Shown here one piece after another: positions 1 to 64,000 of a DNA stretch of 64,000 nt. The notes beneath the pieces are model-generated. The model was not told the DNA's origin and searched no databases. It worked only from the letters and a program-made list of their open reading frames with translations. Each line of letters starts with the position of its first letter. The stretch's first letter is position 1. The translations under genes were made by a program, and so were the position numbers. The stretch is from Hoylesella buccalis ATCC 35310 (GTDB lineage Bacteria; Bacteroidota; Bacteroidia; Bacteroidales; Bacteroidaceae): NCBI RefSeq assembly GCF_025151385.1, contig NZ_CP102287.1, positions 124,001-188,000 on the forward strand. The letters run 5' to 3'.

Positions 1-1
1 T

Positions 2-412
2 GTTTTCGCCATCATGTATGGCGACACGCTCTTGCTGAACACCCGTCCGTACAAGGATCGCGGTTGTGCTTTCGGCAACGGATATGCCCGAGCCTTCAAG
101 ATGAGCGATGGCCATCTGCTGCTCACCTACCTCAATGTGCAGGAAATGAGCAGTCGCGCTACCATTGGTGGAATGTTCGGCCTCATTGGTGCGTTGGCCA
201 CGGCTGCCGCCTCCAAGAAGTTAGCCAGTCAGAATGTGTGTTACATCGTCACGCCAGGCAACAAGAAAGCTTTGATTGTTGACGAGAAGCTCATGGCGGT
301 TTTGCTCAACGATCATCAGCCCCTGCTCGACGAATACCGTTCTGTAGAAAAGAAGAAGCGGCTCCATGCCGAGACCGTCATGCCACTGTTGAAGAAAGCT
401 GGCCTGCTGTAA
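2..412 (+). CDS. C-terminal part of a conserved hypothetical protein (partial at left edge)
   Basis: The reading frame is open from base 2 and stops at 412, so the gene starts outside the window; the Met at base 14 is probably internal. The visible part is about 136 residues. It has a glycine- and alanine-rich hydrophobic stretch in the middle (near IGGMFGLIGALATAAA), which could be a glycine-zipper-type or membrane segment. A polar helical C-terminus rich in Lys, Glu and Arg follows. I do not recognise the family and assign no function. It converges with the HD-domain gene on the other strand, 35 bases away. Confidence 0.6.
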   Translation, partial: VFAIMYGDTLLLNTRPYKDRGCAFGNGYARAFKMSDGHLLLTYLNVQEMSSRATIGGMFGLIGALATAAASKKLASQNVCYIVTPGNKKALIVDEKLMAVLLNDHQPLLDEYRSVEKKKRLHAETVMPLLKKAGLL

Positions 413-447
413 GTGAAAAAAGGTCGTGAGCTTTTGGGGTAGACAAG

Positions 448-1104
448 TCAGCAGGTGTGCTGTTTGCCTGTTTCCTCATTATAGAGATTGTCGAATTGTT
501 GTCTTAGTTTTTCTGGGTTCTCGATGATGCTGCGGATGGCTTTCAGGTGCTGTTCGTTAGGCGAGTTGGGAATCCACAGTTTGATGTAGCCTGTGTTGGA
601 ATATTTTTCTTGCAGGTGAGCCAGAAAGCGACGCCACTGTTCTTCGCGATTATTTTCGGGCTCGTTTTCTAAACCAAACTGTACTGCGCGGCGAAAAACA
701 TGCTCTGGGTCGAGGTCTCTGTCAGCCTCGGCCACAATCTTACCGTAGATGCTGCGTGGTGAATGGGATGCGCTGGCACGGTGGTCTTCAACGGCTTCGC
801 GCATGATGCGTATCTGTTCTGGTGAGAACCATCGCTTCAATCGCGCGTCAGCGGCAAGTATTTTTCCTCCGGTAATGTGATGAATGGCTCTCGGTCCAGA
901 CATGCCAATGTCGTGATAGGCCGCAACAGTGTATGCCATGTTTACGTCTGCCCCCATCCTTTTGGCCAGCTCAAGGCTTCCTCTGATGACATGCTGCACA
1001 TGCCCCAATCCATGCGAAAGGCCAAAATCGTTGTATTTTGGTAGGATGTTTTGCTCGATGAAAGCCATTAAATCAAGGTTTACATTGTTTTCTATCATGC
1101 CCAT
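448..1104 (-). CDS. HD-domain metal-dependent phosphohydrolase
   Basis: The protein carries the HD-superfamily metal ligands in order: a first His in the GHVQHV segment near residue 38, the HD pair in AAYHDIG (about His64-Asp65), a DH pair near residue 108 and an Asp in AEADRDLD near residue 128. Proteins with this pattern hydrolyse phosphate esters, often of nucleotides, but the substrate cannot be read from sequence. The frame stays open to 1158, but the MGMIENN start at 1104 (or Met at 1098) fits the family and leaves room for the divergent menA promoter. It is a single gene divergent from menA. Confidence 0.75.
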   Translation of the reverse strand: MGMIENNVNLDLMAFIEQNILPKYNDFGLSHGLGHVQHVIRGSLELAKRMGADVNMAYTVAAYHDIGMSGPRAIHHITGGKILAADARLKRWFSPEQIRIMREAVEDHRASASHSPRSIYGKIVAEADRDLDPEHVFRRAVQFGLENEPENNREEQWRRFLAHLQEKYSNTGYIKLWIPNSPNEQHLKAIRSIIENPEKLRQQFDNLYNEETGKQHTC

Positions 1105-1109
1105 GGGAG

Positions 1110-1144
1110 TTTGTTGCAAATGTAAGAATAATTGTTTATTTTTG
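1110..1144 (+). promoter_or_regulatory. Bacteroidetes-type promoter of menA
   Basis: A -7 element TATTTTTG at 1137-1144 matches TAnnTTTG exactly. Upstream is TTTG at 1110-1113 (23-base gap), or GTTG at 1113-1116 (20-base gap). Transcription would start near 1151, about 33 bases before the menA start codon. Confidence 0.5.
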
Positions 1145-1183
1145 CAAACCAATCTCAAGAAGATTCAACGAAAAACTATTTGT

Positions 1184-2086
1184 ATGCATGCACCTCGTGT
1201 TCAACGCAACTCTCTTCAAGCTTGGCTCTTGGCCATGCGTCCCAAAACTTTGTCTGGTTCGGCTGTTCCCGTTATGATTGCCACGGCATTGGCACTGGCG
1301 AAGACTGACTGGAACGTTCGTGTTGTGCCGGTAGTGTTGTGTTTCCTCTTTGCTTTCATCATGCAGATAGACGCCAATTTCATCAACGACTATCTTGACT
1401 TCAAGCGGGGAAATGACGATGAAACCCGACTGGGACCACGTCGTGCTTGTGCGCAGGGGTGGATTTCTCCGCAAGCCATGCGCATGGGTATTGCCCTCAC
1501 AACTTTGCTGGCGTGTGTGGTTGGACTACCTTTGATTTGCTATGGCGGTGTTGAAATGATTGGAGTGGGACTTCTCTGTGTCTTGTTTTGTTTCCTCTAC
1601 ACCACGCATCTGTCTTATCTCGGACTGGGTGATCTACTGGTTCTTCTCTTCTTTGGCCTGATTCCTGTTTGTGTAACCTACTATTTGGCGATGCCATCAA
1701 CGATGAATCACGTCACTTGGGAAGTGGTGTCGAGTTCGCTGGCCTGTGGAATTGTCATTGATACCTTGTTGATTGTCAACAACTATCGTGACTTGGAGAA
1801 CGATCGGCGAGCCCACAAGATGACCTTGGTAGTACGGATGGGTGAATCCTTATCACGCAAATTTTATCTCTTGCTGGGATGGTTGGGATGGTTGTTGGGT
1901 ATCGTGTTTTTGTTCAACGGGCATCCTTGGGCCTTCATCTTCTCTATGATTTATTTAGTTTTGCATACGCGTACTTGCCGTCGCATGCGAGTTAAACAAG
2001 GTAAGGCGCTGAATCAAATCCTTGGTGAGACAGGGCGGAACATCTTTATATATGGTGTTCTGGTTTCTCTCGGTCTGCTTTTTTAA
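1184..2086 (+). CDS. menA: 1,4-dihydroxy-2-naphthoate polyprenyltransferase (MenA, UbiA family)
   Basis: This integral membrane enzyme attaches a polyprenyl chain to 1,4-dihydroxy-2-naphthoate in menaquinone synthesis. The two Asp-rich UbiA motifs are present: NDYLDFKRGNDDE at about residues 68-80, and NNYRDLENDRRAHK at about 199-212. Seven to nine hydrophobic segments are visible. The start at 1184 gives 300 residues, the usual MenA length; the frame is open further upstream but runs through the promoter and the divergent HD gene. The menA stop overlaps the end of the convergent porin gene by 4 bases. Menaquinone is the expected quinone of an anaerobic Bacteroidales member. Confidence 0.9.
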   Translation: MHAPRVQRNSLQAWLLAMRPKTLSGSAVPVMIATALALAKTDWNVRVVPVVLCFLFAFIMQIDANFINDYLDFKRGNDDETRLGPRRACAQGWISPQAMRMGIALTTLLACVVGLPLICYGGVEMIGVGLLCVLFCFLYTTHLSYLGLGDLLVLLFFGLIPVCVTYYLAMPSTMNHVTWEVVSSSLACGIVIDTLLIVNNYRDLENDRRAHKMTLVVRMGESLSRKFYLLLGWLGWLLGIVFLFNGHPWAFIFSMIYLVLHTRTCRRMRVKQGKALNQILGETGRNIFIYGVLVSLGLLF

Positions 2087-4401
2087 TTGAAGAAGTTCCA
2101 GCTCAACCCAAAGCGGATGATGCTGCCGTTGAGCGGATAGTGAGGAACGAGGAAACTTGCCTTCGTGCCACTGCCCGCATTGGCATGACTGTACATCACG
2201 AAGAAGCGTGTTTGTTGCAAGTGGAAATTAGCGTATGCGTTCACGATAGGGTAGTTGCCTATTTCAACGCGGTCGGTATTTTCCTGCACAACAAACTGAC
2301 CTAAGGCCGGACTGTAATCAGGTGCATAGTACTTGGTGAAGTAACGTACGTCGGCACCCACGTCACATTTCAGTACTTTGGCTATCTTCAATCGGAAATA
2401 AAGATTAGAGTAAATGTTGAGTTTTGGTAATGGCAACGCCGTTTGACTGGATGAGTTTTGAAAGGTAATGACCGATTCCCAGTGCAAAGGTCCCCATGCT
2501 ACATCCTGCGACAGTGAGGCCGTCAGCACGTTGATGGCTTCACTGCTTTGCCGAACGCCAACCTCTGTGCCAATACGCTGATACTGATTGTTGATGGTAT
2601 AGGCTTGCGCCAGGTAGGTATAATTGGTCAATTCGTCCACGGCAATGCGCAGTGAAGTCTTGGTTTTGGCATAGCTCAACAAGCCTTGAATACGCGTGTG
2701 TGTGGTGTTGCTCAAGTCATCATTATCCCAGAGGAAATGACGTCCGTGGTAATGACGGTAGTAAAAAGTGGGTTGATAGCGATGGAAGAAGCCACTCGCA
2801 GCCAACTGTACGGTGTCACCAAACAGCTTGAAGTTGAGGTCGGCGGTGGCGTTGATGTCTATCTTGCCTGCATCTCGTCCTGCAACACCCACCTCTCCGG
2901 TCACTTCATAGTGGAAAGTTTTGCCTTGTGTCTTGCTCAATTGTCCGCCAACGTACACGGAGTTTTCGTTGTAAGTCGCCATTCCAACGGTGTCGGGTAG
3001 CGTGAAATGACGCAGTTCGTGACTGACAAAAGCTTTCAATCCCGATTTGGCCCATTTGTTAAATCCTTCCAAGAGCGATAGTGCAAACGTGTTGTGCACA
3101 CGGTAGTGCTTGGTCTTGTCATAAATAGAGTCACCTCGCAGCCATTCATCCATCTTGTATGTGTTGGCATAGTAGTTGTCTGGCGTCTGATATGCTTGAT
3201 AGATGCGGGTGTAATTGTCGAATTTCAGCGTGTGTATGAAGCTGGTCACGGGCACATATTCGTTCTTTACCCAAGCCGTATCCTTATTTTCTTTCTTTTG
3301 TTTGGCCAACAAACTGTCTGCTGCCTGTTGACCGTTCACGACAATACGGCCGCTGTCTTGCGCTGCAGGAGTTGCAGACTCAACGCCTGCAATGACCGCG
3401 TCATCAGGCCTGCCGGCCAGCGGTTCTGTTTCTTTCAGGTCGTCATCGTTCAGTGTTCTGCCATCTTTCTTGGCCTGTTTCCTGGCCTTTTGCTTGGCTT
3501 TCTTCGCATCATTTTCTTTCTTGGCCTCCATGGCAAACTTTTTTGCCTTAATCTCTTCAGCCGTCATGGGTACTTTTCGATTGAAGCCAACGTTGTATCT
3601 ATGACTGAAAAAAACGTGCTGATTATCGTTACGGTTCCAGTTCTGCTGCAATACCGTCGGTATTTCTGATGTTTGGTAGTTATCGTCAAAGCTTTCTGGG
3701 TTGGTGATGAATTTGTCATCAGTAATACCTCCATTCTCTGTATTCTTTTGATGATTGGTCGAAAAGAGCAGGTGAGCTTGATACCGTTCGCCGAGATAGG
3801 AACCGTACAGGGTGTAGTTGAAATGTGAAGACGCTTGGTTGGAATAATAGCCACGGCCGTAAAGGTAATCGAATTTAAATCCCAAACCTAACTTCTTGCC
3901 CGCATTGACGGCAAACTTAGCCGTGAAATGATCTTCCCCGTTGGTGCGGTTTCCGGCCGTATTGTAGGTCAAGTTGGTGATGGGCGACAGTGTGTTGGTG
4001 AAATGAAAATCGCCCGGAGCAACGATGAAGTAGTCATAGGGTTGCGTAAAGATAAACTGTTCATCAGCACGTTGGCGATCGACGAACAGCCTGTGGATGC
4101 GTGGTGCGCCCAGATTGCCCGTAGAATTGTATTCACCGCGCATGCCCGTTGTAAAGATGCTGTTGGGATACATGTGTGACAAGGTGTCGGGAATGGCAGG
4201 AACGATGTCACCAAAACGTTCGCTGACCGTCCAAACCTTCAGCCCCTTCGGAATTTCTTTGTTCTCATGGGTCGAGTCGTTGGCCATGCCATCTCGTCGC
4301 GTAATGTTACCACTTGGGTCTATTTGATTATAGTCGTCTATCTGAGCAACCATAGTCAAGGACGATAGTAAAAGGAATATGGATAATAAAAATCGAGTCA
4401 T
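2083..4401 (-). CDS. Putative outer-membrane porin (Porin_10-like)
   Basis: A 772-residue protein starting with a clear signal peptide (MTRFLLSIFLLLSS, cleavage near AQ). It then has long alternating aromatic and polar stretches typical of an outer-membrane beta barrel and ends in Trp-Asn-Phe-Phe-Asn, a barrel-like terminus. A Lys-rich, low-complexity insert lies near residues 285-320. The length and layout fit the Bacteroidetes putative porin family; substrate unknown. The start at 4401 is set by the signal peptide. It overlaps the stop of the upstream small membrane protein by 4 bases (ATGA), so the two are probably translationally coupled. Confidence 0.75.
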   Translation of the reverse strand: MTRFLLSIFLLLSSLTMVAQIDDYNQIDPSGNITRRDGMANDSTHENKEIPKGLKVWTVSERFGDIVPAIPDTLSHMYPNSIFTTGMRGEYNSTGNLGAPRIHRLFVDRQRADEQFIFTQPYDYFIVAPGDFHFTNTLSPITNLTYNTAGNRTNGEDHFTAKFAVNAGKKLGLGFKFDYLYGRGYYSNQASSHFNYTLYGSYLGERYQAHLLFSTNHQKNTENGGITDDKFITNPESFDDNYQTSEIPTVLQQNWNRNDNQHVFFSHRYNVGFNRKVPMTAEEIKAKKFAMEAKKENDAKKAKQKARKQAKKDGRTLNDDDLKETEPLAGRPDDAVIAGVESATPAAQDSGRIVVNGQQAADSLLAKQKKENKDTAWVKNEYVPVTSFIHTLKFDNYTRIYQAYQTPDNYYANTYKMDEWLRGDSIYDKTKHYRVHNTFALSLLEGFNKWAKSGLKAFVSHELRHFTLPDTVGMATYNENSVYVGGQLSKTQGKTFHYEVTGEVGVAGRDAGKIDINATADLNFKLFGDTVQLAASGFFHRYQPTFYYRHYHGRHFLWDNDDLSNTTHTRIQGLLSYAKTKTSLRIAVDELTNYTYLAQAYTINNQYQRIGTEVGVRQSSEAINVLTASLSQDVAWGPLHWESVITFQNSSSQTALPLPKLNIYSNLYFRLKIAKVLKCDVGADVRYFTKYYAPDYSPALGQFVVQENTDRVEIGNYPIVNAYANFHLQQTRFFVMYSHANAGSGTKASFLVPHYPLNGSIIRFGLSWNFFN

Positions 4402-4619
4402 TTGTGGAATATGCGAATGCTGCATTCGGCCATCTTGAAGAACATAGCGGTTAGGATGATGATGATTCCAAGCGTTTCTTTTTGTGTAAAGAAATAGAAG
4501 ATGACGCCTACCACGGCACCAATCATGAAGATGATGTTGAGTATGTTTCGAATCCAAAAGATTCTATCGCGTGGCGTTTCGCCTGTTCCTCTTTGTCGTC
4601 TTGGGTATTTTGCACTCAT
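4398..4619 (-). CDS. Small two-helix membrane protein
   Basis: A 73-residue protein with a basic N-terminus (MSAKYPRRQRG) and two hydrophobic segments, about residues 26-44 and 50-63. It lies just upstream of the porin gene on the same strand with a 4-base ATGA overlap. Family not recognised; a role in anchoring or expressing the neighbouring porin would be a guess. Confidence 0.6.
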   Translation of the reverse strand: MSAKYPRRQRGTGETPRDRIFWIRNILNIIFMIGAVVGVIFYFFTQKETLGIIIILTAMFFKMAECSIRIFHK

Positions 4620-4701
4620 ATAGATGTGGTGTTATCGCTTGAAAAAATAGTTTTTATTAGTGTTTCTGCCTGTCTGTTGATGCTCAGCCAGGTATGGTTT
4701 G

Positions 4702-5649
4702 TCAGCGAAGTCGATAGGAAATCTGACTGAATATTTCATCTTTGCGGTCGATGGTATTGCGGCGAAACTTTGATGACAGGGGACGCAGACTGTTCTTTTT
4801 CTTGTTGATGGCCACCTCGTCAGTAATCCATTCGTCTGCACTGACCGACATGTGTGTGGGCCGTCCCTTCTCATAGTCGTAGTGTATGCGGCTCATCGTG
4901 AGCTCCAAGTGGTTGTCTGTGCACTTGGCAATCAGCGTATAATCGAATTCTGTCCGGTCTAATGACAGGAATGACTTACTGAATTCCAACCACTCTGTGT
5001 ATCGGGCGGCAATGATATTCTGTTCTTGATTGACTAGCGCGATGTGGCTATTGAGTTGATTTTCGCCTTTTGTCAGTTCATCAAGATATTGATAGGTGAT
5101 GTCGTAAATCTGCTTGCCCGTTTTCCCAGGGGCTTTTAAATCGAGGGTGAATACTACTTTGCCATCGGCATCTTGCGGTACACCTCCCTCCAAATACTTG
5201 GAATCATATTTGTCTGTCTTCGGCATAGTGACCTTTGAACTAACCGATTGCTGTTGCGAGCTGCTTCTTTGATTGCTCTCGTTCGCACTGTTGTCTGGGA
5301 TGGACCAGCCTGATGACGAACCTGCAACAGCTTTCTGCGCATCTTCAACAGTCTGTCTTGCCTTCTTCTTAATCATCTCTGCTTCCATCTTGTATCGAGC
5401 TGCCTCCTTGTTGGCACGCTCAATTTCAGCTTCAATTCGTGCTTTCTCGGCCTGTTTAGCTTTGTCTTTGGCAGCTTTCTTGGCCTCTGCAGCAGCTCGT
5501 TTTGCAGCTTTCCTAGCCTCTATGACGGCTTTCTTGGCAGCCTGCGCTTCTTGTTTGGCCTTTTCCAATTTTTGCTCCGGCGTCAAAACTGTCTGAGCTT
5601 GGATTATCAAAGGCATGGCTAAGAGAATGGCGATGACAAACTTTCTCAT
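4702..5649 (-). CDS. DUF4468-type secreted protein with N-terminal coiled coil
   Basis: A 315-residue protein with a signal peptide (residues 1-18, MRKFVIAILLAMPLIIQA). A long Ala/Lys/Glu-rich coiled coil follows (about 20-105), then a Ser/Gln-rich linker (about 107-140). The C-terminal globular domain (about 155-310) resembles DUF4468, a periplasmic or surface domain common in Bacteroidetes with no established reaction. It is upstream of the small membrane protein and porin on the same strand, with an 82-base gap. A decayed copy of its 5' end lies at about 6100-6310. Confidence 0.7.
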   Translation of the reverse strand: MRKFVIAILLAMPLIIQAQTVLTPEQKLEKAKQEAQAAKKAVIEARKAAKRAAAEAKKAAKDKAKQAEKARIEAEIERANKEAARYKMEAEMIKKKARQTVEDAQKAVAGSSSGWSIPDNSANESNQRSSSQQQSVSSKVTMPKTDKYDSKYLEGGVPQDADGKVVFTLDLKAPGKTGKQIYDITYQYLDELTKGENQLNSHIALVNQEQNIIAARYTEWLEFSKSFLSLDRTEFDYTLIAKCTDNHLELTMSRIHYDYEKGRPTHMSVSADEWITDEVAINKKKNSLRPLSSKFRRNTIDRKDEIFSQISYRLR

Positions 5650-5854
5650 AATTCAATCGGTTGATTCAGTCTACAAATGTATATATTTTCAGCGTAAATG
5701 ACGCACAATTTGAGAAGATTAACGAAAAAGGATGAAATCTGTTCCTTGCACTACAACCGCTGCAAGTTATACTTTCTCGCTGTTAGAAGAATATAAATTA
5801 CCTTACCCTATTTTACCAGTTTCTAATTCCTGTTGCTGGTGCCATGATAGAGTC

Positions 5855-6079
5855 TCATCCCAACTGTCCTCCCATTCTTTTGCACAGACTGGCGATGTCG
5901 TCTACCATACTTTCAAACGATTGCGTATGTACAAAGCCATAGTGCTTGTCTATGAAGTCAATACCCTTGAAGCGACTCAGATAGCCGAAAGCCTCTTTCA
6001 TGGTAAGGCCGAACCGCTTGCCAAACTCATGAATGAAAATCATCGTCCATTCTAATTTGTCTTCTTTGCTGTATTCCAT
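5855..6079 (-). CDS. DUF3791-like small protein
   Basis: A 74-residue acidic protein containing FGLTMKEAFGYL, GIDFIDKHYGFVHTQS and CKRMGG, the pattern of the DUF3791 family. Such proteins often sit beside a DUF3990 partner in what look like toxin-antitoxin-type pairs (family knowledge). No DUF3990-like frame is visible on either side here, so this looks like an orphan. It lies between the DUF4468 gene and that gene's decayed duplicate. Confidence 0.6.
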   Translation of the reverse strand: MEYSKEDKLEWTMIFIHEFGKRFGLTMKEAFGYLSRFKGIDFIDKHYGFVHTQSFESMVDDIASLCKRMGGQLG

Positions 6080-6099
6080 GAAGTGTCCTCCTTTTTATA

Positions 6100-6310
6100 C
6101 TGACTACGGAAGAAAAGCTGCCAGCTACCCGCCATGCCTTGAGCGTTCTTGATGCTGTGTTTGCTGTAAATTCTTAGCTACATTGTGTGCATTCTTATCA
6201 GCCTTCACCTCCTGTTTGCCCTTTTCTAACTGTCACTTCAGAGCCAAGTGGGTCTGAGGTCGATTTATGAAAGGCAAGACCGAGAAGATGGCTGTACCAA
6301 ACTTTCTCAT
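6100..6310 (-). pseudogene. Decayed duplicate of the 5' end of the DUF4468 gene
   Basis: Reading leftward from ATG at 6310 gives MRKFGTAIFSVLPFI, a match to the signal peptide of the intact gene at 4702-5649. An in-frame stop follows. After a frame change, a QLEKGKQEVKADK stretch corresponds to KLEKAKQEAQAAKK in the intact copy. Similarity continues upstream: the 5' flanks 5650-5730 and 6311-6395 share long matching blocks, such as ACAAATGTATATATTTTC and AATTTGAGAAGATTAA. This is a partial tandem duplication that has decayed. Confidence 0.75.
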
Positions 6311-6469
6311 CATCCAGTTAATTGATTCATTTCACAAATGTATATATTTTCTGTGTAAATGACGCAAAATTTGAGAAGATTAATGAAAGCAATGATTCAA
6401 ACATTAATGATACTACCGTTACAAATTATCCTTTCAGTTTGAAAGCGGAAGTAATATGATAATGGCATG

Positions 6470-6860
6470 CGCGTATGATTTTTCTTGACAAACTACCTCT
6501 TCATATTTCACGTATTTACCATCAACTGGTCTTTTGGTTGTAAATACGCCAAAATTTAGCTATTTTTATATGTTGTTGATAGCTAATAATTTATGAGAAT
6601 CTTGCGTCGGATGAGCTGGAAGTTCATGTCTTCTTATGGCAAATACCATTGCTTTAAGGGCGCAATTTACATGCTTTTACCCGATAATATCCTACAGATT
6701 GGACACCAAAGACATTCTTTTAATTGGGTAAAAGCAATGAGTTTAGGGTGAAAACTGATTTTTCTTGACAATAATTCTCAAGTTTACATCCTGTTTGCCT
6801 ATCAATTTTTTCTAGATTGAAAGTTTGTTAGTGCCGTTTTTAGGGCATTTCTTGGTAAAA
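6470..6860. repeat. Dispersed ~380-bp intergenic repeat, copy A
   Basis: Shares ordered blocks with 39522-39900 and 49150-49530: TTTTTCTTGACA at the left end, AATACGCCAAAAT in the body, an inverted pair TGCTTTTACCC / GGGTAAAAGCA, and a right-end block near 6800-6850 with TTTTTTCTAGATTGAAAG and GTGCCGTTTT. No convincing protein frame is conserved among the copies. The remainder of 6311-6937 holds the duplicated DUF4468 upstream region and no gene. Confidence 0.65.
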
Positions 6861-6937
6861 AAAGAAGACGATATACTTATTACAATGTGTAATGATTCAG
6901 TTCTGCTCATGCAAATGCTGAACGTTGAATGGTGAAG

Positions 6938-8974
6938 TTATTTTTGTTCCAACATCGCCTGCAACCTCACGATTTCATCCCTGTACTGAGCGGCTTGCAG
7001 GAAATCTAAGTCCTTGGCTGCTTGTTTCATCAAGGCAGTGGTGTTGGCAATGCTCTTCTCAAGTTGTTCGCGCGTCATTCGCAATACAATCGGGTCGGCT
7101 GCAAAGGCGCCACTCTCTGCCTCCATATACGCCTGTTGGGCGGCAAGGGTGGGGTAGCGCCAATCTTTCTCATTCTCTTTCGAGGTGGGCAATGCGTTCT
7201 TGATTTCCTTGACAATCTGCTGTGGCGTGATGTGGTGTTCCTCGTTGTATTTCAGCTGAATGGAGCGGCGGCGAGCGGTTTCGTCGATGGTGCGCTGCAT
7301 GCTTTCGGTGATGGTGTCAGCATACATAATTACTTTTCCGTTGACATTGCGTGCGGCGCGTCCTGCCGTTTGCGTCAAACTACGGTGACTTCGCAAAAAC
7401 CCTTCCTTGTCAGCGTCAAGGATGGCCACGAGCGATACCTCTGGTAAATCCAGACCCTCGCGCAGCAAGTTGACCCCAACCAAAACGTCAAAAACGCCGG
7501 CACGCAGGTCGGTCATGATCTTTACGCGGTCCAGCGTGGCCACGTCGCTGTGGATGTAGTTGGCACGCACGTCATGATTGAGCAGGTATTCGGTCAGCTC
7601 CTCGGCCATACGTTTGGTCAGCGTGGTGACCAGGACACGTTCTTCGCGTTCGGTGCGTTGCAGAATTTCGTCCAAAAGGTCGTCAATTTGGTTTTCGCTG
7701 GGGCGCACATCAATCTCCGGATCGAGCAATCCCGTGGGTCGGATGATTTGTTCTACCACGACCCCTTCAGCCTCTTGCAGCTCATAGTCGGCAGGGGTGG
7801 CCGAAACGTAGATGGTCTGATGGAGCATGTCGTGGAACTCTTCAAAGCGCAGCGGACGATTGTCAAACGCTGCTGGCAGGCGGAATCCGTACTCCACGAG
7901 ATTCTGCTTACGGGCCCTGTCGCCACCGTACATGGCACTGATTTGCGGCACGCTGACGTGACTCTCGTCGACAACAAGTAGGAAATCTTTTGGAAAGAAG
8001 TCTAAAAGGCAATAAGGCCGCTGACCGGCTTCACGTCCGTCAAAGTAGCGCGAATAGTTCTCAATGCCGCTGCAGTGGCCCAGTTCCTTAATCATCTCTA
8101 TGTCGTATTCCACACGTTCCTTGATGCGTTGTGCTTTGATGGTGTCACCAAGGTCGTTGAAATAGTCAATTTGCTTCACCAAGTCGTCCTGAATGGCACG
8201 GATGGCGTGCTCGGTCTGTTCTTTTGTCGTAACGAAGAGATTGGCGGGGTAAATGTGATATTCCTCAAATTCTTCCAATCGATGGAAGGTCACACTGTCC
8301 ACTTCCTCGATGCTGTCAATCTCTTCGTCCCACCAGGTGATGCGAAGAATGTTGTTGGAGTAGGCCATCGCGATGTCTACCGTATCGCCCTTGACGCGAA
8401 AATTGCCACGTTGCAGGTCGATGTCATTGCGAACATACAGTGCTTCCACCAACTTCCGTAAAAAATCATTACGATCTAATCGTTCTCCTTTCTTCACCGT
8501 AATGATGCTGTTGGTCATGGCCGAGGGGCCTCCCATGCCGTAAATGCACGAAACGGAAGACACGACAATGACGTCTTTTCTTCCTGATAACAAAGCACTT
8601 ACCGCACTCAAACGCAGGCGGTCTATCTCGTCGTTGATGGCCAAGTCTTTCTCAATATACAGGTCGGTCGTAGGAAGATAAGCCTCGGGTTGATAATAGT
8701 CATAATAAGATACATAATACTCTACTGCGTTCTCGGGGAAAAAGCCCTTCATCTCTTCGTAGAGTTGGGCTGCCAGCGTCTTGTTATGACTCAGAATCAG
8801 CGTTGGCATTTGTACGTTGTTGATGACGTTGGCCACCGTGAAAGTCTTGCCCGATCCGGTTACACCGAGCAACACCTGAGCTGGATCACCCCGTTGAATG
8901 CCATCGGTGAGTTGCTGAATGGCTTCTGGTTGGTCGCCCGTAGGTTTGTATTTTGACGTGAGTTTGAAATTCAT
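6938..8974 (-). CDS. uvrB: UvrB, excinuclease ABC subunit B
   Basis: UvrB receives damaged DNA from UvrA, opens the strands with its helicase-like motor and beta-hairpin, and recruits UvrC for dual incision in nucleotide excision repair. Visible features are Walker A (GVTGSGKT, about residues 38-45), the Tyr-rich beta-hairpin (YYDYYQPEAY near residue 92), the DESH Walker B box, helicase motifs IV-VI including QTAGRAARN, and a C-terminal UVR motif (about 630-670). The 678-residue length equals that of typical UvrB. It is monocistronic. A possible promoter -7 box (TACTTTTG on the minus strand) lies at 9028-9035. Confidence 0.97.
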   Translation of the reverse strand: MNFKLTSKYKPTGDQPEAIQQLTDGIQRGDPAQVLLGVTGSGKTFTVANVINNVQMPTLILSHNKTLAAQLYEEMKGFFPENAVEYYVSYYDYYQPEAYLPTTDLYIEKDLAINDEIDRLRLSAVSALLSGRKDVIVVSSVSCIYGMGGPSAMTNSIITVKKGERLDRNDFLRKLVEALYVRNDIDLQRGNFRVKGDTVDIAMAYSNNILRITWWDEEIDSIEEVDSVTFHRLEEFEEYHIYPANLFVTTKEQTEHAIRAIQDDLVKQIDYFNDLGDTIKAQRIKERVEYDIEMIKELGHCSGIENYSRYFDGREAGQRPYCLLDFFPKDFLLVVDESHVSVPQISAMYGGDRARKQNLVEYGFRLPAAFDNRPLRFEEFHDMLHQTIYVSATPADYELQEAEGVVVEQIIRPTGLLDPEIDVRPSENQIDDLLDEILQRTEREERVLVTTLTKRMAEELTEYLLNHDVRANYIHSDVATLDRVKIMTDLRAGVFDVLVGVNLLREGLDLPEVSLVAILDADKEGFLRSHRSLTQTAGRAARNVNGKVIMYADTITESMQRTIDETARRRSIQLKYNEEHHITPQQIVKEIKNALPTSKENEKDWRYPTLAAQQAYMEAESGAFAADPIVLRMTREQLEKSIANTTALMKQAAKDLDFLQAAQYRDEIVRLQAMLEQK

Positions 8975-9088
8975 CCTGAATCTATTGAAGGATTGTTTCT
9001 AAGCATGCAAATGGCTGCCCAGACATGCAAAAGTACAAAAATATCCGTTATAAAGGTTAATTATTTGCGAAAAAGCATTCTCTTTACT

Positions 9089-9119
9089 TTGTAAATCGAT
9101 GGATTATATGTACTTTTGC
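9089..9119 (+). promoter_or_regulatory. Bacteroidetes-type promoter of the bamD-rpoZ-DUF4293 operon
   Basis: TTTG at 9089-9092 and TACTTTTG at 9112-9119 are separated by 19 bases, matching the Bacteroidetes vegetative consensus. The expected start of transcription is near 9126, a few bases before the lipoprotein start codon at 9138. Confidence 0.7.
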
Positions 9120-9137
9120 ACTCCAAAGATCATGTCA

Positions 9138-9980
9138 ATGAAGAAACTGTTTTTCATTTCCACTATATGCGTCGCATTGTTATTCGGCAGTTGTGCCAGT
9201 GAGTTCAATGCGGTTTACAAGTCGACCGACAGCAACTATCGCTATGAATATGCGAAGGAGTGCTTTTTCAAAGGTAAGTACACTCGGGCCATTACCTTGC
9301 TCAACGATTTGATTGTTGTTCAGAAAGGTACCGAGAATGCGCAGGAAAGCCTTTACATGTTGGCCATGGCGCAGTACAAAAGTGGTGATTATGAGAGTGC
9401 TGCCCAAGCGTTCAAGCGATATATTCAAAGTTATCCGAAGGGTAAATACGCTGAGTTGGCGAGCTACTATGTGGGCGAAAGTCTGTACATGTGTACGCCA
9501 GAGCCACGTTTGGATCAGTCGCAAACGGTTTCGGCCATCGCCTCTTTCCAGGAGTTTTTGGATCTTTTTCCAGACGCCAAACTGAAAAACAGCGCACAGA
9601 ACAGGCTCTTTGAGTTGCAAGACAAGCTGGTGAAGAAGGAGTTGTATTCGGCACAGTTGTATTATGATCTTGGCCCTTATTTCGGCAACTGCACCAGCGG
9701 CGGCAACAATTACGAAGCTTGCATCATTACGGCAGAGAATGCATTGAAGGATTACCCCTATTCATCACTGCGTGAGAATTTTGCCGTGCTGGTGATGAAG
9801 AGCAAGTTTGAGTTGGCAGAACAGAGCGTTGAGGAGAAGCGATTGGAACGCTACCAGGATGCAGAAGATGAGTGCTACGGATTCATCAACGAGTATCCCG
9901 ACTCGAAGCAACGCCCCCTGGCTGAGAAGTTTATCAAGAAATGCAAGGAGGTCACGAAGACAGGAGAGTCTAACTCGTAG
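9138..9980 (+). CDS. bamD: BamD-like outer membrane assembly lipoprotein
   Basis: A 280-residue lipoprotein: signal sequence with lipobox LFGSC (Cys19), then tetratricopeptide-type helical repeats (for example KGKYTRAITLLNDL, SGDYESAAQAFKRYI, YPDSKQRPLAEKFIKK). This matches BamD, which supports BamA in folding beta-barrel proteins into the outer membrane. The start at 9138 is chosen because the lipobox follows at the right distance and the promoter is immediately upstream. It is first in an operon with the omega subunit and a DUF4293 protein, an arrangement I associate with Bacteroidetes. Confidence 0.85.
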   Translation: MKKLFFISTICVALLFGSCASEFNAVYKSTDSNYRYEYAKECFFKGKYTRAITLLNDLIVVQKGTENAQESLYMLAMAQYKSGDYESAAQAFKRYIQSYPKGKYAELASYYVGESLYMCTPEPRLDQSQTVSAIASFQEFLDLFPDAKLKNSAQNRLFELQDKLVKKELYSAQLYYDLGPYFGNCTSGGNNYEACIITAENALKDYPYSSLRENFAVLVMKSKFELAEQSVEEKRLERYQDAEDECYGFINEYPDSKQRPLAEKFIKKCKEVTKTGESNS

Positions 9981-10104
9981 AAAACAAAGAGGATGTTGCC
10001 TCATATTTCTGCCATACATCGTGAATAAAATCATCAATTATATATTTTGAATAAGTCATTGTCCAGTAAAACGACAATGCCCAACAGATAAGGATTTATA
10101 AAAA

Positions 10105-10443
10105 ATGGATTACAAAAAGTCAAACGCACCCGTCAACACGACTACACGCAACATTATGGAATTGTGTGATGAGACGAGAAACATCTATGAGAGTGTGGCA
10201 ATCATTGCGAAGCGTTCTAATCAGATTGCAGCAGAGATTAAACAGGATTTGAATAAAAAATTGACAGAGTTCGCGTCTTACAACGACTCTTTGGAAGAGG
10301 TGTTTGAGAATCGTGAGCAAATAGAAATTTCGCGTTATTACGAGAAGTTGCCCAAACCTACTTTGCTGGCAACACAGGAATTTATAGAAGGTAATGTTTA
10401 TTACCGTGATCCTTCTTTGGATAATAACGACAGTCAGGCATGA
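10105..10443 (+). CDS. rpoZ: RNA polymerase omega subunit (Bacteroidetes RpoZ-like)
   Basis: A 112-residue protein. Residues near 30-60 (NIYESVAIIAKRSNQIA through EIKQDLNKKLTEFAS) match the omega/RPB6 core that latches onto the beta-prime subunit during RNA polymerase assembly. The C-terminal part ENREQIEISRYYEKLPKP is characteristic of the Bacteroidetes version. It lies 124 bases after the bamD-like gene and overlaps the next gene by 4 bases (ATGA). Confidence 0.85.
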   Translation: MDYKKSNAPVNTTTRNIMELCDETRNIYESVAIIAKRSNQIAAEIKQDLNKKLTEFASYNDSLEEVFENREQIEISRYYEKLPKPTLLATQEFIEGNVYYRDPSLDNNDSQA

Positions 10444-10895
10444 TTCAACGAAAGCAAACGCTGTACCTGCTATTGGCTCTAATAGTGACGGTGGCATGTC
10501 TGTGCATGCCTGTATCCATGCTCGAACCGCAAGGGATGGGGCTGTCTACCTTGATTTATAACCTTGGGACAGTAGTGCCCGATCAAGGAATCAATTTCAG
10601 CAACTGGCCTCTTTTCGCCCTGTTGGTAGTGACCATCCCTTTAGAAGCCTGCGCTATTTTTTTATACCGCAAACGACCCTTGCAGGCTAAACTTTGCGTA
10701 TGGAGCATTGTTTTCTGTCTGGCATGGTATGTTTATTATGCATTCGCCCTGCTGAATGGTTTTGGTCATGAGTATACCTTCCATCTTCAGTTTGCGGCAT
10801 GTCTACCTTTGGTTGCCATCATCGCATTAGTTTTGGCGCGCCGGGGTATCATTCACGATGAAAAATTGGTGAGGTCAGCTGACCGAATCAGGTAA
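10440..10895 (+). CDS. DUF4293 four-helix membrane protein
   Basis: A 151-residue protein with four predicted membrane helices (about residues 6-25, 56-77, 87-105 and 115-135) and short polar termini. It matches the DUF4293 family, which has no known function but is typically downstream of the Bacteroidetes omega subunit gene. Its start codon overlaps the rpoZ stop, so translation is probably coupled. Confidence 0.75.
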   Translation: MIQRKQTLYLLLALIVTVACLCMPVSMLEPQGMGLSTLIYNLGTVVPDQGINFSNWPLFALLVVTIPLEACAIFLYRKRPLQAKLCVWSIVFCLAWYVYYAFALLNGFGHEYTFHLQFAACLPLVAIIALVLARRGIIHDEKLVRSADRIR

Positions 10896-10950
10896 TACAT
10901 TAGTTTAAATGTTGCTTTGGCAACAGGCCAAATAACAAATAATCAAAGAG

Positions 10951-10990
10951 AATCGGCTGTATGAATTTAGAATCATACAGCCGATTTTAC
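10951..10990 (+). terminator. Intrinsic terminator of the bamD operon
   Basis: The inverted repeat AATCGGCTGTATGA / TCATACAGCCGATT with a short loop is followed by a T-rich run. The remaining part of the gap to 11204 holds no gene. It contains a perfect 18-bp palindrome at 11162-11179 (TTCAACGAG / CTCGTTGAA) just beyond the end of the leftward lipoprotein gene, which could help end that transcript. Confidence 0.8.
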
Positions 10991-11204
10991 TTATTGTGCT
11001 CTGCATGAGCAGGAATAGAAGGGGGATGCTTGGAATGATTTTCCGAGTCAGTCGAGAATGTTTTTGCAGGTCAGTAATCACTTACTAACTGGTTTTCTAC
11101 ATACTTGAAAAGCACTGCCATGCATTTTACTTATCATTTTCTTTTACTTCTTCTAAGCAATTTCAACGAGCTCGTTGAAGCATCTCCGATCTTTTTAAAG
11201 TTCG

Positions 11205-12626
11205 CTACATCAAGTTTACTTTCCACACCATTACGCCTCCGTTGGTATAAAGGAAGGCTACGATGACAGACTTCTTGTCGGGTGCTATTTGCGTGACGAC
11301 ATCTGCCGTAGTATTGATATTGGCACCGTATGCGGGATCAATTGGGAACTCAAGCCACCCATTCCATTTGCGCGTATGTGCCAATAGTTGTGTGTTGGTG
11401 GTAGTTCCAGCTGGATCTTTCATTACCAATCGAACATTGTAAATCTCTCTCATCCAGTTATTTACATCTCCTTCGATGTAAAACATGTATTTTGCTCCCA
11501 TCAAATCTACATAATCGAATGCAGTTCCTCCGCCAAGCCACTGGTGGAAAATACCTTGCACATGATGTGACGAGGAATAAAGAGGTTTGTTGGTATGGCC
11601 GTCCATGTACGTGATGGCTACCTTAGGTTTTCCTTCATCGTAGCGTGAAATGAAATAGTTGCTATTTTTACCAAACTCTATAGGTACGATTTGGGGCATT
11701 AGGCCCATTTGGTAACCTGGGTCATATTGTATCTTTTCAGGTTGTTGCGATACAGGTTTTCCGTTTTTGATTTCCCATCTGAGGAAAACGTTCTGGAACG
11801 AAACGCCCATATACAAGAATGCATGCTCCTTGATGTTGCCTTTGACGTAGAATTTTCTACCTACGTCTTTGTTTCCTGCGAATTCATCTAAGTTAACATC
11901 ATACGAAAACAGCAGTTTGGGTTTGGCGTTTACACCCTCCCACCAAAACATGTGTATGGTGCTGGTGCCGTCTTTGGGCATCCATCTATTCATGTAGAAG
12001 TTGGTTGAAACAATGTTTCCAGCATCGTCGTTGGCTATAAATAAGGGTACGGTGCGGGTAAGTGTATTCCAGTCAACCCCCTCCATAGACAAAGTGCCTG
12101 CCTTTGTTCCGTCTTTCAGATTGTAATAGTCAAACTTTGTGCGTTCGTGTATGACCAAATAATCTCCACTGATGGCCAAGCCGCCGTTATTGTGCTTAAC
12201 GAAATTCAGTTGGGATCCTGTCTTTCTCCACAGCTCATCTACTTGGATGGCTGTTGGAACCACTTTCAAATCAACTGTATATGTTTTCTTGTCCCCATTG
12301 GCTGCAATAACATCAAAGCTCACAGGCTTTGTAAAATCCATGTATTGCCCAAGTGGTATGCTTGATTCTACTATCGCGTTGTTGGGAGCGTTTACTGACA
12401 TTCTGATTTTTGTCAGATCAGTCTTGATGCTTCCGTCCATTTCGAGGTTGATCATGTTGTTGGCATCAGGAGCAACGGTGAAATCTGATTTTGTGCCATC
12501 TGGTAACATAATCGTTATGCCACTAATGTCATTGCCTGTTGTGGGTACCAATGTATCTGCTTCTTGGCACGAAAACATGAGCAGTAGGCCAAGAACTGAC
12601 ACCGTAATTTTATCTATTGTTTTCAT
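11205..12626 (-). CDS. PUL surface lipoprotein (DUF5018-like, SusE/F position)
   Basis: A 473-residue lipoprotein with lipobox LLMFSC near residue 20. The N-terminal part (about 25-125) reads as an Ig-like domain of the DUF5018 type (DISGITIMLPDGTKSDF, then KPVSFDVIAANGDKKTYTVDLKV). The remaining 340 residues are rich in Trp and Tyr, with repeating beta segments that could form a propeller. It is the last gene of the leftward SusC/SusD locus and so probably sits on the cell surface and binds the glycan. The family name is tentative. Confidence 0.65.
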   Translation of the reverse strand: MKTIDKITVSVLGLLLMFSCQEADTLVPTTGNDISGITIMLPDGTKSDFTVAPDANNMINLEMDGSIKTDLTKIRMSVNAPNNAIVESSIPLGQYMDFTKPVSFDVIAANGDKKTYTVDLKVVPTAIQVDELWRKTGSQLNFVKHNNGGLAISGDYLVIHERTKFDYYNLKDGTKAGTLSMEGVDWNTLTRTVPLFIANDDAGNIVSTNFYMNRWMPKDGTSTIHMFWWEGVNAKPKLLFSYDVNLDEFAGNKDVGRKFYVKGNIKEHAFLYMGVSFQNVFLRWEIKNGKPVSQQPEKIQYDPGYQMGLMPQIVPIEFGKNSNYFISRYDEGKPKVAITYMDGHTNKPLYSSSHHVQGIFHQWLGGGTAFDYVDLMGAKYMFYIEGDVNNWMREIYNVRLVMKDPAGTTTNTQLLAHTRKWNGWLEFPIDPAYGANINTTADVVTQIAPDKKSVIVAFLYTNGGVMVWKVNLM

Positions 12627-12644
12627 TGTTATGCTTGATTAAGT

Positions 12645-14282
12645 TTACCATTTATCTATTTGCTTGCATTTCGGATTATTTTTGATTTCCGATGCCGGTA
12701 TTGGGAATTGATAATATCGTTCTTCAAAATGTCGGTCTTTACCGTCGCAGTCAATTATCTGGTAATTGAAGGTTCCGTCTGCTTGCTTGGTTATCTTCAT
12801 GCCGTGCATACGTTTGCCTCCTAATACTTCTAAAGCCATGTTCCAGCGTCTTAAGTCCCAATAACGTTGGCCTTCAAAGGCAAGTTCTATCTTCCGTTCT
12901 TCGCGAATAATGTTCCGCAGACTCTCTTGGCTCGTAGGTGAAACAGCAGGTAGCTTTGCTCTACTTCTTACTTTGTTCAATGGGATAAGAGCTTCAGCGG
13001 TCTTACCCATCTCGTTGAGTGCTTCAGCTTGGTTCAATAGTACTTCTGCATAGCGTACTTCGTTCCAACAGGTGGTGCCTTTGACGGTCATGTCCTTGAC
13101 GCTTTCGTTCAGCAATTTGCGTATATAGTAGCCAGTAGTAGTGGCGTTTGGGTACGCCTCAATGTCAAACGGCTTAAATCCATCTTTACCTCCCACGAAA
13201 GTTTCAATGGTTCTTCCCTTCCAGGTAGCACCATTATACAGAATGGAAGCGTAAAAGCGAGGCTCCCTGTTCTTATATGGGTTGGCGGCATGCGTTGGGT
13301 TGTTCCAATCGAAACTGCTTCCGTCAGCCATTCGATAGGAGTCTACAAGCTCTTGTGTTGGAACAGCTAAACACTTTCCATCCGTATTGGTTTCAGGGAA
13401 GTCACCTTTCGGACTATATTGCTTGTCAAAGAGCGTTGAATGCGTTAGCTGACCATGGAAACGATAGCCTAAAACGGTTTCCTTGCAAAAGTCGGGTTGA
13501 TTGAATACGTCTGCATAATTTGGCATAAGGTCATATAGCTCTCCCTCTTTCGCCACTACCTTTGCAGCGGCTTCAGCAGCCTTGTCCCAGCGCTTGGCAT
13601 ACAACATGGCACGCGACTTGAATCCATAAACAGCACCCTTGGTGATGCGTCCTAAATCCTTCTTGGGCCAAGTGTCGGGCAAGTTCTCTGCGGCAAAATC
13701 AAGGTCGCTTTCAATAAAATCCCAGCATGCGGATTCGGGACTTCTTTCCTTGAATGCCTCATTGGGACCGTCGATGTAATCGCGAATTACAACGCTGCCA
13801 TGCCCCCTTACCAGCATGAAATAAAGGTAAGCCCTGAAGAAACGTGCCTGTGCCTCCATTATCAGTTTCTCCTGGTCACCGTATTTTGCATAGGTCTTTA
13901 ATCCGTACAAAAATTCGTTAATGCGCCTGATGCGGTTATATTCGTATGTATAATCACTCAGGGGATTGCCTTGTGGACTGATATTTCCGGTGTAGACCAC
14001 CTTGTTGACATCACCTCCGGATCCGCCCATGACATTTGCGCTGTACCGAAGAATGTCAGAGAAACCATCAGTAAGGCTTACTCCAGCGTATTTTACGCCA
14101 TAAGGTCCGTATTCGTAAATAGGTTTGTAAAAGCCATTGATGTACAAATAGGTATTGTCTACGGAACTCCACGCATCCATCTCGGTATATTGTGCTCTTG
14201 GTTCAGGATCTAAAAAATCAGAACAAGCTGATAGAATGAATGCGGATACCAAGATTGTCAAGATATTGTTAATAGTTTTCAT
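12645..14282 (-). CDS. SusD/RagB-family outer membrane glycan-binding lipoprotein
   Basis: A 545-residue lipoprotein with lipobox ILSAC and the mature N-terminus SDFLDPEPRAQYT, typical of SusD proteins. The C-terminal RagB/SusD domain shows the hallmark WNEVRYAEVLLNQAEALN, IREERKIELAFEGQRYWDLRRW and a closing IPASEIKNNP segment. SusD proteins act as a lid on their SusC partner and bind oligosaccharides. It lies 17 bases downstream of susC and 18 bases upstream of the lipoprotein gene, so the three are co-transcribed. Confidence 0.95.
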   Translation of the reverse strand: MKTINNILTILVSAFILSACSDFLDPEPRAQYTEMDAWSSVDNTYLYINGFYKPIYEYGPYGVKYAGVSLTDGFSDILRYSANVMGGSGGDVNKVVYTGNISPQGNPLSDYTYEYNRIRRINEFLYGLKTYAKYGDQEKLIMEAQARFFRAYLYFMLVRGHGSVVIRDYIDGPNEAFKERSPESACWDFIESDLDFAAENLPDTWPKKDLGRITKGAVYGFKSRAMLYAKRWDKAAEAAAKVVAKEGELYDLMPNYADVFNQPDFCKETVLGYRFHGQLTHSTLFDKQYSPKGDFPETNTDGKCLAVPTQELVDSYRMADGSSFDWNNPTHAANPYKNREPRFYASILYNGATWKGRTIETFVGGKDGFKPFDIEAYPNATTTGYYIRKLLNESVKDMTVKGTTCWNEVRYAEVLLNQAEALNEMGKTAEALIPLNKVRSRAKLPAVSPTSQESLRNIIREERKIELAFEGQRYWDLRRWNMALEVLGGKRMHGMKITKQADGTFNYQIIDCDGKDRHFEERYYQFPIPASEIKNNPKCKQIDKW

Positions 14283-14299
14283 AGTCTTGGAATAATATA

Positions 14300-17200
14300 T
14301 TAGAATGTGAAATTGATGCCAAACTCATAAGTACGCTGTTGAGGATAATAACCATTGGTTATTTCAGGAGTTTCGGGGTCAATGTTGTATTTCGTCAGTT
14401 TTGACCATGTAAACAGATTTCCTCCTGTGAGCGTAAGACGAATGTTGTCTAAGCCGATTCGGTGAATGAAACTGTTTTTCAGTGTATATCCTAATTGGAT
14501 ATTCTTCAGTCGAAGATAACTGCCATCTCTTATCCACCAGTCAGAAGCCCATCCGTTGCAGTTGCCCATTTCGGCAGCATTGGTAGACAAACGGGTAAAT
14601 TCGGCATTACGATTTTCTGGCGTCCAACTATTTTCAATCAAGAAATATGGTGAGTTGCCCAAACCGTGGAATGGTCTGGTAAAAATGGTAGCATCAACGG
14701 AACCATTTCCATATACTCCGCTCAAGAAAACATCTGTGATGGCTGCTCCTTGGAACAACATGGAGAAGTCGAAGCCTTTCCACGACGCTCCAATGCTCAA
14801 ACCGTAAAACAGTTCAGGGAGATTGCTGTTACCAATGAACGTATAATCCTGAAGTCTATCTATTTTACCGTCATGATTTAAGTCCCTATATTGGATGTCT
14901 CCAGGACGGATTTGGCTTTTGCCTAAGTGACTCAGTGTAGGAGAGTTGATGATATCCTCTTCATTTTGATACAAGCCTTCGGTGATAAATCCCATTTTCT
15001 CACCCATTTTTCTTCCTGTGCGTCTTTGATAGTCTGGTACATTTGGGCTTTCGTTCATTCGCAAGACTTTGTTTCTTGACCAGCTTACATTGCCTCTGAG
15101 GTTATAATGGAATTGATCAATGTTGTTTTGATGGGTCAATACAAGTTCAAAGCCTCTGTTGCTCACTTTTCCACCATTAATTATGCTGGGGAAGTTGCCT
15201 CCCAATGAAGGAGGATAGATACCACCACTGGAGATTAAGATGTCATTTGTAAGTTTATAGAAATAGTCAAATTCCATTCCAAAAATTCCCTTGTTCAACA
15301 ACAGGTCGAAACCAATATTGTAGGTTCTGGTCTTCTCCCATGTAATGTTTCGGTTTACGTTACCTTTCGAGTAAATAGAGATGTACTCTCTATCGCCAAC
15401 GTAGAGCGTAGGCGGATTTGGGACCATGAGATTCAGATATTGAAAGTCACCGATACGGTCATTACCAAGCACACCTGCCGAGCCTCTGATCTTCAAGTTT
15501 TCTACAAAGCCCTTGAGCGGTTCGAAGAATGACTCCTCTGATATTCTCCATCCAAATGATGCTGCTGGGAAGAAGCCCCACCTGTTTTCTTTTGGGAAGC
15601 GAACAGAACCATCGTAACGTGCAGCTAATTCAAGCAAGTATTTGCCATCGTATGCATAGTTGATACGGCCAACAAATCCAGCCCGGTTAAAGATATAACT
15701 TCCACCATTGATGGCCTTCTTCTTTTCTTTGCCCATGATATCTTTACCCAGACTTAATTCATGTAGTGATGTTAAGTCAAAACCTTGTACGCCGGCACCG
15801 AATGATTCAGTTTCGTAAGATGACTGCTCGTACAGTAACAAGCCAGAAATATCATGTTTATCAAAGGTGCGGTGGTAACTGATGGAGGGCTGAAGCGTTA
15901 GTCGGCTTGCCTGTGCAGAACTGTTACGCAATTGTGCCACATCGTCTTTGTTCATTCCGTGATCACAGATGATGACACTGTATTTCTCTGTGAATGGATC
16001 ATAACTGTTCAACTCAACAATTTCAGCCCACGACTTAGACGTCGTGTAATCTTTGTCGTAAGAAGCTTTCAACTTCAAATTCAAGCCTTTAACAAAAGGT
16101 ACGTCCCACGATAATGTCGCCGTCGTCGTAAGAGCGTTCATGACAGAATTGTTGTATCCTGTTTGGTTATTGAAAGCGATAGGATTGAATTTGGCGTTTG
16201 AGCTAATGTTCGCTGCGGTAGGCATGCCTTTGTAGGTCGTAGGAACGATAGGCATCATACGTTGAGCCAAGTTGATGGGGTTGTTCCAGGACTGGTTCGT
16301 TACAGAGAAGTATCCTGAGTTGCGCCGCTCTTGGCGAGCTCCTAAATCTAATCCTAACTTGAATCCCATGCCTAATGAGATGTCCAAATTAGAGCGTAGG
16401 TTATATCTCTTGAAGGAAAACTTATCCACGATACCGCCTTGGTCGAAGTAGCCCAGTGAAACAAAATACTTGGCTGTCTCGTTGCCACCATTCACGGATA
16501 TGTTGTGATGGGTAGTGGTGGCACCGTTCTTCATCAATTCAGAGAACCAATCGGTATTGGCATATTTGCCTTCCGGATCTCCATTCAAAACCTTGTTGTA
16601 CACCTCTTCCGTGAACAAAGGTTCTTTGCCATCCATCTCAAGTGCTTTGTTAAACCATTTGATAAAGTCTGGACCATTCAGGAATTTAGGGTAATTGGTG
16701 TTCTGGCTGTATAGCAATTTCCCTGAATATGTAATTCGAGGGCGTTGCATGGAACCACGTTTAGTTTTCACGAGAATTACGCCACCAGCTGCTTGCATAC
16801 CGTAGACAGCCGCTGAAGATGCATCTTTCAGGATGGTAATACTTTCAATTTCGTTGGGGTCAAGATTGTTAAAGCTTCGCTGAACATCGTCTACAATGAC
16901 CATTGGTGCTGCAGTGCCCAGTGTGCTTACGCCACGAATCAGCAAGTTGGATCCATCGGCACCAGGCTGTCCTGACTTCTGTTGGGCAACCAATCCTGGC
17001 ATTCGGCCAACAAGCATACCTGACACATTGCCTGATGGTGCCTTTAGGATCTCGTCCGCATTCAATTGCGCAACAGATCCTGTCACATGCTGTTTCTTCT
17101 GGGAGCCATAGCCCACAACAACCACTTCGTCCAATGCTTTTGCGTCCTCTTCAAGCATCACGTTAACATTCGTTTTGCCATTAAGAGCTACCGAATGGTT

Positions 17201-17473
17201 TTTGTATCCCACATAGCGAAATGTCAATACGGCATTTCGATTGGACACGGCGATGTTGAATTTTCCGTTTGCATCTGTACTTACACCTTGTTTCGCTCCT
17301 TTCTCCTGTACTTGGACCCCGATGAGGTACTCGCCGTTAGCGTCGGTTACCACACCTCTGACCGTTGTTTGGGCCGATGCTTCTATACTACAGAGCAGAA
17401 ATAAGAAGCAACTCAGTGCACGTAACATGTGCATGGCGCTTTTTTTCAAAAAGAAGGTTCGCTTTGTTTCCAT
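14300..17473 (-). CDS. SusC/RagA-family TonB-linked outer membrane transporter
   Basis: A 1057-residue protein: signal peptide (about 1-34), carboxypeptidase-D-like regulatory domain (about 37-113, VRGVVTDANGEYLIGVQV onward), TonB plug with ALDEVVVVGYGSQKK near residue 113, and a 22-strand-type barrel ending in FGINFTF. It imports oligosaccharides into the periplasm using TonB energy. No extra STN domain is seen, so trans-envelope signalling to an anti-sigma factor is not indicated. The substrate cannot be read from sequence. Confidence 0.95.
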   Translation of the reverse strand: METKRTFFLKKSAMHMLRALSCFLFLLCSIEASAQTTVRGVVTDANGEYLIGVQVQEKGAKQGVSTDANGKFNIAVSNRNAVLTFRYVGYKNHSVALNGKTNVNVMLEEDAKALDEVVVVGYGSQKKQHVTGSVAQLNADEILKAPSGNVSGMLVGRMPGLVAQQKSGQPGADGSNLLIRGVSTLGTAAPMVIVDDVQRSFNNLDPNEIESITILKDASSAAVYGMQAAGGVILVKTKRGSMQRPRITYSGKLLYSQNTNYPKFLNGPDFIKWFNKALEMDGKEPLFTEEVYNKVLNGDPEGKYANTDWFSELMKNGATTTHHNISVNGGNETAKYFVSLGYFDQGGIVDKFSFKRYNLRSNLDISLGMGFKLGLDLGARQERRNSGYFSVTNQSWNNPINLAQRMMPIVPTTYKGMPTAANISSNAKFNPIAFNNQTGYNNSVMNALTTTATLSWDVPFVKGLNLKLKASYDKDYTTSKSWAEIVELNSYDPFTEKYSVIICDHGMNKDDVAQLRNSSAQASRLTLQPSISYHRTFDKHDISGLLLYEQSSYETESFGAGVQGFDLTSLHELSLGKDIMGKEKKKAINGGSYIFNRAGFVGRINYAYDGKYLLELAARYDGSVRFPKENRWGFFPAASFGWRISEESFFEPLKGFVENLKIRGSAGVLGNDRIGDFQYLNLMVPNPPTLYVGDREYISIYSKGNVNRNITWEKTRTYNIGFDLLLNKGIFGMEFDYFYKLTNDILISSGGIYPPSLGGNFPSIINGGKVSNRGFELVLTHQNNIDQFHYNLRGNVSWSRNKVLRMNESPNVPDYQRRTGRKMGEKMGFITEGLYQNEEDIINSPTLSHLGKSQIRPGDIQYRDLNHDGKIDRLQDYTFIGNSNLPELFYGLSIGASWKGFDFSMLFQGAAITDVFLSGVYGNGSVDATIFTRPFHGLGNSPYFLIENSWTPENRNAEFTRLSTNAAEMGNCNGWASDWWIRDGSYLRLKNIQLGYTLKNSFIHRIGLDNIRLTLTGGNLFTWSKLTKYNIDPETPEITNGYYPQQRTYEFGINFTF

Positions 17474-17518
17474 AGATAATAAATTTAAGTGTATCTAATA
17501 TAAAATATAAATAAGGTA

Positions 17519-17526
17519 CAAAGATA
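17519..17526 (-). promoter_or_regulatory. Possible internal promoter -7 box before susC
   Basis: On the minus strand this reads TATCTTTG, a full -7 match located 46 bases before the susC start. No good TTTG is seen at the right distance, so susC may have its own promoter or simply be read from the DUF4855 gene upstream. Confidence 0.35.
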
Positions 17527-17590
17527 TTTTCACTTTTCTTAATCGATTCTCCTCAAGGCATGCTAATCTCTTGTTCCATGATATCGATGA

Positions 17591-18721
17591 TTACTTTGCA
17601 ATGAGTTTCACCAGTCGTTTATATAGCGTTTGATCTGCTGGATGATCCGACTTCGCTAATTTGTAAAAGGTGTCATTCCCTTGATAGTAGGCGATTTTCA
17701 AGGAATTAAACGCACTATTTTTCTCAAATACATCCAGATAGTCTCTTAAACGATAGCCCCAATTCTTTTGGGAAGCCAATGCTCTATCATCAAACTCCAC
17801 TTCCAAGTTCATGCCGTATTTGGCCGCTCTGTCACAAGTTTCTTGTAACCTGCTGTAAGGATGCTTTTCGTCGAAGAAATAGTTTGGTTGATAATAGGGT
17901 ACGTTGAATCCCAGGTGTTGCCATTCATTATACCCATCCGCATAAAAGTAAGGTATCCAATAAAAGTCATATCCTTTCTTGTCAAGGTATTCAGATACTT
18001 GATTCACCAGGTGGCGTGTGTTAGTTGCCTCCTCAGCCAACCAATAAAACCCAACCAATTCCAATTCGGTTAAGTGGCTGTCCTTAAACAACTGCTCTGC
18101 GCGATCAATGTACCACTTGCACGCAGACAAACGATCGTTTTGGTCCGTGAAAACTACTTTCTTACCATTAATCTCACCCCAATCAGTTTGATTAGGGATG
18201 GGCTCTGGAATTACCAATATTATTTTCCGTTTTCCAGCCTTGCTTGCTCCTATCCGTTCTTTAACCGCCTTTGCCTGTTCATTCAACGCCGCAATGGCAT
18301 TACCTTTCTTAAAATAGCCACTCAACAACTTCTCCCATTCTTCTTTCCTCGCTGCTTGTTTCTGATAGCCAGAAGCAAATCCGCGCCCATGGCCGTCCAA
18401 TATTTCTAAAAATAAAAACCCATCGAACAGCCATTTTTCTTTACCATCAACCTTGCCGGCTAGGTAAGGATCAAAATGTTCCGCATCCCATTGGAAAGGC
18501 CGATGAGCTCCACCACTATATATTAAAACCGTGTGTTGAGGTACAGCATGGTGAAATACGTTCTTTTCGCGTTCAAATGGCTTGGTTTTGAAACTGATGT
18601 TCCTGTCATTCTTGTCGTTTGAAGGATCTGGTGATGCGCAAGATGTGAGTGTACTTGCAAGTAGCAAAATGATACCTACCGAAAGAAATCTCTTGTTTTT
18701 TAGCAGGATATTTGTTCTCAT
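17591..18721 (-). CDS. DUF4855-family lipoprotein
   Basis: A 376-residue protein with signal and lipobox LTSCAS near residue 28. The body matches DUF4855, with HTVLIYSGG at its start, WLFDGFLFLEI, GKRKIILVIPEPIP, LVGFYWLAEEA, FYWIPYFYADGYNEW and EVEFDDRALA. The repeated beta-strand plus acidic or aromatic loop pattern is what a TIM-barrel sugar-active protein would show, but no activity is claimed here. As the first gene of the leftward SusC/D locus, it is a candidate surface glycan-processing or binding protein. An alternative start three codons earlier (18730) is possible. Confidence 0.75.
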   Translation of the reverse strand: MRTNILLKNKRFLSVGIILLLASTLTSCASPDPSNDKNDRNISFKTKPFEREKNVFHHAVPQHTVLIYSGGAHRPFQWDAEHFDPYLAGKVDGKEKWLFDGFLFLEILDGHGRGFASGYQKQAARKEEWEKLLSGYFKKGNAIAALNEQAKAVKERIGASKAGKRKIILVIPEPIPNQTDWGEINGKKVVFTDQNDRLSACKWYIDRAEQLFKDSHLTELELVGFYWLAEEATNTRHLVNQVSEYLDKKGYDFYWIPYFYADGYNEWQHLGFNVPYYQPNYFFDEKHPYSRLQETCDRAAKYGMNLEVEFDDRALASQKNWGYRLRDYLDVFEKNSAFNSLKIAYYQGNDTFYKLAKSDHPADQTLYKRLVKLIAK

Positions 18722-18903
18722 GCTTATCAATCTGATTTAAGGATTAAATTTTAAATGTTTATTCGTTAGTAATAGTTGTTTGAGATAATAAAAATATTTA
18801 TATATTAATGTTGTCTTATTAAGATATATAGTTATTATAGTTTTAATATATAATAAAATCTTTTATTTTTCCTTGGTATATTAATAGTATTATTTTTATT
18901 GTG

Positions 18904-18935
18904 CAAATATAAGTAAATTAAGTGTTTAAAGCAAA
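18904..18935 (-). promoter_or_regulatory. Promoter of the SusC/D locus with AT-rich leader
   Basis: On the minus strand TTTG (18932-18935) is followed after 20 bases by TATATTTG (18904-18911), a full consensus match. Transcription would begin near 18897 and give a 5' leader of about 170 bases that is extremely AT-rich. No regulatory gene of the SusR, hybrid two-component or ECF sigma/anti-sigma type is next to the locus. Confidence 0.6.
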
Positions 18936-19137
18936 TAATAAAGTGAATAGTTTCGTTCAATCTACATATTTAACATATTCGGTTTGATTACTTTACATGT
19001 AGCAAACCTACGGCTGGTTGTTATCTCATTCACTTGATGACAAGTCCAGAAGGTTGAACAAAACGTTTCCGATAACACGGAATATGCGGTGAATACAAGG
19101 TAGCTAACAAATCCTTTTCCATCAACGATGATAAACA

Positions 19138-19176
19138 ATGAGAGGAGAATGTCAGCTTGATACATTCTCCTCTCAT
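19138..19176 (-). terminator. Hairpin downstream of the DEAD-box gene
   Basis: A perfect 14-bp inverted repeat (ATGAGAGGAGAATG / CATTCTCCTCTCAT) with an 11-base loop, located 73 bases past the end of the leftward helicase gene. The T-run is weak, so it may act as an RNA-stabilising 3' hairpin as well as a terminator. The rest of 18936-19137 contains no convincing gene. Confidence 0.6.
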
Positions 19177-19248
19177 CTTCGTCATCCTCTGTTCATCGTC
19201 ACAATAGGCGGTTTGAGGGATGGAATCTCTTGGGTGTCACCCATTCGT

Positions 19249-20925
19249 TTATTTCTTTCCGAGCGACTTGAGCCATTTTAGTGGTTTCTTGATGATGGCT
19301 GAAATGCCACTCTCTGGTTTGGCCTCGGTCTTTGCAGGTTCAAACTTTCTTCTGCCATTGTGTGGGTCTTCGCGTTGCGTTTTACGGTTGTTGTTGGGTT
19401 TTCTGCGACGCTTGTTCTTCGTATTGGCTTGCGGTTGCACCTGTTTGTCTCCAGTTTTGTTGTCAATCGCTTGTCGTTTGTCATTGCGTTGCTTATTACG
19501 TTGCGTTCCAGCTCCGTCAGTGTTGTTTTGCTGTTTACGCCTATTGTTGTTGCGTTTGTTACTCTTTTGGCGATTCTTTGCAGGCTGCTTATCCGCTGTC
19601 TTACTGCGTTCTTGCGCTTGCTTTTCGTTTGTTTGCTCACTTTTGGCATCTACCTCCTTGGGGCGTTGCTCGTTTTTATTCCGACGCGGCTTGCGCTTGT
19701 GTGCCGTTTGGTCACGGTTTTTCCGGCGAACTGATTTGGCAGAAGAGCGTTTGCGCTGTGGCTTTCCATCGGCAGTATAGTCAGGTGCCTCGCCCAGTTC
19801 TTCAGGCAGTTCAACCTTTTCCACCTCTTTTTCAAGGAACTTTTCTATCTGTTGGAAGTAGTAGATGTCGTCTTTGCTAACCAGCGTGATAGCCGCTCCG
19901 TCACGGTCTGCACGGGCTGTACGGCCAATGCGGTGTACATAGTCTTCCGCGTCGTGAGGTACATCGTAATTGATGACCATGGCAATGTCGTCGATGTCAA
20001 TGCCTCTTGACAAAATATCCGTGGCTACAAGCACGTCAATCTGTCCACTCTTGAATTGGAACATCACCTCGTCGCGCTGAGCCTGGTCCAGATCGGAGTG
20101 CATCTCGCCACAATTGATTTTCATGCGTTGCAGTGCCTGGCTCACTTGTTTCACCTTTTGTTTGGCTCCACAGAAGATGATGACGCGCTTCAAGTCACCT
20201 TGTTTGAAGATTTTCTTGATGATGCCCAGCTTCTGAGTCTCATGACATACATAGGCGGTCTGTTTAATTTTCTCGGCTGGTTTGCTCACAGCCAATTTCA
20301 CCTCAACGGGATTTTTAAGCAATGTTCTTGCCAGCTCGTTAATCTTGTCAGGCATTGTTGCCGAGAACATAATGGTCTGGCATGTCTTCGGCAAGCCCTT
20401 AGCAATGGTCATGATGTCTTCCGAAAAGCCCATGTCCAGCATGCGGTCGGCCTCATCCAACACGAAGAAGCTCACTTTGCTCAGGTCTACGTTGCCCAAA
20501 CTCATGTGACTGATGAAGCGACCCGGCGTTGCAATCACCACGTCGGCACCCATGCGGAGGCTTTTCAGTTCCTGGTCGTACCGGTTTCCATCGTTCCCGC
20601 CATACACAGCCACGCTGCTTACGCCTTGCAGATAATAGCCAAAGCCCTGCATGGCCTGGTCTATTTGCTGGGCTAGTTCGCGCGTTGGCGACATAATAAG
20701 GCAGTTGATGGCATCTTCTGGGTAGTTTCCACTGTCTATCTTGCTCATGATGGGCAGCAGGTAAGCTGCCGTCTTTCCGGTTCCGGTCTGTGCCACACCC
20801 AGCACGTCACGTCCTTTAAGTATTTCGGGTATACACTTTTCTTGTACGGGTGTGCAAGTGTCAAAGCGCATGTCGTATAATGCGTCTAATACATTATTGT
20901 TTAATTCTAATTCTTCAAACTTCAT
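19249..20925 (-). CDS. DEAD-box ATP-dependent RNA helicase (RhlE-like)
   Basis: A 558-residue protein with the full DEAD-box set: Q motif (CTPVQEKCIP), motif I AQTGTGKT near residue 44, PTRELA, DEAD, SAT, and motif VI HRIGRTAR near residue 330. Residues from about 385 onward form a long tail of Lys, Arg, Asn and Gln with low complexity, likely a nonspecific RNA-binding tail. Such enzymes remodel structured RNA or ribosome precursors. It is monocistronic. Confidence 0.93.
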   Translation of the reverse strand: MKFEELELNNNVLDALYDMRFDTCTPVQEKCIPEILKGRDVLGVAQTGTGKTAAYLLPIMSKIDSGNYPEDAINCLIMSPTRELAQQIDQAMQGFGYYLQGVSSVAVYGGNDGNRYDQELKSLRMGADVVIATPGRFISHMSLGNVDLSKVSFFVLDEADRMLDMGFSEDIMTIAKGLPKTCQTIMFSATMPDKINELARTLLKNPVEVKLAVSKPAEKIKQTAYVCHETQKLGIIKKIFKQGDLKRVIIFCGAKQKVKQVSQALQRMKINCGEMHSDLDQAQRDEVMFQFKSGQIDVLVATDILSRGIDIDDIAMVINYDVPHDAEDYVHRIGRTARADRDGAAITLVSKDDIYYFQQIEKFLEKEVEKVELPEELGEAPDYTADGKPQRKRSSAKSVRRKNRDQTAHKRKPRRNKNEQRPKEVDAKSEQTNEKQAQERSKTADKQPAKNRQKSNKRNNNRRKQQNNTDGAGTQRNKQRNDKRQAIDNKTGDKQVQPQANTKNKRRRKPNNNRKTQREDPHNGRRKFEPAKTEAKPESGISAIIKKPLKWLKSLGKK

Positions 20926-21056
20926 TTTTTCTGATTTTCAATTTGTCCTTTGTCATTCACATGATTCTTGGTGAATGCAAGACGGTTCATTTCTTTGTGT
21001 AGATTCGCCGTGCCAAGGGCGCATGTCATGTTATCGCTCACTCACTTTTATCCTCA

Positions 21057-22289
21057 TCAATTCGGTGCATTGCGGTAACAGAAGTAGGCCACCAAGGCAA
21101 AAATAATGTTCGGTATCCACGCTGCCAAGATGGGAGGTGCGTTGGCATTGATGGCGAAGGTGGCCGAAACGGTTTGCAGCATGATGTACAAAGAGCTCAG
21201 TGCCAGCCCCAAACCGAGGTACAGTCCCATGCCTCCTTTTCGCTTCCTGGCCGACAATGAAAAACCGATGATGGTGAGGATGAACGACGCAAACGACGAG
21301 GCGATGCGCTTGTGGTACTCCACTTGGTATTGTACCACGTTGCTCGATCCTCTGTCCACCTGCTTGGTGATGTAATCTTTCAGTTCCGGACTGGTAAACG
21401 TTTCTTGCTGTCCCTTGGAGTACACCAGATCGGTTGGCTCCATCTGGATGAGGGTGTCAAGGTCGGCTCCACTGGTGATGTGTTCACGAAGACCCTTTAG
21501 TTGTCTGATTTTCCATCCGGTTACGTTCCAGTGATACTTCGAATCGGCAATGGTGTCGTACTGAATTTCCATCGCTGTCATGTGGCTCACCAACTTCTTG
21601 TTTTCAAACTTGTCCAACGAGAAGCCATATCCGCGCTTGGTCTTGTTGTCGTAGTGCTGTATGTAGGCAATGACTCCTTTGCCCACTTGCAGCTGAACGT
21701 TGTCGGCAGCTGTTCGTTTCTTGCTGTTTCGGTACATGCTCTCAAAGTTCTGCCGTATCACGGTGCCGTGCGGAATGACGTAAGCACTGAGGTAATAAGA
21801 CAGTGATGCGATGAGCACGCACGAGAGCATGTAGGGCCGCATCAGTCGCTTGAACGAGATGCCCGATGCCAACATGGCGATAATCTCCGAGTTGCCGGCC
21901 AGCTTGGAGGTGAAGAAAATCACCGCAATGAACACGAACAGCGGACTGAACAGGTTGGAGTAATACGGGATGAAGTTGGCATAAAAGTCAAAGATGATGG
22001 CTCTTGCCGGCGCATGGTATTCAGTAAACTTTGACAAGTTCTCGTTGAAGTCGAACACAATGGCGATGGCAATAATCAGCGCGATGGAGTAGATGTACGT
22101 TCCAATGAATTTCTTGATGATGTACCAGTCTATCCTTCGGATGTACTTGTTTGGGTTCAGAATGCGCAAAAAACTCAGTTTTCTGCCCAGCCATGCCATC
22201 CATAGGGTGAGCCATGCAAAGTGCCGTCTCATCCATCTGCCTGCCTTGAGCAATCGCCGGTGTCGTCTGCGGGTCTTGAAACTCTTCAT
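21057..22289 (-). CDS. LptF/LptG-family permease
   Basis: A 410-residue protein with a basic N-terminus, one group of membrane helices (about 60-180), a periplasmic jellyroll-type domain (about 190-320) and three C-terminal helices ending at FCYRNAPN. This is the YjgP/YjgQ layout of the LPS export permeases that work with LptB to extract lipopolysaccharide from the inner membrane. It lies 6 bases after tgt, so it forms an operon with tgt and lon. Confidence 0.9.
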   Translation of the reverse strand: MKSFKTRRRHRRLLKAGRWMRRHFAWLTLWMAWLGRKLSFLRILNPNKYIRRIDWYIIKKFIGTYIYSIALIIAIAIVFDFNENLSKFTEYHAPARAIIFDFYANFIPYYSNLFSPLFVFIAVIFFTSKLAGNSEIIAMLASGISFKRLMRPYMLSCVLIASLSYYLSAYVIPHGTVIRQNFESMYRNSKKRTAADNVQLQVGKGVIAYIQHYDNKTKRGYGFSLDKFENKKLVSHMTAMEIQYDTIADSKYHWNVTGWKIRQLKGLREHITSGADLDTLIQMEPTDLVYSKGQQETFTSPELKDYITKQVDRGSSNVVQYQVEYHKRIASSFASFILTIIGFSLSARKRKGGMGLYLGLGLALSSLYIMLQTVSATFAINANAPPILAAWIPNIIFALVAYFCYRNAPN

Positions 22290-22295
22290 CTCGTC

Positions 22296-23423
22296 TTAAA
22301 TTCTTCGTCCTAACTGCTCGATGATGCCCCGCTTCCATGTGCTGAAGTCGCCTTGCTGGATGTGCTTGCGCGCATCGGTCACCAACCTAAGATAGAAGGC
22401 CAGATTGTGAATGGACGCTATCTGCAGTGCCAAATACTCCTTTGCCTTGAACAAATGGTGCAGGTAGGCCTTGGTACAAAGCTGGTCGGTGTCGCATCCG
22501 TTGGGATCAATGGGGGTGAAATCGTTTTCCCATTTCTTGTTGCGCATGTTCATGGTGCCCTCGTAGGTAAACAGCATGGCGTTGCGTCCGTTGCGGGTAG
22601 GCATTACGCAGTCGAACATGTCGACGCCCCGCTCGATGCCTTCAAGAATGTTCTGTGGCGTGCCCACGCCCATGAGGTAGCGTGGCTTGTCTTTCGGCAA
22701 AATGGCGTTCACCACCTCAATCATCTCGTACATCACCTCCGTGGGTTCTCCTACGGCCAGGCCACCGATGGCGTTGCCGTCTGCTCCTTTATCTGCAATG
22801 TATTTTGCCGATTCTTCCCGAAGATCCTTGTACGCCGCTCCCTGCACGATGGGAAAGAGGCACTGGTCGTAACCATACAGCGGCTGCGTTTCGTTGAACC
22901 GCTTGATGCAACGATCCAGCCAGCGGTGTGTCATGACCAAACTTGTCTTGGCGTATTGGTAGTCGCAGTCGCCGGGCGGGCATTCATCAAACGCCATCAT
23001 GATGTCGGCGCCGATGATGCGCTCGGTGTCCATCACGCTTTCGGGCGAGAAGAAATGCTTGGAACCGTCAATGTGCGACCGAAATTCGCAACCCTCCTCA
23101 CGCAGTTTGCGGATACCGGTGAGCGAGAACACTTGAAACCCTCCCGAGTCGGTCAGGATGGGGCGATCCCAGCCATTGAACTTGTGCAATCCTCCTGCGG
23201 CCTTCAGTATGTCCAGTCCCGGTCGGAGGTACAGGTGATACGTGTTGCCCAGAATGATTTGCGCGTTGATTTGCTCTTTCAGTTCCCTGAAATGCACGGC
23301 TTTTACCGTTCCAGCCGTACCCACAGGCATGAAGATAGGTGTCTTAATCTGCCCGTGCGCCGTGGTAATCAGGCCTGCCCGTGCGTCCGATGATGGGTCT
23401 GTATGTTGCAGTTCAAATGTCAT
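22296..23423 (-). CDS. tgt: Queuine/preQ1 tRNA-guanine transglycosylase
   Basis: This 375-residue enzyme swaps guanine 34 of certain tRNAs for preQ1 in queuosine synthesis. Conserved segments include GTAGTVKAV, GNTYHLYLRPG, LTDSGGFQVFSL with the catalytic-region Asp, MAFDECPPG, and GVGTPQNILEGIERGVDMFDCVMPTRNGRN with the nucleophilic Asp. The C-terminal zinc region reads CDTDQLC followed by AYLHHLF, so the usual Cys-x-Cys-x-x-Cys ligand set is not intact. I recall similar loss in related Bacteroidetes enzymes. It sits between lon (12 bases) and the permease gene (6 bases). Confidence 0.95.
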   Translation of the reverse strand: MTFELQHTDPSSDARAGLITTAHGQIKTPIFMPVGTAGTVKAVHFRELKEQINAQIILGNTYHLYLRPGLDILKAAGGLHKFNGWDRPILTDSGGFQVFSLTGIRKLREEGCEFRSHIDGSKHFFSPESVMDTERIIGADIMMAFDECPPGDCDYQYAKTSLVMTHRWLDRCIKRFNETQPLYGYDQCLFPIVQGAAYKDLREESAKYIADKGADGNAIGGLAVGEPTEVMYEMIEVVNAILPKDKPRYLMGVGTPQNILEGIERGVDMFDCVMPTRNGRNAMLFTYEGTMNMRNKKWENDFTPIDPNGCDTDQLCTKAYLHHLFKAKEYLALQIASIHNLAFYLRLVTDARKHIQQGDFSTWKRGIIEQLGRRI

Positions 23424-23435
23424 GTTACCCTCTCT

Positions 23436-25925
23436 TTACAGCAGAACGGTGTGCGGATCGCTGGCGGTCTTGTCGGGAAGTTCCTGGATGGTCAGGTCCA
23501 CAGGATGCTCCACGCGCTCGTTGGTCAGGGCAAAGTCCCATACCTGTTGCACGTTTTCCACATAGTGGAACTCTACTCCCTTGAGGTATTTCTCCGGAAT
23601 CTCGTCAATATCCTTCTTATTCTCCTTGCACATCACGATGTCGGTGATGCCTGCGCGCTTGGCCGCCAGTATCTTCTCCTTGATGCCACCCACGGGCAGA
23701 ACCTTGCCACGGAGGGTGATTTCACCCGTCATGGCCGTGTTCTTGCGCACCTTGCGCTGTGTGAGCGCCGAGGCAATGGATGTGGCGATGGTGATTCCGG
23801 CCGACGGACCGTCCTTCGGTGTGGCTCCTTCCGGCACGTGGATGTGTATGTTCCACTGTTCAAACAGACGGTAGTCGATGTCCAGAGCGTCCACATGCGC
23901 CTTGACATATTCAAGCGCAATCACGGCCGACTCTTTCATCACGTCGCCCAAGTTACCTGTCAAAGTGAGCTTGCCGGGCTTTCCTTTACTCAGCGAGGTC
24001 TCGATGAAGAGAATCTCTCCGCCCACACTGGTCCATGCCAAGCCTGTCACCACGCCGGCATAGTCGTTGCCCTGGTAGATATCGCGATAGAAAGGCGGCT
24101 TGCCCAGCAGCGACTCCAGCTTCTCGGGCGTGATGTCCGTGTAGGTCAGCTCACCGTCCATGGCCTTGTTGAACGCCATCTTCCGCAGGGCCTTGTTGAT
24201 TTGTTTTTCCAGCTGTCGCACGCCGCTTTCACGGGTATATTGCTCGATAATCTTCTCCAGTGATGCCTTGTTGAACTTGATTTTGGGTTCGTTGGTGTCC
24301 AGTCCGGTGTTCTTGAGTTCCCTTGGCACCAGGTGTCGCTTGGCAATCTCAATCTTTTCTTCCGTGATGTAGCCGCTCACCTCGATAATCTCCATACGAT
24401 CCAGCAAAGGACGAGGAATGGTGTTGAGGTCGTTGGCCGTGGCGATGAACATCACATGCGACAGGTCATAGTCTACATCCAGGTAGTTGTCGTGGAAGGC
24501 GTTGTTCTGTTCAGGGTCCAAAACCTCGAGCAATGCCGAGGATGGGTCGCCGTTGATGGTGTTCTGCGTCACCTTGTCAATCTCATCGAGGATGAACACG
24601 GGGTTGGAAGAACCCGCCTTCTGCAAGCTCTTGATGATGCGGCCGGGCATGGCGCCGATATAGGTTCGGCGGTGTCCGCGTATCTCCGATTCGTCGTGTA
24701 CGCCTCCTAACGAGATGCGCACATACTTGCGTTTCATGGCCGAGGCGATGCTCTTACCCAAACTGGTCTTGCCCACGCCCGGCGGTCCGTACAGACACAG
24801 GATGGGCGACTTGAGGTTACCGCGCAATTGCAGCACGGCCATGTATTCCAAAATGCGTTCCTTCACCTTTTCCATGCCATAGTGGTCACGGTCCAAGGTG
24901 CGCTGCGCGCGCTGCAGGTTGAGATTATCAGCCGTGTATTCTCCCCAGGGTAGGTTGACCATGGTTTGCAGGTAATTCAGCTGTACGCTGTACTCCGGAC
25001 TTTGTGGATTGTACATCTCCAGCTTCTCCAGCTCTTTGTAAAAAGTGTCGCGCACCTCGGTCGTCCATTTCTTTTTCTTGGCTTTCGCCTCCAAATCACG
25101 ACGCTCGGGCGAACCCTCACCGTTGCCCAGTTCCTCTTTGATGTTCTTGATTTGCTGTTGCAGGAAGTATTCGCGCTGCTGTTCATCCAGATCCTCACGC
25201 GTTTTCGTGCGAATCTGTTTTTTCAGTTCCAGCAGCTGCATTTCCTTGTTCAGCACTTTCAGCGAAATCATGATGCGCTCGTTCATCGAGTTGGCCTCCA
25301 ACATGCTCATCTTATCCTCGTTGGTGAAAGGCATGTTGGTGCACATGTAGTTGATGCTCAGAATGTTGTTCTGGATGTTGTTCAAGGCAAACTGTGCCTC
25401 GTCGGCGATATCATCGTTCTCTTTGATGTACTCGATGGTTTGCTTGCGAAAGTCCTCTGCGGCCGTTTGGTATTCCTCATCGTTCGGTTCGGGCAATACC
25501 TCTGGGGCAATAGTCGTCAATCCCTGCAAGAAAGGTTTGGTCTTGGTGACCTTTTCCAGCTTGCAGCGTCCCATCGCCTGAATGATGGCCGTGACGTTTT
25601 GTCCGTGTCCCGGCATTTCCAGCACGCGCACCAATCGGGCGTACACACCGTAAGCGTACAAGTCTTTTTGATGCGGTTCTTCCACATCTGCATCTCTTTG
25701 GCAGAATATGGCGAATATGGTATTGGGGGCTTTCTTGGCTTTTTCAATCAGTTTCAGGCTGTTTTCGCGACCAATGAGAATGGGGCAGAGCACGCCGGGA
25801 AACATCACCATGTTGCGTGTTGCTAAGATGGGCACGTCGCCTTCTGTTTCTACATGAAAGAGATTTGAAATATCTCCTTCGAAATCGGCAATCATCTGGA
25901 TAGATGGATTGTTCTTTTTACTCAT
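23436..25925 (-). CDS. lon: Lon ATP-dependent protease
   Basis: An 829-residue protein with N-terminal substrate-binding domain (about 30-240), coiled coil (about 240-300), AAA+ module with Walker [10 protein letters not shown] (near residue 380) and Walker B FILDEIDK, and a C-terminal peptidase domain. The catalytic Ser lies in [10 protein letters not shown] and the Lys in [10 protein letters not shown]. Lon degrades misfolded and regulatory proteins. The start MSKKNNPS at 25925 is preferred over an upstream in-frame Met at 25952, which overlaps a likely -7 box (TAACTTTG on the minus strand, 25950-25957). Confidence 0.96.
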
Positions 25926-26140
25926 ATTTGTCTTTTCGTTATCGGTGTGCAAAGTTACTACTTTTTATTGACATGAGGGCCTTTGCACCGCTACATTTTA
26001 TATTACTCATGTTTAATATGTGGTAAGATGCAAATATCATGCCAAGTCGTTGGCGGTAGCCCTTGCCATCCTGAATTGATGATGAGTTTGAGGGCGTTAA
26101 ATCAAGCGCATAACATGAACTTTTCAATAGCATAGAGTTT

Positions 26141-26210
26141 GCCGCCAAAAGTCAATGGGATTAGGCATCAAAGTCAATGGGTTTGGGCGGCAAGGTCAAT
26201 GGGTTTGAAA
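26141..26210. repeat. Short tandem repeat of ~22-bp units, copy 1
   Basis: Three imperfect units centred on CAAAGTCAATGGGTTTGG. The array is preceded by CAATAGCATAGAGTTTG, which is matched by CAATAGCATTGAGTTTG before the second array at 31272. The rest of the gap 25958-26330 holds no visible gene. Confidence 0.65.
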
Positions 26211-26330
26211 TTCGTTTTGCAGGTTATTGATAATCAATGTGTTATCAAGGTGGGAGGTTTTTAGATTTTTGACGGTGATTTCCAAACATGAGAACCTCTC
26301 ATTTTCATCTTTTTTGTGTAAATTTGCAGC

Positions 26331-27029
26331 ATGAGTAACGAGTGGTTTCAGTTCAAACAATTTACCATCCGACAAGACCAGTGCGCCATGAAAGTGGGCA
26401 CGGATGGCGTGTTGCTGGGTGCCTGGGCCAAGGGAGGACAGCGCATTCTTGATGTCGGGACGGGCACCGGACTCATTGCTTTGATGATGGCGCAGCGGTA
26501 TGCTGCTTGCTTTGTTGAGGCTTTGGAGATTGACCGTGACGCCTGTCGGCAGGCAAAAGTCAATGTAGAGGCATCCCCATTTGCCGATAGGGTGAGGGTT
26601 CGGGAGGTGGCTTTGCAGCAGTTTGAATCGGTAAAACAATTTGACAGCATCGTTTCTAATCCACCTTACTTCGTAGAAGGTCTTCGCAGTCCGGATGCGA
26701 AGCGTTCCATGGCTCGGCACAGTGACACGCTTCCCTATGAAGCATTGTGCCAATCAGCCTACCGATTGCTTGCCAATGAGGGCGAAATGAGTGTGGTGCT
26801 GCCAGTTGAATCGGTTGAGAAATTCAGTACTTCAGCCGTGATTGCGGGATTTTATCTTCGAAAAAAATATTTGATAAAGACGGTTGCCCGCAAATCGCCT
26901 AAACGCTGTTTGATGGCATGGGTGAAGCGTCGTCCCGAAATGTTGGATGAGCAGACGCTGACACTGTTTGACGATGCGGGAGAAATGTCAGAATGGTATG
27001 CGAAATTAATGAACAATTTTTATTTGTAA
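26331..27029 (+). CDS. trmN6: tRNA1(Val) adenine-N6-methyltransferase (TrmN6/YfiC-like)
   Basis: A 232-residue SAM-dependent methyltransferase. It has a glycine-rich motif I (ILDVGTGTGLIALMMAQR, about 37-54), an acidic motif II (VEALEIDRDA) and the NPPY catalytic motif in SIVSNPPYFVEG (near residue 108). This combination is that of the enzyme that methylates A37 of tRNA1(Val). Length equals that of YfiC-type proteins. Other N6-adenine methyltransferases cannot be excluded. It is monocistronic and converges with the lipid kinase gene. Confidence 0.85.
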   Translation: MSNEWFQFKQFTIRQDQCAMKVGTDGVLLGAWAKGGQRILDVGTGTGLIALMMAQRYAACFVEALEIDRDACRQAKVNVEASPFADRVRVREVALQQFESVKQFDSIVSNPPYFVEGLRSPDAKRSMARHSDTLPYEALCQSAYRLLANEGEMSVVLPVESVEKFSTSAVIAGFYLRKKYLIKTVARKSPKRCLMAWVKRRPEMLDEQTLTLFDDAGEMSEWYAKLMNNFYL

Positions 27030-27085
27030 AGAACGACTGTGACAGAACGGAGGCGCATGCCATACTTTAGTCATTTGAAACAAAA

Positions 27086-27113
27086 ACGGCATCAGCCTGC
27101 GGGTTGATGCCGT
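27086..27113 (-). terminator. Terminator of the lipid kinase gene
   Basis: ACGGCATCA / TGATGCCGT stem-loop. On the minus strand it is followed by TTTTTG, placing it 55 bases past the stop of the leftward kinase gene. The opposite flank has no T-run. Confidence 0.65.
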
Positions 27114-27168
27114 GTTGGTTGGATGGCGTTCATGAGCATGTGGCCATGGTAACGGCCGCATGTGGCCA

Positions 27169-28194
27169 TCATAGGTTTAATTTCTTCTGCAACACTTTGC
27201 TTAAGGCCTGTATGTGGCGCGTCTGTTTGGAGATGTCTTCGCGTACCACGTTGATTTCGTTGAACAGCTCGGCAGCGGCACTCTGAATGGCGTTTGGCTG
27301 TCGTTGACTCTTGTCAGCATCGGGGTTGATGATGATTTTGATACCCTTTTCCACCAGTTCGATGTCAATGTCTCTGCCCGTCATCACTGGGTCGCCATCG
27401 TAATGGATTACCCCTGGCTTGCTACGGTGTATGTGGAGTTTCTTTGAGGTGAAAGTCTTAATCTTGGAATTCTTATCCAACGTTTTGTTGAACATGTCGA
27501 TGCTGATTTGTGGAGCCTCGATAATATCGAAGGGTTCCATGATAATCACATCCATCAGTCCGTCGCTCATCGATGCCTGTGGCGCGATGAAGGCATTGTT
27601 GCCATATTGCGATGCGTTGGCACAAGAGATGAGAAAGGCTTTGTATTTGCTCACACCATTCTCGGTGGTGATTTCGTAAGTCTCAGGTTTGTATTTGAGG
27701 CCTTCTTCCAATACCTTCTGAACATAGGTGATGGGACCGCGCTTTCCGCACTCAGCAAACTTCTGACTGACATAGGCATCGAATCCCATGCCGCAGGTAC
27801 AGAAGAACGGGTAGCCGTTGATGATGCCGTAGTCGAAGTCATGGATGACGCATTTGTTGATGATTTCGATGGACTTCTTCACACTCATGGGAATGAGCAT
27901 GTGGCGCGCCAGTCCATTACCTGAACCGCAGGGGATGATGCCCAGTGCCGTGTCTGAATGCACAATGGCGCGCGCCACCTCATTGATAGTGCCATCACCA
28001 CCCACAGCCACGACAATATCCACATGAGAATCTTTGGCTTCAGTAGCCAATTCGGAGGCATGACCGGCATGATTGGTCGTAATGATTTCGTACTCAAACT
28101 GCTCATGGTCGAGCTTTGCGTCAATCATTTTGGGTATGCCGTCCTTGTCACTGGTTCCCGATATGGGGTTCATGATGAATCTTATCTTCTTCAT
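27169..28194 (-). CDS. Diacylglycerol/sphingosine-kinase-family lipid kinase
   Basis: A 341-residue YegS/DgkB-type kinase: N-terminal nucleotide-binding domain with MNPISGT, the signature VVAVGGDGTINEVA (about 60-73) and IPCGSGNGLARH. The C-terminal beta-sandwich has GMGFDAYVSQKF and DGLMDVIIM. It phosphorylates a membrane lipid hydroxyl. It is divergent from spt, so the lipid may be a diacylglycerol or a sphingoid product; that link is inference. A 40-residue polar tail extends past the usual end. A -7 box TACATTTG (minus strand) lies at 28264-28271. Confidence 0.88.
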   Translation of the reverse strand: MKKIRFIMNPISGTSDKDGIPKMIDAKLDHEQFEYEIITTNHAGHASELATEAKDSHVDIVVAVGGDGTINEVARAIVHSDTALGIIPCGSGNGLARHMLIPMSVKKSIEIINKCVIHDFDYGIINGYPFFCTCGMGFDAYVSQKFAECGKRGPITYVQKVLEEGLKYKPETYEITTENGVSKYKAFLISCANASQYGNNAFIAPQASMSDGLMDVIIMEPFDIIEAPQISIDMFNKTLDKNSKIKTFTSKKLHIHRSKPGVIHYDGDPVMTGRDIDIELVEKGIKIIINPDADKSQRQPNAIQSAAAELFNEINVVREDISKQTRHIQALSKVLQKKLNL

Positions 28195-28365
28195 CTTGTG
28201 TATTGTCTGTTATTTTAACGCTGTTGTTCCGAAAGACTTTTTCATTCATGCGAACATGATTCGCAAATGTACGACAATTCCAGTGATATATCCATTTAAA
28301 TCTGGTAAAAAACTTAAATTTGGCGTTTTTAGTTGAGAAAGGAACAATTTATGTTATTATTTTTA

Positions 28366-28373
28366 TATCTTTG
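28366..28373 (+). promoter_or_regulatory. Likely -7 box of the spt promoter
   Basis: TATCTTTG at 28366-28373 is followed by GC. Only a weak TTT-type -33 element is seen around 28348. The spt start codon is 45 bases downstream. Confidence 0.4.
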
Positions 28374-28417
28374 CAGCCTATATTATTCATTATGGGTGGG
28401 ACACCTATTTAAATATA

Positions 28418-29608
28418 ATGGGACAATTACAAGAAAGATACAAGAATTATCGAGATCCTCAGAAATACATGGATGCTGGCGTGTATCCTTATTTCAGGGA
28501 AATAACCAGTAAACAAGGAACGGAAGTAGAGATGGGCGGACATCGAGTGTTGATGTTTGGCTCTAACGCTTATACTGGATTGACGGGCGATGAACGTGTC
28601 ATCCGTGCGGCCAAGGAGGCCTTGGATAAATATGGTTCGGGCTGTGCAGGAAGCCGATTCCTCAATGGTACGCTTGATCTGCATGTGCAATTGGAGAAAG
28701 AATTGGCCACCTTCGTGGGGAAAGATGAAACACTGTGTTTCCCTACGGGGTTCTCTGTTAATCAAGGTGTGTTGGCCATGGTGGTGGGTCGCAACGACTA
28801 TATCATCTGTGATGACCGTGACCATGCCAGCATTGTGGATGGACGTCGCTTGTCGTTTGCCACCCAACTGCGCTATAAGCATAACGACATGGCCGACTTG
28901 GAACGGTTGTTGCAAAAGCTTCCTTACGATGCTGTAAAGCTGATTGTGGTGGATGGAGTGTTCTCTATGGAGGGAGATTTGGCCAATTTGCCCGCTATTG
29001 TTGAATTGAAACGCAAGTATAATTGTTCCATCATGGTTGATGAGGCGCACGGATTGGGAGTCTTTGGCCGTCAAGGACGTGGTGTTTGTGACCATTTTGG
29101 ATTGACCCACGAGGTTGACCTCATCATGGGAACCTTCTCAAAGAGTTTGGCTTCTATCGGCGGCTTCATCGCATCGGACAGCGACACCGTCAACTATCTG
29201 CGCCATACCTGTCGCACCTATATATTTAGTGCATCCGATACGCCTGCCGCAACAGCTGCCGCACGCGAAGCCCTGCGTATCATTCAGGCTGAACCAGAGC
29301 GGATAGAGCATCTTTGGCAAGTCACTCGCTATGCCTTGAAACGCTTTAAGGAAGAAGGTTTTGAGATTGGTGAAACGGAGAGTCCGATTATTCCTCTGTA
29401 TGTGAGAGATATTGATAAGACCTTTATGGTGACCAAGTTGGCTTTTGACAACGGTGTGTTCATCAACCCTGTGATACCTCCAGCCTGTGCACCGCAAGAC
29501 ACATTGGTTCGTTTTGCACTGATGGCTACACATACTGAAGAACAAGTAGAGCGGGGTGTTCAGGCGTTGAAAAAAGTGTTTGTGGACCAAGGTATCATCA
29601 AGAAGTAG
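28418..29608 (+). CDS. spt: Serine palmitoyltransferase
   Basis: A 396-residue pyridoxal-phosphate enzyme of the alpha-oxoamine synthase family. It condenses serine with a fatty acyl thioester to start sphingolipid synthesis, a hallmark of Bacteroidales. Visible features are NAYTGLTGDERV, GSGCAGSRFLNGT, the cofactor-stacking region around DRDHASIVDGRR, VDEAHGLGVFG and the Schiff-base Lys in TFSKSLASIGG (about residue 240). KBL or BioF are alternatives, but the length and N-terminus with YPYFREI favour Spt. It is monocistronic with a terminator shortly after. Confidence 0.9.
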   Translation: MGQLQERYKNYRDPQKYMDAGVYPYFREITSKQGTEVEMGGHRVLMFGSNAYTGLTGDERVIRAAKEALDKYGSGCAGSRFLNGTLDLHVQLEKELATFVGKDETLCFPTGFSVNQGVLAMVVGRNDYIICDDRDHASIVDGRRLSFATQLRYKHNDMADLERLLQKLPYDAVKLIVVDGVFSMEGDLANLPAIVELKRKYNCSIMVDEAHGLGVFGRQGRGVCDHFGLTHEVDLIMGTFSKSLASIGGFIASDSDTVNYLRHTCRTYIFSASDTPAATAAAREALRIIQAEPERIEHLWQVTRYALKRFKEEGFEIGETESPIIPLYVRDIDKTFMVTKLAFDNGVFINPVIPPACAPQDTLVRFALMATHTEEQVERGVQALKKVFVDQGIIKK

Positions 29609-29628
29609 CACTTTTGCACCAAAATAAT

Positions 29629-29661
29629 AACAGGGAAAGTAGATCATGCTTTCCCTGTTTT
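29629..29661 (+). terminator. Intrinsic terminator of spt
   Basis: AACAGGGAAAG / CTTTCCCTGTT stem with a 9-base loop, followed by TT. It lies about 20 bases after the spt stop. Confidence 0.75.
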
Positions 29662-29821
29662 GGTTTACAGAGATTGATTGTAGCGTGCATGAGCCGTGTT
29701 AATAAACAATGTGTCGGGAACGTTCATTCTCAGAATTGTCACATTAATGACGCTAACAAGCGCAAAATTCCTTATGATTCATGCGTTCGTGAGCACTTTA
29801 TGAAATAATTGTTTAAAAAAT

Positions 29822-29852
29822 TTTGGGAATATAAAAATATATCTTACCTTTG
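29822..29852 (+). promoter_or_regulatory. Promoter of tRNA-Pro
   Basis: TTTG at 29822-29825 and TACCTTTG at 29845-29852 are separated by 19 bases, an exact fit to the Bacteroidetes consensus. The tRNA begins 28 bases after the -7 box. Confidence 0.7.
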
Positions 29853-29880
29853 CACTCGCAATTCAACAATGAACTGCAAG

Positions 29881-29954
29881 CGGGGTGTAGCGCAGCCCGG
29901 TAGCGCTCCTGTTTTGGGAACAGGCGGTCGCAGGTTCGAATCCTGTCGCCCCGA
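29881..29954 (+). tRNA. tRNA-Pro (anticodon TGG)
   Basis: A complete cloverleaf: acceptor CGGGGTG / CGCCCCG with discriminator A, D-arm GCGC, anticodon stem CCTGT / ACAGG around loop TTTGGGA (anticodon TGG at 29915-29917), and T-arm GCAGG-TTCGAAT-CCTGT. CCA is not encoded. Confidence 0.97.
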
Positions 29955-30090
29955 CAACGATATAAAATACAATGTATTGGTCATCAATACATTGTATTTT
30001 CATTTATAGACGATTCTTTTATCCAAAAAGATTGGGAAATGAATGCTCAATTTAGCTCCACAGCATGTTTGAACATACAACGGATAGTTG

Positions 30091-31137
30091 TTATTGAATG
30101 CCTCGTTTGTTCAATGCTGCGGTGTATTTGGCTGCGTTGACTTTGTGTTCAGCGTATGTCTGTGCAAAGTTGTGTGTTCCGCTGAAGTCTTCTTTGGCAC
30201 ACATGTACAGGTAGTCGTGATGCGTCATGTTGAGCACAGACTCTATGCCAGCAATTGAGGCGATGCGGATGGGGCCTGGTGGCAATCCTGTGTTCACGTA
30301 TGTGTTGTAGGGACTTTTGATGGTTAACAGCTTATTGTATATGCGCCTCAAACCAAAGTCTTTCCACGCAAATTTGATGGTAGGGTCAGCTTGCAGTGGC
30401 ATTCCGTTGGGATATTCGGCATTGCGCAACATCAGTCGGTTATAGTACATGCCAGCAATCATGGGCTTCTCTCCATTGTTAGCCGTTTCCTCATCAACGA
30501 TGCTGGCCAAGGTAATCACTTCGTTTGGAGATAGTTTCAGTCGCTGTGCTTTTGCCTTTCTATCGGCGTTCCAGAAGTTGTTGCTCTCTTTTTTCATCCG
30601 ATCCAACAGCTTGTTCATGTTTACATTCCAGTAAATATCGTAGGTGTTTGGAATGAACATGCACGCAATGGTGGTGGTGTCGTAGCCGTATTTTTGGCAT
30701 ACGGTGTCGTTTTTCAAGGCGTTGGCCAACGTTGTACTGTCAAGCATCAGATGTTTTGCCAGTTCGGCCGACAAGCGCTCAATGGTCCTGACCGTAGGAA
30801 TGGTAAGATTAACAGGCTCTTGCATGCCATTTTTCAGGTGCCTCAAAACCGTGAAAGCCCCTTCTCCCGACTTGATGGCATACCTACCTGTGCGAACGTT
30901 ATCGGCATACTTGGTGTGCCTCATCAACGTGGTAAAACCATGAAGACTATGTTGACGGGCTATGGGAGATAGCTTGGCCACTACCGAGTCGACATTATCA
31001 TCCGTGTCTATGTAGATATAGCTGGTGGTTTCTGAGGTCGAAAAAGCGCTGAAGAAATAGTAAAAGGTCAATCCGCATACCAGAAGAACGCAGATGGCCG
31101 CAGCAAGTAGATAGTAGTTTTTATGCTGTTTGTCCAT
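30091..31137 (-). CDS. mltG: MltG endolytic murein transglycosylase
   Basis: A 348-residue protein with an N-terminal membrane anchor (about residues 10-29), a LysM-like stretch, and the YceG domain. The domain has ASIVDEET with the catalytic-type Glu (near residue 216), NRLMLRNAEYPNGMPLQADPT, and SPYNTYVNTGLPPGPI. MltG cuts nascent glycan strands and helps set peptidoglycan chain length in the inner membrane. It is a single gene; 30010-30090 holds nothing recognisable. Confidence 0.93.
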   Translation of the reverse strand: MDKQHKNYYLLAAAICVLLVCGLTFYYFFSAFSTSETTSYIYIDTDDNVDSVVAKLSPIARQHSLHGFTTLMRHTKYADNVRTGRYAIKSGEGAFTVLRHLKNGMQEPVNLTIPTVRTIERLSAELAKHLMLDSTTLANALKNDTVCQKYGYDTTTIACMFIPNTYDIYWNVNMNKLLDRMKKESNNFWNADRKAKAQRLKLSPNEVITLASIVDEETANNGEKPMIAGMYYNRLMLRNAEYPNGMPLQADPTIKFAWKDFGLRRIYNKLLTIKSPYNTYVNTGLPPGPIRIASIAGIESVLNMTHHDYLYMCAKEDFSGTHNFAQTYAEHKVNAAKYTAALNKRGIQ

Positions 31138-31271
31138 GTTTTCAATTGCAAATGTGATTTGAATGCAAAGTTAGTTGAAGTTAGAGACAAGGCAAAATAA
31201 TTGCGCATATATTTTGGTTTCTCATTCATGAACCCTGACTGCCAAACACAACCGTTTACACCACGTCTGGC

Positions 31272-31350
31272 AATAGCATTGAGTTTGGGCTCCAAAGTCA
31301 TTGAGTTTGACCACCAAAGTCATTGAGTTTAACCTCCAAAGTCATGTGAA
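31272..31350. repeat. Short tandem repeat of 22-bp units, copy 2
   Basis: Three to four units of the form CCAAAGTCATTGAGTTTGAC with a 22-bp period. The first unit, CAATAGCATTGAGTTTG, matches the lead-in to the array at 26141. The rest of 31138-31585 holds no gene that I can support. Confidence 0.7.
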
Positions 31351-31585
31351 TTGATTTGTGAACTTTTTAATTTGAGATTGCCGTTTGGTTGCTTGCTTTC
31401 GTATTCTGCTGATATCTTGTAAGTTAGCATAATTCCTCCTGCGCAATAACGAGTAGTTTATCGTCATATTTTCAATGAAATAATAAGGTTGAAAGATGTT
31501 GAACAAAAGAATATGACACAGTTTGCTTCACCCCTTACAATCGTCTGTTGAAGCCAGGACAGGAGCCATGAAAAACGTTCATTTG

Positions 31586-31617
31586 TTTGTCAATGCAACA
31601 AACAAATGCTACCTTTG
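31586..31617 (+). promoter_or_regulatory. Promoter of the HAD phosphatase gene
   Basis: TTTG at 31586-31589 and TACCTTTG at 31610-31617 are 20 bases apart. Transcription near 31624 would leave a leader of about 120 bases before the chosen start at 31747. Confidence 0.6.
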
Positions 31618-31746
31618 TAGACAGAATCAGGGTTGACACAGATAATATATGCCCGATCGTTGATGAACGGATGGCTTTTCCTTCAGAAAGAAGAGGAAAC
31701 TTCAATGGGAGTCAACCAACAGAACAAATTAAACACTCATAGGTTC

Positions 31747-32388
31747 ATGAAAGAATACAGTACATATATTTTTGATTTAGATGGTACCTTGCTTGATTCA
31801 CTTCAAGACTTATACATTAGTTGCAATGCGGCTTTGAAGATGCATGGCATGCCTGAACGAACCATTGGCGAGGTGCGAAAGTTTGTGGGTAATGGTGTGA
31901 AAAAACTCATGGAGCGCGCCATTCCCAACGGATTAGACAATCCCGATTTTGAGGTTACATACGCTGATTTTCGTCAACACTATTTGGTTCATAATCTTGA
32001 CAATACCAAACCCTACCCAGGGATACTCGAGCTTTTAGCCAATTTGCACGCCCATGGTAAGAAGTTGGCTGTGGTCAGCAACAAGTTCTACGATGCCACG
32101 CAAGACCTTTGTCGACACTTTTTTAGCGACTATGTCACGGTAGCGATTGGTGAACGAGAAAACATCAAGAAAAAGCCGGCACCTGACACGGTGTTAGAAG
32201 CCTTGCGTCAGTTGGACGATGATGGCCGAGATGCAGTTTATATTGGTGACAGTGATGTAGACATAGCCACGGCACGCAATAGCAACATGCCTTGCATCAG
32301 TGTGTTATGGGGATTTAGAGATAAAGAATTTTTGTTGGAACATGGGGCTACCACCTTTGTTTCGTCACCAAAAGAGTTGATGCTTTAG
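31747..32388 (+). CDS. HAD-superfamily phosphoglycolate phosphatase-like hydrolase
   Basis: A 213-residue protein with HAD motif I FDLDGTLLDS (nucleophile Asp near residue 10), motif II VVSNK, the conserved Lys in IKKKPAPDTV and motif IV YIGDSDVDI. This matches the Gph/PGP branch, which hydrolyses 2-phosphoglycolate and similar small phosphates. The start MKEYST at 31747 follows the family; earlier in-frame codons (31705, or TTG at 31633) would add an unusual N-terminus. It converges with the TolC-like gene. Confidence 0.88.
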   Translation: MKEYSTYIFDLDGTLLDSLQDLYISCNAALKMHGMPERTIGEVRKFVGNGVKKLMERAIPNGLDNPDFEVTYADFRQHYLVHNLDNTKPYPGILELLANLHAHGKKLAVVSNKFYDATQDLCRHFFSDYVTVAIGERENIKKKPAPDTVLEALRQLDDDGRDAVYIGDSDVDIATARNSNMPCISVLWGFRDKEFLLEHGATTFVSSPKELML

Positions 32389-32405
32389 GTCGCGGCAAGC
32401 ACCCC

Positions 32406-33743
32406 TTATTCCATCAACCCCGTTTGGTAGAATTTCAATAAGCCAATATTTAATATCGCAAGGTACTTGGCTTGCAGTTCGTTTTGTTCTGCTGTCATGA
32501 GCTTGTTTTTGCCGTCTGTGAGTTCAACGATGTTGATGAGCTGCTCGTCAAACTTGGCTTTAAGCAGTCTGAAACTTTCCTCTGCGCTCTGTGTACTCAC
32601 CTTGGCGGCCTTGAATCGGTTCTGGTTGTTAACGGCTTGCAGCCAATAGTCTTCGATGTTCGAGTACAACGTGGTTTGTTTGTCTTTCAAGTCGAGCATG
32701 TAGTTTTGCTTTTGCAACATGGCTTTGTTTACGGCTGTCTTTGCCTGTCTGTTGTCAAACAGCGGAATGCTCAATGAGATGCCAGCACCGATGTCAAAGT
32801 TGTTTTTCAGTTGGTTTCCCCATTGATAGTCGCTCATCGAAGTGGTGCTGGTGCCAACACCAGCGTTGATTCCGATGACGGGCAGTTTGCTGGCCTTCGC
32901 AATCTTCACACTCAGATTGCTGCTCTCGATGCCCAGCTGTGCATTTTGTATTTCAGGACGATAGTTCAACGCTGCCGAATAGACCGTTTTCACAGTGGGA
33001 ATCGGTTGAAGGGCCATGGCATCGGTTGTGTGCGGTACGTCTATTTCAAACGTTTCTTCATCAACCAGTTGCAGAAGCTGCTTCAGCTGTCGCTTGTAGT
33101 TGCGCAAGTTGCTCTCAGCTTCAACCACATTATATTCGTCTTGAGCACGTTGGGCGGTAAGCTGCGCCATGTCGGCACGACTCATTTTCTGCACTTTCAT
33201 AAATTCTTCGCCACGCTTTTCGTTTTGCACACTCGAGGCCAACATAGATTTGTTCACTGCGATGGCCTCGCTGGAATATAGTATTTGTACATACAGCTGT
33301 GCGATTTGCTCAATCAGTTGGTTGGCTATGGTCGCCGAGTCGAGTGCTGCTTGTTTTTCCGTCAGCTTGTTCAGTTTCACCGTGTTGGTGTTTCTACCAC
33401 CGTTCCATACCGTCCAACTACCGTTCACACTGTAAGTTCCGTTGTAATACACCTTGTCAATTGAAGTCTGCACATAGCCTTCAGCGGCGATACCCGTTTG
33501 TGGCCATGGCCGATAAGTCACATTTTGAGAGGTGGCAGCGTTCAGCGATGGTAGCAGCGCAGCCTGGCTCTGCTTGGTGTCTTCAATGGCACTGAGATGT
33601 TTGAGCGAGGTCTTTTTCAACGAGATGTTGTTGGATAGGGCGTAATGGATGCAGTCTTTCAGTGACCACTTTCGCGCCTCAATAGGCGTTGACAATGACA
33701 AGAAGATGATTGCCAGAAGACAAGTTGTACAAATATTTTTCAT
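32406..33743 (-). CDS. TolC-family outer membrane efflux protein
   Basis: A 445-residue protein with a signal peptide (MKNICTTCLLAIIFLSLSTP) and the two long helical repeats of TolC channels. Examples are KWSLKDCIHYALSNNISLKKT and NYRPEIQNAQLGIESSNLSVKIAKASKLP, with the beta-strand segments between them. It would form a trimeric exit duct across the outer membrane. No adaptor or pump gene is adjacent, so its partner is unknown. The start is chosen at the signal peptide; the frame extends to 33806. Confidence 0.88.
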   Translation of the reverse strand: MKNICTTCLLAIIFLSLSTPIEARKWSLKDCIHYALSNNISLKKTSLKHLSAIEDTKQSQAALLPSLNAATSQNVTYRPWPQTGIAAEGYVQTSIDKVYYNGTYSVNGSWTVWNGGRNTNTVKLNKLTEKQAALDSATIANQLIEQIAQLYVQILYSSEAIAVNKSMLASSVQNEKRGEEFMKVQKMSRADMAQLTAQRAQDEYNVVEAESNLRNYKRQLKQLLQLVDEETFEIDVPHTTDAMALQPIPTVKTVYSAALNYRPEIQNAQLGIESSNLSVKIAKASKLPVIGINAGVGTSTTSMSDYQWGNQLKNNFDIGAGISLSIPLFDNRQAKTAVNKAMLQKQNYMLDLKDKQTTLYSNIEDYWLQAVNNQNRFKAAKVSTQSAEESFRLLKAKFDEQLINIVELTDGKNKLMTAEQNELQAKYLAILNIGLLKFYQTGLME

Positions 33744-33892
33744 ACCGTGTTCGTTATGTTTTATCAGATTGCGCGGGAAGATGGGGTATTTATCCCCACA
33801 TTCCATTGTTGTCTGTTAGACGACAAAAGTAATGAAAAAGTTTAGCAATTCTGTGATTTCATGTAAAATCAAACAGAAAACAGGGTGCAAAA

Positions 33893-33924
33893 TTTGCTTG
33901 TTTCGAGCGAAAAATGTATCTTTG
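33893..33924 (+). promoter_or_regulatory. Promoter of the structured RNA / ribE leader
   Basis: TTTG at 33893-33896 and TATCTTTG at 33917-33924 are separated by 20 bases, a full consensus match. The expected transcription start is near 33931. Confidence 0.7.
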
Positions 33925-33930
33925 CAATAA

Positions 33931-34168
33931 CAAACATGATACAACATGGGGGTTGTGTCGGTTTGATCGGGATACTCATCAATAAAAAAATGAAACCGAG
34001 AAGACTTCTCTTGCTAATGGCGGGCCACATAAATCCTTAGGGACTAAGCTGTAAAGCCGGTGGATTACAAAGGCGGAGAGCTCTCAAATCTTATCAAGTA
34101 CGGAGTTTCATCACATCATCGAGCAACCCCTTTTTATGATACAAAGGCAGGTGCATTCCTGCCTTTTT
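33931..34168 (+). ncRNA. Structured RNA upstream of ribE (leader/riboswitch-like or independent small RNA)
   Basis: Between a strong promoter and the ribE start lie about 200 bases with helical potential. A closing stem pairs GGGGTTG (near 33960) with CAACCCC (near 34125). Inside are the TCGGTTT / AAACCGA and CTTAG / CTAAG hairpins. A terminator at 34143-34168 follows, only 17 bases before ribE. The FMN riboswitch core (GGGTGAAATTCCC-type segments) is absent. Two readings remain: an attenuating leader for ribE, or a stand-alone RNA of 6S-like size. Confidence 0.55.
34143..34168 (+). terminator. Intrinsic terminator just before ribE
   Basis: AAAGGCAGG / CCTGCCTTT stem with a 6-base loop and a T-run. 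Its position 17 bases before the ribE start codon means ribE expression must pass through it. Confidence 0.8.
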
Positions 34169-34184
34169 AATTACACTTTAGCTT

Positions 34185-34790
34185 ATGTTTTCCGGAATCG
34201 TAGAAGAAATGGCCACACTGGTTGCCATCGATCGAGATCAAGACAATATTGATTTCACCTTTAAATGCTCGTTTGTAGATCATCTCAAGATAGACCAAAG
34301 CATCAGTCACAATGGTGTTTGCCTGACGGTAGTTCGTTTGACTGACGACACCTACACGGTTACAGCCATGAGGGAAACCCTCATCAGAAGCAACCTGGGG
34401 CTGTTGAAAGTGGGCGACAGGGTGAATGTAGAGCGGTCGATGTTGATGAATGGCCGTTTGGATGGACACATCGTGCAAGGTCATGTCGACGGAACGGCGA
34501 CGTGTGTGAACATGGAAGATGCCGATGGGTCAACCTATTTCACCTTTGAATACCCATTTGATAAGACGATGGCCAAGCGTGGTTACATGACCGTAGACAA
34601 GGGCAGCGTCACCGTGAACGGCGTTTCGCTGACCGTATGTGAGCCTACGGACAATAGTTTTAAGGTGGCCATCATTCCCTATACCCGAGAGAATACCAAT
34701 TTCTGTGACATCAAGATTGGGTCTGTTGTTAACATCGAGTTCGACATCTTGGGCAAGTACATGGCGCGCCTCCTTCACTTCGACGCGTGA
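34185..34790 (+). CDS. ribE: Riboflavin synthase, alpha subunit
   Basis: A 201-residue protein made of two lumazine-binding repeats. The first begins MFSGIVEEMATL with SISHNGVCLTV near residue 40. The second begins HIVQGHVDGTA (about 98) with GSVTVNGVSLTVCEP near 145. It dismutates two molecules of 6,7-dimethyl-8-ribityllumazine to riboflavin. The leader RNA and terminator directly upstream suggest regulation. The next gene, ettA, starts 82 bases later. Confidence 0.95.
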   Translation: MFSGIVEEMATLVAIDRDQDNIDFTFKCSFVDHLKIDQSISHNGVCLTVVRLTDDTYTVTAMRETLIRSNLGLLKVGDRVNVERSMLMNGRLDGHIVQGHVDGTATCVNMEDADGSTYFTFEYPFDKTMAKRGYMTVDKGSVTVNGVSLTVCEPTDNSFKVAIIPYTRENTNFCDIKIGSVVNIEFDILGKYMARLLHFDA

Positions 34791-34872
34791 ACATGGGGCT
34801 TTCCATCTATGATGAGCAACAGAAAAGCGTTCAGCTTTTATCGCATATTTCATTCAATACATATTTTATATA

Positions 34873-36570
34873 ATGGCAACAGTAGACGACAAGAAAGTTA
34901 TCTTCTCTATGGTGGGTGTCTCAAAGATTATCCCACAAAACCAAAAACAAGTACTCAAGGACATTTACCTGTCATTCTTTTATGGTGCTAAGATAGGCAT
35001 CATAGGTCTGAATGGTGCGGGTAAGTCAACACTGATGAAGATTATTGCCGGGCTGGAACAACCCACACAAGGCGATGTGGTGTGGAGTCCTGGCTACTCT
35101 GTTGGTTATCTTCCGCAGGATCCTCCCCTCGATGCAGATAAAACAGTGAAGCAAAATGTGCAAGAGGGCGTGCAGCATGTGTATGACGCACTGAAAGAAT
35201 ACGATGAAATCAATGTCAAATTTGGCATGGAAGAGTATTATAGTGATCCTGACAAGATGGAGAAGCTGATGCAACGGCAGGCTGAAATACAAGATATCAT
35301 CGATGCCACGGACGCATGGAACATGGATTCTAAACTGGATAGGGCCATGGCAGCCTTGCGTTGTCCTGCGGGTGACCTGCCTGTGACCAACCTTTCTGGT
35401 GGCGAACGTCGTAGGGTAGCACTGTGTAAGTTGTTGCTGCAAAAGCCTGATGTCTTGTTGCTGGACGAGCCAACCAACCATCTTGACGCCGAAAGCATCG
35501 ACTGGTTGGAGCAGCATTTGCAACAATATGAGGGTACGGTGATTGCAGTTACGCACGACAGATACTTCCTGGACGATGTCAGTGAGTGGATTCTTGAGCT
35601 GGATAGGGGAGAAGGTATTCCATGGAAAGGCAACTATTCCTCGTGGTTGGAGCAAAAGACCAAGCGCATGGATCAAGAAGAAAAGACGGCATCGAAGCGA
35701 CGTAAGACGCTTGAACGTGAGCTTGAATGGGTTCGCATGGCTCCAAAAGCTCGCCAAGCTAAAGGTAAAGCTCGTTTGAATTCCTATGAACAGATGTTGA
35801 ATGAGGAACAGAAGACCAGGGAAGAGAAACTGGAAATCTTCATTCCTAACGGCCCACGATTGGGTAACAAGGTGATTGAGGCGCAGCATGTGAAGAAGGC
35901 TTTTGGCGAAAAAGTGTTGTTCAACGATCTCAACTTCATGCTGCCGCCGAATGGTATCGTAGGTGTTATCGGTCCCAATGGTGCGGGTAAGACCACGCTT
36001 TTCCGCCTGATTATGGGATTGGAACAGCCTGATGCTGGTACGTTTGAGGTGGGTGAAACCGTGAAAATGGTTTACGTTGACCAACAACACAAGGACATTG
36101 ATCCCAATAAGACGGTCTACGAAGTGGTTTCGCAGGGCAATGAAACCCTCCGAATGGGTGGCCGTGACGTTAACGCTCGTGCCTACTTGTCGCGTTTCAA
36201 CTTCTCCGGAACCGACCAAAACAAAATGTGTTCAGTGCTTTCGGGTGGTGAACGCAACCGTCTGCAACTGGCTTTGGCGCTGAAACAAGAAGGAAACGTG
36301 CTATTGCTGGATGAGCCTACCAATGACATTGACGTAAATACGCTCCGTGCTTTGGAAGAAGGTTTGGAGTCGTTTGCAGGCTGTGCGGTAGTCATCAGTC
36401 ATGACCGATGGTTCTTAGACCGTATCTGTACGCACATTTTGTCATTCGAAGGCAATGGTGAAGTGTTCTACTTTGAAGGAACTTATTCTGAATATGAAAT
36501 CAACAAGGCCCGTCGATTGGGGGATGAGGAAATTAAAAAAGGCCGATACAGAAAGCTGATGGAAGACTAA
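34873..36570 (+). CDS. ettA: EttA-type ABC-F translational throttle protein
   Basis: A 565-residue soluble protein with two ABC cassettes: Walker A GLNGAGKST (about 47-55) with signature LSGGERRR (about 175), and GPNGAGKTT (about 366) with LSGGERNR (about 455). An arm insertion lies in the first cassette (VKFGMEEYYSDPDKMEKL region) and a charged linker between them (KTKRMDQEEKTASKRRK). There are no membrane segments. ABC-F proteins of this type bind the ribosomal E site and modulate the first elongation steps according to energy state. Confidence 0.93.
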   Translation: MATVDDKKVIFSMVGVSKIIPQNQKQVLKDIYLSFFYGAKIGIIGLNGAGKSTLMKIIAGLEQPTQGDVVWSPGYSVGYLPQDPPLDADKTVKQNVQEGVQHVYDALKEYDEINVKFGMEEYYSDPDKMEKLMQRQAEIQDIIDATDAWNMDSKLDRAMAALRCPAGDLPVTNLSGGERRRVALCKLLLQKPDVLLLDEPTNHLDAESIDWLEQHLQQYEGTVIAVTHDRYFLDDVSEWILELDRGEGIPWKGNYSSWLEQKTKRMDQEEKTASKRRKTLERELEWVRMAPKARQAKGKARLNSYEQMLNEEQKTREEKLEIFIPNGPRLGNKVIEAQHVKKAFGEKVLFNDLNFMLPPNGIVGVIGPNGAGKTTLFRLIMGLEQPDAGTFEVGETVKMVYVDQQHKDIDPNKTVYEVVSQGNETLRMGGRDVNARAYLSRFNFSGTDQNKMCSVLSGGERNRLQLALALKQEGNVLLLDEPTNDIDVNTLRALEEGLESFAGCAVVISHDRWFLDRICTHILSFEGNGEVFYFEGTYSEYEINKARRLGDEEIKKGRYRKLMED

Positions 36571-36589
36571 ACCCTCTATCCATACAACA

Positions 36590-36630
36590 AGCCACGATAG
36601 CATCTTGCATGAGATGTTACCGTGGCTTCT
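36590..36630 (+). terminator. Terminator of ettA
   Basis: AGCCACG / CGTGGCT outer stem with an inner GCATCT / AGATGT stem, followed by TTCTTCTTTT. Confidence 0.75.
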
Positions 36631-36657
36631 TCTTTTAGTACTTTTCTTCGGGTGTGC

Positions 36658-37188
36658 TTAATCGTCGGTTAGCTGAAGTAAGTCCCAGAATTGGTTGACG
36701 ATATTGTCATACTCCTCCGACGTTACACGTCCACCACTTGACATGATGATGTAGGTTATTCCAGGCCATGTTTTACGCAATCCGTAGTCAACGAATCCCA
36801 TTCGCTTATAAAACTCGTATCGTTTCTTACGCTGCTGGCTGTTGTCAGCGGGCTGTTCAACGTCTTCAATGTCAATCATCAGTCGCTCATCTTTATACTT
36901 TTCTAATAAACGTTGGATAATTTTCGTACCGATTCCTTTGCCTCGCTCACTGGGCATGACCGCGAAATAAAACAGCCAACTCAAATCATCATGATGATAA
37001 GTATAGGTCAGTCCTTTAAATTGGCCGTTTTCATCGTAAAATCCGAGGAATTTGATATCTGCTCTTTCTTGTAACAATAGCAATGCGTCGAACGGCAATC
37101 GCTCTACTTTCGGAAATGCCTCGACGTACAACTGCTTGACAAGCTCGATGTCCTTTGAATTTTTGTCTAACTCTTTGATTTCCATCAT
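36658..37188 (-). CDS. GNAT-family acetyltransferase
   Basis: A protein of about 176 residues with the GNAT core: YFAVMPSERGKGIGTKIIQRLLEKY (acetyl-CoA-binding Arg/Gln-x-x-Gly-x-Gly/Ala motif near residues 80-92) and a C-terminal KRYEFYKRMGFVDYG strand-helix. The substrate is unknown. The start at 37188 or 37185 is chosen; the frame is open to 37227 but crosses a -7 box (TATCTTTG, minus strand, 37197-37204). The C-terminal 40 residues past the core are unassigned. Confidence 0.85.
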   Translation of the reverse strand: MMEIKELDKNSKDIELVKQLYVEAFPKVERLPFDALLLLQERADIKFLGFYDENGQFKGLTYTYHHDDLSWLFYFAVMPSERGKGIGTKIIQRLLEKYKDERLMIDIEDVEQPADNSQQRKKRYEFYKRMGFVDYGLRKTWPGITYIIMSSGGRVTSEEYDNIVNQFWDLLQLTDD

Positions 37189-37392
37189 ACAATGTACAAA
37201 GATACAAAATATTTGCAACAATAGCAATGACAGATCCTACTAATTGGGGGCTTTGCATGATTTTTGGCGCCGAAAAACAAGGGTAGGGCTTCAAATACTC
37301 TTTTTACTGTACCGAAAAAGTGCCATCCGCTCCTCGTGTATTTCGTGCATCCAATGATACTGTAAGTAGGACATACGCTGTAAAACGACAAT

Positions 37393-37415
37393 GAGTTCGG
37401 CGAAACACCGAACTC
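37393..37415 (-). terminator. Hairpin downstream of rpsP
   Basis: GAGTTCGG / CCGAACTC with a 7-base loop. On the minus strand it is followed by a weakly T-rich stretch (ATTGTCGTTTT), 130 bases beyond the rpsP stop. Nothing else is seen in 37189-37547. Confidence 0.45.
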
Positions 37416-37547
37416 ATTATCATTTCACAGACTTGTATCGTGTGAGGAAAGTCAAAACCAGCGTCAGCTGTAAAGCGTGATTCGTCTTGCGTTTTTGTAT
37501 CGCTGGAATCAACTGTCAGCCTCACCTGTCTGCGTAAAATTGCTGTC

Positions 37548-38108
37548 TTATTCTGCAGCAGCAGGAGCCTCTTCTGTAGTAGCCTCTGCCTCTTCTGTAG
37601 TAGCTTCAGCCTCTTCTTCGGCAGCAGCTTTTGCTTCTTCAGCCTGTGCAGCAGCCTTCTTCTCAGCTACCTTCTTAGCGATTTCTGCATTAATCTTCTT
37701 TTCTGCTTCAAGTTCTTTTGCTGCTGCATCCTTCTTAGTCTGAGCTTCAATCTCAGCCCTTGTTTGCAATCCTTTGTCCTTGTCTTGTTTCCAAGCGTCG
37801 AATTTGCTTTGCATAGCAGCCTCGTCGAATGCTCCCTTCTTTACACCGCCACGCAGGTGCTTCATGAGATACACACCCTCGCGCTTGAGAATGTTACGAG
37901 CTGTGTCTGTGGGTTGTGCGCCAACCTCAAGCCAGTAAAGAGCTCTGTCAAAATTCAAATCTACAGCTGCTGGATTCGTATTGGGATTATACGTTCCAAT
38001 CTTTTCAATAAATTTACCATCTCGTGGTGCTCTTGAGTCAGCGATTACGATGCTATAGAAAGCATAGCCTTTGCGTCCGCCGCGCTGCAATCTAATCTTT
38101 GTTGCCAT
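37548..38108 (-). CDS. rpsP: 30S ribosomal protein S16 with long acidic C-terminal extension
   Basis: Residues 1 to about 85 are a normal S16 ([20 protein letters not shown], then [15 protein letters not shown]), a small-subunit assembly protein. A long extension follows: a helical Lys/Ala/Glu segment (about 115-160) and a terminal run of Ala, Glu and Thr repeats (EATTEE twice). The 186-residue total is about twice the usual bacterial S16. Bacteroidetes S16 proteins often have extensions (family knowledge). It is monocistronic. Confidence 0.95.
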
Positions 38109-38348
38109 TTTTTTGTTTTATTATTTTTAGGTTTGAATTGATGCCGTCAACTCGTGACAGCGGGTGCAAATTTACGATAAAAAGCTTATCTGTCGAAATA
38201 TCAACTCCTTGAAAGGTGTTTTGTTAAACAATATTAACAAAATTATACATAACCAGCCAGTCATCATGCTGCATACATGGGATAACTGGCTGATAGATTA
38301 CACGGCTGGATGTTGCCTCGTACCTTCTCCGGAAGGGTTGATAAGGGC

Positions 38349-39386
38349 TTACATCACCCCGTCTTCACGCAATTTTTCTTGCCATTTCCAGGCTGATGCC
38401 AGCACGTCTTCAATGGGTGTGTCGGCCTTCCAACCCAACACTTGGTTGGCTTTGTCCACGTTGCCCCATACTTTTTCGATGTCGCCTTCACGCCGTGGGC
38501 CGAACTTCCAATTGAGTTTTACCCCCGTTGCTTTCTCAAATCCCTCAACGATTTCAAGCGTTGATTCGCCTCTTCCCGTGCCGATGTTGAAAATTTCTAT
38601 GCGATCGGCGTCTTCTTCCAACACCCTTCTCATGGCAGCGACGTGCGCCTTGGCCAGGTCTACCACATAGATATAATCGCGAATGCACGTTCCGTCGGGT
38701 GTGTCATAATCGTTTCCGAAGATGGTCAGCTGCTTGCGAATGCCCATGGCCGTTTGCGTTACGTATGGAATCAAATTGTTTGGCACGCCGTTGGGCAACT
38801 CGCCAATCAGGGCAGATGGATGCGCTCCAATGGGGTTGAAGTATCTCAAGATGATGCTCTTGATAGCTGCGCCACTGTGAATATAGTCTTGTATGATTTC
38901 TTCGTTAATCTGTTTGGTGTTACCGTAGGGCGAAAGTGCCTTTTGAATGGGTGCTTCCTCCGTCACAGGGAGGTTCTCCTTGGTGGGCTGACCGTACACG
39001 GTACAACTGCTTGAGAAGATGATTCCCTTGACGTGATACTTGGGCATCAGCTCCAGCAAGTTGATCAAAGAGGTGATGTTGTTTCTGTAATACATCAAGG
39101 GTTTCTCCACACTCTCACCAACGGCCTTGGAGGCAGCGAAGTGGATGATGCCGGCAATGTTGTCATATTTTTTGAAAACAGCTTCCGTTTCTTCTTCATT
39201 GCACAGGTCTATCTTCTCAAAGCAGGGGCGTGTTCCTGTAATTTTTTCGATGCCATCAAGGACTTCAATCTTTGAGTTGGAAAGATTATCTACAATAACA
39301 ACGTTGTAGCCCGCCTGTTGTAGTTCAACCGTTGTGTGTGAACCGATAAAGCCAGTTCCGCCAGTGACAAGAATCGTCTGTTTCAT
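38349..39386 (-). CDS. galE: UDP-glucose 4-epimerase
   Basis: A 345-residue short-chain dehydrogenase: NAD-binding GGTGFIGSHT (about 8-17), catalytic Ser/Thr in SSSCTVYG (about 127-134), the YxxxK pair in SPYGNTK (about 153-159), and C-terminal GWKADTPIEDVL. It interconverts UDP-glucose and UDP-galactose for glycan synthesis and galactose use. The start at 39386 fits GalE. A -7 box (TACCTTTG, minus strand) lies at 39427-39434. An unexplained inverted repeat (CAGCCAGT 38254-38261 / ACTGGCTG 38285-38292) lies downstream. Confidence 0.95.
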   Translation of the reverse strand: MKQTILVTGGTGFIGSHTTVELQQAGYNVVIVDNLSNSKIEVLDGIEKITGTRPCFEKIDLCNEEETEAVFKKYDNIAGIIHFAASKAVGESVEKPLMYYRNNITSLINLLELMPKYHVKGIIFSSSCTVYGQPTKENLPVTEEAPIQKALSPYGNTKQINEEIIQDYIHSGAAIKSIILRYFNPIGAHPSALIGELPNGVPNNLIPYVTQTAMGIRKQLTIFGNDYDTPDGTCIRDYIYVVDLAKAHVAAMRRVLEEDADRIEIFNIGTGRGESTLEIVEGFEKATGVKLNWKFGPRREGDIEKVWGNVDKANQVLGWKADTPIEDVLASAWKWQEKLREDGVM

Positions 39387-39521
39387 CTCTATGCTAAATT
39401 TGAGTCGTTTATAAATATGTGTCTTGCAAAGGTAGAAAAAAATCCCGAAACATAGGCTGGATGTACTAAAAAATCGAAAGAGAATATCTGTTGTCAAAAT
39501 GAAAATCACGCTGATACCTGC

Positions 39522-39900
39522 GAATGATTTTTCTTGACACCCAACCTCTTCATGCTTGGCTTATTTGTCAACGACCTTACACCTCGTCGCAAATACGCCA
39601 AATATGAGCGGGTTTTGAATGTGGTTGATGGACAGAATGTTACAGTTTTGGAGGCTGGTTTTTTCCCCATTTTACACGGTTTTTTAAGTCAAAAGCAATG
39701 CTCTAAAGGTGTTATTTGCATGCTTTTGTGCAGATAAGTAATGTGAATTGGCCGCTAAAGTGATGCATCTTGAGAGGTAAACACATTGACTTTGCGCCAA
39801 AATGCCATTTTTCTTGCACGATGAACTCCTGTATGCATCCTCCAAGCCTATTGATTTTTTCTAGATTGAAGATTTACAAGTGCCGTTTTAATGGCGAAAT
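39522..39900. repeat. Dispersed ~380-bp intergenic repeat, copy B
   Basis: Contains the family blocks in order: GATTTTTCTTGACA, AATACGCCAAATATGA, CAAAAGCAATGCTCTA paired with CATGCTTTTG, a right-end block with TTTTTTCTAGATTGAAG, and GTGCCGTTTTAATGG. It also carries a reverse-oriented unit of the 22-bp repeat family (CACATTGACTTTGCGCC near 39782). No gene is supported here. Confidence 0.7.
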
Positions 39901-40031
39901 TTGATAAAAAATATCAACAATAGGTGCGACCTTCATGCTTTATCGTTCACTTAATTTTATTCCACCTAAATTGGGCATGAACATTTCTTTATATATATAT
40001 GTCATCAATACTGGAAGAGTTAACGCATCTA

Positions 40032-40111
40032 CTGACAAAGTTGGCAAATAACAGATTTGACAGGCAGCAGACTGACAAAAGTGGCAGACAGCAGACTGAC
40101 AAAAATGACAT
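40032..40111 (+). promoter_or_regulatory. Three operator-like sites upstream of groES
   Basis: Imperfect palindromes of the form CTGACA-AAAg-TGGCAG at 40032-40046, 40072-40087 and 40096-40111. They lie 12-90 bases upstream of the -24 element, as enhancer-binding activator sites would. Confidence 0.5.
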
Positions 40112-40120
40112 GCGGCTGAG

Positions 40121-40137
40121 TTGGCACGTTTTTCGCA
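40121..40137 (+). promoter_or_regulatory. Sigma-54-like promoter of groES-groEL
   Basis: TTGGCACGTTTTTCGCA has GG at 40123-40124 and GC at 40135-40136 with exactly 10 bases between, the invariant -24/-12 spacing, and the typical TGGCACG half. No TAnnTTTG box is seen near groES. Confidence 0.55.
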
Positions 40138-40232
40138 TGGAAAGGGTGAGTCTTGTAGTTTGATGTTCTGAAGATATTGATCATCTCTCAAGATACATGA
40201 ATAGAATATAGAAGAACTTAAAAATTATTATT

Positions 40233-40502
40233 ATGAAAGTTAAACCATTAGCAGACAGAGTGTTGGTTGCTCCAGCACCAGCAGAAGAGAAAGTAGGTGG
40301 AATCATTATTCCCGACACCGCAAAAGAAAAACCATTGCATGGTAAGGTGGTAGCCGTGGGTAACGGTACGAAAGACGAAGAGATGGTTCTCAAGGAAGGA
40401 GATGAGGTGCTATACGGAAAATATAGTGGCACGGAATTAGAATTTGACGGTGACACCTATTTGATTATGCGTCAGAGTGATGTTCTTGCTGTGGTCAAGT
40501 AA
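40233..40502 (+). CDS. groES: Co-chaperonin GroES
   Basis: An 89-residue protein: [19 protein letters not shown], a mobile loop with GGIIIPDT (about 23-30), and the roof region [16 protein letters not shown] segment. It caps the GroEL cavity. It is followed by groEL after 69 bases in the usual operon. Confidence 0.97.
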
Positions 40503-40553
40503 ATTTCGCACAGGTGCATTTTTTATGATTAACATACTATAGAACCAATATAA

Positions 40554-42197
<1,644 letters not shown>

Positions 42198-42222
42198 ATA
42201 TCAATTTGATTAAAATAAACGA

Positions 42223-42258
42223 GAGGGTGTGTCTATTTGTAGGCACACCCTCTTATTT
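42223..42258 (+). terminator. Terminator of groES-groEL
   Basis: GAGGGTGTG / CACACCCTC stem with a 12-base loop, followed by TTATTTT. Confidence 0.8.
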
Positions 42259-42301
42259 TATGCATATTGTATAAAAAATGCGTTTTTTTATATCAAAAAA
42301 T

Positions 42302-42332
42302 TTTGAAATCAAAACCAAAACATATATCTTTG
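42302..42332 (+). promoter_or_regulatory. Promoter of a small RNA upstream of the AmgK/RapZ fusion gene
   Basis: TTTG at 42302-42305 and TATCTTTG at 42325-42332 with a 19-base spacer. Transcription would begin near 42339. Confidence 0.65.
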
Positions 42333-42338
42333 CAACCT

Positions 42339-42462
42339 AAATACGAAAATATTGATTAAAGTGTTAAGTAGATAAGATATTTTTGATTTGTTTTAGTAGA
42401 TTAGTTTTTAAGTAGTTTGTTTTTTTAAATCGGATGTCGGGATGACATCCGATTCTTTTTTT
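42339..42462 (+). ncRNA. Candidate small RNA or attenuated leader (~125 nt)
   Basis: Bounded by a consensus promoter and by an intrinsic terminator at 42429-42462 (AATCGGATGTC / GACATCCGATT followed by a run of seven T). The body is very AT-rich, with repeated TTAAGTAG/TTTTAGTAG-like segments and no protein frame. Since the next gene starts 198 bases later, this is either a free small RNA or a leader whose terminator limits the downstream gene. Confidence 0.5.
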
Positions 42463-42659
42463 AGGTAGACCTTTCCACATCCCTTTGGCTGTTCTTGGGA
42501 GAGGATATATTTTTCTTTTCCTGCCCGTTCATCCGTTTTTTCACTAAAAAATGCTTAATTTTGTCTTGTCATTCTGTCTATATCACCTTTCATCAACGAG
42601 CGTGTTACGGTTCAATGTGCTGTAAACCCGTGGTGCAAAGGGGAGAAGAATTGAAATAT

Positions 42660-44201
42660 ATGGAGAAACTTATAGAACTTTATGCACAATGGGCGGGTGA
42701 GAAACCTTCCACTATAGAGAAGTTGGAAGGGGCTGGCAGCAATCGTGTTTATTATCGTTTCGGCAACAAATCAGGCCAATCGGTGATCGCAGTGATAGGT
42801 ACCAGTCGTGATGAAAATCATGCGTTCATTTATCTCACGGAGCATTTTACGGTCAAACAGCTTCCGGTTCCTCAGATTTTGGCTGTTAGTGACGATGAAC
42901 TGAGGTATCTTCAGACCGATTTGGGACATACTTCGTTGTTTGATATGCTGAAAAGTGCCCGTGATGCTGGCGGCAGATACACGCAAAAAGAAAAGCAGCT
43001 GTTGACCAAAACGCTTCAAGCATTACCCGAAATGCAAGTTAGGGGAGCCGTTGGACTCGACTTTCAGCAATGTTATCCACAACCCGAATTCAATGTAGAA
43101 AGCGTGTTGTTTGACCTGAACTACTTCAAGTATTGCTTTCTGAAAGCGACAGGAATCGATTTCCACGAGCTGATGTTAGAGGCCAACTTTCGTATGTTTG
43201 CCAAGGATTTGACGGCAGAACCAGCGGAATGTTTCCTGTATCGAGATTTTCAAGCACGCAATGTGATGCTTGACAACGATGGTAATCCCTATTTTATTGA
43301 CTACCAAGGAGGCAGAAAAGGGCCATACTATTATGACTTAGCGTCTTTCCTATGGCAGGCATCAGCTAAATATCCTTTTAAATTACGTCGTGATTTGGTG
43401 TCCGCTTATTATGAGTCTTTGAAACAATATACGGAAGTTCCGTCGAGTAGACACTTCGTAGAGCGATTGAATCTCTTTGTGTTGTTTCGCACGTTACAGG
43501 TCTTGGGCGCATACGGCTTTCGTGGATATTTCGAACGGAAGAAACATTTTATTCAATCTATTCCAGCAGCCATGCAGAATCTTCGTGAGCTTATTAAGCT
43601 TGGCGAGCATGTTTTTCCCTATCCATACATGATGGGCATCCTCAAAGAGATGACGGAGTTGCCTCAATTTGCCAACAAAGAGGAGAGAAAAGTGAAGAGA
43701 ACTGATGGCTTCAAGATTACGGATAACAATATATTTAAGGCCAATCCGGTGGATGGACCCGCCACTTTTTCGAAATATGATGATAGAGGTGAGCTGATTG
43801 TTCGTGTGAACAGTTTTTCTTATCACAAAGGTATTCCCGAAGATCCCACAGGAAATGGGGGCGGATATGTGTTTGATTGTCGGTCAACTCACAACCCCGG
43901 ACGATACGAACCTTATAAGAATTTGACGGGTTTGGATGAGCCTGTGATTCGTTTCTTGGAAGATGATGGCGAGATACTCGTCTTCCTTGATAATGTTTAC
44001 CAACTGGCCGATCGTCACGTGGCACGATACATTGAGCGGGGATTTACCAGTTTGATATTCTCATTTGGCTGCACAGGCGGACAGCACCGCAGCGTATATT
44101 GCGCGCAACATTTGGCAGAACACATTCATGATAAGTTCGGAATAGAGGTTAGAATCAACCACCGTGAACAGAAAATAGAGAAAACGTTGGAGGCAAAGTA
44201 G
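42660..44201 (+). CDS. Fusion of AmgK-like sugar kinase and RapZ C-terminal domain
   Basis: A 513-residue protein. Residues 1 to about 330 are an aminoglycoside-phosphotransferase-fold kinase with GAGSNRVYYRF near residue 24, a catalytic-loop YRDFQARNVML (near 199) and FIDYQGG with the metal Asp. This is the AmgK type, which phosphorylates C1 of MurNAc/GlcNAc. Residues about 385-513 match the RapZ C-terminal domain: INSFSYHKGIP-like, YVFDCRSTHNPG, and FGCTGGQHRSVYCA. The MurU-like gene follows 65 bases later. Together they suggest peptidoglycan amino-sugar recycling, with the RapZ part perhaps sensing an amino sugar (inference). Confidence 0.82.
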   Translation: MEKLIELYAQWAGEKPSTIEKLEGAGSNRVYYRFGNKSGQSVIAVIGTSRDENHAFIYLTEHFTVKQLPVPQILAVSDDELRYLQTDLGHTSLFDMLKSARDAGGRYTQKEKQLLTKTLQALPEMQVRGAVGLDFQQCYPQPEFNVESVLFDLNYFKYCFLKATGIDFHELMLEANFRMFAKDLTAEPAECFLYRDFQARNVMLDNDGNPYFIDYQGGRKGPYYYDLASFLWQASAKYPFKLRRDLVSAYYESLKQYTEVPSSRHFVERLNLFVLFRTLQVLGAYGFRGYFERKKHFIQSIPAAMQNLRELIKLGEHVFPYPYMMGILKEMTELPQFANKEERKVKRTDGFKITDNNIFKANPVDGPATFSKYDDRGELIVRVNSFSYHKGIPEDPTGNGGGYVFDCRSTHNPGRYEPYKNLTGLDEPVIRFLEDDGEILVFLDNVYQLADRHVARYIERGFTSLIFSFGCTGGQHRSVYCAQHLAEHIHDKFGIEVRINHREQKIEKTLEAK

Positions 44202-44266
44202 CTTTTTTTAGGACGACAAGTTAAATACCTGCTGGTTTTGACAGCGTTGAGTGAGAGAGATAAGTA

Positions 44267-45016
44267 ATGATGAATGAAGATAAAGATATGATGCAAGCAA
44301 TGATTTTAGCAGCTGGATTGGGAACCCGACTCAAACCGCTGACCGACCATGTGCCAAAGGCTTTGGTGGAAGTTGGGGGAGAACCTTTGCTCAAACAGGT
44401 GATATTCAAGTTAAAAGATGCGGGTTTTAGTCGTATTATTGTCAATGTGCATCATTTCTCAGAGCAAATTATTCAATACTTAGAGACAAATCATTATTTT
44501 GGTTTAGATATCCTTATCAGCGACGAAACCACCCAGTTGCTCGATACGGGAGGTGGTATTAAGGCTGCAAAGCGCTTGTTTGGGGACACCAGAATATTGA
44601 TTCATAACGTTGATATACTAAGCAATATCAACCTTCAACGCTTTTATTTCGCGCATAAGGAGGCAGCGGCAACCTTGCTGGTCAGCGAGCGTAACACCAA
44701 TCGTTACTTGCTTTTTGACGACGATATGCGCTTGGTTGGTTGGACGAACGTGAACACTGGCGAGTTTCGTTCGCCCTATCCAAACTTGAATGTGGCACAG
44801 TACAAGAAGCTTGCCTTCGCTGGTATTCACACCTTTTCACCACAGTTGTTTCCATGGATGGATGCTTTTCCTGACCGTTTTGGCGTGATTGATTTCTATT
44901 TAAGCGTGTGCAATCAGGTTCCCATCATTGGACATGTAGAGTCAAACCTCAGGTTGATGGATGTTGGCAAGCAAGAAACGCTGCATACAGCTGAACAGTT
45001 TATGCATCAATTGTGA
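44267..45016 (+). CDS. MurU-like nucleotidyltransferase
   Basis: A 249-residue NTP-transferase: MILAAGLGTRLKPLTDHVPKALVEVGG (nucleotide loop, about 12-38), LLDTGGGIKAAK (about 91-102) and a metal-binding Asp in HNVDIL. The family transfers UMP or another NMP to sugar-1-phosphates. Beside an AmgK-like kinase it best fits MurU, giving UDP-MurNAc from MurNAc-1-phosphate. A glucose- or mannose-1-phosphate enzyme is the alternative. An in-frame second Met (MQAMILAAG, 44291) is also a plausible start. Confidence 0.8.
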   Translation: MMNEDKDMMQAMILAAGLGTRLKPLTDHVPKALVEVGGEPLLKQVIFKLKDAGFSRIIVNVHHFSEQIIQYLETNHYFGLDILISDETTQLLDTGGGIKAAKRLFGDTRILIHNVDILSNINLQRFYFAHKEAAATLLVSERNTNRYLLFDDDMRLVGWTNVNTGEFRSPYPNLNVAQYKKLAFAGIHTFSPQLFPWMDAFPDRFGVIDFYLSVCNQVPIIGHVESNLRLMDVGKQETLHTAEQFMHQL

Positions 45017-45048
45017 GCAGACGTTTCACTCCAGTCAACTCTCATTAC

Positions 45049-45888
45049 CTATAATGGAAGTACAGCTGTAAAACAATCGCCGAACAACTGGCTAATTCCT
45101 TGTGGTTCTTTTTTGAAAATACCATAGATGGTACTGCCGCTTCCACTCATGGCTGCATACACAGCTCCTTGCTGGTAGAGCTGCTCTTTGATGTGCTTCA
45201 ACTTCGGATACAACTTGAATACGGGTATTTCAAAGTCATTCATCAGTTCGTTTTTCCACGTTTCTATGGGCTGACTGATGATGTCACGACAGCATTTGGC
45301 AGGTTGTTTCACCTCAATTTTGGCATAAGCATCTTTGGTTGAAACGGCTATATCGGGCTTAATCAGTGCGAGATAACACCCATTAAGATTTCTTTTTGGT
45401 AACTCAGTCGGCACGAGTTGGGCACCTATTCCCGTTGCAAACGAAGGCTTAGCGGTGATGAAGAAGGCGCAATCGGCACCCAATTGGGCCGCATATTGCT
45501 CCATGTCAGCGGTGGTAAGATTGAGTTTGAATTGCTCATTGAGCAGCCTGATCATGAAAGCAGCATCACTCGAGCCGCCTCCTAAGCCCGCTTGTGAGGG
45601 GATTTCCTTATAAAGATGAGCGTGAATACGCGGTAGTGGGAAGTCTTTTGCCAGCAAATGGTAAGCCTGGATGACGAGATTGTTATCTTCGTGAACATCG
45701 ACTGCCCTTCCTGTTATCTTCAAATCGCACGGATTATCGGACGGAAACTGTTCGTCCATGCGTGTTATTTCAAGCGTGTCGTGCAACGGAATGGGGAAGA
45801 ACACGGTTTCTATGTCGTGGTAACCATCTGGCCGAACGCCTACTACGTTAAGGCCTAAATTGATTTTGGCACATGGAAATGTAATCAT
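45049..45888 (-). CDS. ispE: 4-diphosphocytidyl-2-C-methyl-D-erythritol kinase (IspE)
   Basis: A 279-residue GHMP kinase of the MEP isoprenoid pathway. It has the CAKINLGLNVVGVRPDGYHDIETVF substrate region at the N-terminus, the ATP loop SQAGLGGGSSDAAF (about 89-102), and a C-terminal MSGSGSTIYGIF. The start at 45888 is set by the family N-terminus. It converges with the nucleotidyltransferase gene with a 32-base gap. Confidence 0.95.
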   Translation of the reverse strand: MITFPCAKINLGLNVVGVRPDGYHDIETVFFPIPLHDTLEITRMDEQFPSDNPCDLKITGRAVDVHEDNNLVIQAYHLLAKDFPLPRIHAHLYKEIPSQAGLGGGSSDAAFMIRLLNEQFKLNLTTADMEQYAAQLGADCAFFITAKPSFATGIGAQLVPTELPKRNLNGCYLALIKPDIAVSTKDAYAKIEVKQPAKCCRDIISQPIETWKNELMNDFEIPVFKLYPKLKHIKEQLYQQGAVYAAMSGSGSTIYGIFKKEPQGISQLFGDCFTAVLPL

Positions 45889-45966
45889 GTAGCAATGGGT
45901 TGATATACAAAATGCAAATGCCAACAAACAGCATAAACTGCGTTGTTGGCACTTTTATAGTTGAAT

Positions 45967-48258
45967 TTATTTTTTTGAATTCTTGATTTTCTCCACGTAT
46001 GCATCGATGGCAGCTACGGCAGTGATGTTTACAATGTCGCGCACAGAACATTCAAAGTCGGTAAAATGGATTGGTTTTTTCAATCCCATTTGTATCGGAC
46101 CAATGATTTCTGCATCCGAATTGAGGGCTTGCAGCAATTTATAACTGCCGTTAGCACTGCTCATGTTTGAGAAAATCAGCGTGTTGACGTTCTTACCCTT
46201 CAAGCGAGTGAATGGATATTTGTCGTCCCGTAATTTTTTGTCCATGGCAAAATTAACCTGCATTTCGCCATCTACAGCCAAGTCAGGGAACTCTTGTTGC
46301 ATTTTTTCTACGGCCGCATGAACCTTTTGTGGACTTCCAATCGTGTCTGTTCCAAAGTTGGAATAGCTAATCATCGCCATGACTGGCTTGTCATTGAAGA
46401 ATCTTACAGCGTCAGCACTGAGGCGCGCAATGTCATACAGCACATTCTCGTCTGGGTGCCTGTTAATCAAGGTGTCAGAGATGTAGTAGATGCCTTTTTT
46501 GGTATCAAGGATGTGCATGGTGGCAAAAGTTTTGTATCCAGGACGAATGCCTATCACTTCTTTGGCCACCTTGATGGTGTTCGAGTATTTTGTGTAGAGT
46601 CCTGTGATGAAGCCATCTGCATCACCATTTTCAACCATTGACATGCCAAAATAGTTGCGCTCGTACATCTTGTCGTACGCTTCTTCGAAGGTATACCCTT
46701 GTCGTTCAAGCTTTTCTGACAGGTGTTTAGCAAACTTCGCGCGCTTTCCTTGTTCCTTATCTGCGCGCATGTCTATGATTTTGATTCCCGTGAGGTCAAG
46801 TTTCAGTCTGTTAGCCAGTCGGTTAAGCCTGTCAGGGTTTCCCAACAGAATAGGAAAGCAAATGCCTTCTTGCTTCGCCTGCACGGCAGCTTTCATCATG
46901 GTGGGGTGGCCTCCTTCTGCGAACACAATGCGCTGCGGATGCCGAGCGGCTGTGGCATGCAGCGTTCTCGTAAACTTAGACTCCTGTCCGAGCAACTGCT
47001 TCAAATTCTCCTTGTACTTATCCCAGTTCTTGATAGGTGTCCTGGCCACACCACTCTCTACGGCTGCTTTGGCAACAGCCGCACTTACTGCTGTGATGAG
47101 GCGTGGGTCTATGGGCTTTGGAATGAAATACTTGGGACCAAAACTCAAGTCGTTGATGTGGTAAACTTCATTGACCACATCCGGAATGGGTTGTTTGGCC
47201 AGGTCGGCTATGGCATGTACGGCGGCCATCTTCATTTCCTCATTGATAGCCTTGGCATGTACATCCAGCGCACCACGGAAGATGTATGGGAAGCCGATAA
47301 CATTATTAATCTGATTGGGGTAGTCGCTGCGACCGGTCGACATGATGACGTCTGGCCGACTGTCAAGGGCATCTTCGTAGCTAATTTCAGGCACGGGATT
47401 GGCCAATGCGAACACGATAGGATTGGAAGCCATCGAACGAATCATGTCTTTGGATAGAATATTGCCTCTTGACAAACCCACAAAGACGTCGGCATCCTTA
47501 AGGGCTTCCTCCAAAGTGTGTACGTCCTTCCGGTTGGTAGCGAATATCGCTTTTTCTGGGTTCAGGTCGGTACGGTCTGTTGTAATCACTCCGTGCGAAT
47601 CCAGCATCAGGATATTTTCTTTCTTTACCCCCAAAGCTACATACAATTTGGTACAGCTGATGGCAGCGGCTCCTGCGCCATTGATAACCAATTTGGCTTT
47701 CTTAATGTCTTTGCCGGCAACCTCTAAAGCGTTCTTCAGACCCGCCGCTGATATGATGGCCGTGCCATGTTGGTCGTCGTGCATCACGGGGATGTCGAGA
47801 TTTTTCTTCAGCCTTTCCTCTATGTAGAAACATTCCGGTGCTTTGATGTCTTCCAGATTGATGCCGCCAAACGACGGTGCAATCCTTTCAACGGTCTCAC
47901 AAAACTTCACGGGGTCTTTCTCGTTTACCTCGATGTCGAATACGTCAATGCCGCCATATATCTTGAACAGCAAGCCTTTGCCTTCCATCACGGGCTTACC
48001 ACTCATGGCACCAATGTCCCCCAAGCCCAGCACTGCCGTGCCGTTGGAGATCACTGCGACCAAGTTTCCCTTGTTGGTATATTTGTAAGCGTCATTTTCA
48101 TTGTTCTGAATCTCAAGACACGGATAGGCCACGCCTGGTGAATAGGCCAAGCTCAGGTCTGTTTGTGTTCTGTATGGTTTGGTCGGTTTTACTTCAATTT
48201 TGCCGGGACGTTCCCCCTCATGGTAAGCAAGAGCTGCTTCTTTGGTAATTTTTAACAT
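45967..48258 (-). CDS. maeB: NADP-type malic enzyme with phosphotransacetylase-like C-terminal domain
   Basis: A 763-residue two-part protein. Residues 1 to about 415 are malic enzyme (SLAYSPGVAYPCLEI, GNLVAVISNGTAVLGLGDIG, VINGAGAAAISC, FVGLSRGNIL), decarboxylating malate to pyruvate. Residues about 425-763 match phosphate acetyl/butyryltransferase but in this family act as a regulatory acetyl-CoA-responsive domain. It is the MaeB layout. A -7 box TAACTTTG (minus strand) lies at 48362-48369, back to back with the TetR gene promoter. Confidence 0.95.
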   Translation of the reverse strand: MLKITKEAALAYHEGERPGKIEVKPTKPYRTQTDLSLAYSPGVAYPCLEIQNNENDAYKYTNKGNLVAVISNGTAVLGLGDIGAMSGKPVMEGKGLLFKIYGGIDVFDIEVNEKDPVKFCETVERIAPSFGGINLEDIKAPECFYIEERLKKNLDIPVMHDDQHGTAIISAAGLKNALEVAGKDIKKAKLVINGAGAAAISCTKLYVALGVKKENILMLDSHGVITTDRTDLNPEKAIFATNRKDVHTLEEALKDADVFVGLSRGNILSKDMIRSMASNPIVFALANPVPEISYEDALDSRPDVIMSTGRSDYPNQINNVIGFPYIFRGALDVHAKAINEEMKMAAVHAIADLAKQPIPDVVNEVYHINDLSFGPKYFIPKPIDPRLITAVSAAVAKAAVESGVARTPIKNWDKYKENLKQLLGQESKFTRTLHATAARHPQRIVFAEGGHPTMMKAAVQAKQEGICFPILLGNPDRLNRLANRLKLDLTGIKIIDMRADKEQGKRAKFAKHLSEKLERQGYTFEEAYDKMYERNYFGMSMVENGDADGFITGLYTKYSNTIKVAKEVIGIRPGYKTFATMHILDTKKGIYYISDTLINRHPDENVLYDIARLSADAVRFFNDKPVMAMISYSNFGTDTIGSPQKVHAAVEKMQQEFPDLAVDGEMQVNFAMDKKLRDDKYPFTRLKGKNVNTLIFSNMSSANGSYKLLQALNSDAEIIGPIQMGLKKPIHFTDFECSVRDIVNITAVAAIDAYVEKIKNSKK

Positions 48259-48411
48259 TGGATTATAGTACTAAATGGAGGGCGAAAAGGGCATGAATTT
48301 AATAAAAATCTACCCAGCTGTCTCTCCCAATGATTAAACGTTTTATTAGTTGATAACGGAACAAAGTTAAGAAAAAACCATTAAAGAATAACAAGTTTTT
48401 ATGCTTTTTTG

Positions 48412-48419
48412 TATCTTTG
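48412..48419 (+). promoter_or_regulatory. -7 box of the TetR gene promoter
   Basis: TATCTTTG at 48412-48419 followed by GC. Transcription near 48426 would give a very short leader, which favours the ATG at 48439 over the one at 48427. Confidence 0.5.
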
Positions 48420-48438
48420 CGCCGTTATGGTAAAAGGA

Positions 48439-49059
48439 ATGAATAGAGTGATCGGTCAAACGCCTTATCGACAAGAGTTGCGTGAGCGTATATTGAAAGC
48501 AGACATGAGCGAATTTTTCGAGAAGGGCATCAGGGCGGTCAAGATGGATGACATAGCCAGGAGATTATCCATATCCAAGCGCACGGTGTACGAGATATAC
48601 AGCAACAAGGAGGAACTGCTGCTGGAAGGCATGAAAGCTGCCGAGCAAGAATTTGATGAGCACATGAAGAATTTCAGTGAACAGGACAACCATCATGTCA
48701 TGGATATATTGATTGAATTCTACAATTGCCAGGCCCATCGTTTGTCAGAGATTTCTCCGCTATATTTTGATGAAGTACAAAAGTACAAGCGTGTGCAAGC
48801 TTATCTTGAGAACAAGCATAAGAAACGAGATGAAGATGCGTATAACTTTATTGACAGAGGCGTAAAAGAGGGCTTCTTTAGGCCAGACACTAATTATCAC
48901 ATCGTTGTGGAAGTAGCGCGTGAAGCCGTACGTTTTGCCATGACCAGTCAACTGTATAAGGAACATGGCCTACAGATAGTCTTTCGTAACATCATTTTAT
49001 TATTCATCCGTGGCATTTGCACGCTCAATGGATTAAAGATGCTCGAACGCATTGAATGA
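48439..49059 (+). CDS. TetR-family transcriptional regulator
   Basis: A protein of about 206 residues with an N-terminal TetR helix-turn-helix (about 10-57; KMDDIARRLSISKRTVYEIY with NKEELL after it) and an all-helical ligand/dimer domain. It is divergent from maeB with promoters back to back in 150 bases, so control of itself or of maeB is possible (inference). Ligand unknown. Confidence 0.88.
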   Translation: MNRVIGQTPYRQELRERILKADMSEFFEKGIRAVKMDDIARRLSISKRTVYEIYSNKEELLLEGMKAAEQEFDEHMKNFSEQDNHHVMDILIEFYNCQAHRLSEISPLYFDEVQKYKRVQAYLENKHKKRDEDAYNFIDRGVKEGFFRPDTNYHIVVEVAREAVRFAMTSQLYKEHGLQIVFRNIILLFIRGICTLNGLKMLERIE

Positions 49060-49149
49060 CGAGTAGGAGAGGCCGTTGTCATTTCTCAATAAGGCGTTTC
49101 TCATGCCTGCTATAATGGCATTGAACCCTTTGGTAAGCAGGTGCTTGAT

Positions 49150-49530
49150 GATGAATTTATCTTGACAACAGCCCGCTTATATTTCGCTTATTGATGAATC
49201 AACCTTCCATTGATTCGAAATACGGCCAAAATGAGAGTGATTTGTAGTTGGTTGATAATGAATGATTTGCAGTTATTGATAAGCATCTTTGCTCCTTCTG
49301 AAGTTCATCTCGGCCGCAAAAGCAATGCTCTATGCCTCCAATCTCCATGCTTTTGGCAGCTTAGATCATGAAGATTGACCGCCAATATGGTGCTAAGTCA
49401 GGCTATTTTTGCATCGTTTAAGCTGAAAATTCGGTTTTTCTAACCAAGATATGGCATGTTTGCATACCATCTGCCTATCGATTTTTTCTAGATCAGCAAT
49501 TATTCATAACCGTTTTATTGTCATTTTATA
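49150..49530. repeat. Dispersed ~380-bp intergenic repeat, copy C
   Basis: Contains ATTTATCTTGACAACA, AAATACGGCCAAAATGA, GCAAAAGCAATGCTCTA paired with CCATGCTTTTGG, CCTATCGATTTTTTCTAGAT and ACCGTTTTATTG in the same order as the other two copies. The rest of 49060-49697 holds only the tRNA promoter -7 box (TACTTTTG, 49678-49685). Confidence 0.65.
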
Positions 49531-49697
49531 GGACAAAAATAATGAACGAACTTTTTGAGTAGCAGCAGATTGAGAGTAGTGTGAGGTTCGCCATCAAATG
49601 ACCAACTGTGTTTGTTAAAAAATGCTAACTTCTACTGAAACAAGCCGTTTCATCGCCTTACTCTCAATCAAAATGATTACTTTTGCAGTCGATTATC

Positions 49698-49772
49698 GGT
49701 TCCGTAGCTCAGTTGGATTAGAGCAACAGCCTTCTAAGCTGTGGGTCTTGGGTTCGAACCCCAACGGAATCA
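49698..49772 (+). tRNA. tRNA-Arg (anticodon TCT); likely integration site
   Basis: Complete cloverleaf: acceptor GGTTCCG / CGGAATC with discriminator A, D-arm GCTC / GAGC, anticodon stem ACAGC / GCTGT with loop CTTCTAA (anticodon TCT), and T-arm TTGGG-TTCGAAC-CCCAA. A tyrosine recombinase gene starts 211 bases after it and mobile-element genes follow. The 3' end of this tRNA is therefore the probable attachment site; the second copy would lie outside the window. Confidence 0.96.
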
Positions 49773-49861
49773 CTTGAGAACAACAAAAAACAACGAAAAC
49801 CAAATTCATAACTAATTGGTATTCAATGTTTTATCTGCTATTAGGATAGCGTAATATCACT

Positions 49862-49946
49862 TTACAAAAAAGGAGCAAAAAGGCACAAAAAGGAACATTT
49901 TGGTACATAATCCGTACCAAATTCGTACCACTGCTCGTACCATTTT
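49862..49946. promoter_or_regulatory. Repeated motifs upstream of the integrase gene
   Basis: Three direct AAAAAGGnnC units at about 10-bp spacing (49865-49895) are followed by one GGTAC (49902) and three CGTACC direct repeats at 11-12-bp spacing (about 49913-49942). Helical-turn spacing between the tRNA and the recombinase gene suggests arm-type recombinase or excisionase sites, or an operator. Confidence 0.5.
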
Positions 49947-49982
49947 GCTGTTTTGAGGTTGTAAAAATAATGATAAAGTGAT

Positions 49983-51125
49983 ATGAAAACAATACCAAGT
50001 ACAAGAGTCGTTTTTAATAGACATAATACTGCATCAAGAACAAATACAGCAGCTGTCTACATTGAAGTATCTTACCAAGGAAAAAGAAATTTCTATAATA
50101 CAGGAATAAAGGTTAAGATAAATCAGTTCAGAAATAATCGTATCTGCAACTGTGGACATCAGAAGGAATATAATGAGCGCATTGACACCATTCGCAACTC
50201 AATTGATGACTACATCAACTCTAAACTTGAGAACAGGGAGCCATTCGCGCTTGATGGTCTGAGAGAATACATGGAGAACAATGGGTGCGCATTGCAAAAG
50301 GATGCTTTCCTTACATTCATGTATCAACGTATTTATGAAAGACAAATATCGGAAGGTACACGAAAGGGACATCTGTCCGTATATAACATTCTAAAAAGGT
50401 GGGGAAAGATAAAGGAGTTCTCTGATGTTAATCAGCGAAACATTTTATTGTGGAATGATTTGTCAACGAAGAATGCTATTAAGACAAAGTCCATATACAA
50501 CTATCACAAAGTGCTGAAAATCTACATCCGTGAGGCAAAGATCTTCGGATATATACAAAACAATCCTTACGATGTTCTACATTTTAAGAGATGTGAATGT
50601 ACCGACCGTAAATACCTATCAATTGATGAGTTAAACAAATTTAAGTCCGTGGAGCTGAAAGAAATACCACTTATCAAAGCCAGGGATTGCTTCTTGTTCC
50701 AATGCTATACAGGTTTGGCATATACGGACATGGCTCATTTCAATTTTGAAGAAATGGCAAAGTTTGTGGACGGTGCCTATCGTGTCAAAGAGGAACGTGT
50801 CAAAACAGGGAACAAATATAACATCACGTTGCTTCCTCCTGCTATGGATATTCTAAAAAAATATGACTACAAATTACCAGTGCAATGTATGCAGGTATAT
50901 AATAGAAATCTGCAAGCCATACAATATAGGGCTGGCATAGAAACAAGGTGTAGCAGCCACGTTGGGCGTCATACGTTTGCTGTCATCTGCCTGAATAACA
51001 ACGTCCGTATCGAGGTGGTCAAAGAGTTCTTAGGACATAAGGACATAAAAACTACGGCTATTTACGCAAAAATTGTAGACAAGACGGTTAATAAGGCATT
51101 CGATAATCTAAAAAATGCTTTCTAA
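49983..51125 (+). CDS. int: Tyrosine recombinase (integrase)
   Basis: A 380-residue Bacteroidetes-type integrase: N-terminal DNA-binding region, SAM-like core-binding domain (about 95-195) and catalytic domain with TGLAYTD (box I region, where many Bacteroidetes integrases have Ala at the classical Arg position), KTGNKYNITL, HVGRHTFA (His-x-x-Arg near residue 320) and FLGHKDIKTTAIYAKI with the nucleophile Tyr (near residue 360). It inserts the element next to tRNA-Arg. Confidence 0.93.
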   Translation: MKTIPSTRVVFNRHNTASRTNTAAVYIEVSYQGKRNFYNTGIKVKINQFRNNRICNCGHQKEYNERIDTIRNSIDDYINSKLENREPFALDGLREYMENNGCALQKDAFLTFMYQRIYERQISEGTRKGHLSVYNILKRWGKIKEFSDVNQRNILLWNDLSTKNAIKTKSIYNYHKVLKIYIREAKIFGYIQNNPYDVLHFKRCECTDRKYLSIDELNKFKSVELKEIPLIKARDCFLFQCYTGLAYTDMAHFNFEEMAKFVDGAYRVKEERVKTGNKYNITLLPPAMDILKKYDYKLPVQCMQVYNRNLQAIQYRAGIETRCSSHVGRHTFAVICLNNNVRIEVVKEFLGHKDIKTTAIYAKIVDKTVNKAFDNLKNAF

Positions 51126-51148
51126 TAATAAAGATTTTAGTGTAATCT

Positions 51149-51180
51149 GTTTTGTTGATTAACAAAACGCACTATCTTTG
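51149..51180 (+). promoter_or_regulatory. Promoter with overlapping palindrome for a small RNA
   Basis: A perfect 8-bp inverted repeat GTTTTGTT-GATT-AACAAAAC (51149-51168) covers the TTTG -33 element (51151-51154). TATCTTTG follows at 51173-51180 after an 18-base spacer. A repressor bound at the palindrome would block the promoter. Confidence 0.55.
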
Positions 51181-51186
51181 CAAATA

Positions 51187-51281
51187 CAAAAGTGCCGACA
51201 AGGACTTTAATCGAATTGTTAGCACTCTAAAAGAAAATCGGTAGAGTTCCCGCCCTCTTGCTCTGCCGATTTCTTTTTTTT
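51187..51281 (+). ncRNA. Candidate small RNA in the element (~95 nt)
   Basis: Starts after a consensus promoter and ends at a strong intrinsic terminator (AAATCGGTAGAG / CTCTGCCGATTT then a run of T, 51235-51281). A 5' hairpin pairs AGTGC (51191) with GCACT. No protein frame is present. It lies between the integrase gene and a leftward gene. Confidence 0.55.
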
Positions 51282-51334
51282 ATGTAAAAAGTCCGTCCGA
51301 ATAACACTCAAATACTTTTTTCATGAATTAGTGT

Positions 51335-51814
51335 TTAATCATGACTGACCCTCACTCTTATCCGCTTTCTCTTTGGTTTAATTACCATATCATCTTTATC
51401 ATAAGATTTCTTTATCAAAATGCGGCTTGACCTGCTTTCTGCCTTTTTCTTGAGCAACATTTCTTTCTTCGCTCTTCGTTTTGATATTCTTTCTTCAGTC
51501 TTCTTTTTACGCTCTGCCTTTTCCTGATTAAGAAGTAATTGCTCCTGCACTTTTTTCATTGACTTTACGATGGTGTTCTGTACCTTTTCTATCACGAACT
51601 CCGCTGTTTCCTCCATTCTGATGAACACGGGAAAACAGGTTCTGCGATGCGTGTCATAAAACAAGGCATCATCCTCGCCTGTCATCTTAATGGCTATGCG
51701 GTGAACTGGCACCCACAGGTTGCAATGTCCCTCACCTTTACCATTCAATACATACTTGATATTGTTCTCTCGGAGAAACTGCATGACGGCAGTTAGCTTT
51801 TCTGAATTTTCCAT
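51335..51814 (-). CDS. Basic hypothetical protein of the mobile element
   Basis: A 159-residue protein. The N-terminal 75 residues form a compact alpha/beta-like region (LTAVMQFLRENNIKYVL, HCNLWVPVHRIAIKM, DTHRRTCFPVFIRMEET). Residues from about 90 on are a Lys/Arg-rich helix and tail, suggesting nucleic-acid binding. The start at 51814 (MENSEKL) is preferred over an upstream frame opening at 51943 with atypical composition. Family not recognised. Confidence 0.65.
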   Translation of the reverse strand: MENSEKLTAVMQFLRENNIKYVLNGKGEGHCNLWVPVHRIAIKMTGEDDALFYDTHRRTCFPVFIRMEETAEFVIEKVQNTIVKSMKKVQEQLLLNQEKAERKKKTEERISKRRAKKEMLLKKKAESRSSRILIKKSYDKDDMVIKPKRKRIRVRVSHD

Positions 51815-51943
51815 GATTTGTATATTTATTAAGCTACATAGATGATTATTTCGTATTTTTATGCTTTTTAGGTTGTCGCTCCACCATTTTTTTTGCGCTT
51901 TCATGAAATACTTACATAGACACACAGATTTGTTTTCATGCAT

Positions 51944-52192
51944 TGGTATCTCATCTTTTAAGATGATTTATTCCAATAGGGATTGTGAAAGAACTGTTGC
52001 AACATCCGTTTAAACATGTGTCAAAATCGGCATTTTTGTTTTTTTTTGCGGCAAATTTTATAATAAGAAAGTTTTTTTTTGATGTTTTCTCTATCTTTTT
52101 CTTTCTTTCTTTTTCTCTCTTATCTATATACTATAGAATATAGTAAGCCCTTTATATATAGTGTTCATTTGGAAAATGGCGCAAAAAAATAA
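51944..52192. other. Intergenic polypyrimidine and AT-rich tract
   Basis: Contains long T runs and a pyrimidine-only stretch near 52085-52125 (repeated TTTCTTTC-like), then a small AT-rich dyad (CTATATACTATAGAATATAG). No gene seen; probably the 3' region of the leftward gene at 52193 and upstream region of the basic protein gene. Confidence 0.4.
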
Positions 52193-53107
52193 TTAATCAT
52201 AAATTTCATGCAACTGATAATAATTATTTACCATGACTTTGAATTGAAGTTCTGTTTCTGAAAGGTGTGGCATCGTTTTCTTTATCTCTTCTACCATCTT
52301 TCGAGCAGACATCACGAATTTTGTGCAAACTCGTTTTGCATGATTCCAAATCACATATCTGAACCGCACTCCATCATCATTCAGCTTTGTATATGTCACT
52401 GGCACACACTTGGCGTAATAGGGCATTCTCGTTTTTTTATTGATGGCTTTGAATGAGTGTGGCTCACCTGCCTTGCATCGCTCTATCCGCATTTCTGTTC
52501 TCGAAAAGATACCTCTCTCTACAAGATCTTTCAATATCCTGTTTACCTTAATTCTGCTCAACCCAGTTTTCCTTGCTACGCTTTCCTGCGTGATAGTGCG
52601 AGTTCCACAAGATAGGTTGTCAATCTTTCGACCGCCCTCTGTTGACTTATACTCAGAATCATCATCGTATTCCTTGCGTACAAGTGCTTCCTCGATTAAA
52701 CGAACTAATTTGGCAAGTGGTAAGGTGCGCCTGTCTTCTCTCTTTTCGGAAAGATAACACTGCGGTACCTCTATTGTGAAAACATCATCTGCGTAATACT
52801 TCGTCTTGTAATTCCTGCGTGGCTCATGTCCTACCTTGTCTTTACAAGATTTGGCAAACAAACGGTGTTTCTTGTCAGCAAAATGAAACAACTCCTCATC
52901 CTTACGCATATTAACTTCCAACTTCTTGGCAGTCGTAAAGCTAATATGATAAAACTGCATGAGGGTCTTCGTACTGAAATCGTATAATATAGAATTGGCA
53001 AAGGCGAACTTCATACCGAGCCATGCAGCAAGAACTTCTTTCTCGTCCTTACTGAATCTTCTACTGTCAGTCAGTCTTCTCGGCATGTTAAAACACCGCC
53101 TTTTCAT
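52193..53107 (-). CDS. Winged-helix-type DNA-binding protein of the mobile element
   Basis: A 304-residue basic protein. A helix-turn-helix lies at about 165-200 (TITQESVARKTGLSRIKVNRILKDLVERGIFSRTE), followed by beta strands as in a winged helix. The N-terminal half has a second helical region (about 25-70). It could be a replication initiator-like or regulatory protein; no family is recognised with confidence. It is divergent from the RNA-guided locus, so it may regulate that promoter (inference). MPRRLTD at 53086 is an alternative start. Confidence 0.7.
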   Translation of the reverse strand: MKRRCFNMPRRLTDSRRFSKDEKEVLAAWLGMKFAFANSILYDFSTKTLMQFYHISFTTAKKLEVNMRKDEELFHFADKKHRLFAKSCKDKVGHEPRRNYKTKYYADDVFTIEVPQCYLSEKREDRRTLPLAKLVRLIEEALVRKEYDDDSEYKSTEGGRKIDNLSCGTRTITQESVARKTGLSRIKVNRILKDLVERGIFSRTEMRIERCKAGEPHSFKAINKKTRMPYYAKCVPVTYTKLNDDGVRFRYVIWNHAKRVCTKFVMSARKMVEEIKKTMPHLSETELQFKVMVNNYYQLHEIYD

Positions 53108-53152
53108 TGTTATATGATATAATTAATGAGTTGTTATCTTTTAATATGTCTG

Positions 53153-53183
53153 CAAAAATAGAAAATAATCTAACACGAACAAA
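53153..53183 (-). promoter_or_regulatory. Promoter of the winged-helix gene
   Basis: On the minus strand TTTG (53180-53183) and TATTTTTG (53153-53160) are separated by 19 bases. A second TATCTTTG overlaps the -33 position (53180-53187). Confidence 0.55.
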
Positions 53184-53316
53184 GATAATGCAACGAAAAT
53201 ATTAGAAAATAATATATATTAACAGAATGTCATCTCTAAACATAATTATATATAGGATAATCTTACCGCATAATAGTTATATAGTGTTAATATCAAAATT
53301 ATTTCTTAGAAAATCA

Positions 53317-53363
53317 TTGCTATAATTAGATTATCTATTATCTTTGCGCTCGTAATCTAATTA
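53317..53363 (+). promoter_or_regulatory. Promoter bracketed by an 11-bp inverted repeat, start of the RNA-guided locus
   Basis: TATCTTTG (53339-53346) has a weak ATTG -33 element (about 53316-53319). A perfect inverted repeat TAATTAGATTA (53323-53333) / TAATCTAATTA (53353-53363) flanks the -7 box, with the right arm on the expected transcription start. This is operator-like. No other TAnnTTTG box is seen before the Cas12-like gene or before the downstream small genes. Confidence 0.6.
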
Positions 53364-53528
53364 CAAAGCGTTATTTGACTATTTGGCACAGTTAAGCTGA
53401 AAGGTGCTATGGGTAGCAGAAATGCCGTAACCTCATAGTGGACTGAATAGGCGGCTATTTATTTGAATTTTGAATTATATGCCAAAAGTCAGAAAATCCT
53501 CAATTATTTTATAGACTGATAAGAACAT

Positions 53529-53703
53529 GAGCTTGGGGTTCGTGGTCGCTACGGCATAGAGCAATATAATCCTATACCTATATAATATTGAATATAGATA
53601 TGGGATAAGGAGTATGCCGTTCAACTCGGCTCGTTGGTGGAGGTTGTGGTAATGAGTTGCGGGTTCGATTCCTGCTTCATAGCGGTCTATCAACACCAAG
53701 CTC
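53529..53703 (+). ncRNA. Multi-helix structured RNA domain with tRNA-like T-arm
   Basis: Nested perfect or near-perfect helices can be drawn: GAGCTTGG 53529-53536 with CCAAGCTC 53696-53703; GGTCGCTA 53544-53551 with TAGCGGTC 53680-53687 (two wobbles); CGGCATA 53552-53558 with TATGCCG 53613-53619; a 15-bp near-perfect stem 53569-53583 with 53592-53606; and GCGGG-TTCGATT-CCTGC at 53659-53675, which has T-arm sequence. A D-arm-like CTCGTTGGTGGAG lies just upstream. No coding frame fits. It lies in the leader of the Cas12-like gene. Confidence 0.65.
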
Positions 53704-53764
53704 ACTCTGCACTGAAATATGGTGCTACAATCGAATTGGGAGTGGGTTCAAAAAAAATAATTCG

Positions 53765-53835
53765 AGCGGGCTGTACCGCTTTAAGCTGAGGGAAATTTTA
53801 CCACTCGGTAAGTATCCTAACAATTTGTTATGCAA
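53765..53835 (+). ncRNA. tracrRNA-like module A
   Basis: Hairpin 1: AGCGG-GCTGTA-CCGCT (53765-53780). Hairpin 2: CTGAG (53786-53790) with CTCGG (53804-53808). A tract with CAATTTGTTATGC (53821-53833) resembles the reverse complement of part of the array A repeat. The GCTGTA loop is complementary to the TACAGC end of the repeats. The same architecture recurs before array B with covarying stems. Confidence 0.65.
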
Positions 53836-53852
53836 GTAGTTATAATAAACAT

Positions 53853-54019
53853 AGTGTATAGCATACTAATTTGTGTGGTACATACAGCGAACTGGCAAAC
53901 CATCCGAATCGGTTTGGAGTGTATAGCATACTAATTTGTGTGGTACATACAGCGCTTTCTTCACCAGTATCTTCCGACCGATTAGTGTATAGCATACTGA
54001 TTTGTGTCGTAAATACAGT
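53853..54019 (+). CRISPR. CRISPR-like array A (three 36-nt repeats, two spacers)
   Basis: Repeats at 53853-53888 and 53918-53953 are identical (begin AGTGTATAGCATACTAATTT, end GGTACATACAGC). The third at 53984-54019 is degenerate (A to G, G to C, C to A and C to T changes), as terminal repeats usually are. Spacers are 29 nt (53889-53917) and 30 nt (53954-53983) and are unrelated to each other. The array lies 34 bases before the start of the Cas12-like gene and on its transcript. No Cas1 or Cas2 gene is present. Confidence 0.75.
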
Positions 54020-54053
54020 GAGCGCAATAAAAAAAATAAACATCTACTTAAAT

Positions 54054-55187
54054 ATGGTCATTACAAGAAAGATTGAAGTCTTTGTGTGCGAGGACGACAA
54101 AGACTTGCGTAGGTCGTACTACGATAAACTTTACGACAACAGAAATATAGCCGTTCAAGTTGCAAATATGGGTGTTTCACATTTATTTATATTGGATAAT
54201 ACTACTCCTTATCTATCAGAAGAAAATAGGGAAAATTTGGAATATCTCGGATGTAAGGGTCAGAAAGCAACCAAGCAAAATGCTCCATACGTTGCAGCAA
54301 GTGAGAAATTTAAAGGAAAGATAGATATGGGTATGGTATCAAGTATATTGCAGAACGCACAGAAAATGTACCAAGACGACCGCAAGCAAGGTATGTGGAA
54401 GCGCTCACTGCGCTCATACAAATCAAATATGCCGATACCATTTAAGGCGGATAGGTTTCTCAATCTTCGCTTTGCTGACTATCAAGACAAAGATGGTAAA
54501 ACGCACAACGGATGTTTCTTCACTTTGATTGGTGTTCTGTTTCAGTGCAAGCTTGGTCGGGACAGGAGCGGTAATAGATTGATTGTAGAAAGAGTAATCA
54601 GTGGTGAGTATAAGATGTGTACATCATCTCTGAAATTCGACAAGAATAAGGTGTTTCTGCTCCTTTGCGTGGATATACCAAAACAAGAAGTCAAGGTTGA
54701 TAAAAATAAGCAACTATTCGCTTTCTTGGGTGTTATGAATCCTATCGTATGCACTACCGATGTGAAAGCATACAAAGAGTGTGATAACGGTTTTAAGACA
54801 TTTGAGATAGGCACTAAGGATGAGTTTAACTACAGAAGAAGGCAGATACAAGAAGCAGTTAAACGCTGTCAAATCAATAACAAATACTCTGCTGGTGGCA
54901 AAGGAAGAAAGAAGAAGTGTCAAGCCATAGACAGATGGCATGACAAGGAGAATAACTATGTGGACACCAAACTTCATACTTATTCTCGTATGCTGGTAGA
55001 TTTAGCCATCAAGCACAGATGCGGTACTATCGTTTTGATGAACCAAATCCACAGAGAGGAAAAAGCGAAAGAGGATAATCAGAACGGAGAACCATTCGTG
55101 CTGCGTAATTGGTCTTACTACGGCCTGAAAGAGAAAATTGGTTACAAGTGTAAAATGTCGGGAATAACACTGAAAGTTGAAAAATAA
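54054..55187 (+). CDS. Compact nuclease-dead Cas12/TnpB-like protein
   Basis: A 377-residue protein whose C-terminal half follows the TnpB/Cas12f-type layout: the RuvC-I strand region FAFLGVMNPIV (222-231), a basic helix with GGKGRKKK (281-288), the bridge-like NNYVDTKLHTYSRMLVDLA (300-318), the RuvC-II strand GTIVLMNQI (324-332), and RNWSYYGLKEKIGYKCKMSGI (351-371). In alignment with the family pattern, the RuvC-I Asp is Phe224 and the RuvC-II Glu is Met329. The protein stops where zinc finger and RuvC-III would follow, so cleavage is not expected. The start at 54054 avoids the repeats; an open frame runs back through the array to 53871. Likely role: RNA-guided DNA binding without cutting (inference). 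Confidence 0.75.
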   Translation: MVITRKIEVFVCEDDKDLRRSYYDKLYDNRNIAVQVANMGVSHLFILDNTTPYLSEENRENLEYLGCKGQKATKQNAPYVAASEKFKGKIDMGMVSSILQNAQKMYQDDRKQGMWKRSLRSYKSNMPIPFKADRFLNLRFADYQDKDGKTHNGCFFTLIGVLFQCKLGRDRSGNRLIVERVISGEYKMCTSSLKFDKNKVFLLLCVDIPKQEVKVDKNKQLFAFLGVMNPIVCTTDVKAYKECDNGFKTFEIGTKDEFNYRRRQIQEAVKRCQINNKYSAGGKGRKKKCQAIDRWHDKENNYVDTKLHTYSRMLVDLAIKHRCGTIVLMNQIHREEKAKEDNQNGEPFVLRNWSYYGLKEKIGYKCKMSGITLKVEK

Positions 55188-55199
55188 AAAATGATATTC

Positions 55200-55265
55200 G
55201 GGGTGGCTGTACACCCTTAACACGAGGATTATTCACTCGTGAAATCACTTACAATTCTGTATATC
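55200..55265 (+). ncRNA. tracrRNA-like module B
   Basis: Homologous to module A. Hairpin 1: GGGTG-GCTGTA-CACCC (55201-55216), same loop with a different stem. Hairpin 2: CACGAG (55221-55226) with CTCGTG (55236-55241). A conserved tract contains TTACAATTCTGTATATC, in which ATCACTTACAATT is complementary to the repeat B segment AAATGTAGGTGAT with two mismatches. No separate promoter is seen, so it is probably read from the Cas12-like gene transcript. Confidence 0.65.
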
Positions 55266-55284
55266 AGACAGATACACGAAACAT

Positions 55285-55386
55285 GGTGTTAATGCACTAT
55301 AAATGTAGGTGATATACAGCTATCCACCGAAGGGGCTGCTGTAATGGCATCGGTGTTAATGCACTGTAAATGTAGGTGATAACAGC
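55285..55386 (+). CRISPR. CRISPR-like array B (two repeats, one spacer)
   Basis: Repeats at 55285-55320 (36 nt, begins GGTGTTAATGCAC, ends GATATACAGC) and 55352-55386 (35 nt, one A/G change and one missing T) flank a 31-nt spacer (55321-55351). The repeat is related to that of array A (both start xGTGT and end ATACAGC) but clearly distinct. A degenerate half repeat follows at 55416-55435. Confidence 0.72.
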
Positions 55387-55415
55387 GTGATACATAGTAA
55401 TAATATAATAATAAA

Positions 55416-55435
55416 AAATGTAAGTAATATGCAGC
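55416..55435 (+). repeat. Degenerate 3' half of repeat B overlapping a start codon
   Basis: AAATGTAAGTAATATGCAGC matches the last 20 bases of repeat B at 17 positions. It follows the last full repeat after 29 bases, a spacer-like distance. The ATG at 55429-55431 inside it is the best start codon of the next gene. Confidence 0.6.
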
Positions 55436-55644
55436 AATTAGATCAAAAGGTTGAAGGTAAGGACATGATGCAATTTATGGCAGACCTTCTTGAAAAGAAT
55501 GAGAAACAAGAGATTGAAATTGAGAGAGGAAAGTTATCAGTTTCTATCCTCAAACAAATGAATAACTATTCTCGGCTAAAACTTGATGCGGAAAAATTTG
55601 AGTTGAAAAAAGCAGAAAGTGGTCTCCTTAATATAGGAGAATAA
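55429..55644 (+). CDS. Small charged helical protein
   Basis: A 71-residue protein (MQQLDQKVEGKDMMQF onward), rich in Glu and Lys, predicted mostly helical or coiled. It is immediately downstream of array B, with its start inside a degenerate repeat. No Shine-Dalgarno-like sequence is evident. Function unknown; as the first gene after the guide-like module it is a candidate partner of the Cas12-like protein or a target of its control (inference). Confidence 0.6.
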   Translation: MQQLDQKVEGKDMMQFMADLLEKNEKQEIEIERGKLSVSILKQMNNYSRLKLDAEKFELKKAESGLLNIGE

Positions 55645-55650
55645 ACAACT

Positions 55651-55977
55651 ATGAAACTCAAAGACGAAGAAAAGCCATACTACCTTGTGGACTTTTGCCG
55701 AAAGAAAGACAACCAGCAGATAAAGGTAGTAGATACGGACGATGACGAGATTAAAGCATTCTTGTTTGGTATATTCTCAAACAAGAGAAAACCAACAGGA
55801 AAAGCAGAAGCTAAAGATGGTACACTAATTCGGGTTAGGTGTATTAACACAAAAGACTGCACAAGCCAAAAGGTCGCAAATCTACGAGTGTATAATATGT
55901 CACCTACGCAGGCTCGAATATATACCATTAAGTGCATGAAACATTATTTCCAAAACGAAACAGTAAATGATTTTTGA
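55651..55977 (+). CDS. Hypothetical phage protein
   Basis: A 108-residue protein (MKLKDEEKPYYLVDFCRKK) with alternating beta and helix, Asp-rich VVDTDDDEI, and a basic middle (SNKRKPTGKAEAKDGTLIRVRC). It begins 6 bases after the previous gene and overlaps the next by 11 bases. No family recognised. Confidence 0.65.
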   Translation: MKLKDEEKPYYLVDFCRKKDNQQIKVVDTDDDEIKAFLFGIFSNKRKPTGKAEAKDGTLIRVRCINTKDCTSQKVANLRVYNMSPTQARIYTIKCMKHYFQNETVNDF

Positions 55978-56146
55978 TGAAACACAACTGCAAACTCTGG
56001 TTGCACGGCTTAGTAATGCCGCAGCAAACCATTGCCAACGAACAGCAAAGGCAAGAATCAGAGATATTGCAAAAATCTATGAAGAGCAAAATATTTGTTC
56101 TTATAAGGAAAAGTACAACGAATTGATAGAAAAATACGGATTATGA
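55967..56146 (+). CDS. Small hypothetical protein (59 residues)
   Basis: The frame ATGATTTTTGATGAAACA at 55967 gives MIFDETQLQTLVARLSNAAA through to NELIEKYGL. It is amphipathic-helical and of the same codon style as its neighbours. It overlaps the previous gene by 11 bases and the next by 4 (ATGA), the signature of coupled phage genes. Function unknown. Confidence 0.6.
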   Translation: MIFDETQLQTLVARLSNAAANHCQRTAKARIRDIAKIYEEQNICSYKEKYNELIEKYGL

Positions 56147-56478
56147 AACCTATATCATTTTACATCAACAAACAGGAAGAGGAAGGAAATCATATCGCTC
56201 TAAGTGGTTGGTATTTCCTTTGTGCGGCAAAAAACCTCGCTTTGTCGTTAGCAGACTTACTGCATCTCATTGTAAAAACTATTAAACGCTATCCAATTCA
56301 TGCAATCACGGTAACAATTATCATTGCTGTCATCGTATGCTTTGTAAAAATTGGACAGGCGAGAATCGAACGTGATAATTACCAGCATGAGCTTTATATC
56401 ACAAAGCAGAAGTTGCAACAGTATGAAATCACAAGTGGAAACATAAACAACAGGAAAGATGTAATCAAAAACAAATAA
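56143..56478 (+). CDS. Single-pass membrane protein with C-terminal coiled coil
   Basis: A 111-residue protein with a mildly hydrophobic N-terminal region (about 20-45), a strong membrane helix (AITVTIIIAVIVCFVKIG, about 54-71) and a helical tail (ARIERDNYQHELYITKQKLQQ). Translationally coupled to the upstream small gene. Role in the element unknown. Confidence 0.65.
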   Translation: MKPISFYINKQEEEGNHIALSGWYFLCAAKNLALSLADLLHLIVKTIKRYPIHAITVTIIIAVIVCFVKIGQARIERDNYQHELYITKQKLQQYEITSGNINNRKDVIKNK

Positions 56479-56493
56479 CGGAGAACTAAAAAT

Positions 56494-58458
56494 ATGAACA
56501 TTAAATTTAAAAAACTGGAAATTGAGAATTTCAAAGGGGTAAAATCATTGTCCTTCGACTTTGCTTCTGATATCACGAATATTCTCGGAGCCAACCATAC
56601 GGGTAAAACAACCACTGCAGACGCTATTATGTGGGTGCTATTCGGAAAAAACAGCGATGGGCAAGCGGTGTTCGGAATTGATCCGAAAGATGAAAACAAT
56701 AATGTGATTAACAATTTGGAGAATATTGTTACGCTGACTGTTTCTGCTGACAACAGGAAACTCGTGCTAAGAAAAGTGCGTAAAGAAATATGGAGTAAAC
56801 CGAAAGGACAGTTTGAGGATGCACTAACAGGACATACCACAGAGTGTTTCATCAATGGTAACAAATACACAATCAAGGATTACCAGGCGGAGGTGAACGC
56901 TTTGTGCAACGAGGCTCTATTTCGCGCCATCACTAACCCCGCATATTTCCCAAGCCTGAAGGCGGAAGAACAGCGCGCCTTGCTCATAAAAATGGTGGGA
57001 GATATGTCTCTCTCTGAAATAGCAAAACAAAAAGATGAGTTTAAGCGATTGGTTGATGAGTTGGTTGGGCAGGATTTGAAGGAGTACCGTAGCCACCTCT
57101 CATATCAGATAAAAGGTATAAAGACCGAAATAGAGAGTATCCCAAACAAGATTACCGAAAATCAACAAATCTTGCAGGGTCTATCTGATGAGGTGTCTGA
57201 TTTCGCAGCTATTCGTAAAAGACTGAACGAAATTGATGAGGATATAAAAAAGTATGATGACCAGTTGCAGGACGCATCGGCTAAACTCTCGCAAGACTAC
57301 GAAAAAAAAGCTGCGCAACGACAACTCGTTAATTCCCTGAAAGATAAACAACAGGAGATTGTTAATAAAATCGAAAGTGAAAACCGAGCAAAGCGTGCAG
57401 AACATGAGAATGCACTGAACGCCATACAGCAAAAGCTGAAAAACACGGAATATTCGCGCGACATGAAAGCTGACGCATTGCGCATGAAGAAGCAAGAACT
57501 ACAACAGATAGAATTGCGTGCCGATGAATTTCGTAAAAAATGGGAAGAGGTAGAGAGTAAAGCATTCGTATGGAATGAAGACCAAGAAATATGCCCGAAT
57601 TGTGGACAGCGACTGTCGTCTGAAAACATTGAGGAGTTGAAAGAGAAAGCGCATGAGCAGTGGACAGTTAGGCACATGGCTGAGCAGGATAGGTTGGATG
57701 TGGAGGCGAAGGCACTGAAAGATACAAAACAGCGAATCGAAGCGGAGCTGAACGAACTGCAAACGAAAATTGACATGCTAACCACAGAGGTCTCTTCCGT
57801 GCAGGGTCAGGAAAACGAACTGAAGGCTTACAAGGTGGAACAGGTGGACTACCATGATAATGATGATTGGAAACACCTGTCGCTACAAATCGAACAGCAG
57901 GAAGCAAAACTTAATGATATTTGTAAGGATGGAGAATCTTCTACCACACAGATGATTAAGGATAAAAAACAAGAGTTGATACGGCAACGTGATGAACTCA
58001 ACCTATCGCTTTCAAAAGAAAAGCTCATAGCAGAGAGGGAAGAACGCATTGAACAGCTTACCATGCAGATGAAGCAACTTAATCAGCAACTGACGGATTT
58101 GGAACGCAAGGATTATACGGCTGCTAATCTTGAATTGGCTTCTATTCAAAACTTGGAGGAAAGGGTTAATAAACTCTTTATGCTCATCAAGTTCAAGATG
58201 TTTGAAACGTTACTCAACGGCTCAACAAAGCCTACATGTGTGCTGACTATGCACGGTGTGCCGTATAACGATTTATCCAACAGCGAGAAAATCAATGCTG
58301 GCATTGACCTAATTCGAGCAATGAATACTTACAACGACATGTATGCGCCCATCATCATTGATAATGCAGAGAGTTGCAACGACATTCTTCCTACTTCCTG
58401 TCAGCAAATTCGTCTTGTGGTAAGTCGTGATGAGCAATTGACGGTCGTAAAAGAATAA
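56494..58458 (+). CDS. Rad50/SbcC-like ATPase of the phage recombination module
   Basis: A 654-residue SMC-type protein. It has an N-terminal head with the ATP loop GANHTGKTTTADAI (near 31-44), long coiled coils (about 190-360 and 405-560), a zinc-hook-type CPNCGQRL (about 367-374), and a C-terminal head with SNSEKINAGIDLIRA (signature) and APIIIDNAES (Walker B). It would tether or process DNA ends. It lies next to RecT, as in many phage recombination operons. No SbcD-type nuclease gene is next to it; the MBL-fold protein may serve. Confidence 0.85.
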   Translation: MNIKFKKLEIENFKGVKSLSFDFASDITNILGANHTGKTTTADAIMWVLFGKNSDGQAVFGIDPKDENNNVINNLENIVTLTVSADNRKLVLRKVRKEIWSKPKGQFEDALTGHTTECFINGNKYTIKDYQAEVNALCNEALFRAITNPAYFPSLKAEEQRALLIKMVGDMSLSEIAKQKDEFKRLVDELVGQDLKEYRSHLSYQIKGIKTEIESIPNKITENQQILQGLSDEVSDFAAIRKRLNEIDEDIKKYDDQLQDASAKLSQDYEKKAAQRQLVNSLKDKQQEIVNKIESENRAKRAEHENALNAIQQKLKNTEYSRDMKADALRMKKQELQQIELRADEFRKKWEEVESKAFVWNEDQEICPNCGQRLSSENIEELKEKAHEQWTVRHMAEQDRLDVEAKALKDTKQRIEAELNELQTKIDMLTTEVSSVQGQENELKAYKVEQVDYHDNDDWKHLSLQIEQQEAKLNDICKDGESSTTQMIKDKKQELIRQRDELNLSLSKEKLIAEREERIEQLTMQMKQLNQQLTDLERKDYTAANLELASIQNLEERVNKLFMLIKFKMFETLLNGSTKPTCVLTMHGVPYNDLSNSEKINAGIDLIRAMNTYNDMYAPIIIDNAESCNDILPTSCQQIRLVVSRDEQLTVVKE

Positions 58459-58513
58459 CAATGGTCAACAAATGACATAACACAAATTTTTCATACATAA
58501 AACAACAAATAAA

Positions 58514-59470
58514 ATGACAACAGAAAACAAAACACAATCGGTGGCTACACAGCCTCTTTCACAAAACCAAACAGCCCTTGCACGCACAGTGGATAATATC
58601 TCTCAACAGGTACTGCAACGGGTGTCTACTATGCAAAAAGCAGGTGAAATTGTATTACCAAAAGGATATGAAGCAGGGAATGCGCTTAAGTCGGCATGGC
58701 TTTACCTCCAAAACGTACAAACAAGGGATAAGCAGAAAGCTATTGACACTTGCACGAAAGAAAGCATAGCTAACTGCTTGTTAGACATGGTAGTGCGTGG
58801 AGAACACCCTATGCAACATTGCTACTTCATTCCTACGGGTAATCAGCTTTCTTTTTGGGAAAGATACACAGGCAAGCTGATGCGAGCAAAGCGAGACACA
58901 GACATTGTGTCTGTCAATGCGCAGGTGGTATATGAAGAGGATAATTTCGTGTACACGGTGGACGACCGTGGTGTTCTGCAGCTTGTAAAACACGAAACCT
59001 CTATGGCAAACATGGATAATGCCAAAATAGTGGGTGCATACGCAGTTGTTGTGTATAAAAACGGCTCAACTCGCCTTGAAGTAATGACTATGGATATGAT
59101 ACGCAAGGCATGGGGACAGGGTGCCGCTCGTGGAAATAGTGGGGCGCACTTGAATTTTACAGACCAAATGGCAAAGAAAACGGTTATCGCAAGGGCTTGC
59201 AAGATAGAACTTGATAGCACCGAAGATGGGCATACCGATGATGAGGCTTTTATGGCTCAACCCAAAGGTGATGTGGAACGAGATATCGTAAACAGTACTT
59301 CTGACAACGTAGAACAAACAAAAAAGATAGCTACTGAACATCAAGATGACTTTGAGGATTCAGCTTCTTACGAGGAAATAAAGGAAGCCCCACAAAGTGA
59401 GAATAAAGGTGCAAATGATTTGTTTGAGAATACGCAGAATGCACAAGGCTCTCGCAAATGTCCAATCTAA
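58514..59470 (+). CDS. recT: RecT-family single-strand annealing protein
   Basis: A 318-residue protein with the RecT core: residues about 50-235 contain ALKSAWLYLQNV, SIANCLLDMVVRGEHPMQ, CYFIPTGNQLSF and the C-terminal core TDQMAKKTVIARACKIEL. Past about 245 the tail is acidic and low-complexity, as is common. RecT anneals complementary single strands during phage recombination or replication. Its stop overlaps an upstream in-frame start option of the next gene. Confidence 0.92.
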   Translation: MTTENKTQSVATQPLSQNQTALARTVDNISQQVLQRVSTMQKAGEIVLPKGYEAGNALKSAWLYLQNVQTRDKQKAIDTCTKESIANCLLDMVVRGEHPMQHCYFIPTGNQLSFWERYTGKLMRAKRDTDIVSVNAQVVYEEDNFVYTVDDRGVLQLVKHETSMANMDNAKIVGAYAVVVYKNGSTRLEVMTMDMIRKAWGQGAARGNSGAHLNFTDQMAKKTVIARACKIELDSTEDGHTDDEAFMAQPKGDVERDIVNSTSDNVEQTKKIATEHQDDFEDSASYEEIKEAPQSENKGANDLFENTQNAQGSRKCPI

Positions 59471-59484
59471 AGAGTAGTAAGTCT

Positions 59485-60252
59485 ATGAAACTGACGGTCG
59501 TGGGTAGTGGCTCTAACGGCAATTGCTACGTTTTACAAAATGAAGAAGAGGCTCTCATTATTGAAGCTGGATTGCCTTTCGATAAAAAGGTAAAAGAGGC
59601 TCTTCATTGGAATGTGGAAAAGATAGTAGCTGTTATCGTGAGCCATGCGCATGGCGACCATGCTGCTTATGCCTACCAATACGCTGAGTTAGGCATTACG
59701 GTCAGAGCTTCAGAAGACACGATTGAAAAGAGGCATCTCAACAAAACTTTTGCCAAGCCATACAAAGAAGGTGTGTGGTTTCGAGAAGGTGGATTTGAGG
59801 TGCTTCCTTTTCCTCTTATCCATTACAACACGGACGGAACACGATGTCCTAATTGCGGCTTCTTAATCAAGCATGAGGACTGTGGGCGCATCTGTTTCTT
59901 TACCGACTGCTCCGCTTTCGCTCGTGATGTAATGACGGAAGACGGCATAAAATACATCAACTATGATTTCAAGGATATAAACCTTTGGATGATAGAAGCG
60001 AATTATGACAATTACATCTTGTATAGAAGTCATTTAGATGAACGGTTAAAAGACCGTATCAAGCGTAGCCACATGTCCTTGCAGAACGCTATCAAAATAG
60101 CAAAACGGATAGACCTTCATCTTACCACATACATCTTGCTTATCCATTTGTCTGACGGCAATGGCGATGAGCGAAAGTTCGTGCGTGAGATGCGCAAGGC
60201 AACAGGAAAACGTGTACAGGCTGCGCATTATGGGTTGGAGATAAAGTTATAA
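59485..60252 (+). CDS. Metallo-beta-lactamase-fold protein (YycJ-like phage hydrolase)
   Basis: A 255-residue protein beginning KLTVVGSGSNGNCYVL, then the metal motif SHAHGDHAAY (near residue 58) and FTDCSAF with a metal-site Asp (near residue 145). It also has two Cys pairs (CPNCGF and surroundings). The family includes single-strand or 5'-exonuclease-like and RNase-like hydrolases. Linked to RecT and the SbcC-like protein it is likely the nuclease of the recombination module (inference). A start at 59458 overlapping recT is also possible. Confidence 0.85.
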   Translation: MKLTVVGSGSNGNCYVLQNEEEALIIEAGLPFDKKVKEALHWNVEKIVAVIVSHAHGDHAAYAYQYAELGITVRASEDTIEKRHLNKTFAKPYKEGVWFREGGFEVLPFPLIHYNTDGTRCPNCGFLIKHEDCGRICFFTDCSAFARDVMTEDGIKYINYDFKDINLWMIEANYDNYILYRSHLDERLKDRIKRSHMSLQNAIKIAKRIDLHLTTYILLIHLSDGNGDERKFVREMRKATGKRVQAAHYGLEIKL

Positions 60253-60330
60253 AAGAATGATTGAAAAATATATAAAAACGGATAAAAAAAATGAAGCGTT
60301 GAACTTAAAATAAATATAAATAAGATCGTT

Positions 60331-60603
60331 ATGGCAAGTATTGTAAAAAACGAAAAAGGATTCAAAGTTATTAAAATTGATAGTCATGAACTTCAACAAG
60401 CAGTTGGAAGTCCAGGGATATGCGACAATTGCTTGGAGATGCCAGAAGAAGGCTATTATATAGCTGTAATAAATAGATGGTTTTGCCCCGTGTGTTATCA
60501 TGAATGGATTAAACATATGACTTACTATAAAGAGGATAAACCCATTGAAGAAAGAAATTATCAGTATATAACAGAGCAATTGGAGAACATTAAAAACAGG
60601 TAA
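60331..60603 (+). CDS. Small zinc-ribbon-like hypothetical protein
   Basis: A 90-residue protein with two Cys pairs, CDNC near residue 31 and CPVC near residue 52, spaced as a zinc ribbon. An acidic helical C-terminus follows. Family not recognised. The preceding gap of 78 bases carries no promoter. Confidence 0.65.
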   Translation: MASIVKNEKGFKVIKIDSHELQQAVGSPGICDNCLEMPEEGYYIAVINRWFCPVCYHEWIKHMTYYKEDKPIEERNYQYITEQLENIKNR

Positions 60604-60607
60604 GACA

Positions 60608-60868
60608 ATGAAAGCAAACAAATATAGTTTTACGGAGCAGGACATAGAAGACATTGATGAATTTTGTATGAAACTGATGGGAGTCGTGTAAGATAATTGT
60701 ATAGGAATGAAACTAACAATACTAACAGCCTCTTTGGCGCTTGTTTTATCCGATATTTCTAAGATAGTAGAACAAGTTGGTATCAATAAGTACCAATTCC
60801 TAAAAAGTCTGTTGTCTGACACGATGCAAGTTATGTCTGTAGATTTGGATGGTAATGAAAAAAAATAA
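60608..60868 (+). pseudogene. First of three tandem paralogs, interrupted by an in-frame TAA
   Basis: The frame from 60608 reads MKANKYSFTEQDIEDIDEF and reaches TAA at 60689-60691. It then continues in the same frame as DNCIGMKLTILTASLALVL and VGINKYQFLKSLL to 60868. Across the stop it aligns with the intact genes at 60849 and 61167 (SLMRAIDDND then VITSLAYFLS-type segments, YGINKDGFIDSL). It is either a nonsense-mutated copy or two short proteins (27 and 53 residues). Confidence 0.6.
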
Positions 60869-61139
60869 ATACGAAATAAAAATGAAAATAAACGGAATAG
60901 AAATTACAAAGCAGGACGAAAAAGACTCCAAAAAATTATATACGGCATTGGTGGACACTATGAAAGACAATAGTGAAAACATGAAACTAATAGTAATTGC
61001 AAGTTCATTAGTGAATTTCTTGTCAGCCGTGTCTGGGACAATGGAGCCATACGGTATCGGTAAAGATAAATTCATTGATTTCGTGATGAATAATGCCAAA
61101 CGTCTTAATAAATTGAAAGAACAGAAAAGGGATAAGTAA
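60849..61139 (+). CDS. Tandem paralog family protein 1 (intact)
   Basis: A 96-residue charged helical protein with the family core KLIVIASSLVNFLS through YGIGKDKFIDFV and a Lys-rich end. It is similar to the genes on both sides. The start overlaps the end of the interrupted copy; a Met at 60855 is an alternative. Function unknown. Confidence 0.65.
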   Translation: MVMKKNKYEIKMKINGIEITKQDEKDSKKLYTALVDTMKDNSENMKLIVIASSLVNFLSAVSGTMEPYGIGKDKFIDFVMNNAKRLNKLKEQKRDK

Positions 61140-61166
61140 GATAAAACAACATACAAAAGAAAAACA

Positions 61167-61421
61167 ATGGAAACAAACAATAAGGAACTCACGAAGCAAG
61201 AGTACAAAGACTTTAATAAATTTTATTTGAGTTTGATGAGGGCTATAGATGATAATGACTTTGTAATGCGACTACCAGTATTTATAACTTCATTAGCGTA
61301 TTTTTTGTCAGAAATGTCTGAGATAGCAGCGAGATACGGTATCAATAAGGACGGTTTTATTGACAGCTTGGCGACAGCCACTAAGCATGTTAATGAGTTG
61401 AAAGATAGAAAAAACAAGTAA
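61167..61421 (+). CDS. Tandem paralog family protein 2 (intact)
   Basis: An 84-residue protein, METNNKELTKQEYKDFNKFY then VFITSLAYFLSEMSEIAARY and GINKDGFIDSLATATKHV. Clear relative of the preceding gene and of the interrupted copy. Function unknown. Confidence 0.65.
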   Translation: METNNKELTKQEYKDFNKFYLSLMRAIDDNDFVMRLPVFITSLAYFLSEMSEIAARYGINKDGFIDSLATATKHVNELKDRKNK

Positions 61422-61425
61422 AGCT

Positions 61426-61803
61426 ATGGAAACAAACAAAATAAGCAACGGCTGCAAAAGCCAAAACGACAATGAAATGCAAAGTACGGGTTTTGACATT
61501 AATGCAAAGGACTTTACAGAAAGAGGAAAGCTCGTCTTTTCTCCATACAAAACCACGGATGAGAAAGTGGAAATAGAAATTACTGACAATGCCATTAATA
61601 TTCAAGCAGGAAAGGTGAGTGTAAAAATGTCACGACACAGCACACAAGATGTCAATCTTGTCAATCAACAGGTGACGCTAAAGCAAGATCCGTATGAGGA
61701 AGTTGCCCGAAAGTTTTATATTAAAGAATGTGATTTAGACGCAAGCCCAAACAGTCAACCACTAAGAAAGGATGGGAAGTTAGATAACATAAATGACTAT
61801 TAA
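61426..61803 (+). CDS. Hypothetical phage protein
   Basis: A 125-residue polar protein that shares the METNKI-type start with its upstream neighbour. A beta-rich middle (EKVEIEITDNAINIQAGKVS) is followed by DPYEEVARKFYIKECDL. It lies 4 bases after the previous stop. No family recognised. Confidence 0.6.
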   Translation: METNKISNGCKSQNDNEMQSTGFDINAKDFTERGKLVFSPYKTTDEKVEIEITDNAINIQAGKVSVKMSRHSTQDVNLVNQQVTLKQDPYEEVARKFYIKECDLDASPNSQPLRKDGKLDNINDY

Positions 61804-61847
61804 CTCGTAAACTTGTTAACTACTAACTCGTAAACTAACAAACAGCA

Positions 61848-62555
61848 ATGCAAAACAATAAAATCAAGAACGAGACCGAGTTGTTAGAAATGTTTACAGC
61901 AGGAGATGGCGTTAGAGCATTTACGTATGTTCCATTTCTCCATCCTGTCTACAATGAAGTTTGGGCAACAGAAGGTCATGTAATAATCAGAATTAGCCCA
62001 GACAGGCTTAACAAACACTACGAGCCTGTCAAGAGATGTGAAGAACTAAAACTACCAAAAGTATTAAGACCATGCCATTTATCTTGTACATATAAGGCTA
62101 TCAGACAGGCGTTGGATGCATGTCCGTTGGTAGATGAATTGGTAACAGAAGGAAACGAGGAAGAATGCAAGGAGTGTGGTGGTACTGGTGAGGTAGAATG
62201 GGAATATACAGATGATAACTTACATACGCATTACCACGATTTCGATTGTCCGATGTGTGGTGGCGATGGCGTGATAACACACAAGAAGGAAACATACACA
62301 GGCAGGAAAGTTCACGACGAAAATGCTGTCGTAAAGATTGGGAATTCATTTTTTAGATGGTATTATCTTGACATCGTGGCAAAGGCTTTGGCGCATATCG
62401 GAGCTGACGTAATAAGCATTACGGCAAGCGACCCTTGTGGTATGATTGAGTTTGTATTCGACAATATCAAGATTGGGCTGGCGGACCTTAATTGTAAGGA
62501 AGGAAAAGGATGCGATGCAGAAGTTGAATTAAATAAAAATGGAGATAAAGTATGA
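61848..62555 (+). CDS. Phage protein with DnaJ-type zinc finger
   Basis: A 235-residue protein. Residues about 107-145 contain two Cys-x-x-Cys-Gly-Gly clusters (CKECGGTGEVEW and CPMCGGDGVI), the DnaJ-like double zinc-binding pattern. The flanking regions are beta-rich (VWATEGHVIIRIS, and near the C-terminus SDPCGMIEFVFDNI). The C-terminal layout resembles proteins with a clamp-like domain, but that is not secure. Likely a protein- or nucleic-acid-binding early phage protein. Confidence 0.65.
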   Translation: MQNNKIKNETELLEMFTAGDGVRAFTYVPFLHPVYNEVWATEGHVIIRISPDRLNKHYEPVKRCEELKLPKVLRPCHLSCTYKAIRQALDACPLVDELVTEGNEEECKECGGTGEVEWEYTDDNLHTHYHDFDCPMCGGDGVITHKKETYTGRKVHDENAVVKIGNSFFRWYYLDIVAKALAHIGADVISITASDPCGMIEFVFDNIKIGLADLNCKEGKGCDAEVELNKNGDKV

Positions 62556-62561
62556 ACAGTC

Positions 62562-62735
62562 GTGTTTTTTGACAAAGTCGCTTTGATACGACGATTGCAA
62601 CAAGAATCCTTCAAGACTCGAAGCAAAACTGTACTTGAGCAGTGTAAGGTTGTAGAGAAAGAAGTAGATGTAGAGATAAAGCGTGTAAATGCTATTCTTG
62701 GAAATCAACCAATTGAAAAAAGTTTATTTAGATAA
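62562..62735 (+). CDS. Possible small protein with GTG start
   Basis: From GTG at 62562 the frame gives 57 residues (FFDKVALIRRLQQESFKTRS through IEKSLFR) with a helical, charged composition. It fills an otherwise empty gap between two genes on the same strand. No ATG start is available. Confidence 0.45.
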   Translation: MFFDKVALIRRLQQESFKTRSKTVLEQCKVVEKEVDVEIKRVNAILGNQPIEKSLFR

Positions 62736-62747
62736 ATAGTTATAGCA

Positions 62748-63074
62748 ATGAAAAAGAAATACAGACTATTGGTAGATGAAACTATCACGGTAAGTGGCAG
62801 AACTTTGTACAGAATAGAAGCCTTGCGAGATTTCGAATATGTGAAGAAAGGCGACAAAGGCGGATATGTTGAGAGCGAGGACAACCTATCACACGTTGGT
62901 AATTGTTGGGTATTTGGCAAAGCTTGTGTATCTGACAACGCTTTGGTACGTGACGACGCTTTGGTATATGACGATGCTCGTGTATCTGGCACCGCTCGTG
63001 TATTAGGTAACGTTTGCGTATTAGGTAACGCTAAAATAAGCAATGGGATAATAACGAATGTTGGACAAGAATAA
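62748..63074 (+). CDS. Hexapeptide-repeat (left-handed beta-helix-like) phage protein
   Basis: A 108-residue protein. After an N-terminal KKYRLLVDETITVSGRTLY segment and GDKGGYVESEDNLSHVG, the rest is built of six-residue steps of the type (A/C/V)-x-(D/G)-(N/D)-A-(L/R/K): ALVRDD, ALVYDD, ARVSGT, ARVLGN. This predicts a short left-handed beta-helix. Similar small proteins occur in temperate phages; role unknown. Confidence 0.7.
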   Translation: MKKKYRLLVDETITVSGRTLYRIEALRDFEYVKKGDKGGYVESEDNLSHVGNCWVFGKACVSDNALVRDDALVYDDARVSGTARVLGNVCVLGNAKISNGIITNVGQE

Positions 63075-63084
63075 TATAACAATA

Positions 63085-63468
63085 ATGGCAAAACGAGAGA
63101 TACTGTTTCGTGGGAAAGTTAAAGGGACAGGAGAATGGGTTTACGGAAATCTTATACACAGAGTAGATGAAATCCATGTTCAAGAATCAAATGAATTATA
63201 TATATCTGATTATATATGCGAATTTGATGCAGTTTGTTTAGAATACGAGGTAGATTCTGACACAGTAGGTCAGTACACAGGGCTGAAAGACAAGAAAGGA
63301 AAGAAGATTTTTGAGGGAGATATTCTCAATGTAGATTTCTTGGACGGAACTCGAACTGTGTCGTACTGTAAGGACGGATTTGTATGTGAAGCGGCAAACG
63401 TGATAAGCTATGATTTGCATAATGTCTATAAAGACTGCTGCGTTATCGGCAACATACACGAAAACTAA
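63085..63468 (+). CDS. YopX-family protein
   Basis: A 127-residue protein with the YopX pattern: ILFRGKVKGTGEWVYGNLI at the start, TVGQYTGLKDKKGKKIFEGDIL (about 73-94) and a C-terminal VIGNIHEN. YopX proteins are common in temperate phages of Firmicutes and Bacteroidetes and have no known function. The start at 63085 fits the family; the frame opens at 63058, overlapping the previous gene. Confidence 0.85.
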   Translation: MAKREILFRGKVKGTGEWVYGNLIHRVDEIHVQESNELYISDYICEFDAVCLEYEVDSDTVGQYTGLKDKKGKKIFEGDILNVDFLDGTRTVSYCKDGFVCEAANVISYDLHNVYKDCCVIGNIHEN

Positions 63469-63491
63469 TTACTTATTAAAACGGAATAACA

Positions 63492-63851
63492 ATGACGAAA
63501 GAACAATACAACATCCTCGCAGCAGAACTGAAAAGGCGAGGCTACAAGAAGTACAACAACGGTCACGCTAACGAGAATTACGGATGGTTCAAATCTCCGA
63601 TACCTCGTAAGCATGATTGGAATAATTCACCATACCAGATTGAATTTGCTGTATGGGACTATACGGATTACAAAAAGAGTAGAAATATCGAAGGATTCCC
63701 TGACTATGGAATAACCGTAGCAATATTAGTTAGCACGGATAAGATAGATAGAGTAGATTTAGACTTGTCATACGAAAACCAATCAATTGATGAAATAGAA
63801 AAGATAGCAGCATCATTCTACGAGTGGTGCGAGAATAATTTTAATAAGTGA
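63492..63851 (+). CDS. Hypothetical phage protein
   Basis: A 119-residue protein, MTKEQYNILAAELKRRGYKK then YGWFKSPIPRKHDWNN and a Tyr- and Asp-rich C-terminal half. Alpha/beta with many aromatics. It follows the YopX gene by 23 bases. No family recognised. Confidence 0.65.
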   Translation: MTKEQYNILAAELKRRGYKKYNNGHANENYGWFKSPIPRKHDWNNSPYQIEFAVWDYTDYKKSRNIEGFPDYGITVAILVSTDKIDRVDLDLSYENQSIDEIEKIAASFYEWCENNFNK

Positions 63852-63867
63852 ATTAAAACAAAATGAC

Positions 63868-63957
63868 ATGAAAAGAAAAGAACTTGAAAAGAGGTATAAT
63901 AACCTTGCAAACATTAAGTGTTACGATGGTCGTGACGAAATTCATGGCTATGTGTGA
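63868..63957 (+). pseudogene. Short frame ended by TGA, apparently continuing to the window edge
   Basis: From ATG at 63868 the frame reads MKRKELEKRYNNLANIKC to a TGA at 63955. It would continue in the same frame as EVCHQEVFTTCADK up to the edge. It may be a broken gene, or a 29-residue peptide followed by another gene starting at ATG 63950 in a different frame. Confidence 0.35.
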
Positions 63958-64000
63958 GAAGTATGCCACCAGGAAGTGTTTACCACCTGTGCAGACAAAG

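Follow-up and report, generated by a model that had tools for sequence, protein, structure and literature searches.

A phage-borne Cas12f without catalytic residues and its tracrRNA–array cassettes: a predicted RNA-guided silencing system of Bacteroidales phages

The known dead member of the Cas12f branch activates transcription. The PDB entries 9n9c, 9n9m, 9n9o and 9n9q, which we take to be the dCas12f of the Bacteroidetes dCas12f–sigmaE RNA-guided transcription system, represent this protein; in that system, guides aim upstream of the genes to be activated. TldR proteins are TnpB-derived and have no CRISPR array, and their guide abuts a gene. One of them, a nuclease-dead TnpB of a temperate phage, uses a guide RNA to repress host flagellin (PMC13418256, accessible part). 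Type V-M Cas12m combines an inactivated RuvC domain with a CRISPR array and inhibits transcription of rival elements, being found on plasmids and in some prophages; a phage Cas9 with a dead RuvC has been proposed to act as a crRNA-sequestering decoy (both in the accessible part of PMC11656645). Viruses also carry mini-CRISPR arrays, which are short, hold spacers against related viruses and are associated with interviral conflict (PMC11656645; PMC6858448; accessible parts), and landfill phages encode type V effectors without RuvC motifs near arrays (PMC12607003, accessible part). None of the titles and abstract openings in our literature survey, which covered few subscription papers, describes the dCas12f phage family reported here, and the accessible parts of PMC13186708 and PMC12908284 contain nothing on it.

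The locus lies in a 64-kb stretch of the Hoylesella buccalis ATCC 35310 chromosome, the whole of which was analysed and is called the window; all positions are window positions unless a relative is named. An earlier, sequence-only reading had placed a 377-residue TnpB/Cas12-type protein with replaced catalytic positions and a missing C-terminus between two short repeat–spacer arrays. The open frame at 54054..55187 (+) indeed encodes 377 aa, and its similarity to Cas12, on which that reading staked its claim, is clear by both profile and fold. All five PADLOC models that match it bear the names Cas12f or Cas12u3 (Cas12u3 1.4e-54, Cas12f 2.4e-52), and 9n9c, matched at 1.2e-55, has 36% identity to it along almost the entire sequence. 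The 9n9c/9n9m dCas12f was the top match by sequence and, when a structure model was compared, by fold, with Cas12m structures ranking far below those of Cas12f; the likeness to Cas12f in sequence and fold extends over the entire effector. The model used is a later one, the first having reached a pLDDT of 49 from a shallow alignment. A host-transposon TnpB was rejected, as Cas12f profiles fit the frame far better than TnpB profiles and the frame stands among CRISPR arrays; a profile scan of ten neighbouring proteins gave no match to TnpA families. An ordinary type V-F nuclease was also rejected, its catalytic residues and Zn ribbon being missing here.

The catalytic replacements that had been read from the letters agree with an alignment to five intact relatives. 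In all 13 dCas12f rows the RuvC aspartate is replaced by F or Y and the glutamate by M, L or V, and the third RuvC aspartate and the Zn ribbon are absent, whereas all five intact long Cas12f proteins in the same alignment have D/E/D and the Zn ribbon. The L014 row was clipped at the end of its match, and the L014 frame stops 12 codons beyond. The window effector is truncated before RuvC-III and the Zn ribbon, and among the best 120 of 1058 homologues length is 376–419 aa, with identity of at least 74% and coverage of at least 99% of the query. To judge from these comparisons, the dead state of the phage dCas12f is fixed. Purifying selection acts strongly on the effector of close relatives, for which dN/dS was 0.020–0.062 in six comparisons among four phages; of the 36 comparisons made, 26, among them every one of the six that involve the window gene, had a saturated dS and hence no defined ratio. 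In a tree, 9n9c groups with the phage proteins, apart from the long Cas12f proteins; the tree is silent on whether loss of catalysis is shared because it holds three groups only and is rooted at the midpoint.

The two arrays are as had been described. Array 1 (53853..54019, +) has three 36–37-nt repeats, at 53853–53888, 53918–53953 and 53984–54019, of which two are identical over 37 nt and the degenerate third is 89% identical; their spacing is 65 and 66 nt, and the spacers at 53889–53917 and 53954–53983 measure 29 and 30 nt. Array 2 (55285..55386, +) has two repeats, at 55285–55320 and 55352–55386, which are 97% identical over 30 nt with a spacing of 67 nt, and a single 31-nt spacer at 55321–55351. 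Exact 37-nt copies spaced 65 nt apart are not due to chance. Because the third repeat is degenerate and the arrays are short, the window copy may be decaying.

Both arrays are preceded by a covarying, tracrRNA-like pair of hairpins of their own, which the sequence-only reading had not mentioned. Header 1 (53765..53815, +) and header 2 (55201..55247, +) both consist of a hairpin with a GCUGUA loop followed by a second hairpin, and match covariance model R1 at E 9e-14 and 1.9e-14 respectively; R1 was built from 24 headers of the window and its relatives, both window headers among them, and supersedes an earlier regular expression that was far too permissive. Across these 24 headers, 97.1% of 312 cells are paired and 10 of 13 pairs have changed on both sides. 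Shuffled headers were equally good in 0/500 cases on four measures and in 4/500 on the fifth, and pairing fell to 54% or less when the partner was moved by 1–3 columns. A search with R1, which left out L053, gave 55 strong header matches over 29 sources, two of them in the window; no further header was detected in the rest of the window or in the next 52 kb of chromosome.

A pseudoknot between loop and repeat is typical of Cas12f. The first loop (GCUGUA) can pair with the 3′ end of the repeat (UACAGC), and in 31 of 35 units all six positions pair, with G–U allowed; loop and repeat end vary together, as GUUGUA/UACAAC, GCUGCA/UGCAGC, GUUGGA/UCCAAC and GUUGCA/UGCAAC. Swaps between units with unlike loops give a mean of 5.0 pairs, but 213 of the 784 swaps are complete at 6/6, and the pairing is therefore conserved but not sharply specific. 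Repeat ends had in part been located by means of the loop-pairing criterion; when they were sought again without it, they were clear in four of five regions. After the second hairpin of header 2 an anti-repeat, AUCACUUACA, forms a perfect 10-bp helix with the repeat (fold z −5.67), the corresponding helix of cassette 1 being weaker. Over the 35 units, the longest anti-repeat helix averages 7.5 bp versus 6.4 in swapped pairs, for which the highest mean was 7.2. Both features expected of type V-F, a tracrRNA whose loop pairs with the repeat end and an array of regular period, are thus present at the window locus; the TldR arrangement does not fit it, since regular arrays and tracr-like headers are present.

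The sequence-only reading had regarded the two-locus layout as distinctive. The layout is real, and it is common to most of the 19 dCas12f loci that we counted (the window, L004, L012–L022, L024–L028 and L032, without L023, which nearly duplicates L022, and without shorter versions of contigs already counted). At least two cassettes occur in 16 of these loci, L012 having the most with six. In 15 of the 19 the dCas12f gene has a cassette on each side; the others are L014, L015, L018 and L032, three of which are cut or short. The long Cas12f genes L033–L037, for which short flanks only were compared, have one cassette each, directly downstream. Within the same bacterial family, 5 of 301 genomes carry such a long Cas12f gene, with intact catalytic residues and a single tracr–array cassette. 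Several relatives show oddities of their own. In L012, six tracr headers crowd into 2.5 kb around dCas12f (3362–5884), several of them with nothing but short or broken repeats behind them, which could be either a graveyard or a breeding ground of cassettes. In L021, next to an additional tracr header at 6160, the gene at 6519–7622 is built from some 20 repetitions of a 9-residue unit (NTGYQSAAT type), and tRNA genes lie 0.5–1.2 kb upstream of dCas12f in L019 (4633–4705), L022 (6748–6820) and L027 (7422–7495), two being Arg-CCT and one Ile-TAT.

Array 2 is followed by a gene for a 71-aa protein (55429..55644, +), which we call the partner. A homologue lies less than about 1 kb from dCas12f in 17 of the 19 loci, the match being weak in L016 and L032; none was found in L014 or in L015, the latter with only 356 bases of contig upstream. 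Searches of the 301 family genomes recovered the partner gene from exactly the two that have dCas12f, beside it in each; the six genomes with other Cas12f matches yielded none. Of 13 partner homologues, four are similar to a PHROG annotated as RNA polymerase beta subunit (E <=0.1, best 6.1e-5), a similarity that we treat as a lead, not as a function.

Carriage of the locus by an integrated phage-like element, as proposed earlier, is borne out by its surroundings. A tyrosine integrase gene lies at 49983..51125 (+; Pfam Phage_integrase 1.1e-13), and homology to a genome of the same species without dCas12f ends at 49996; the left end of the element is probably at the integrase start, near this position. 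Genes for tape measure, capsid, terminase, portal and primase proteins follow beyond the window. The 70 kb downstream gave no second copy of the tRNA-Arg 3′ end that would point to an attachment site at the tRNA, and the right end of the element was not located. A divergent gene at 52193..53107 (−) encodes a winged-HTH protein (HTH_Crp_2 1.4e-5, just below cut-off; HTH_24 4e-5, above; an O-like phrog 1.3e-4), which may be a regulator or resemble a replication initiator. Opposite it, the block of cassette, effector, cassette and partner heads a rightward early gene group that continues with an SbcC-like ATPase (56494–58458, +; phrog_77 3.4e-59) and a RecT annealing protein (58514–59470, +; RecT 7.1e-29). 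The Bacteroidetes −7 box is TAnnTTTG. One such box, a candidate promoter of the whole unit by consensus match only, lies at 53339..53346 (+), with no other on this strand within 53050–55700 and 41 on it across the window; its position would be compatible with one transcript across both cassettes.

Between this box and cassette 1 lies a long structured leader (53352–53745, +) with an 8-bp closing helix and a fold z of −2.0, which contains a stretch resembling a tRNA T-arm, GCGGGTTCGATTCCTGC. The leader has no Rfam match at E 1 and no similar DNA in the compared loci. At E <=1, Rfam models matched only a tRNA and a sub-threshold GP20-b between 49000 and 64000, the latter at 51860–51922 (−), within the element, with 24.5 of 36.2 bits. 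In another record, L030, the terminase large subunit gene appears to be split by an intein (10204–12831; genome 218204–220831; Intein_splicing 7.2e-4, below cut-off; Hom_end 1.9e-4, above).

A spacer search, which had been suggested as a check, yielded no target for the three spacers of the window and phage-gene protospacers for three spacers of its relatives. The window spacers have no exact 21-nt match in IMG/VR and weak matches only among 50,697 phage records; within three mismatches, spacer 1 matched only itself in 399 family genomes, as did spacers 2 and 3 in 150 genus genomes. Their best match, 21/30, falls within the element and is no better than what shuffled spacers achieve. Coincidences of 11-nt seeds of array-1 spacers at 30737 and 8488 were taken as chance, and so was a 16-mer with one mismatch.

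Among the relatives, a spacer of L022, GGACTACC..., matches 30/30 positions of a DEAD-box helicase gene in L046, an 11.8-kb contig that appears to belong to a different temperate phage because it carries an integrase and a terminase. A spacer of L018 matches 29/29 in the major capsid gene of its own 53-kb contig. A spacer of L004 matches 27/30 in an early gene of L021, 2 kb behind dCas12f and with a weak Sipho_Gp157 match; the first array parser had given false repeats, and after re-parsing this spacer is three bases shorter and matches at 25 of 27. These three are the only convincing targets for 82 spacers in the sequences compared, which included one target contig on account of its match; the same 82 spacers, each shuffled once, gave none at the same thresholds. 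Only matches of at least 90% were accepted, because shuffled spacers had scored high in a looser first pass, 26 of 81 attaining 70% and one of them 80%; a match of 24/30 between an L027 spacer and L017 was set aside as marginal. Besides the window spacers, three spacers were scanned in IMG/VR; one had a target outside arrays, and the other two matched their own arrays only. All three protospacers are intragenic and on the sense strand, and the guide would therefore pair with the template strand. Pairing to the template strand is the effective orientation for dead Cas12 roadblocks. The 5′ flanks (CTTTCA, GGAGGG and GTTTTG) share no consistent motif.

Spacer content changes more quickly than the effector. 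L004 and L021, whose dCas12f DNA is 97.9% identical, have a single spacer in common (of 10 and 6), and L020 and L026, with effectors 99.6% identical, share three (of 5 and 7); these counts are lower bounds because long arrays were incompletely parsed. Cas1, which the sequence-only reading had found missing beside the arrays, has no match in the genome that carries the window, nor in any of eight phage records, although for fragmentary records this is weak evidence of absence; it is present in two of the three host genomes of relatives that were searched.

We propose, with a probability of about 0.7, that this phage Cas12f without catalytic residues takes guides from its two tracr–array cassettes, binds phage genes and blocks their transcription without cutting, and that it would thereby silence genes of rivals and also, in one relative or more, those of the carrier itself. 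The relatives' guides match genes of other phages and, once, of their own phage, and silencing is therefore likelier than cutting. Each tracr would pair with the crRNAs of its own array, and the dCas12f–guide complex would bind the template strand of the target, forming a roadblock. It would hold rival phages down during lysogeny or at an early stage of infection; in at least one relative a late gene of the carrier would be held down too, where a cutting nuclease would hardly be survivable. The 71-aa partner may help the complex to act on DNA or RNA polymerase. The earlier suggestion of RNA-guided binding or silencing, perhaps for superinfection control, thus gains support from guide-RNA covariation, purifying selection and the three protospacers, all of them those of relatives.

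Alternatively, the guides might serve the phage's own life cycle, holding down its late genes in the lysogen, with matches to other phages as by-products. The perfect match of the L018 spacer to a capsid gene on its own contig and the position of the locus, opposite a divergent HTH gene and at the head of an early gene group, would fit this, and it overlaps with our proposal in content and hence in odds. However, the window spacers match nothing above chance in 64 kb plus 70 kb downstream, the contig with the helicase target has other phage genes and no sign of a dCas12f header, and fast spacer turnover fits an arms race better; we consider it unlikely as the whole explanation. A role as an RNA-guided transcription activator, in which an ECF sigma factor and RNA polymerase would be brought to guide-matched sites as in dCas12f–sigmaE, is suggested by the kinship with 9n9c/9n9m, which share the C-terminal truncation, by 16 Sigma70_r2 matches in the host that could be used in trans, and by the weak matches of four partner homologues to the RNA polymerase beta subunit PHROG. 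Yet Sigma70_r2 was found in none of nine dCas12f phage records, some of them fragments, and nowhere within 200 kb of the window copy, and all three protospacers are sense-strand sites within genes, not upstream of them. We prefer silencing because no sigma factor is linked and the known targets are intragenic, and regard activation as distinctly unlikely.

Two further explanations appear much less probable. A dead Cas12f with tracr and repeats could act as an anti-CRISPR decoy, sequestering crRNAs of a host Cas12f and so disarming host systems, and intact Cas12f with the same type of scaffold does occur in 5 of 301 family genomes. The scaffolds nevertheless differ, because repeat ends and facing loops differ, the five host Cas12f loci being of the UCCAAC/GUUGGA type and most phage ones UACAGC/GCUGUA; moreover, 29–31-nt spacers are kept in the arrays, some with full-length phage targets, and the genome carrying the window has neither Cas1 nor a second Cas12f-like match, which makes a decoy improbable. 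A decaying remnant without function would account for the degenerate third repeat, the short arrays and the lack of targets for the window spacers, and selection on the window gene itself is not measurable, dS being saturated. Against it stand the open frame, the length conserved in the best 120 of 1058 homologues, dN/dS of 0.02–0.06 in close relatives and the compensatory RNA changes, and we consider it very improbable indeed.

If blocking without cutting is the correct reading, it would amount to control of virus by virus through silencing, and phages would have reached CRISPR silencing as plasmids did with V-M, here from the Cas12f branch. A bolder version, for which we would give slightly less than even odds, is that temperate Bacteroidales phages possess a three-part, non-cutting system of immunity and self-control, made up of a dead Cas12f, a transcription-coupling 71-aa partner and several independent tracr–array cassettes, whose spacers would turn over without a phage Cas1 and silence early and late genes of rivals, even of sister phages with the same system, and of the carrier. 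The protein is a predicted natural DNA binder of a hypercompact 377 aa that comes with several scaffolds, and the ready-made protospacers make phage-against-phage control in gut and rumen testable. The family also raises the questions of why one effector has several distinct tracr–array pairs and how spacers turn over with no Cas1 found in the phage.

Among known systems, Cas12m would work alike if the silencing reading is right, and it shares with the phage effector a dead RuvC and an array; judged by its sequence and fold, however, the window effector probably belongs to the Cas12f branch, and it has tracr-like RNAs (for Cas12m, as given in the accessible part of PMC11656645). TldR is likewise a dead TnpB/Cas12-type protein of a temperate phage with RNA-guided silencing, which here is predicted, whereas the locus described here has CRISPR arrays with changing spacers, tracr-like headers and matches to phage genes (TldR after the accessible part of PMC13418256). 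Mini-CRISPR arrays, in the accessible parts of PMC11656645 and PMC6858448, carry host-type repeats and use the host system; here, in contrast, dead effector and tracr-like RNA are both supplied by the phage itself. The type V-F nucleases L033–L037 resemble the phage system in fold, tracr hairpins, loop:repeat pairing and the 65–66-nt period of the array, but they have D/E/D, a Zn ribbon and one downstream cassette each, where the phage protein has neither catalytic residues nor ribbon and usually at least two cassettes. The dCas12f of 9n9c, 9n9m, 9n9o and 9n9q is alike in its 36% identity and its truncation before the Zn ribbon and RuvC-III; unlike it, the effector described here is phage-borne, has no linked sigma factor that we could find, mostly comes with at least two tracr–array cassettes and a 71-aa partner of its own, and has its known targets inside phage genes.
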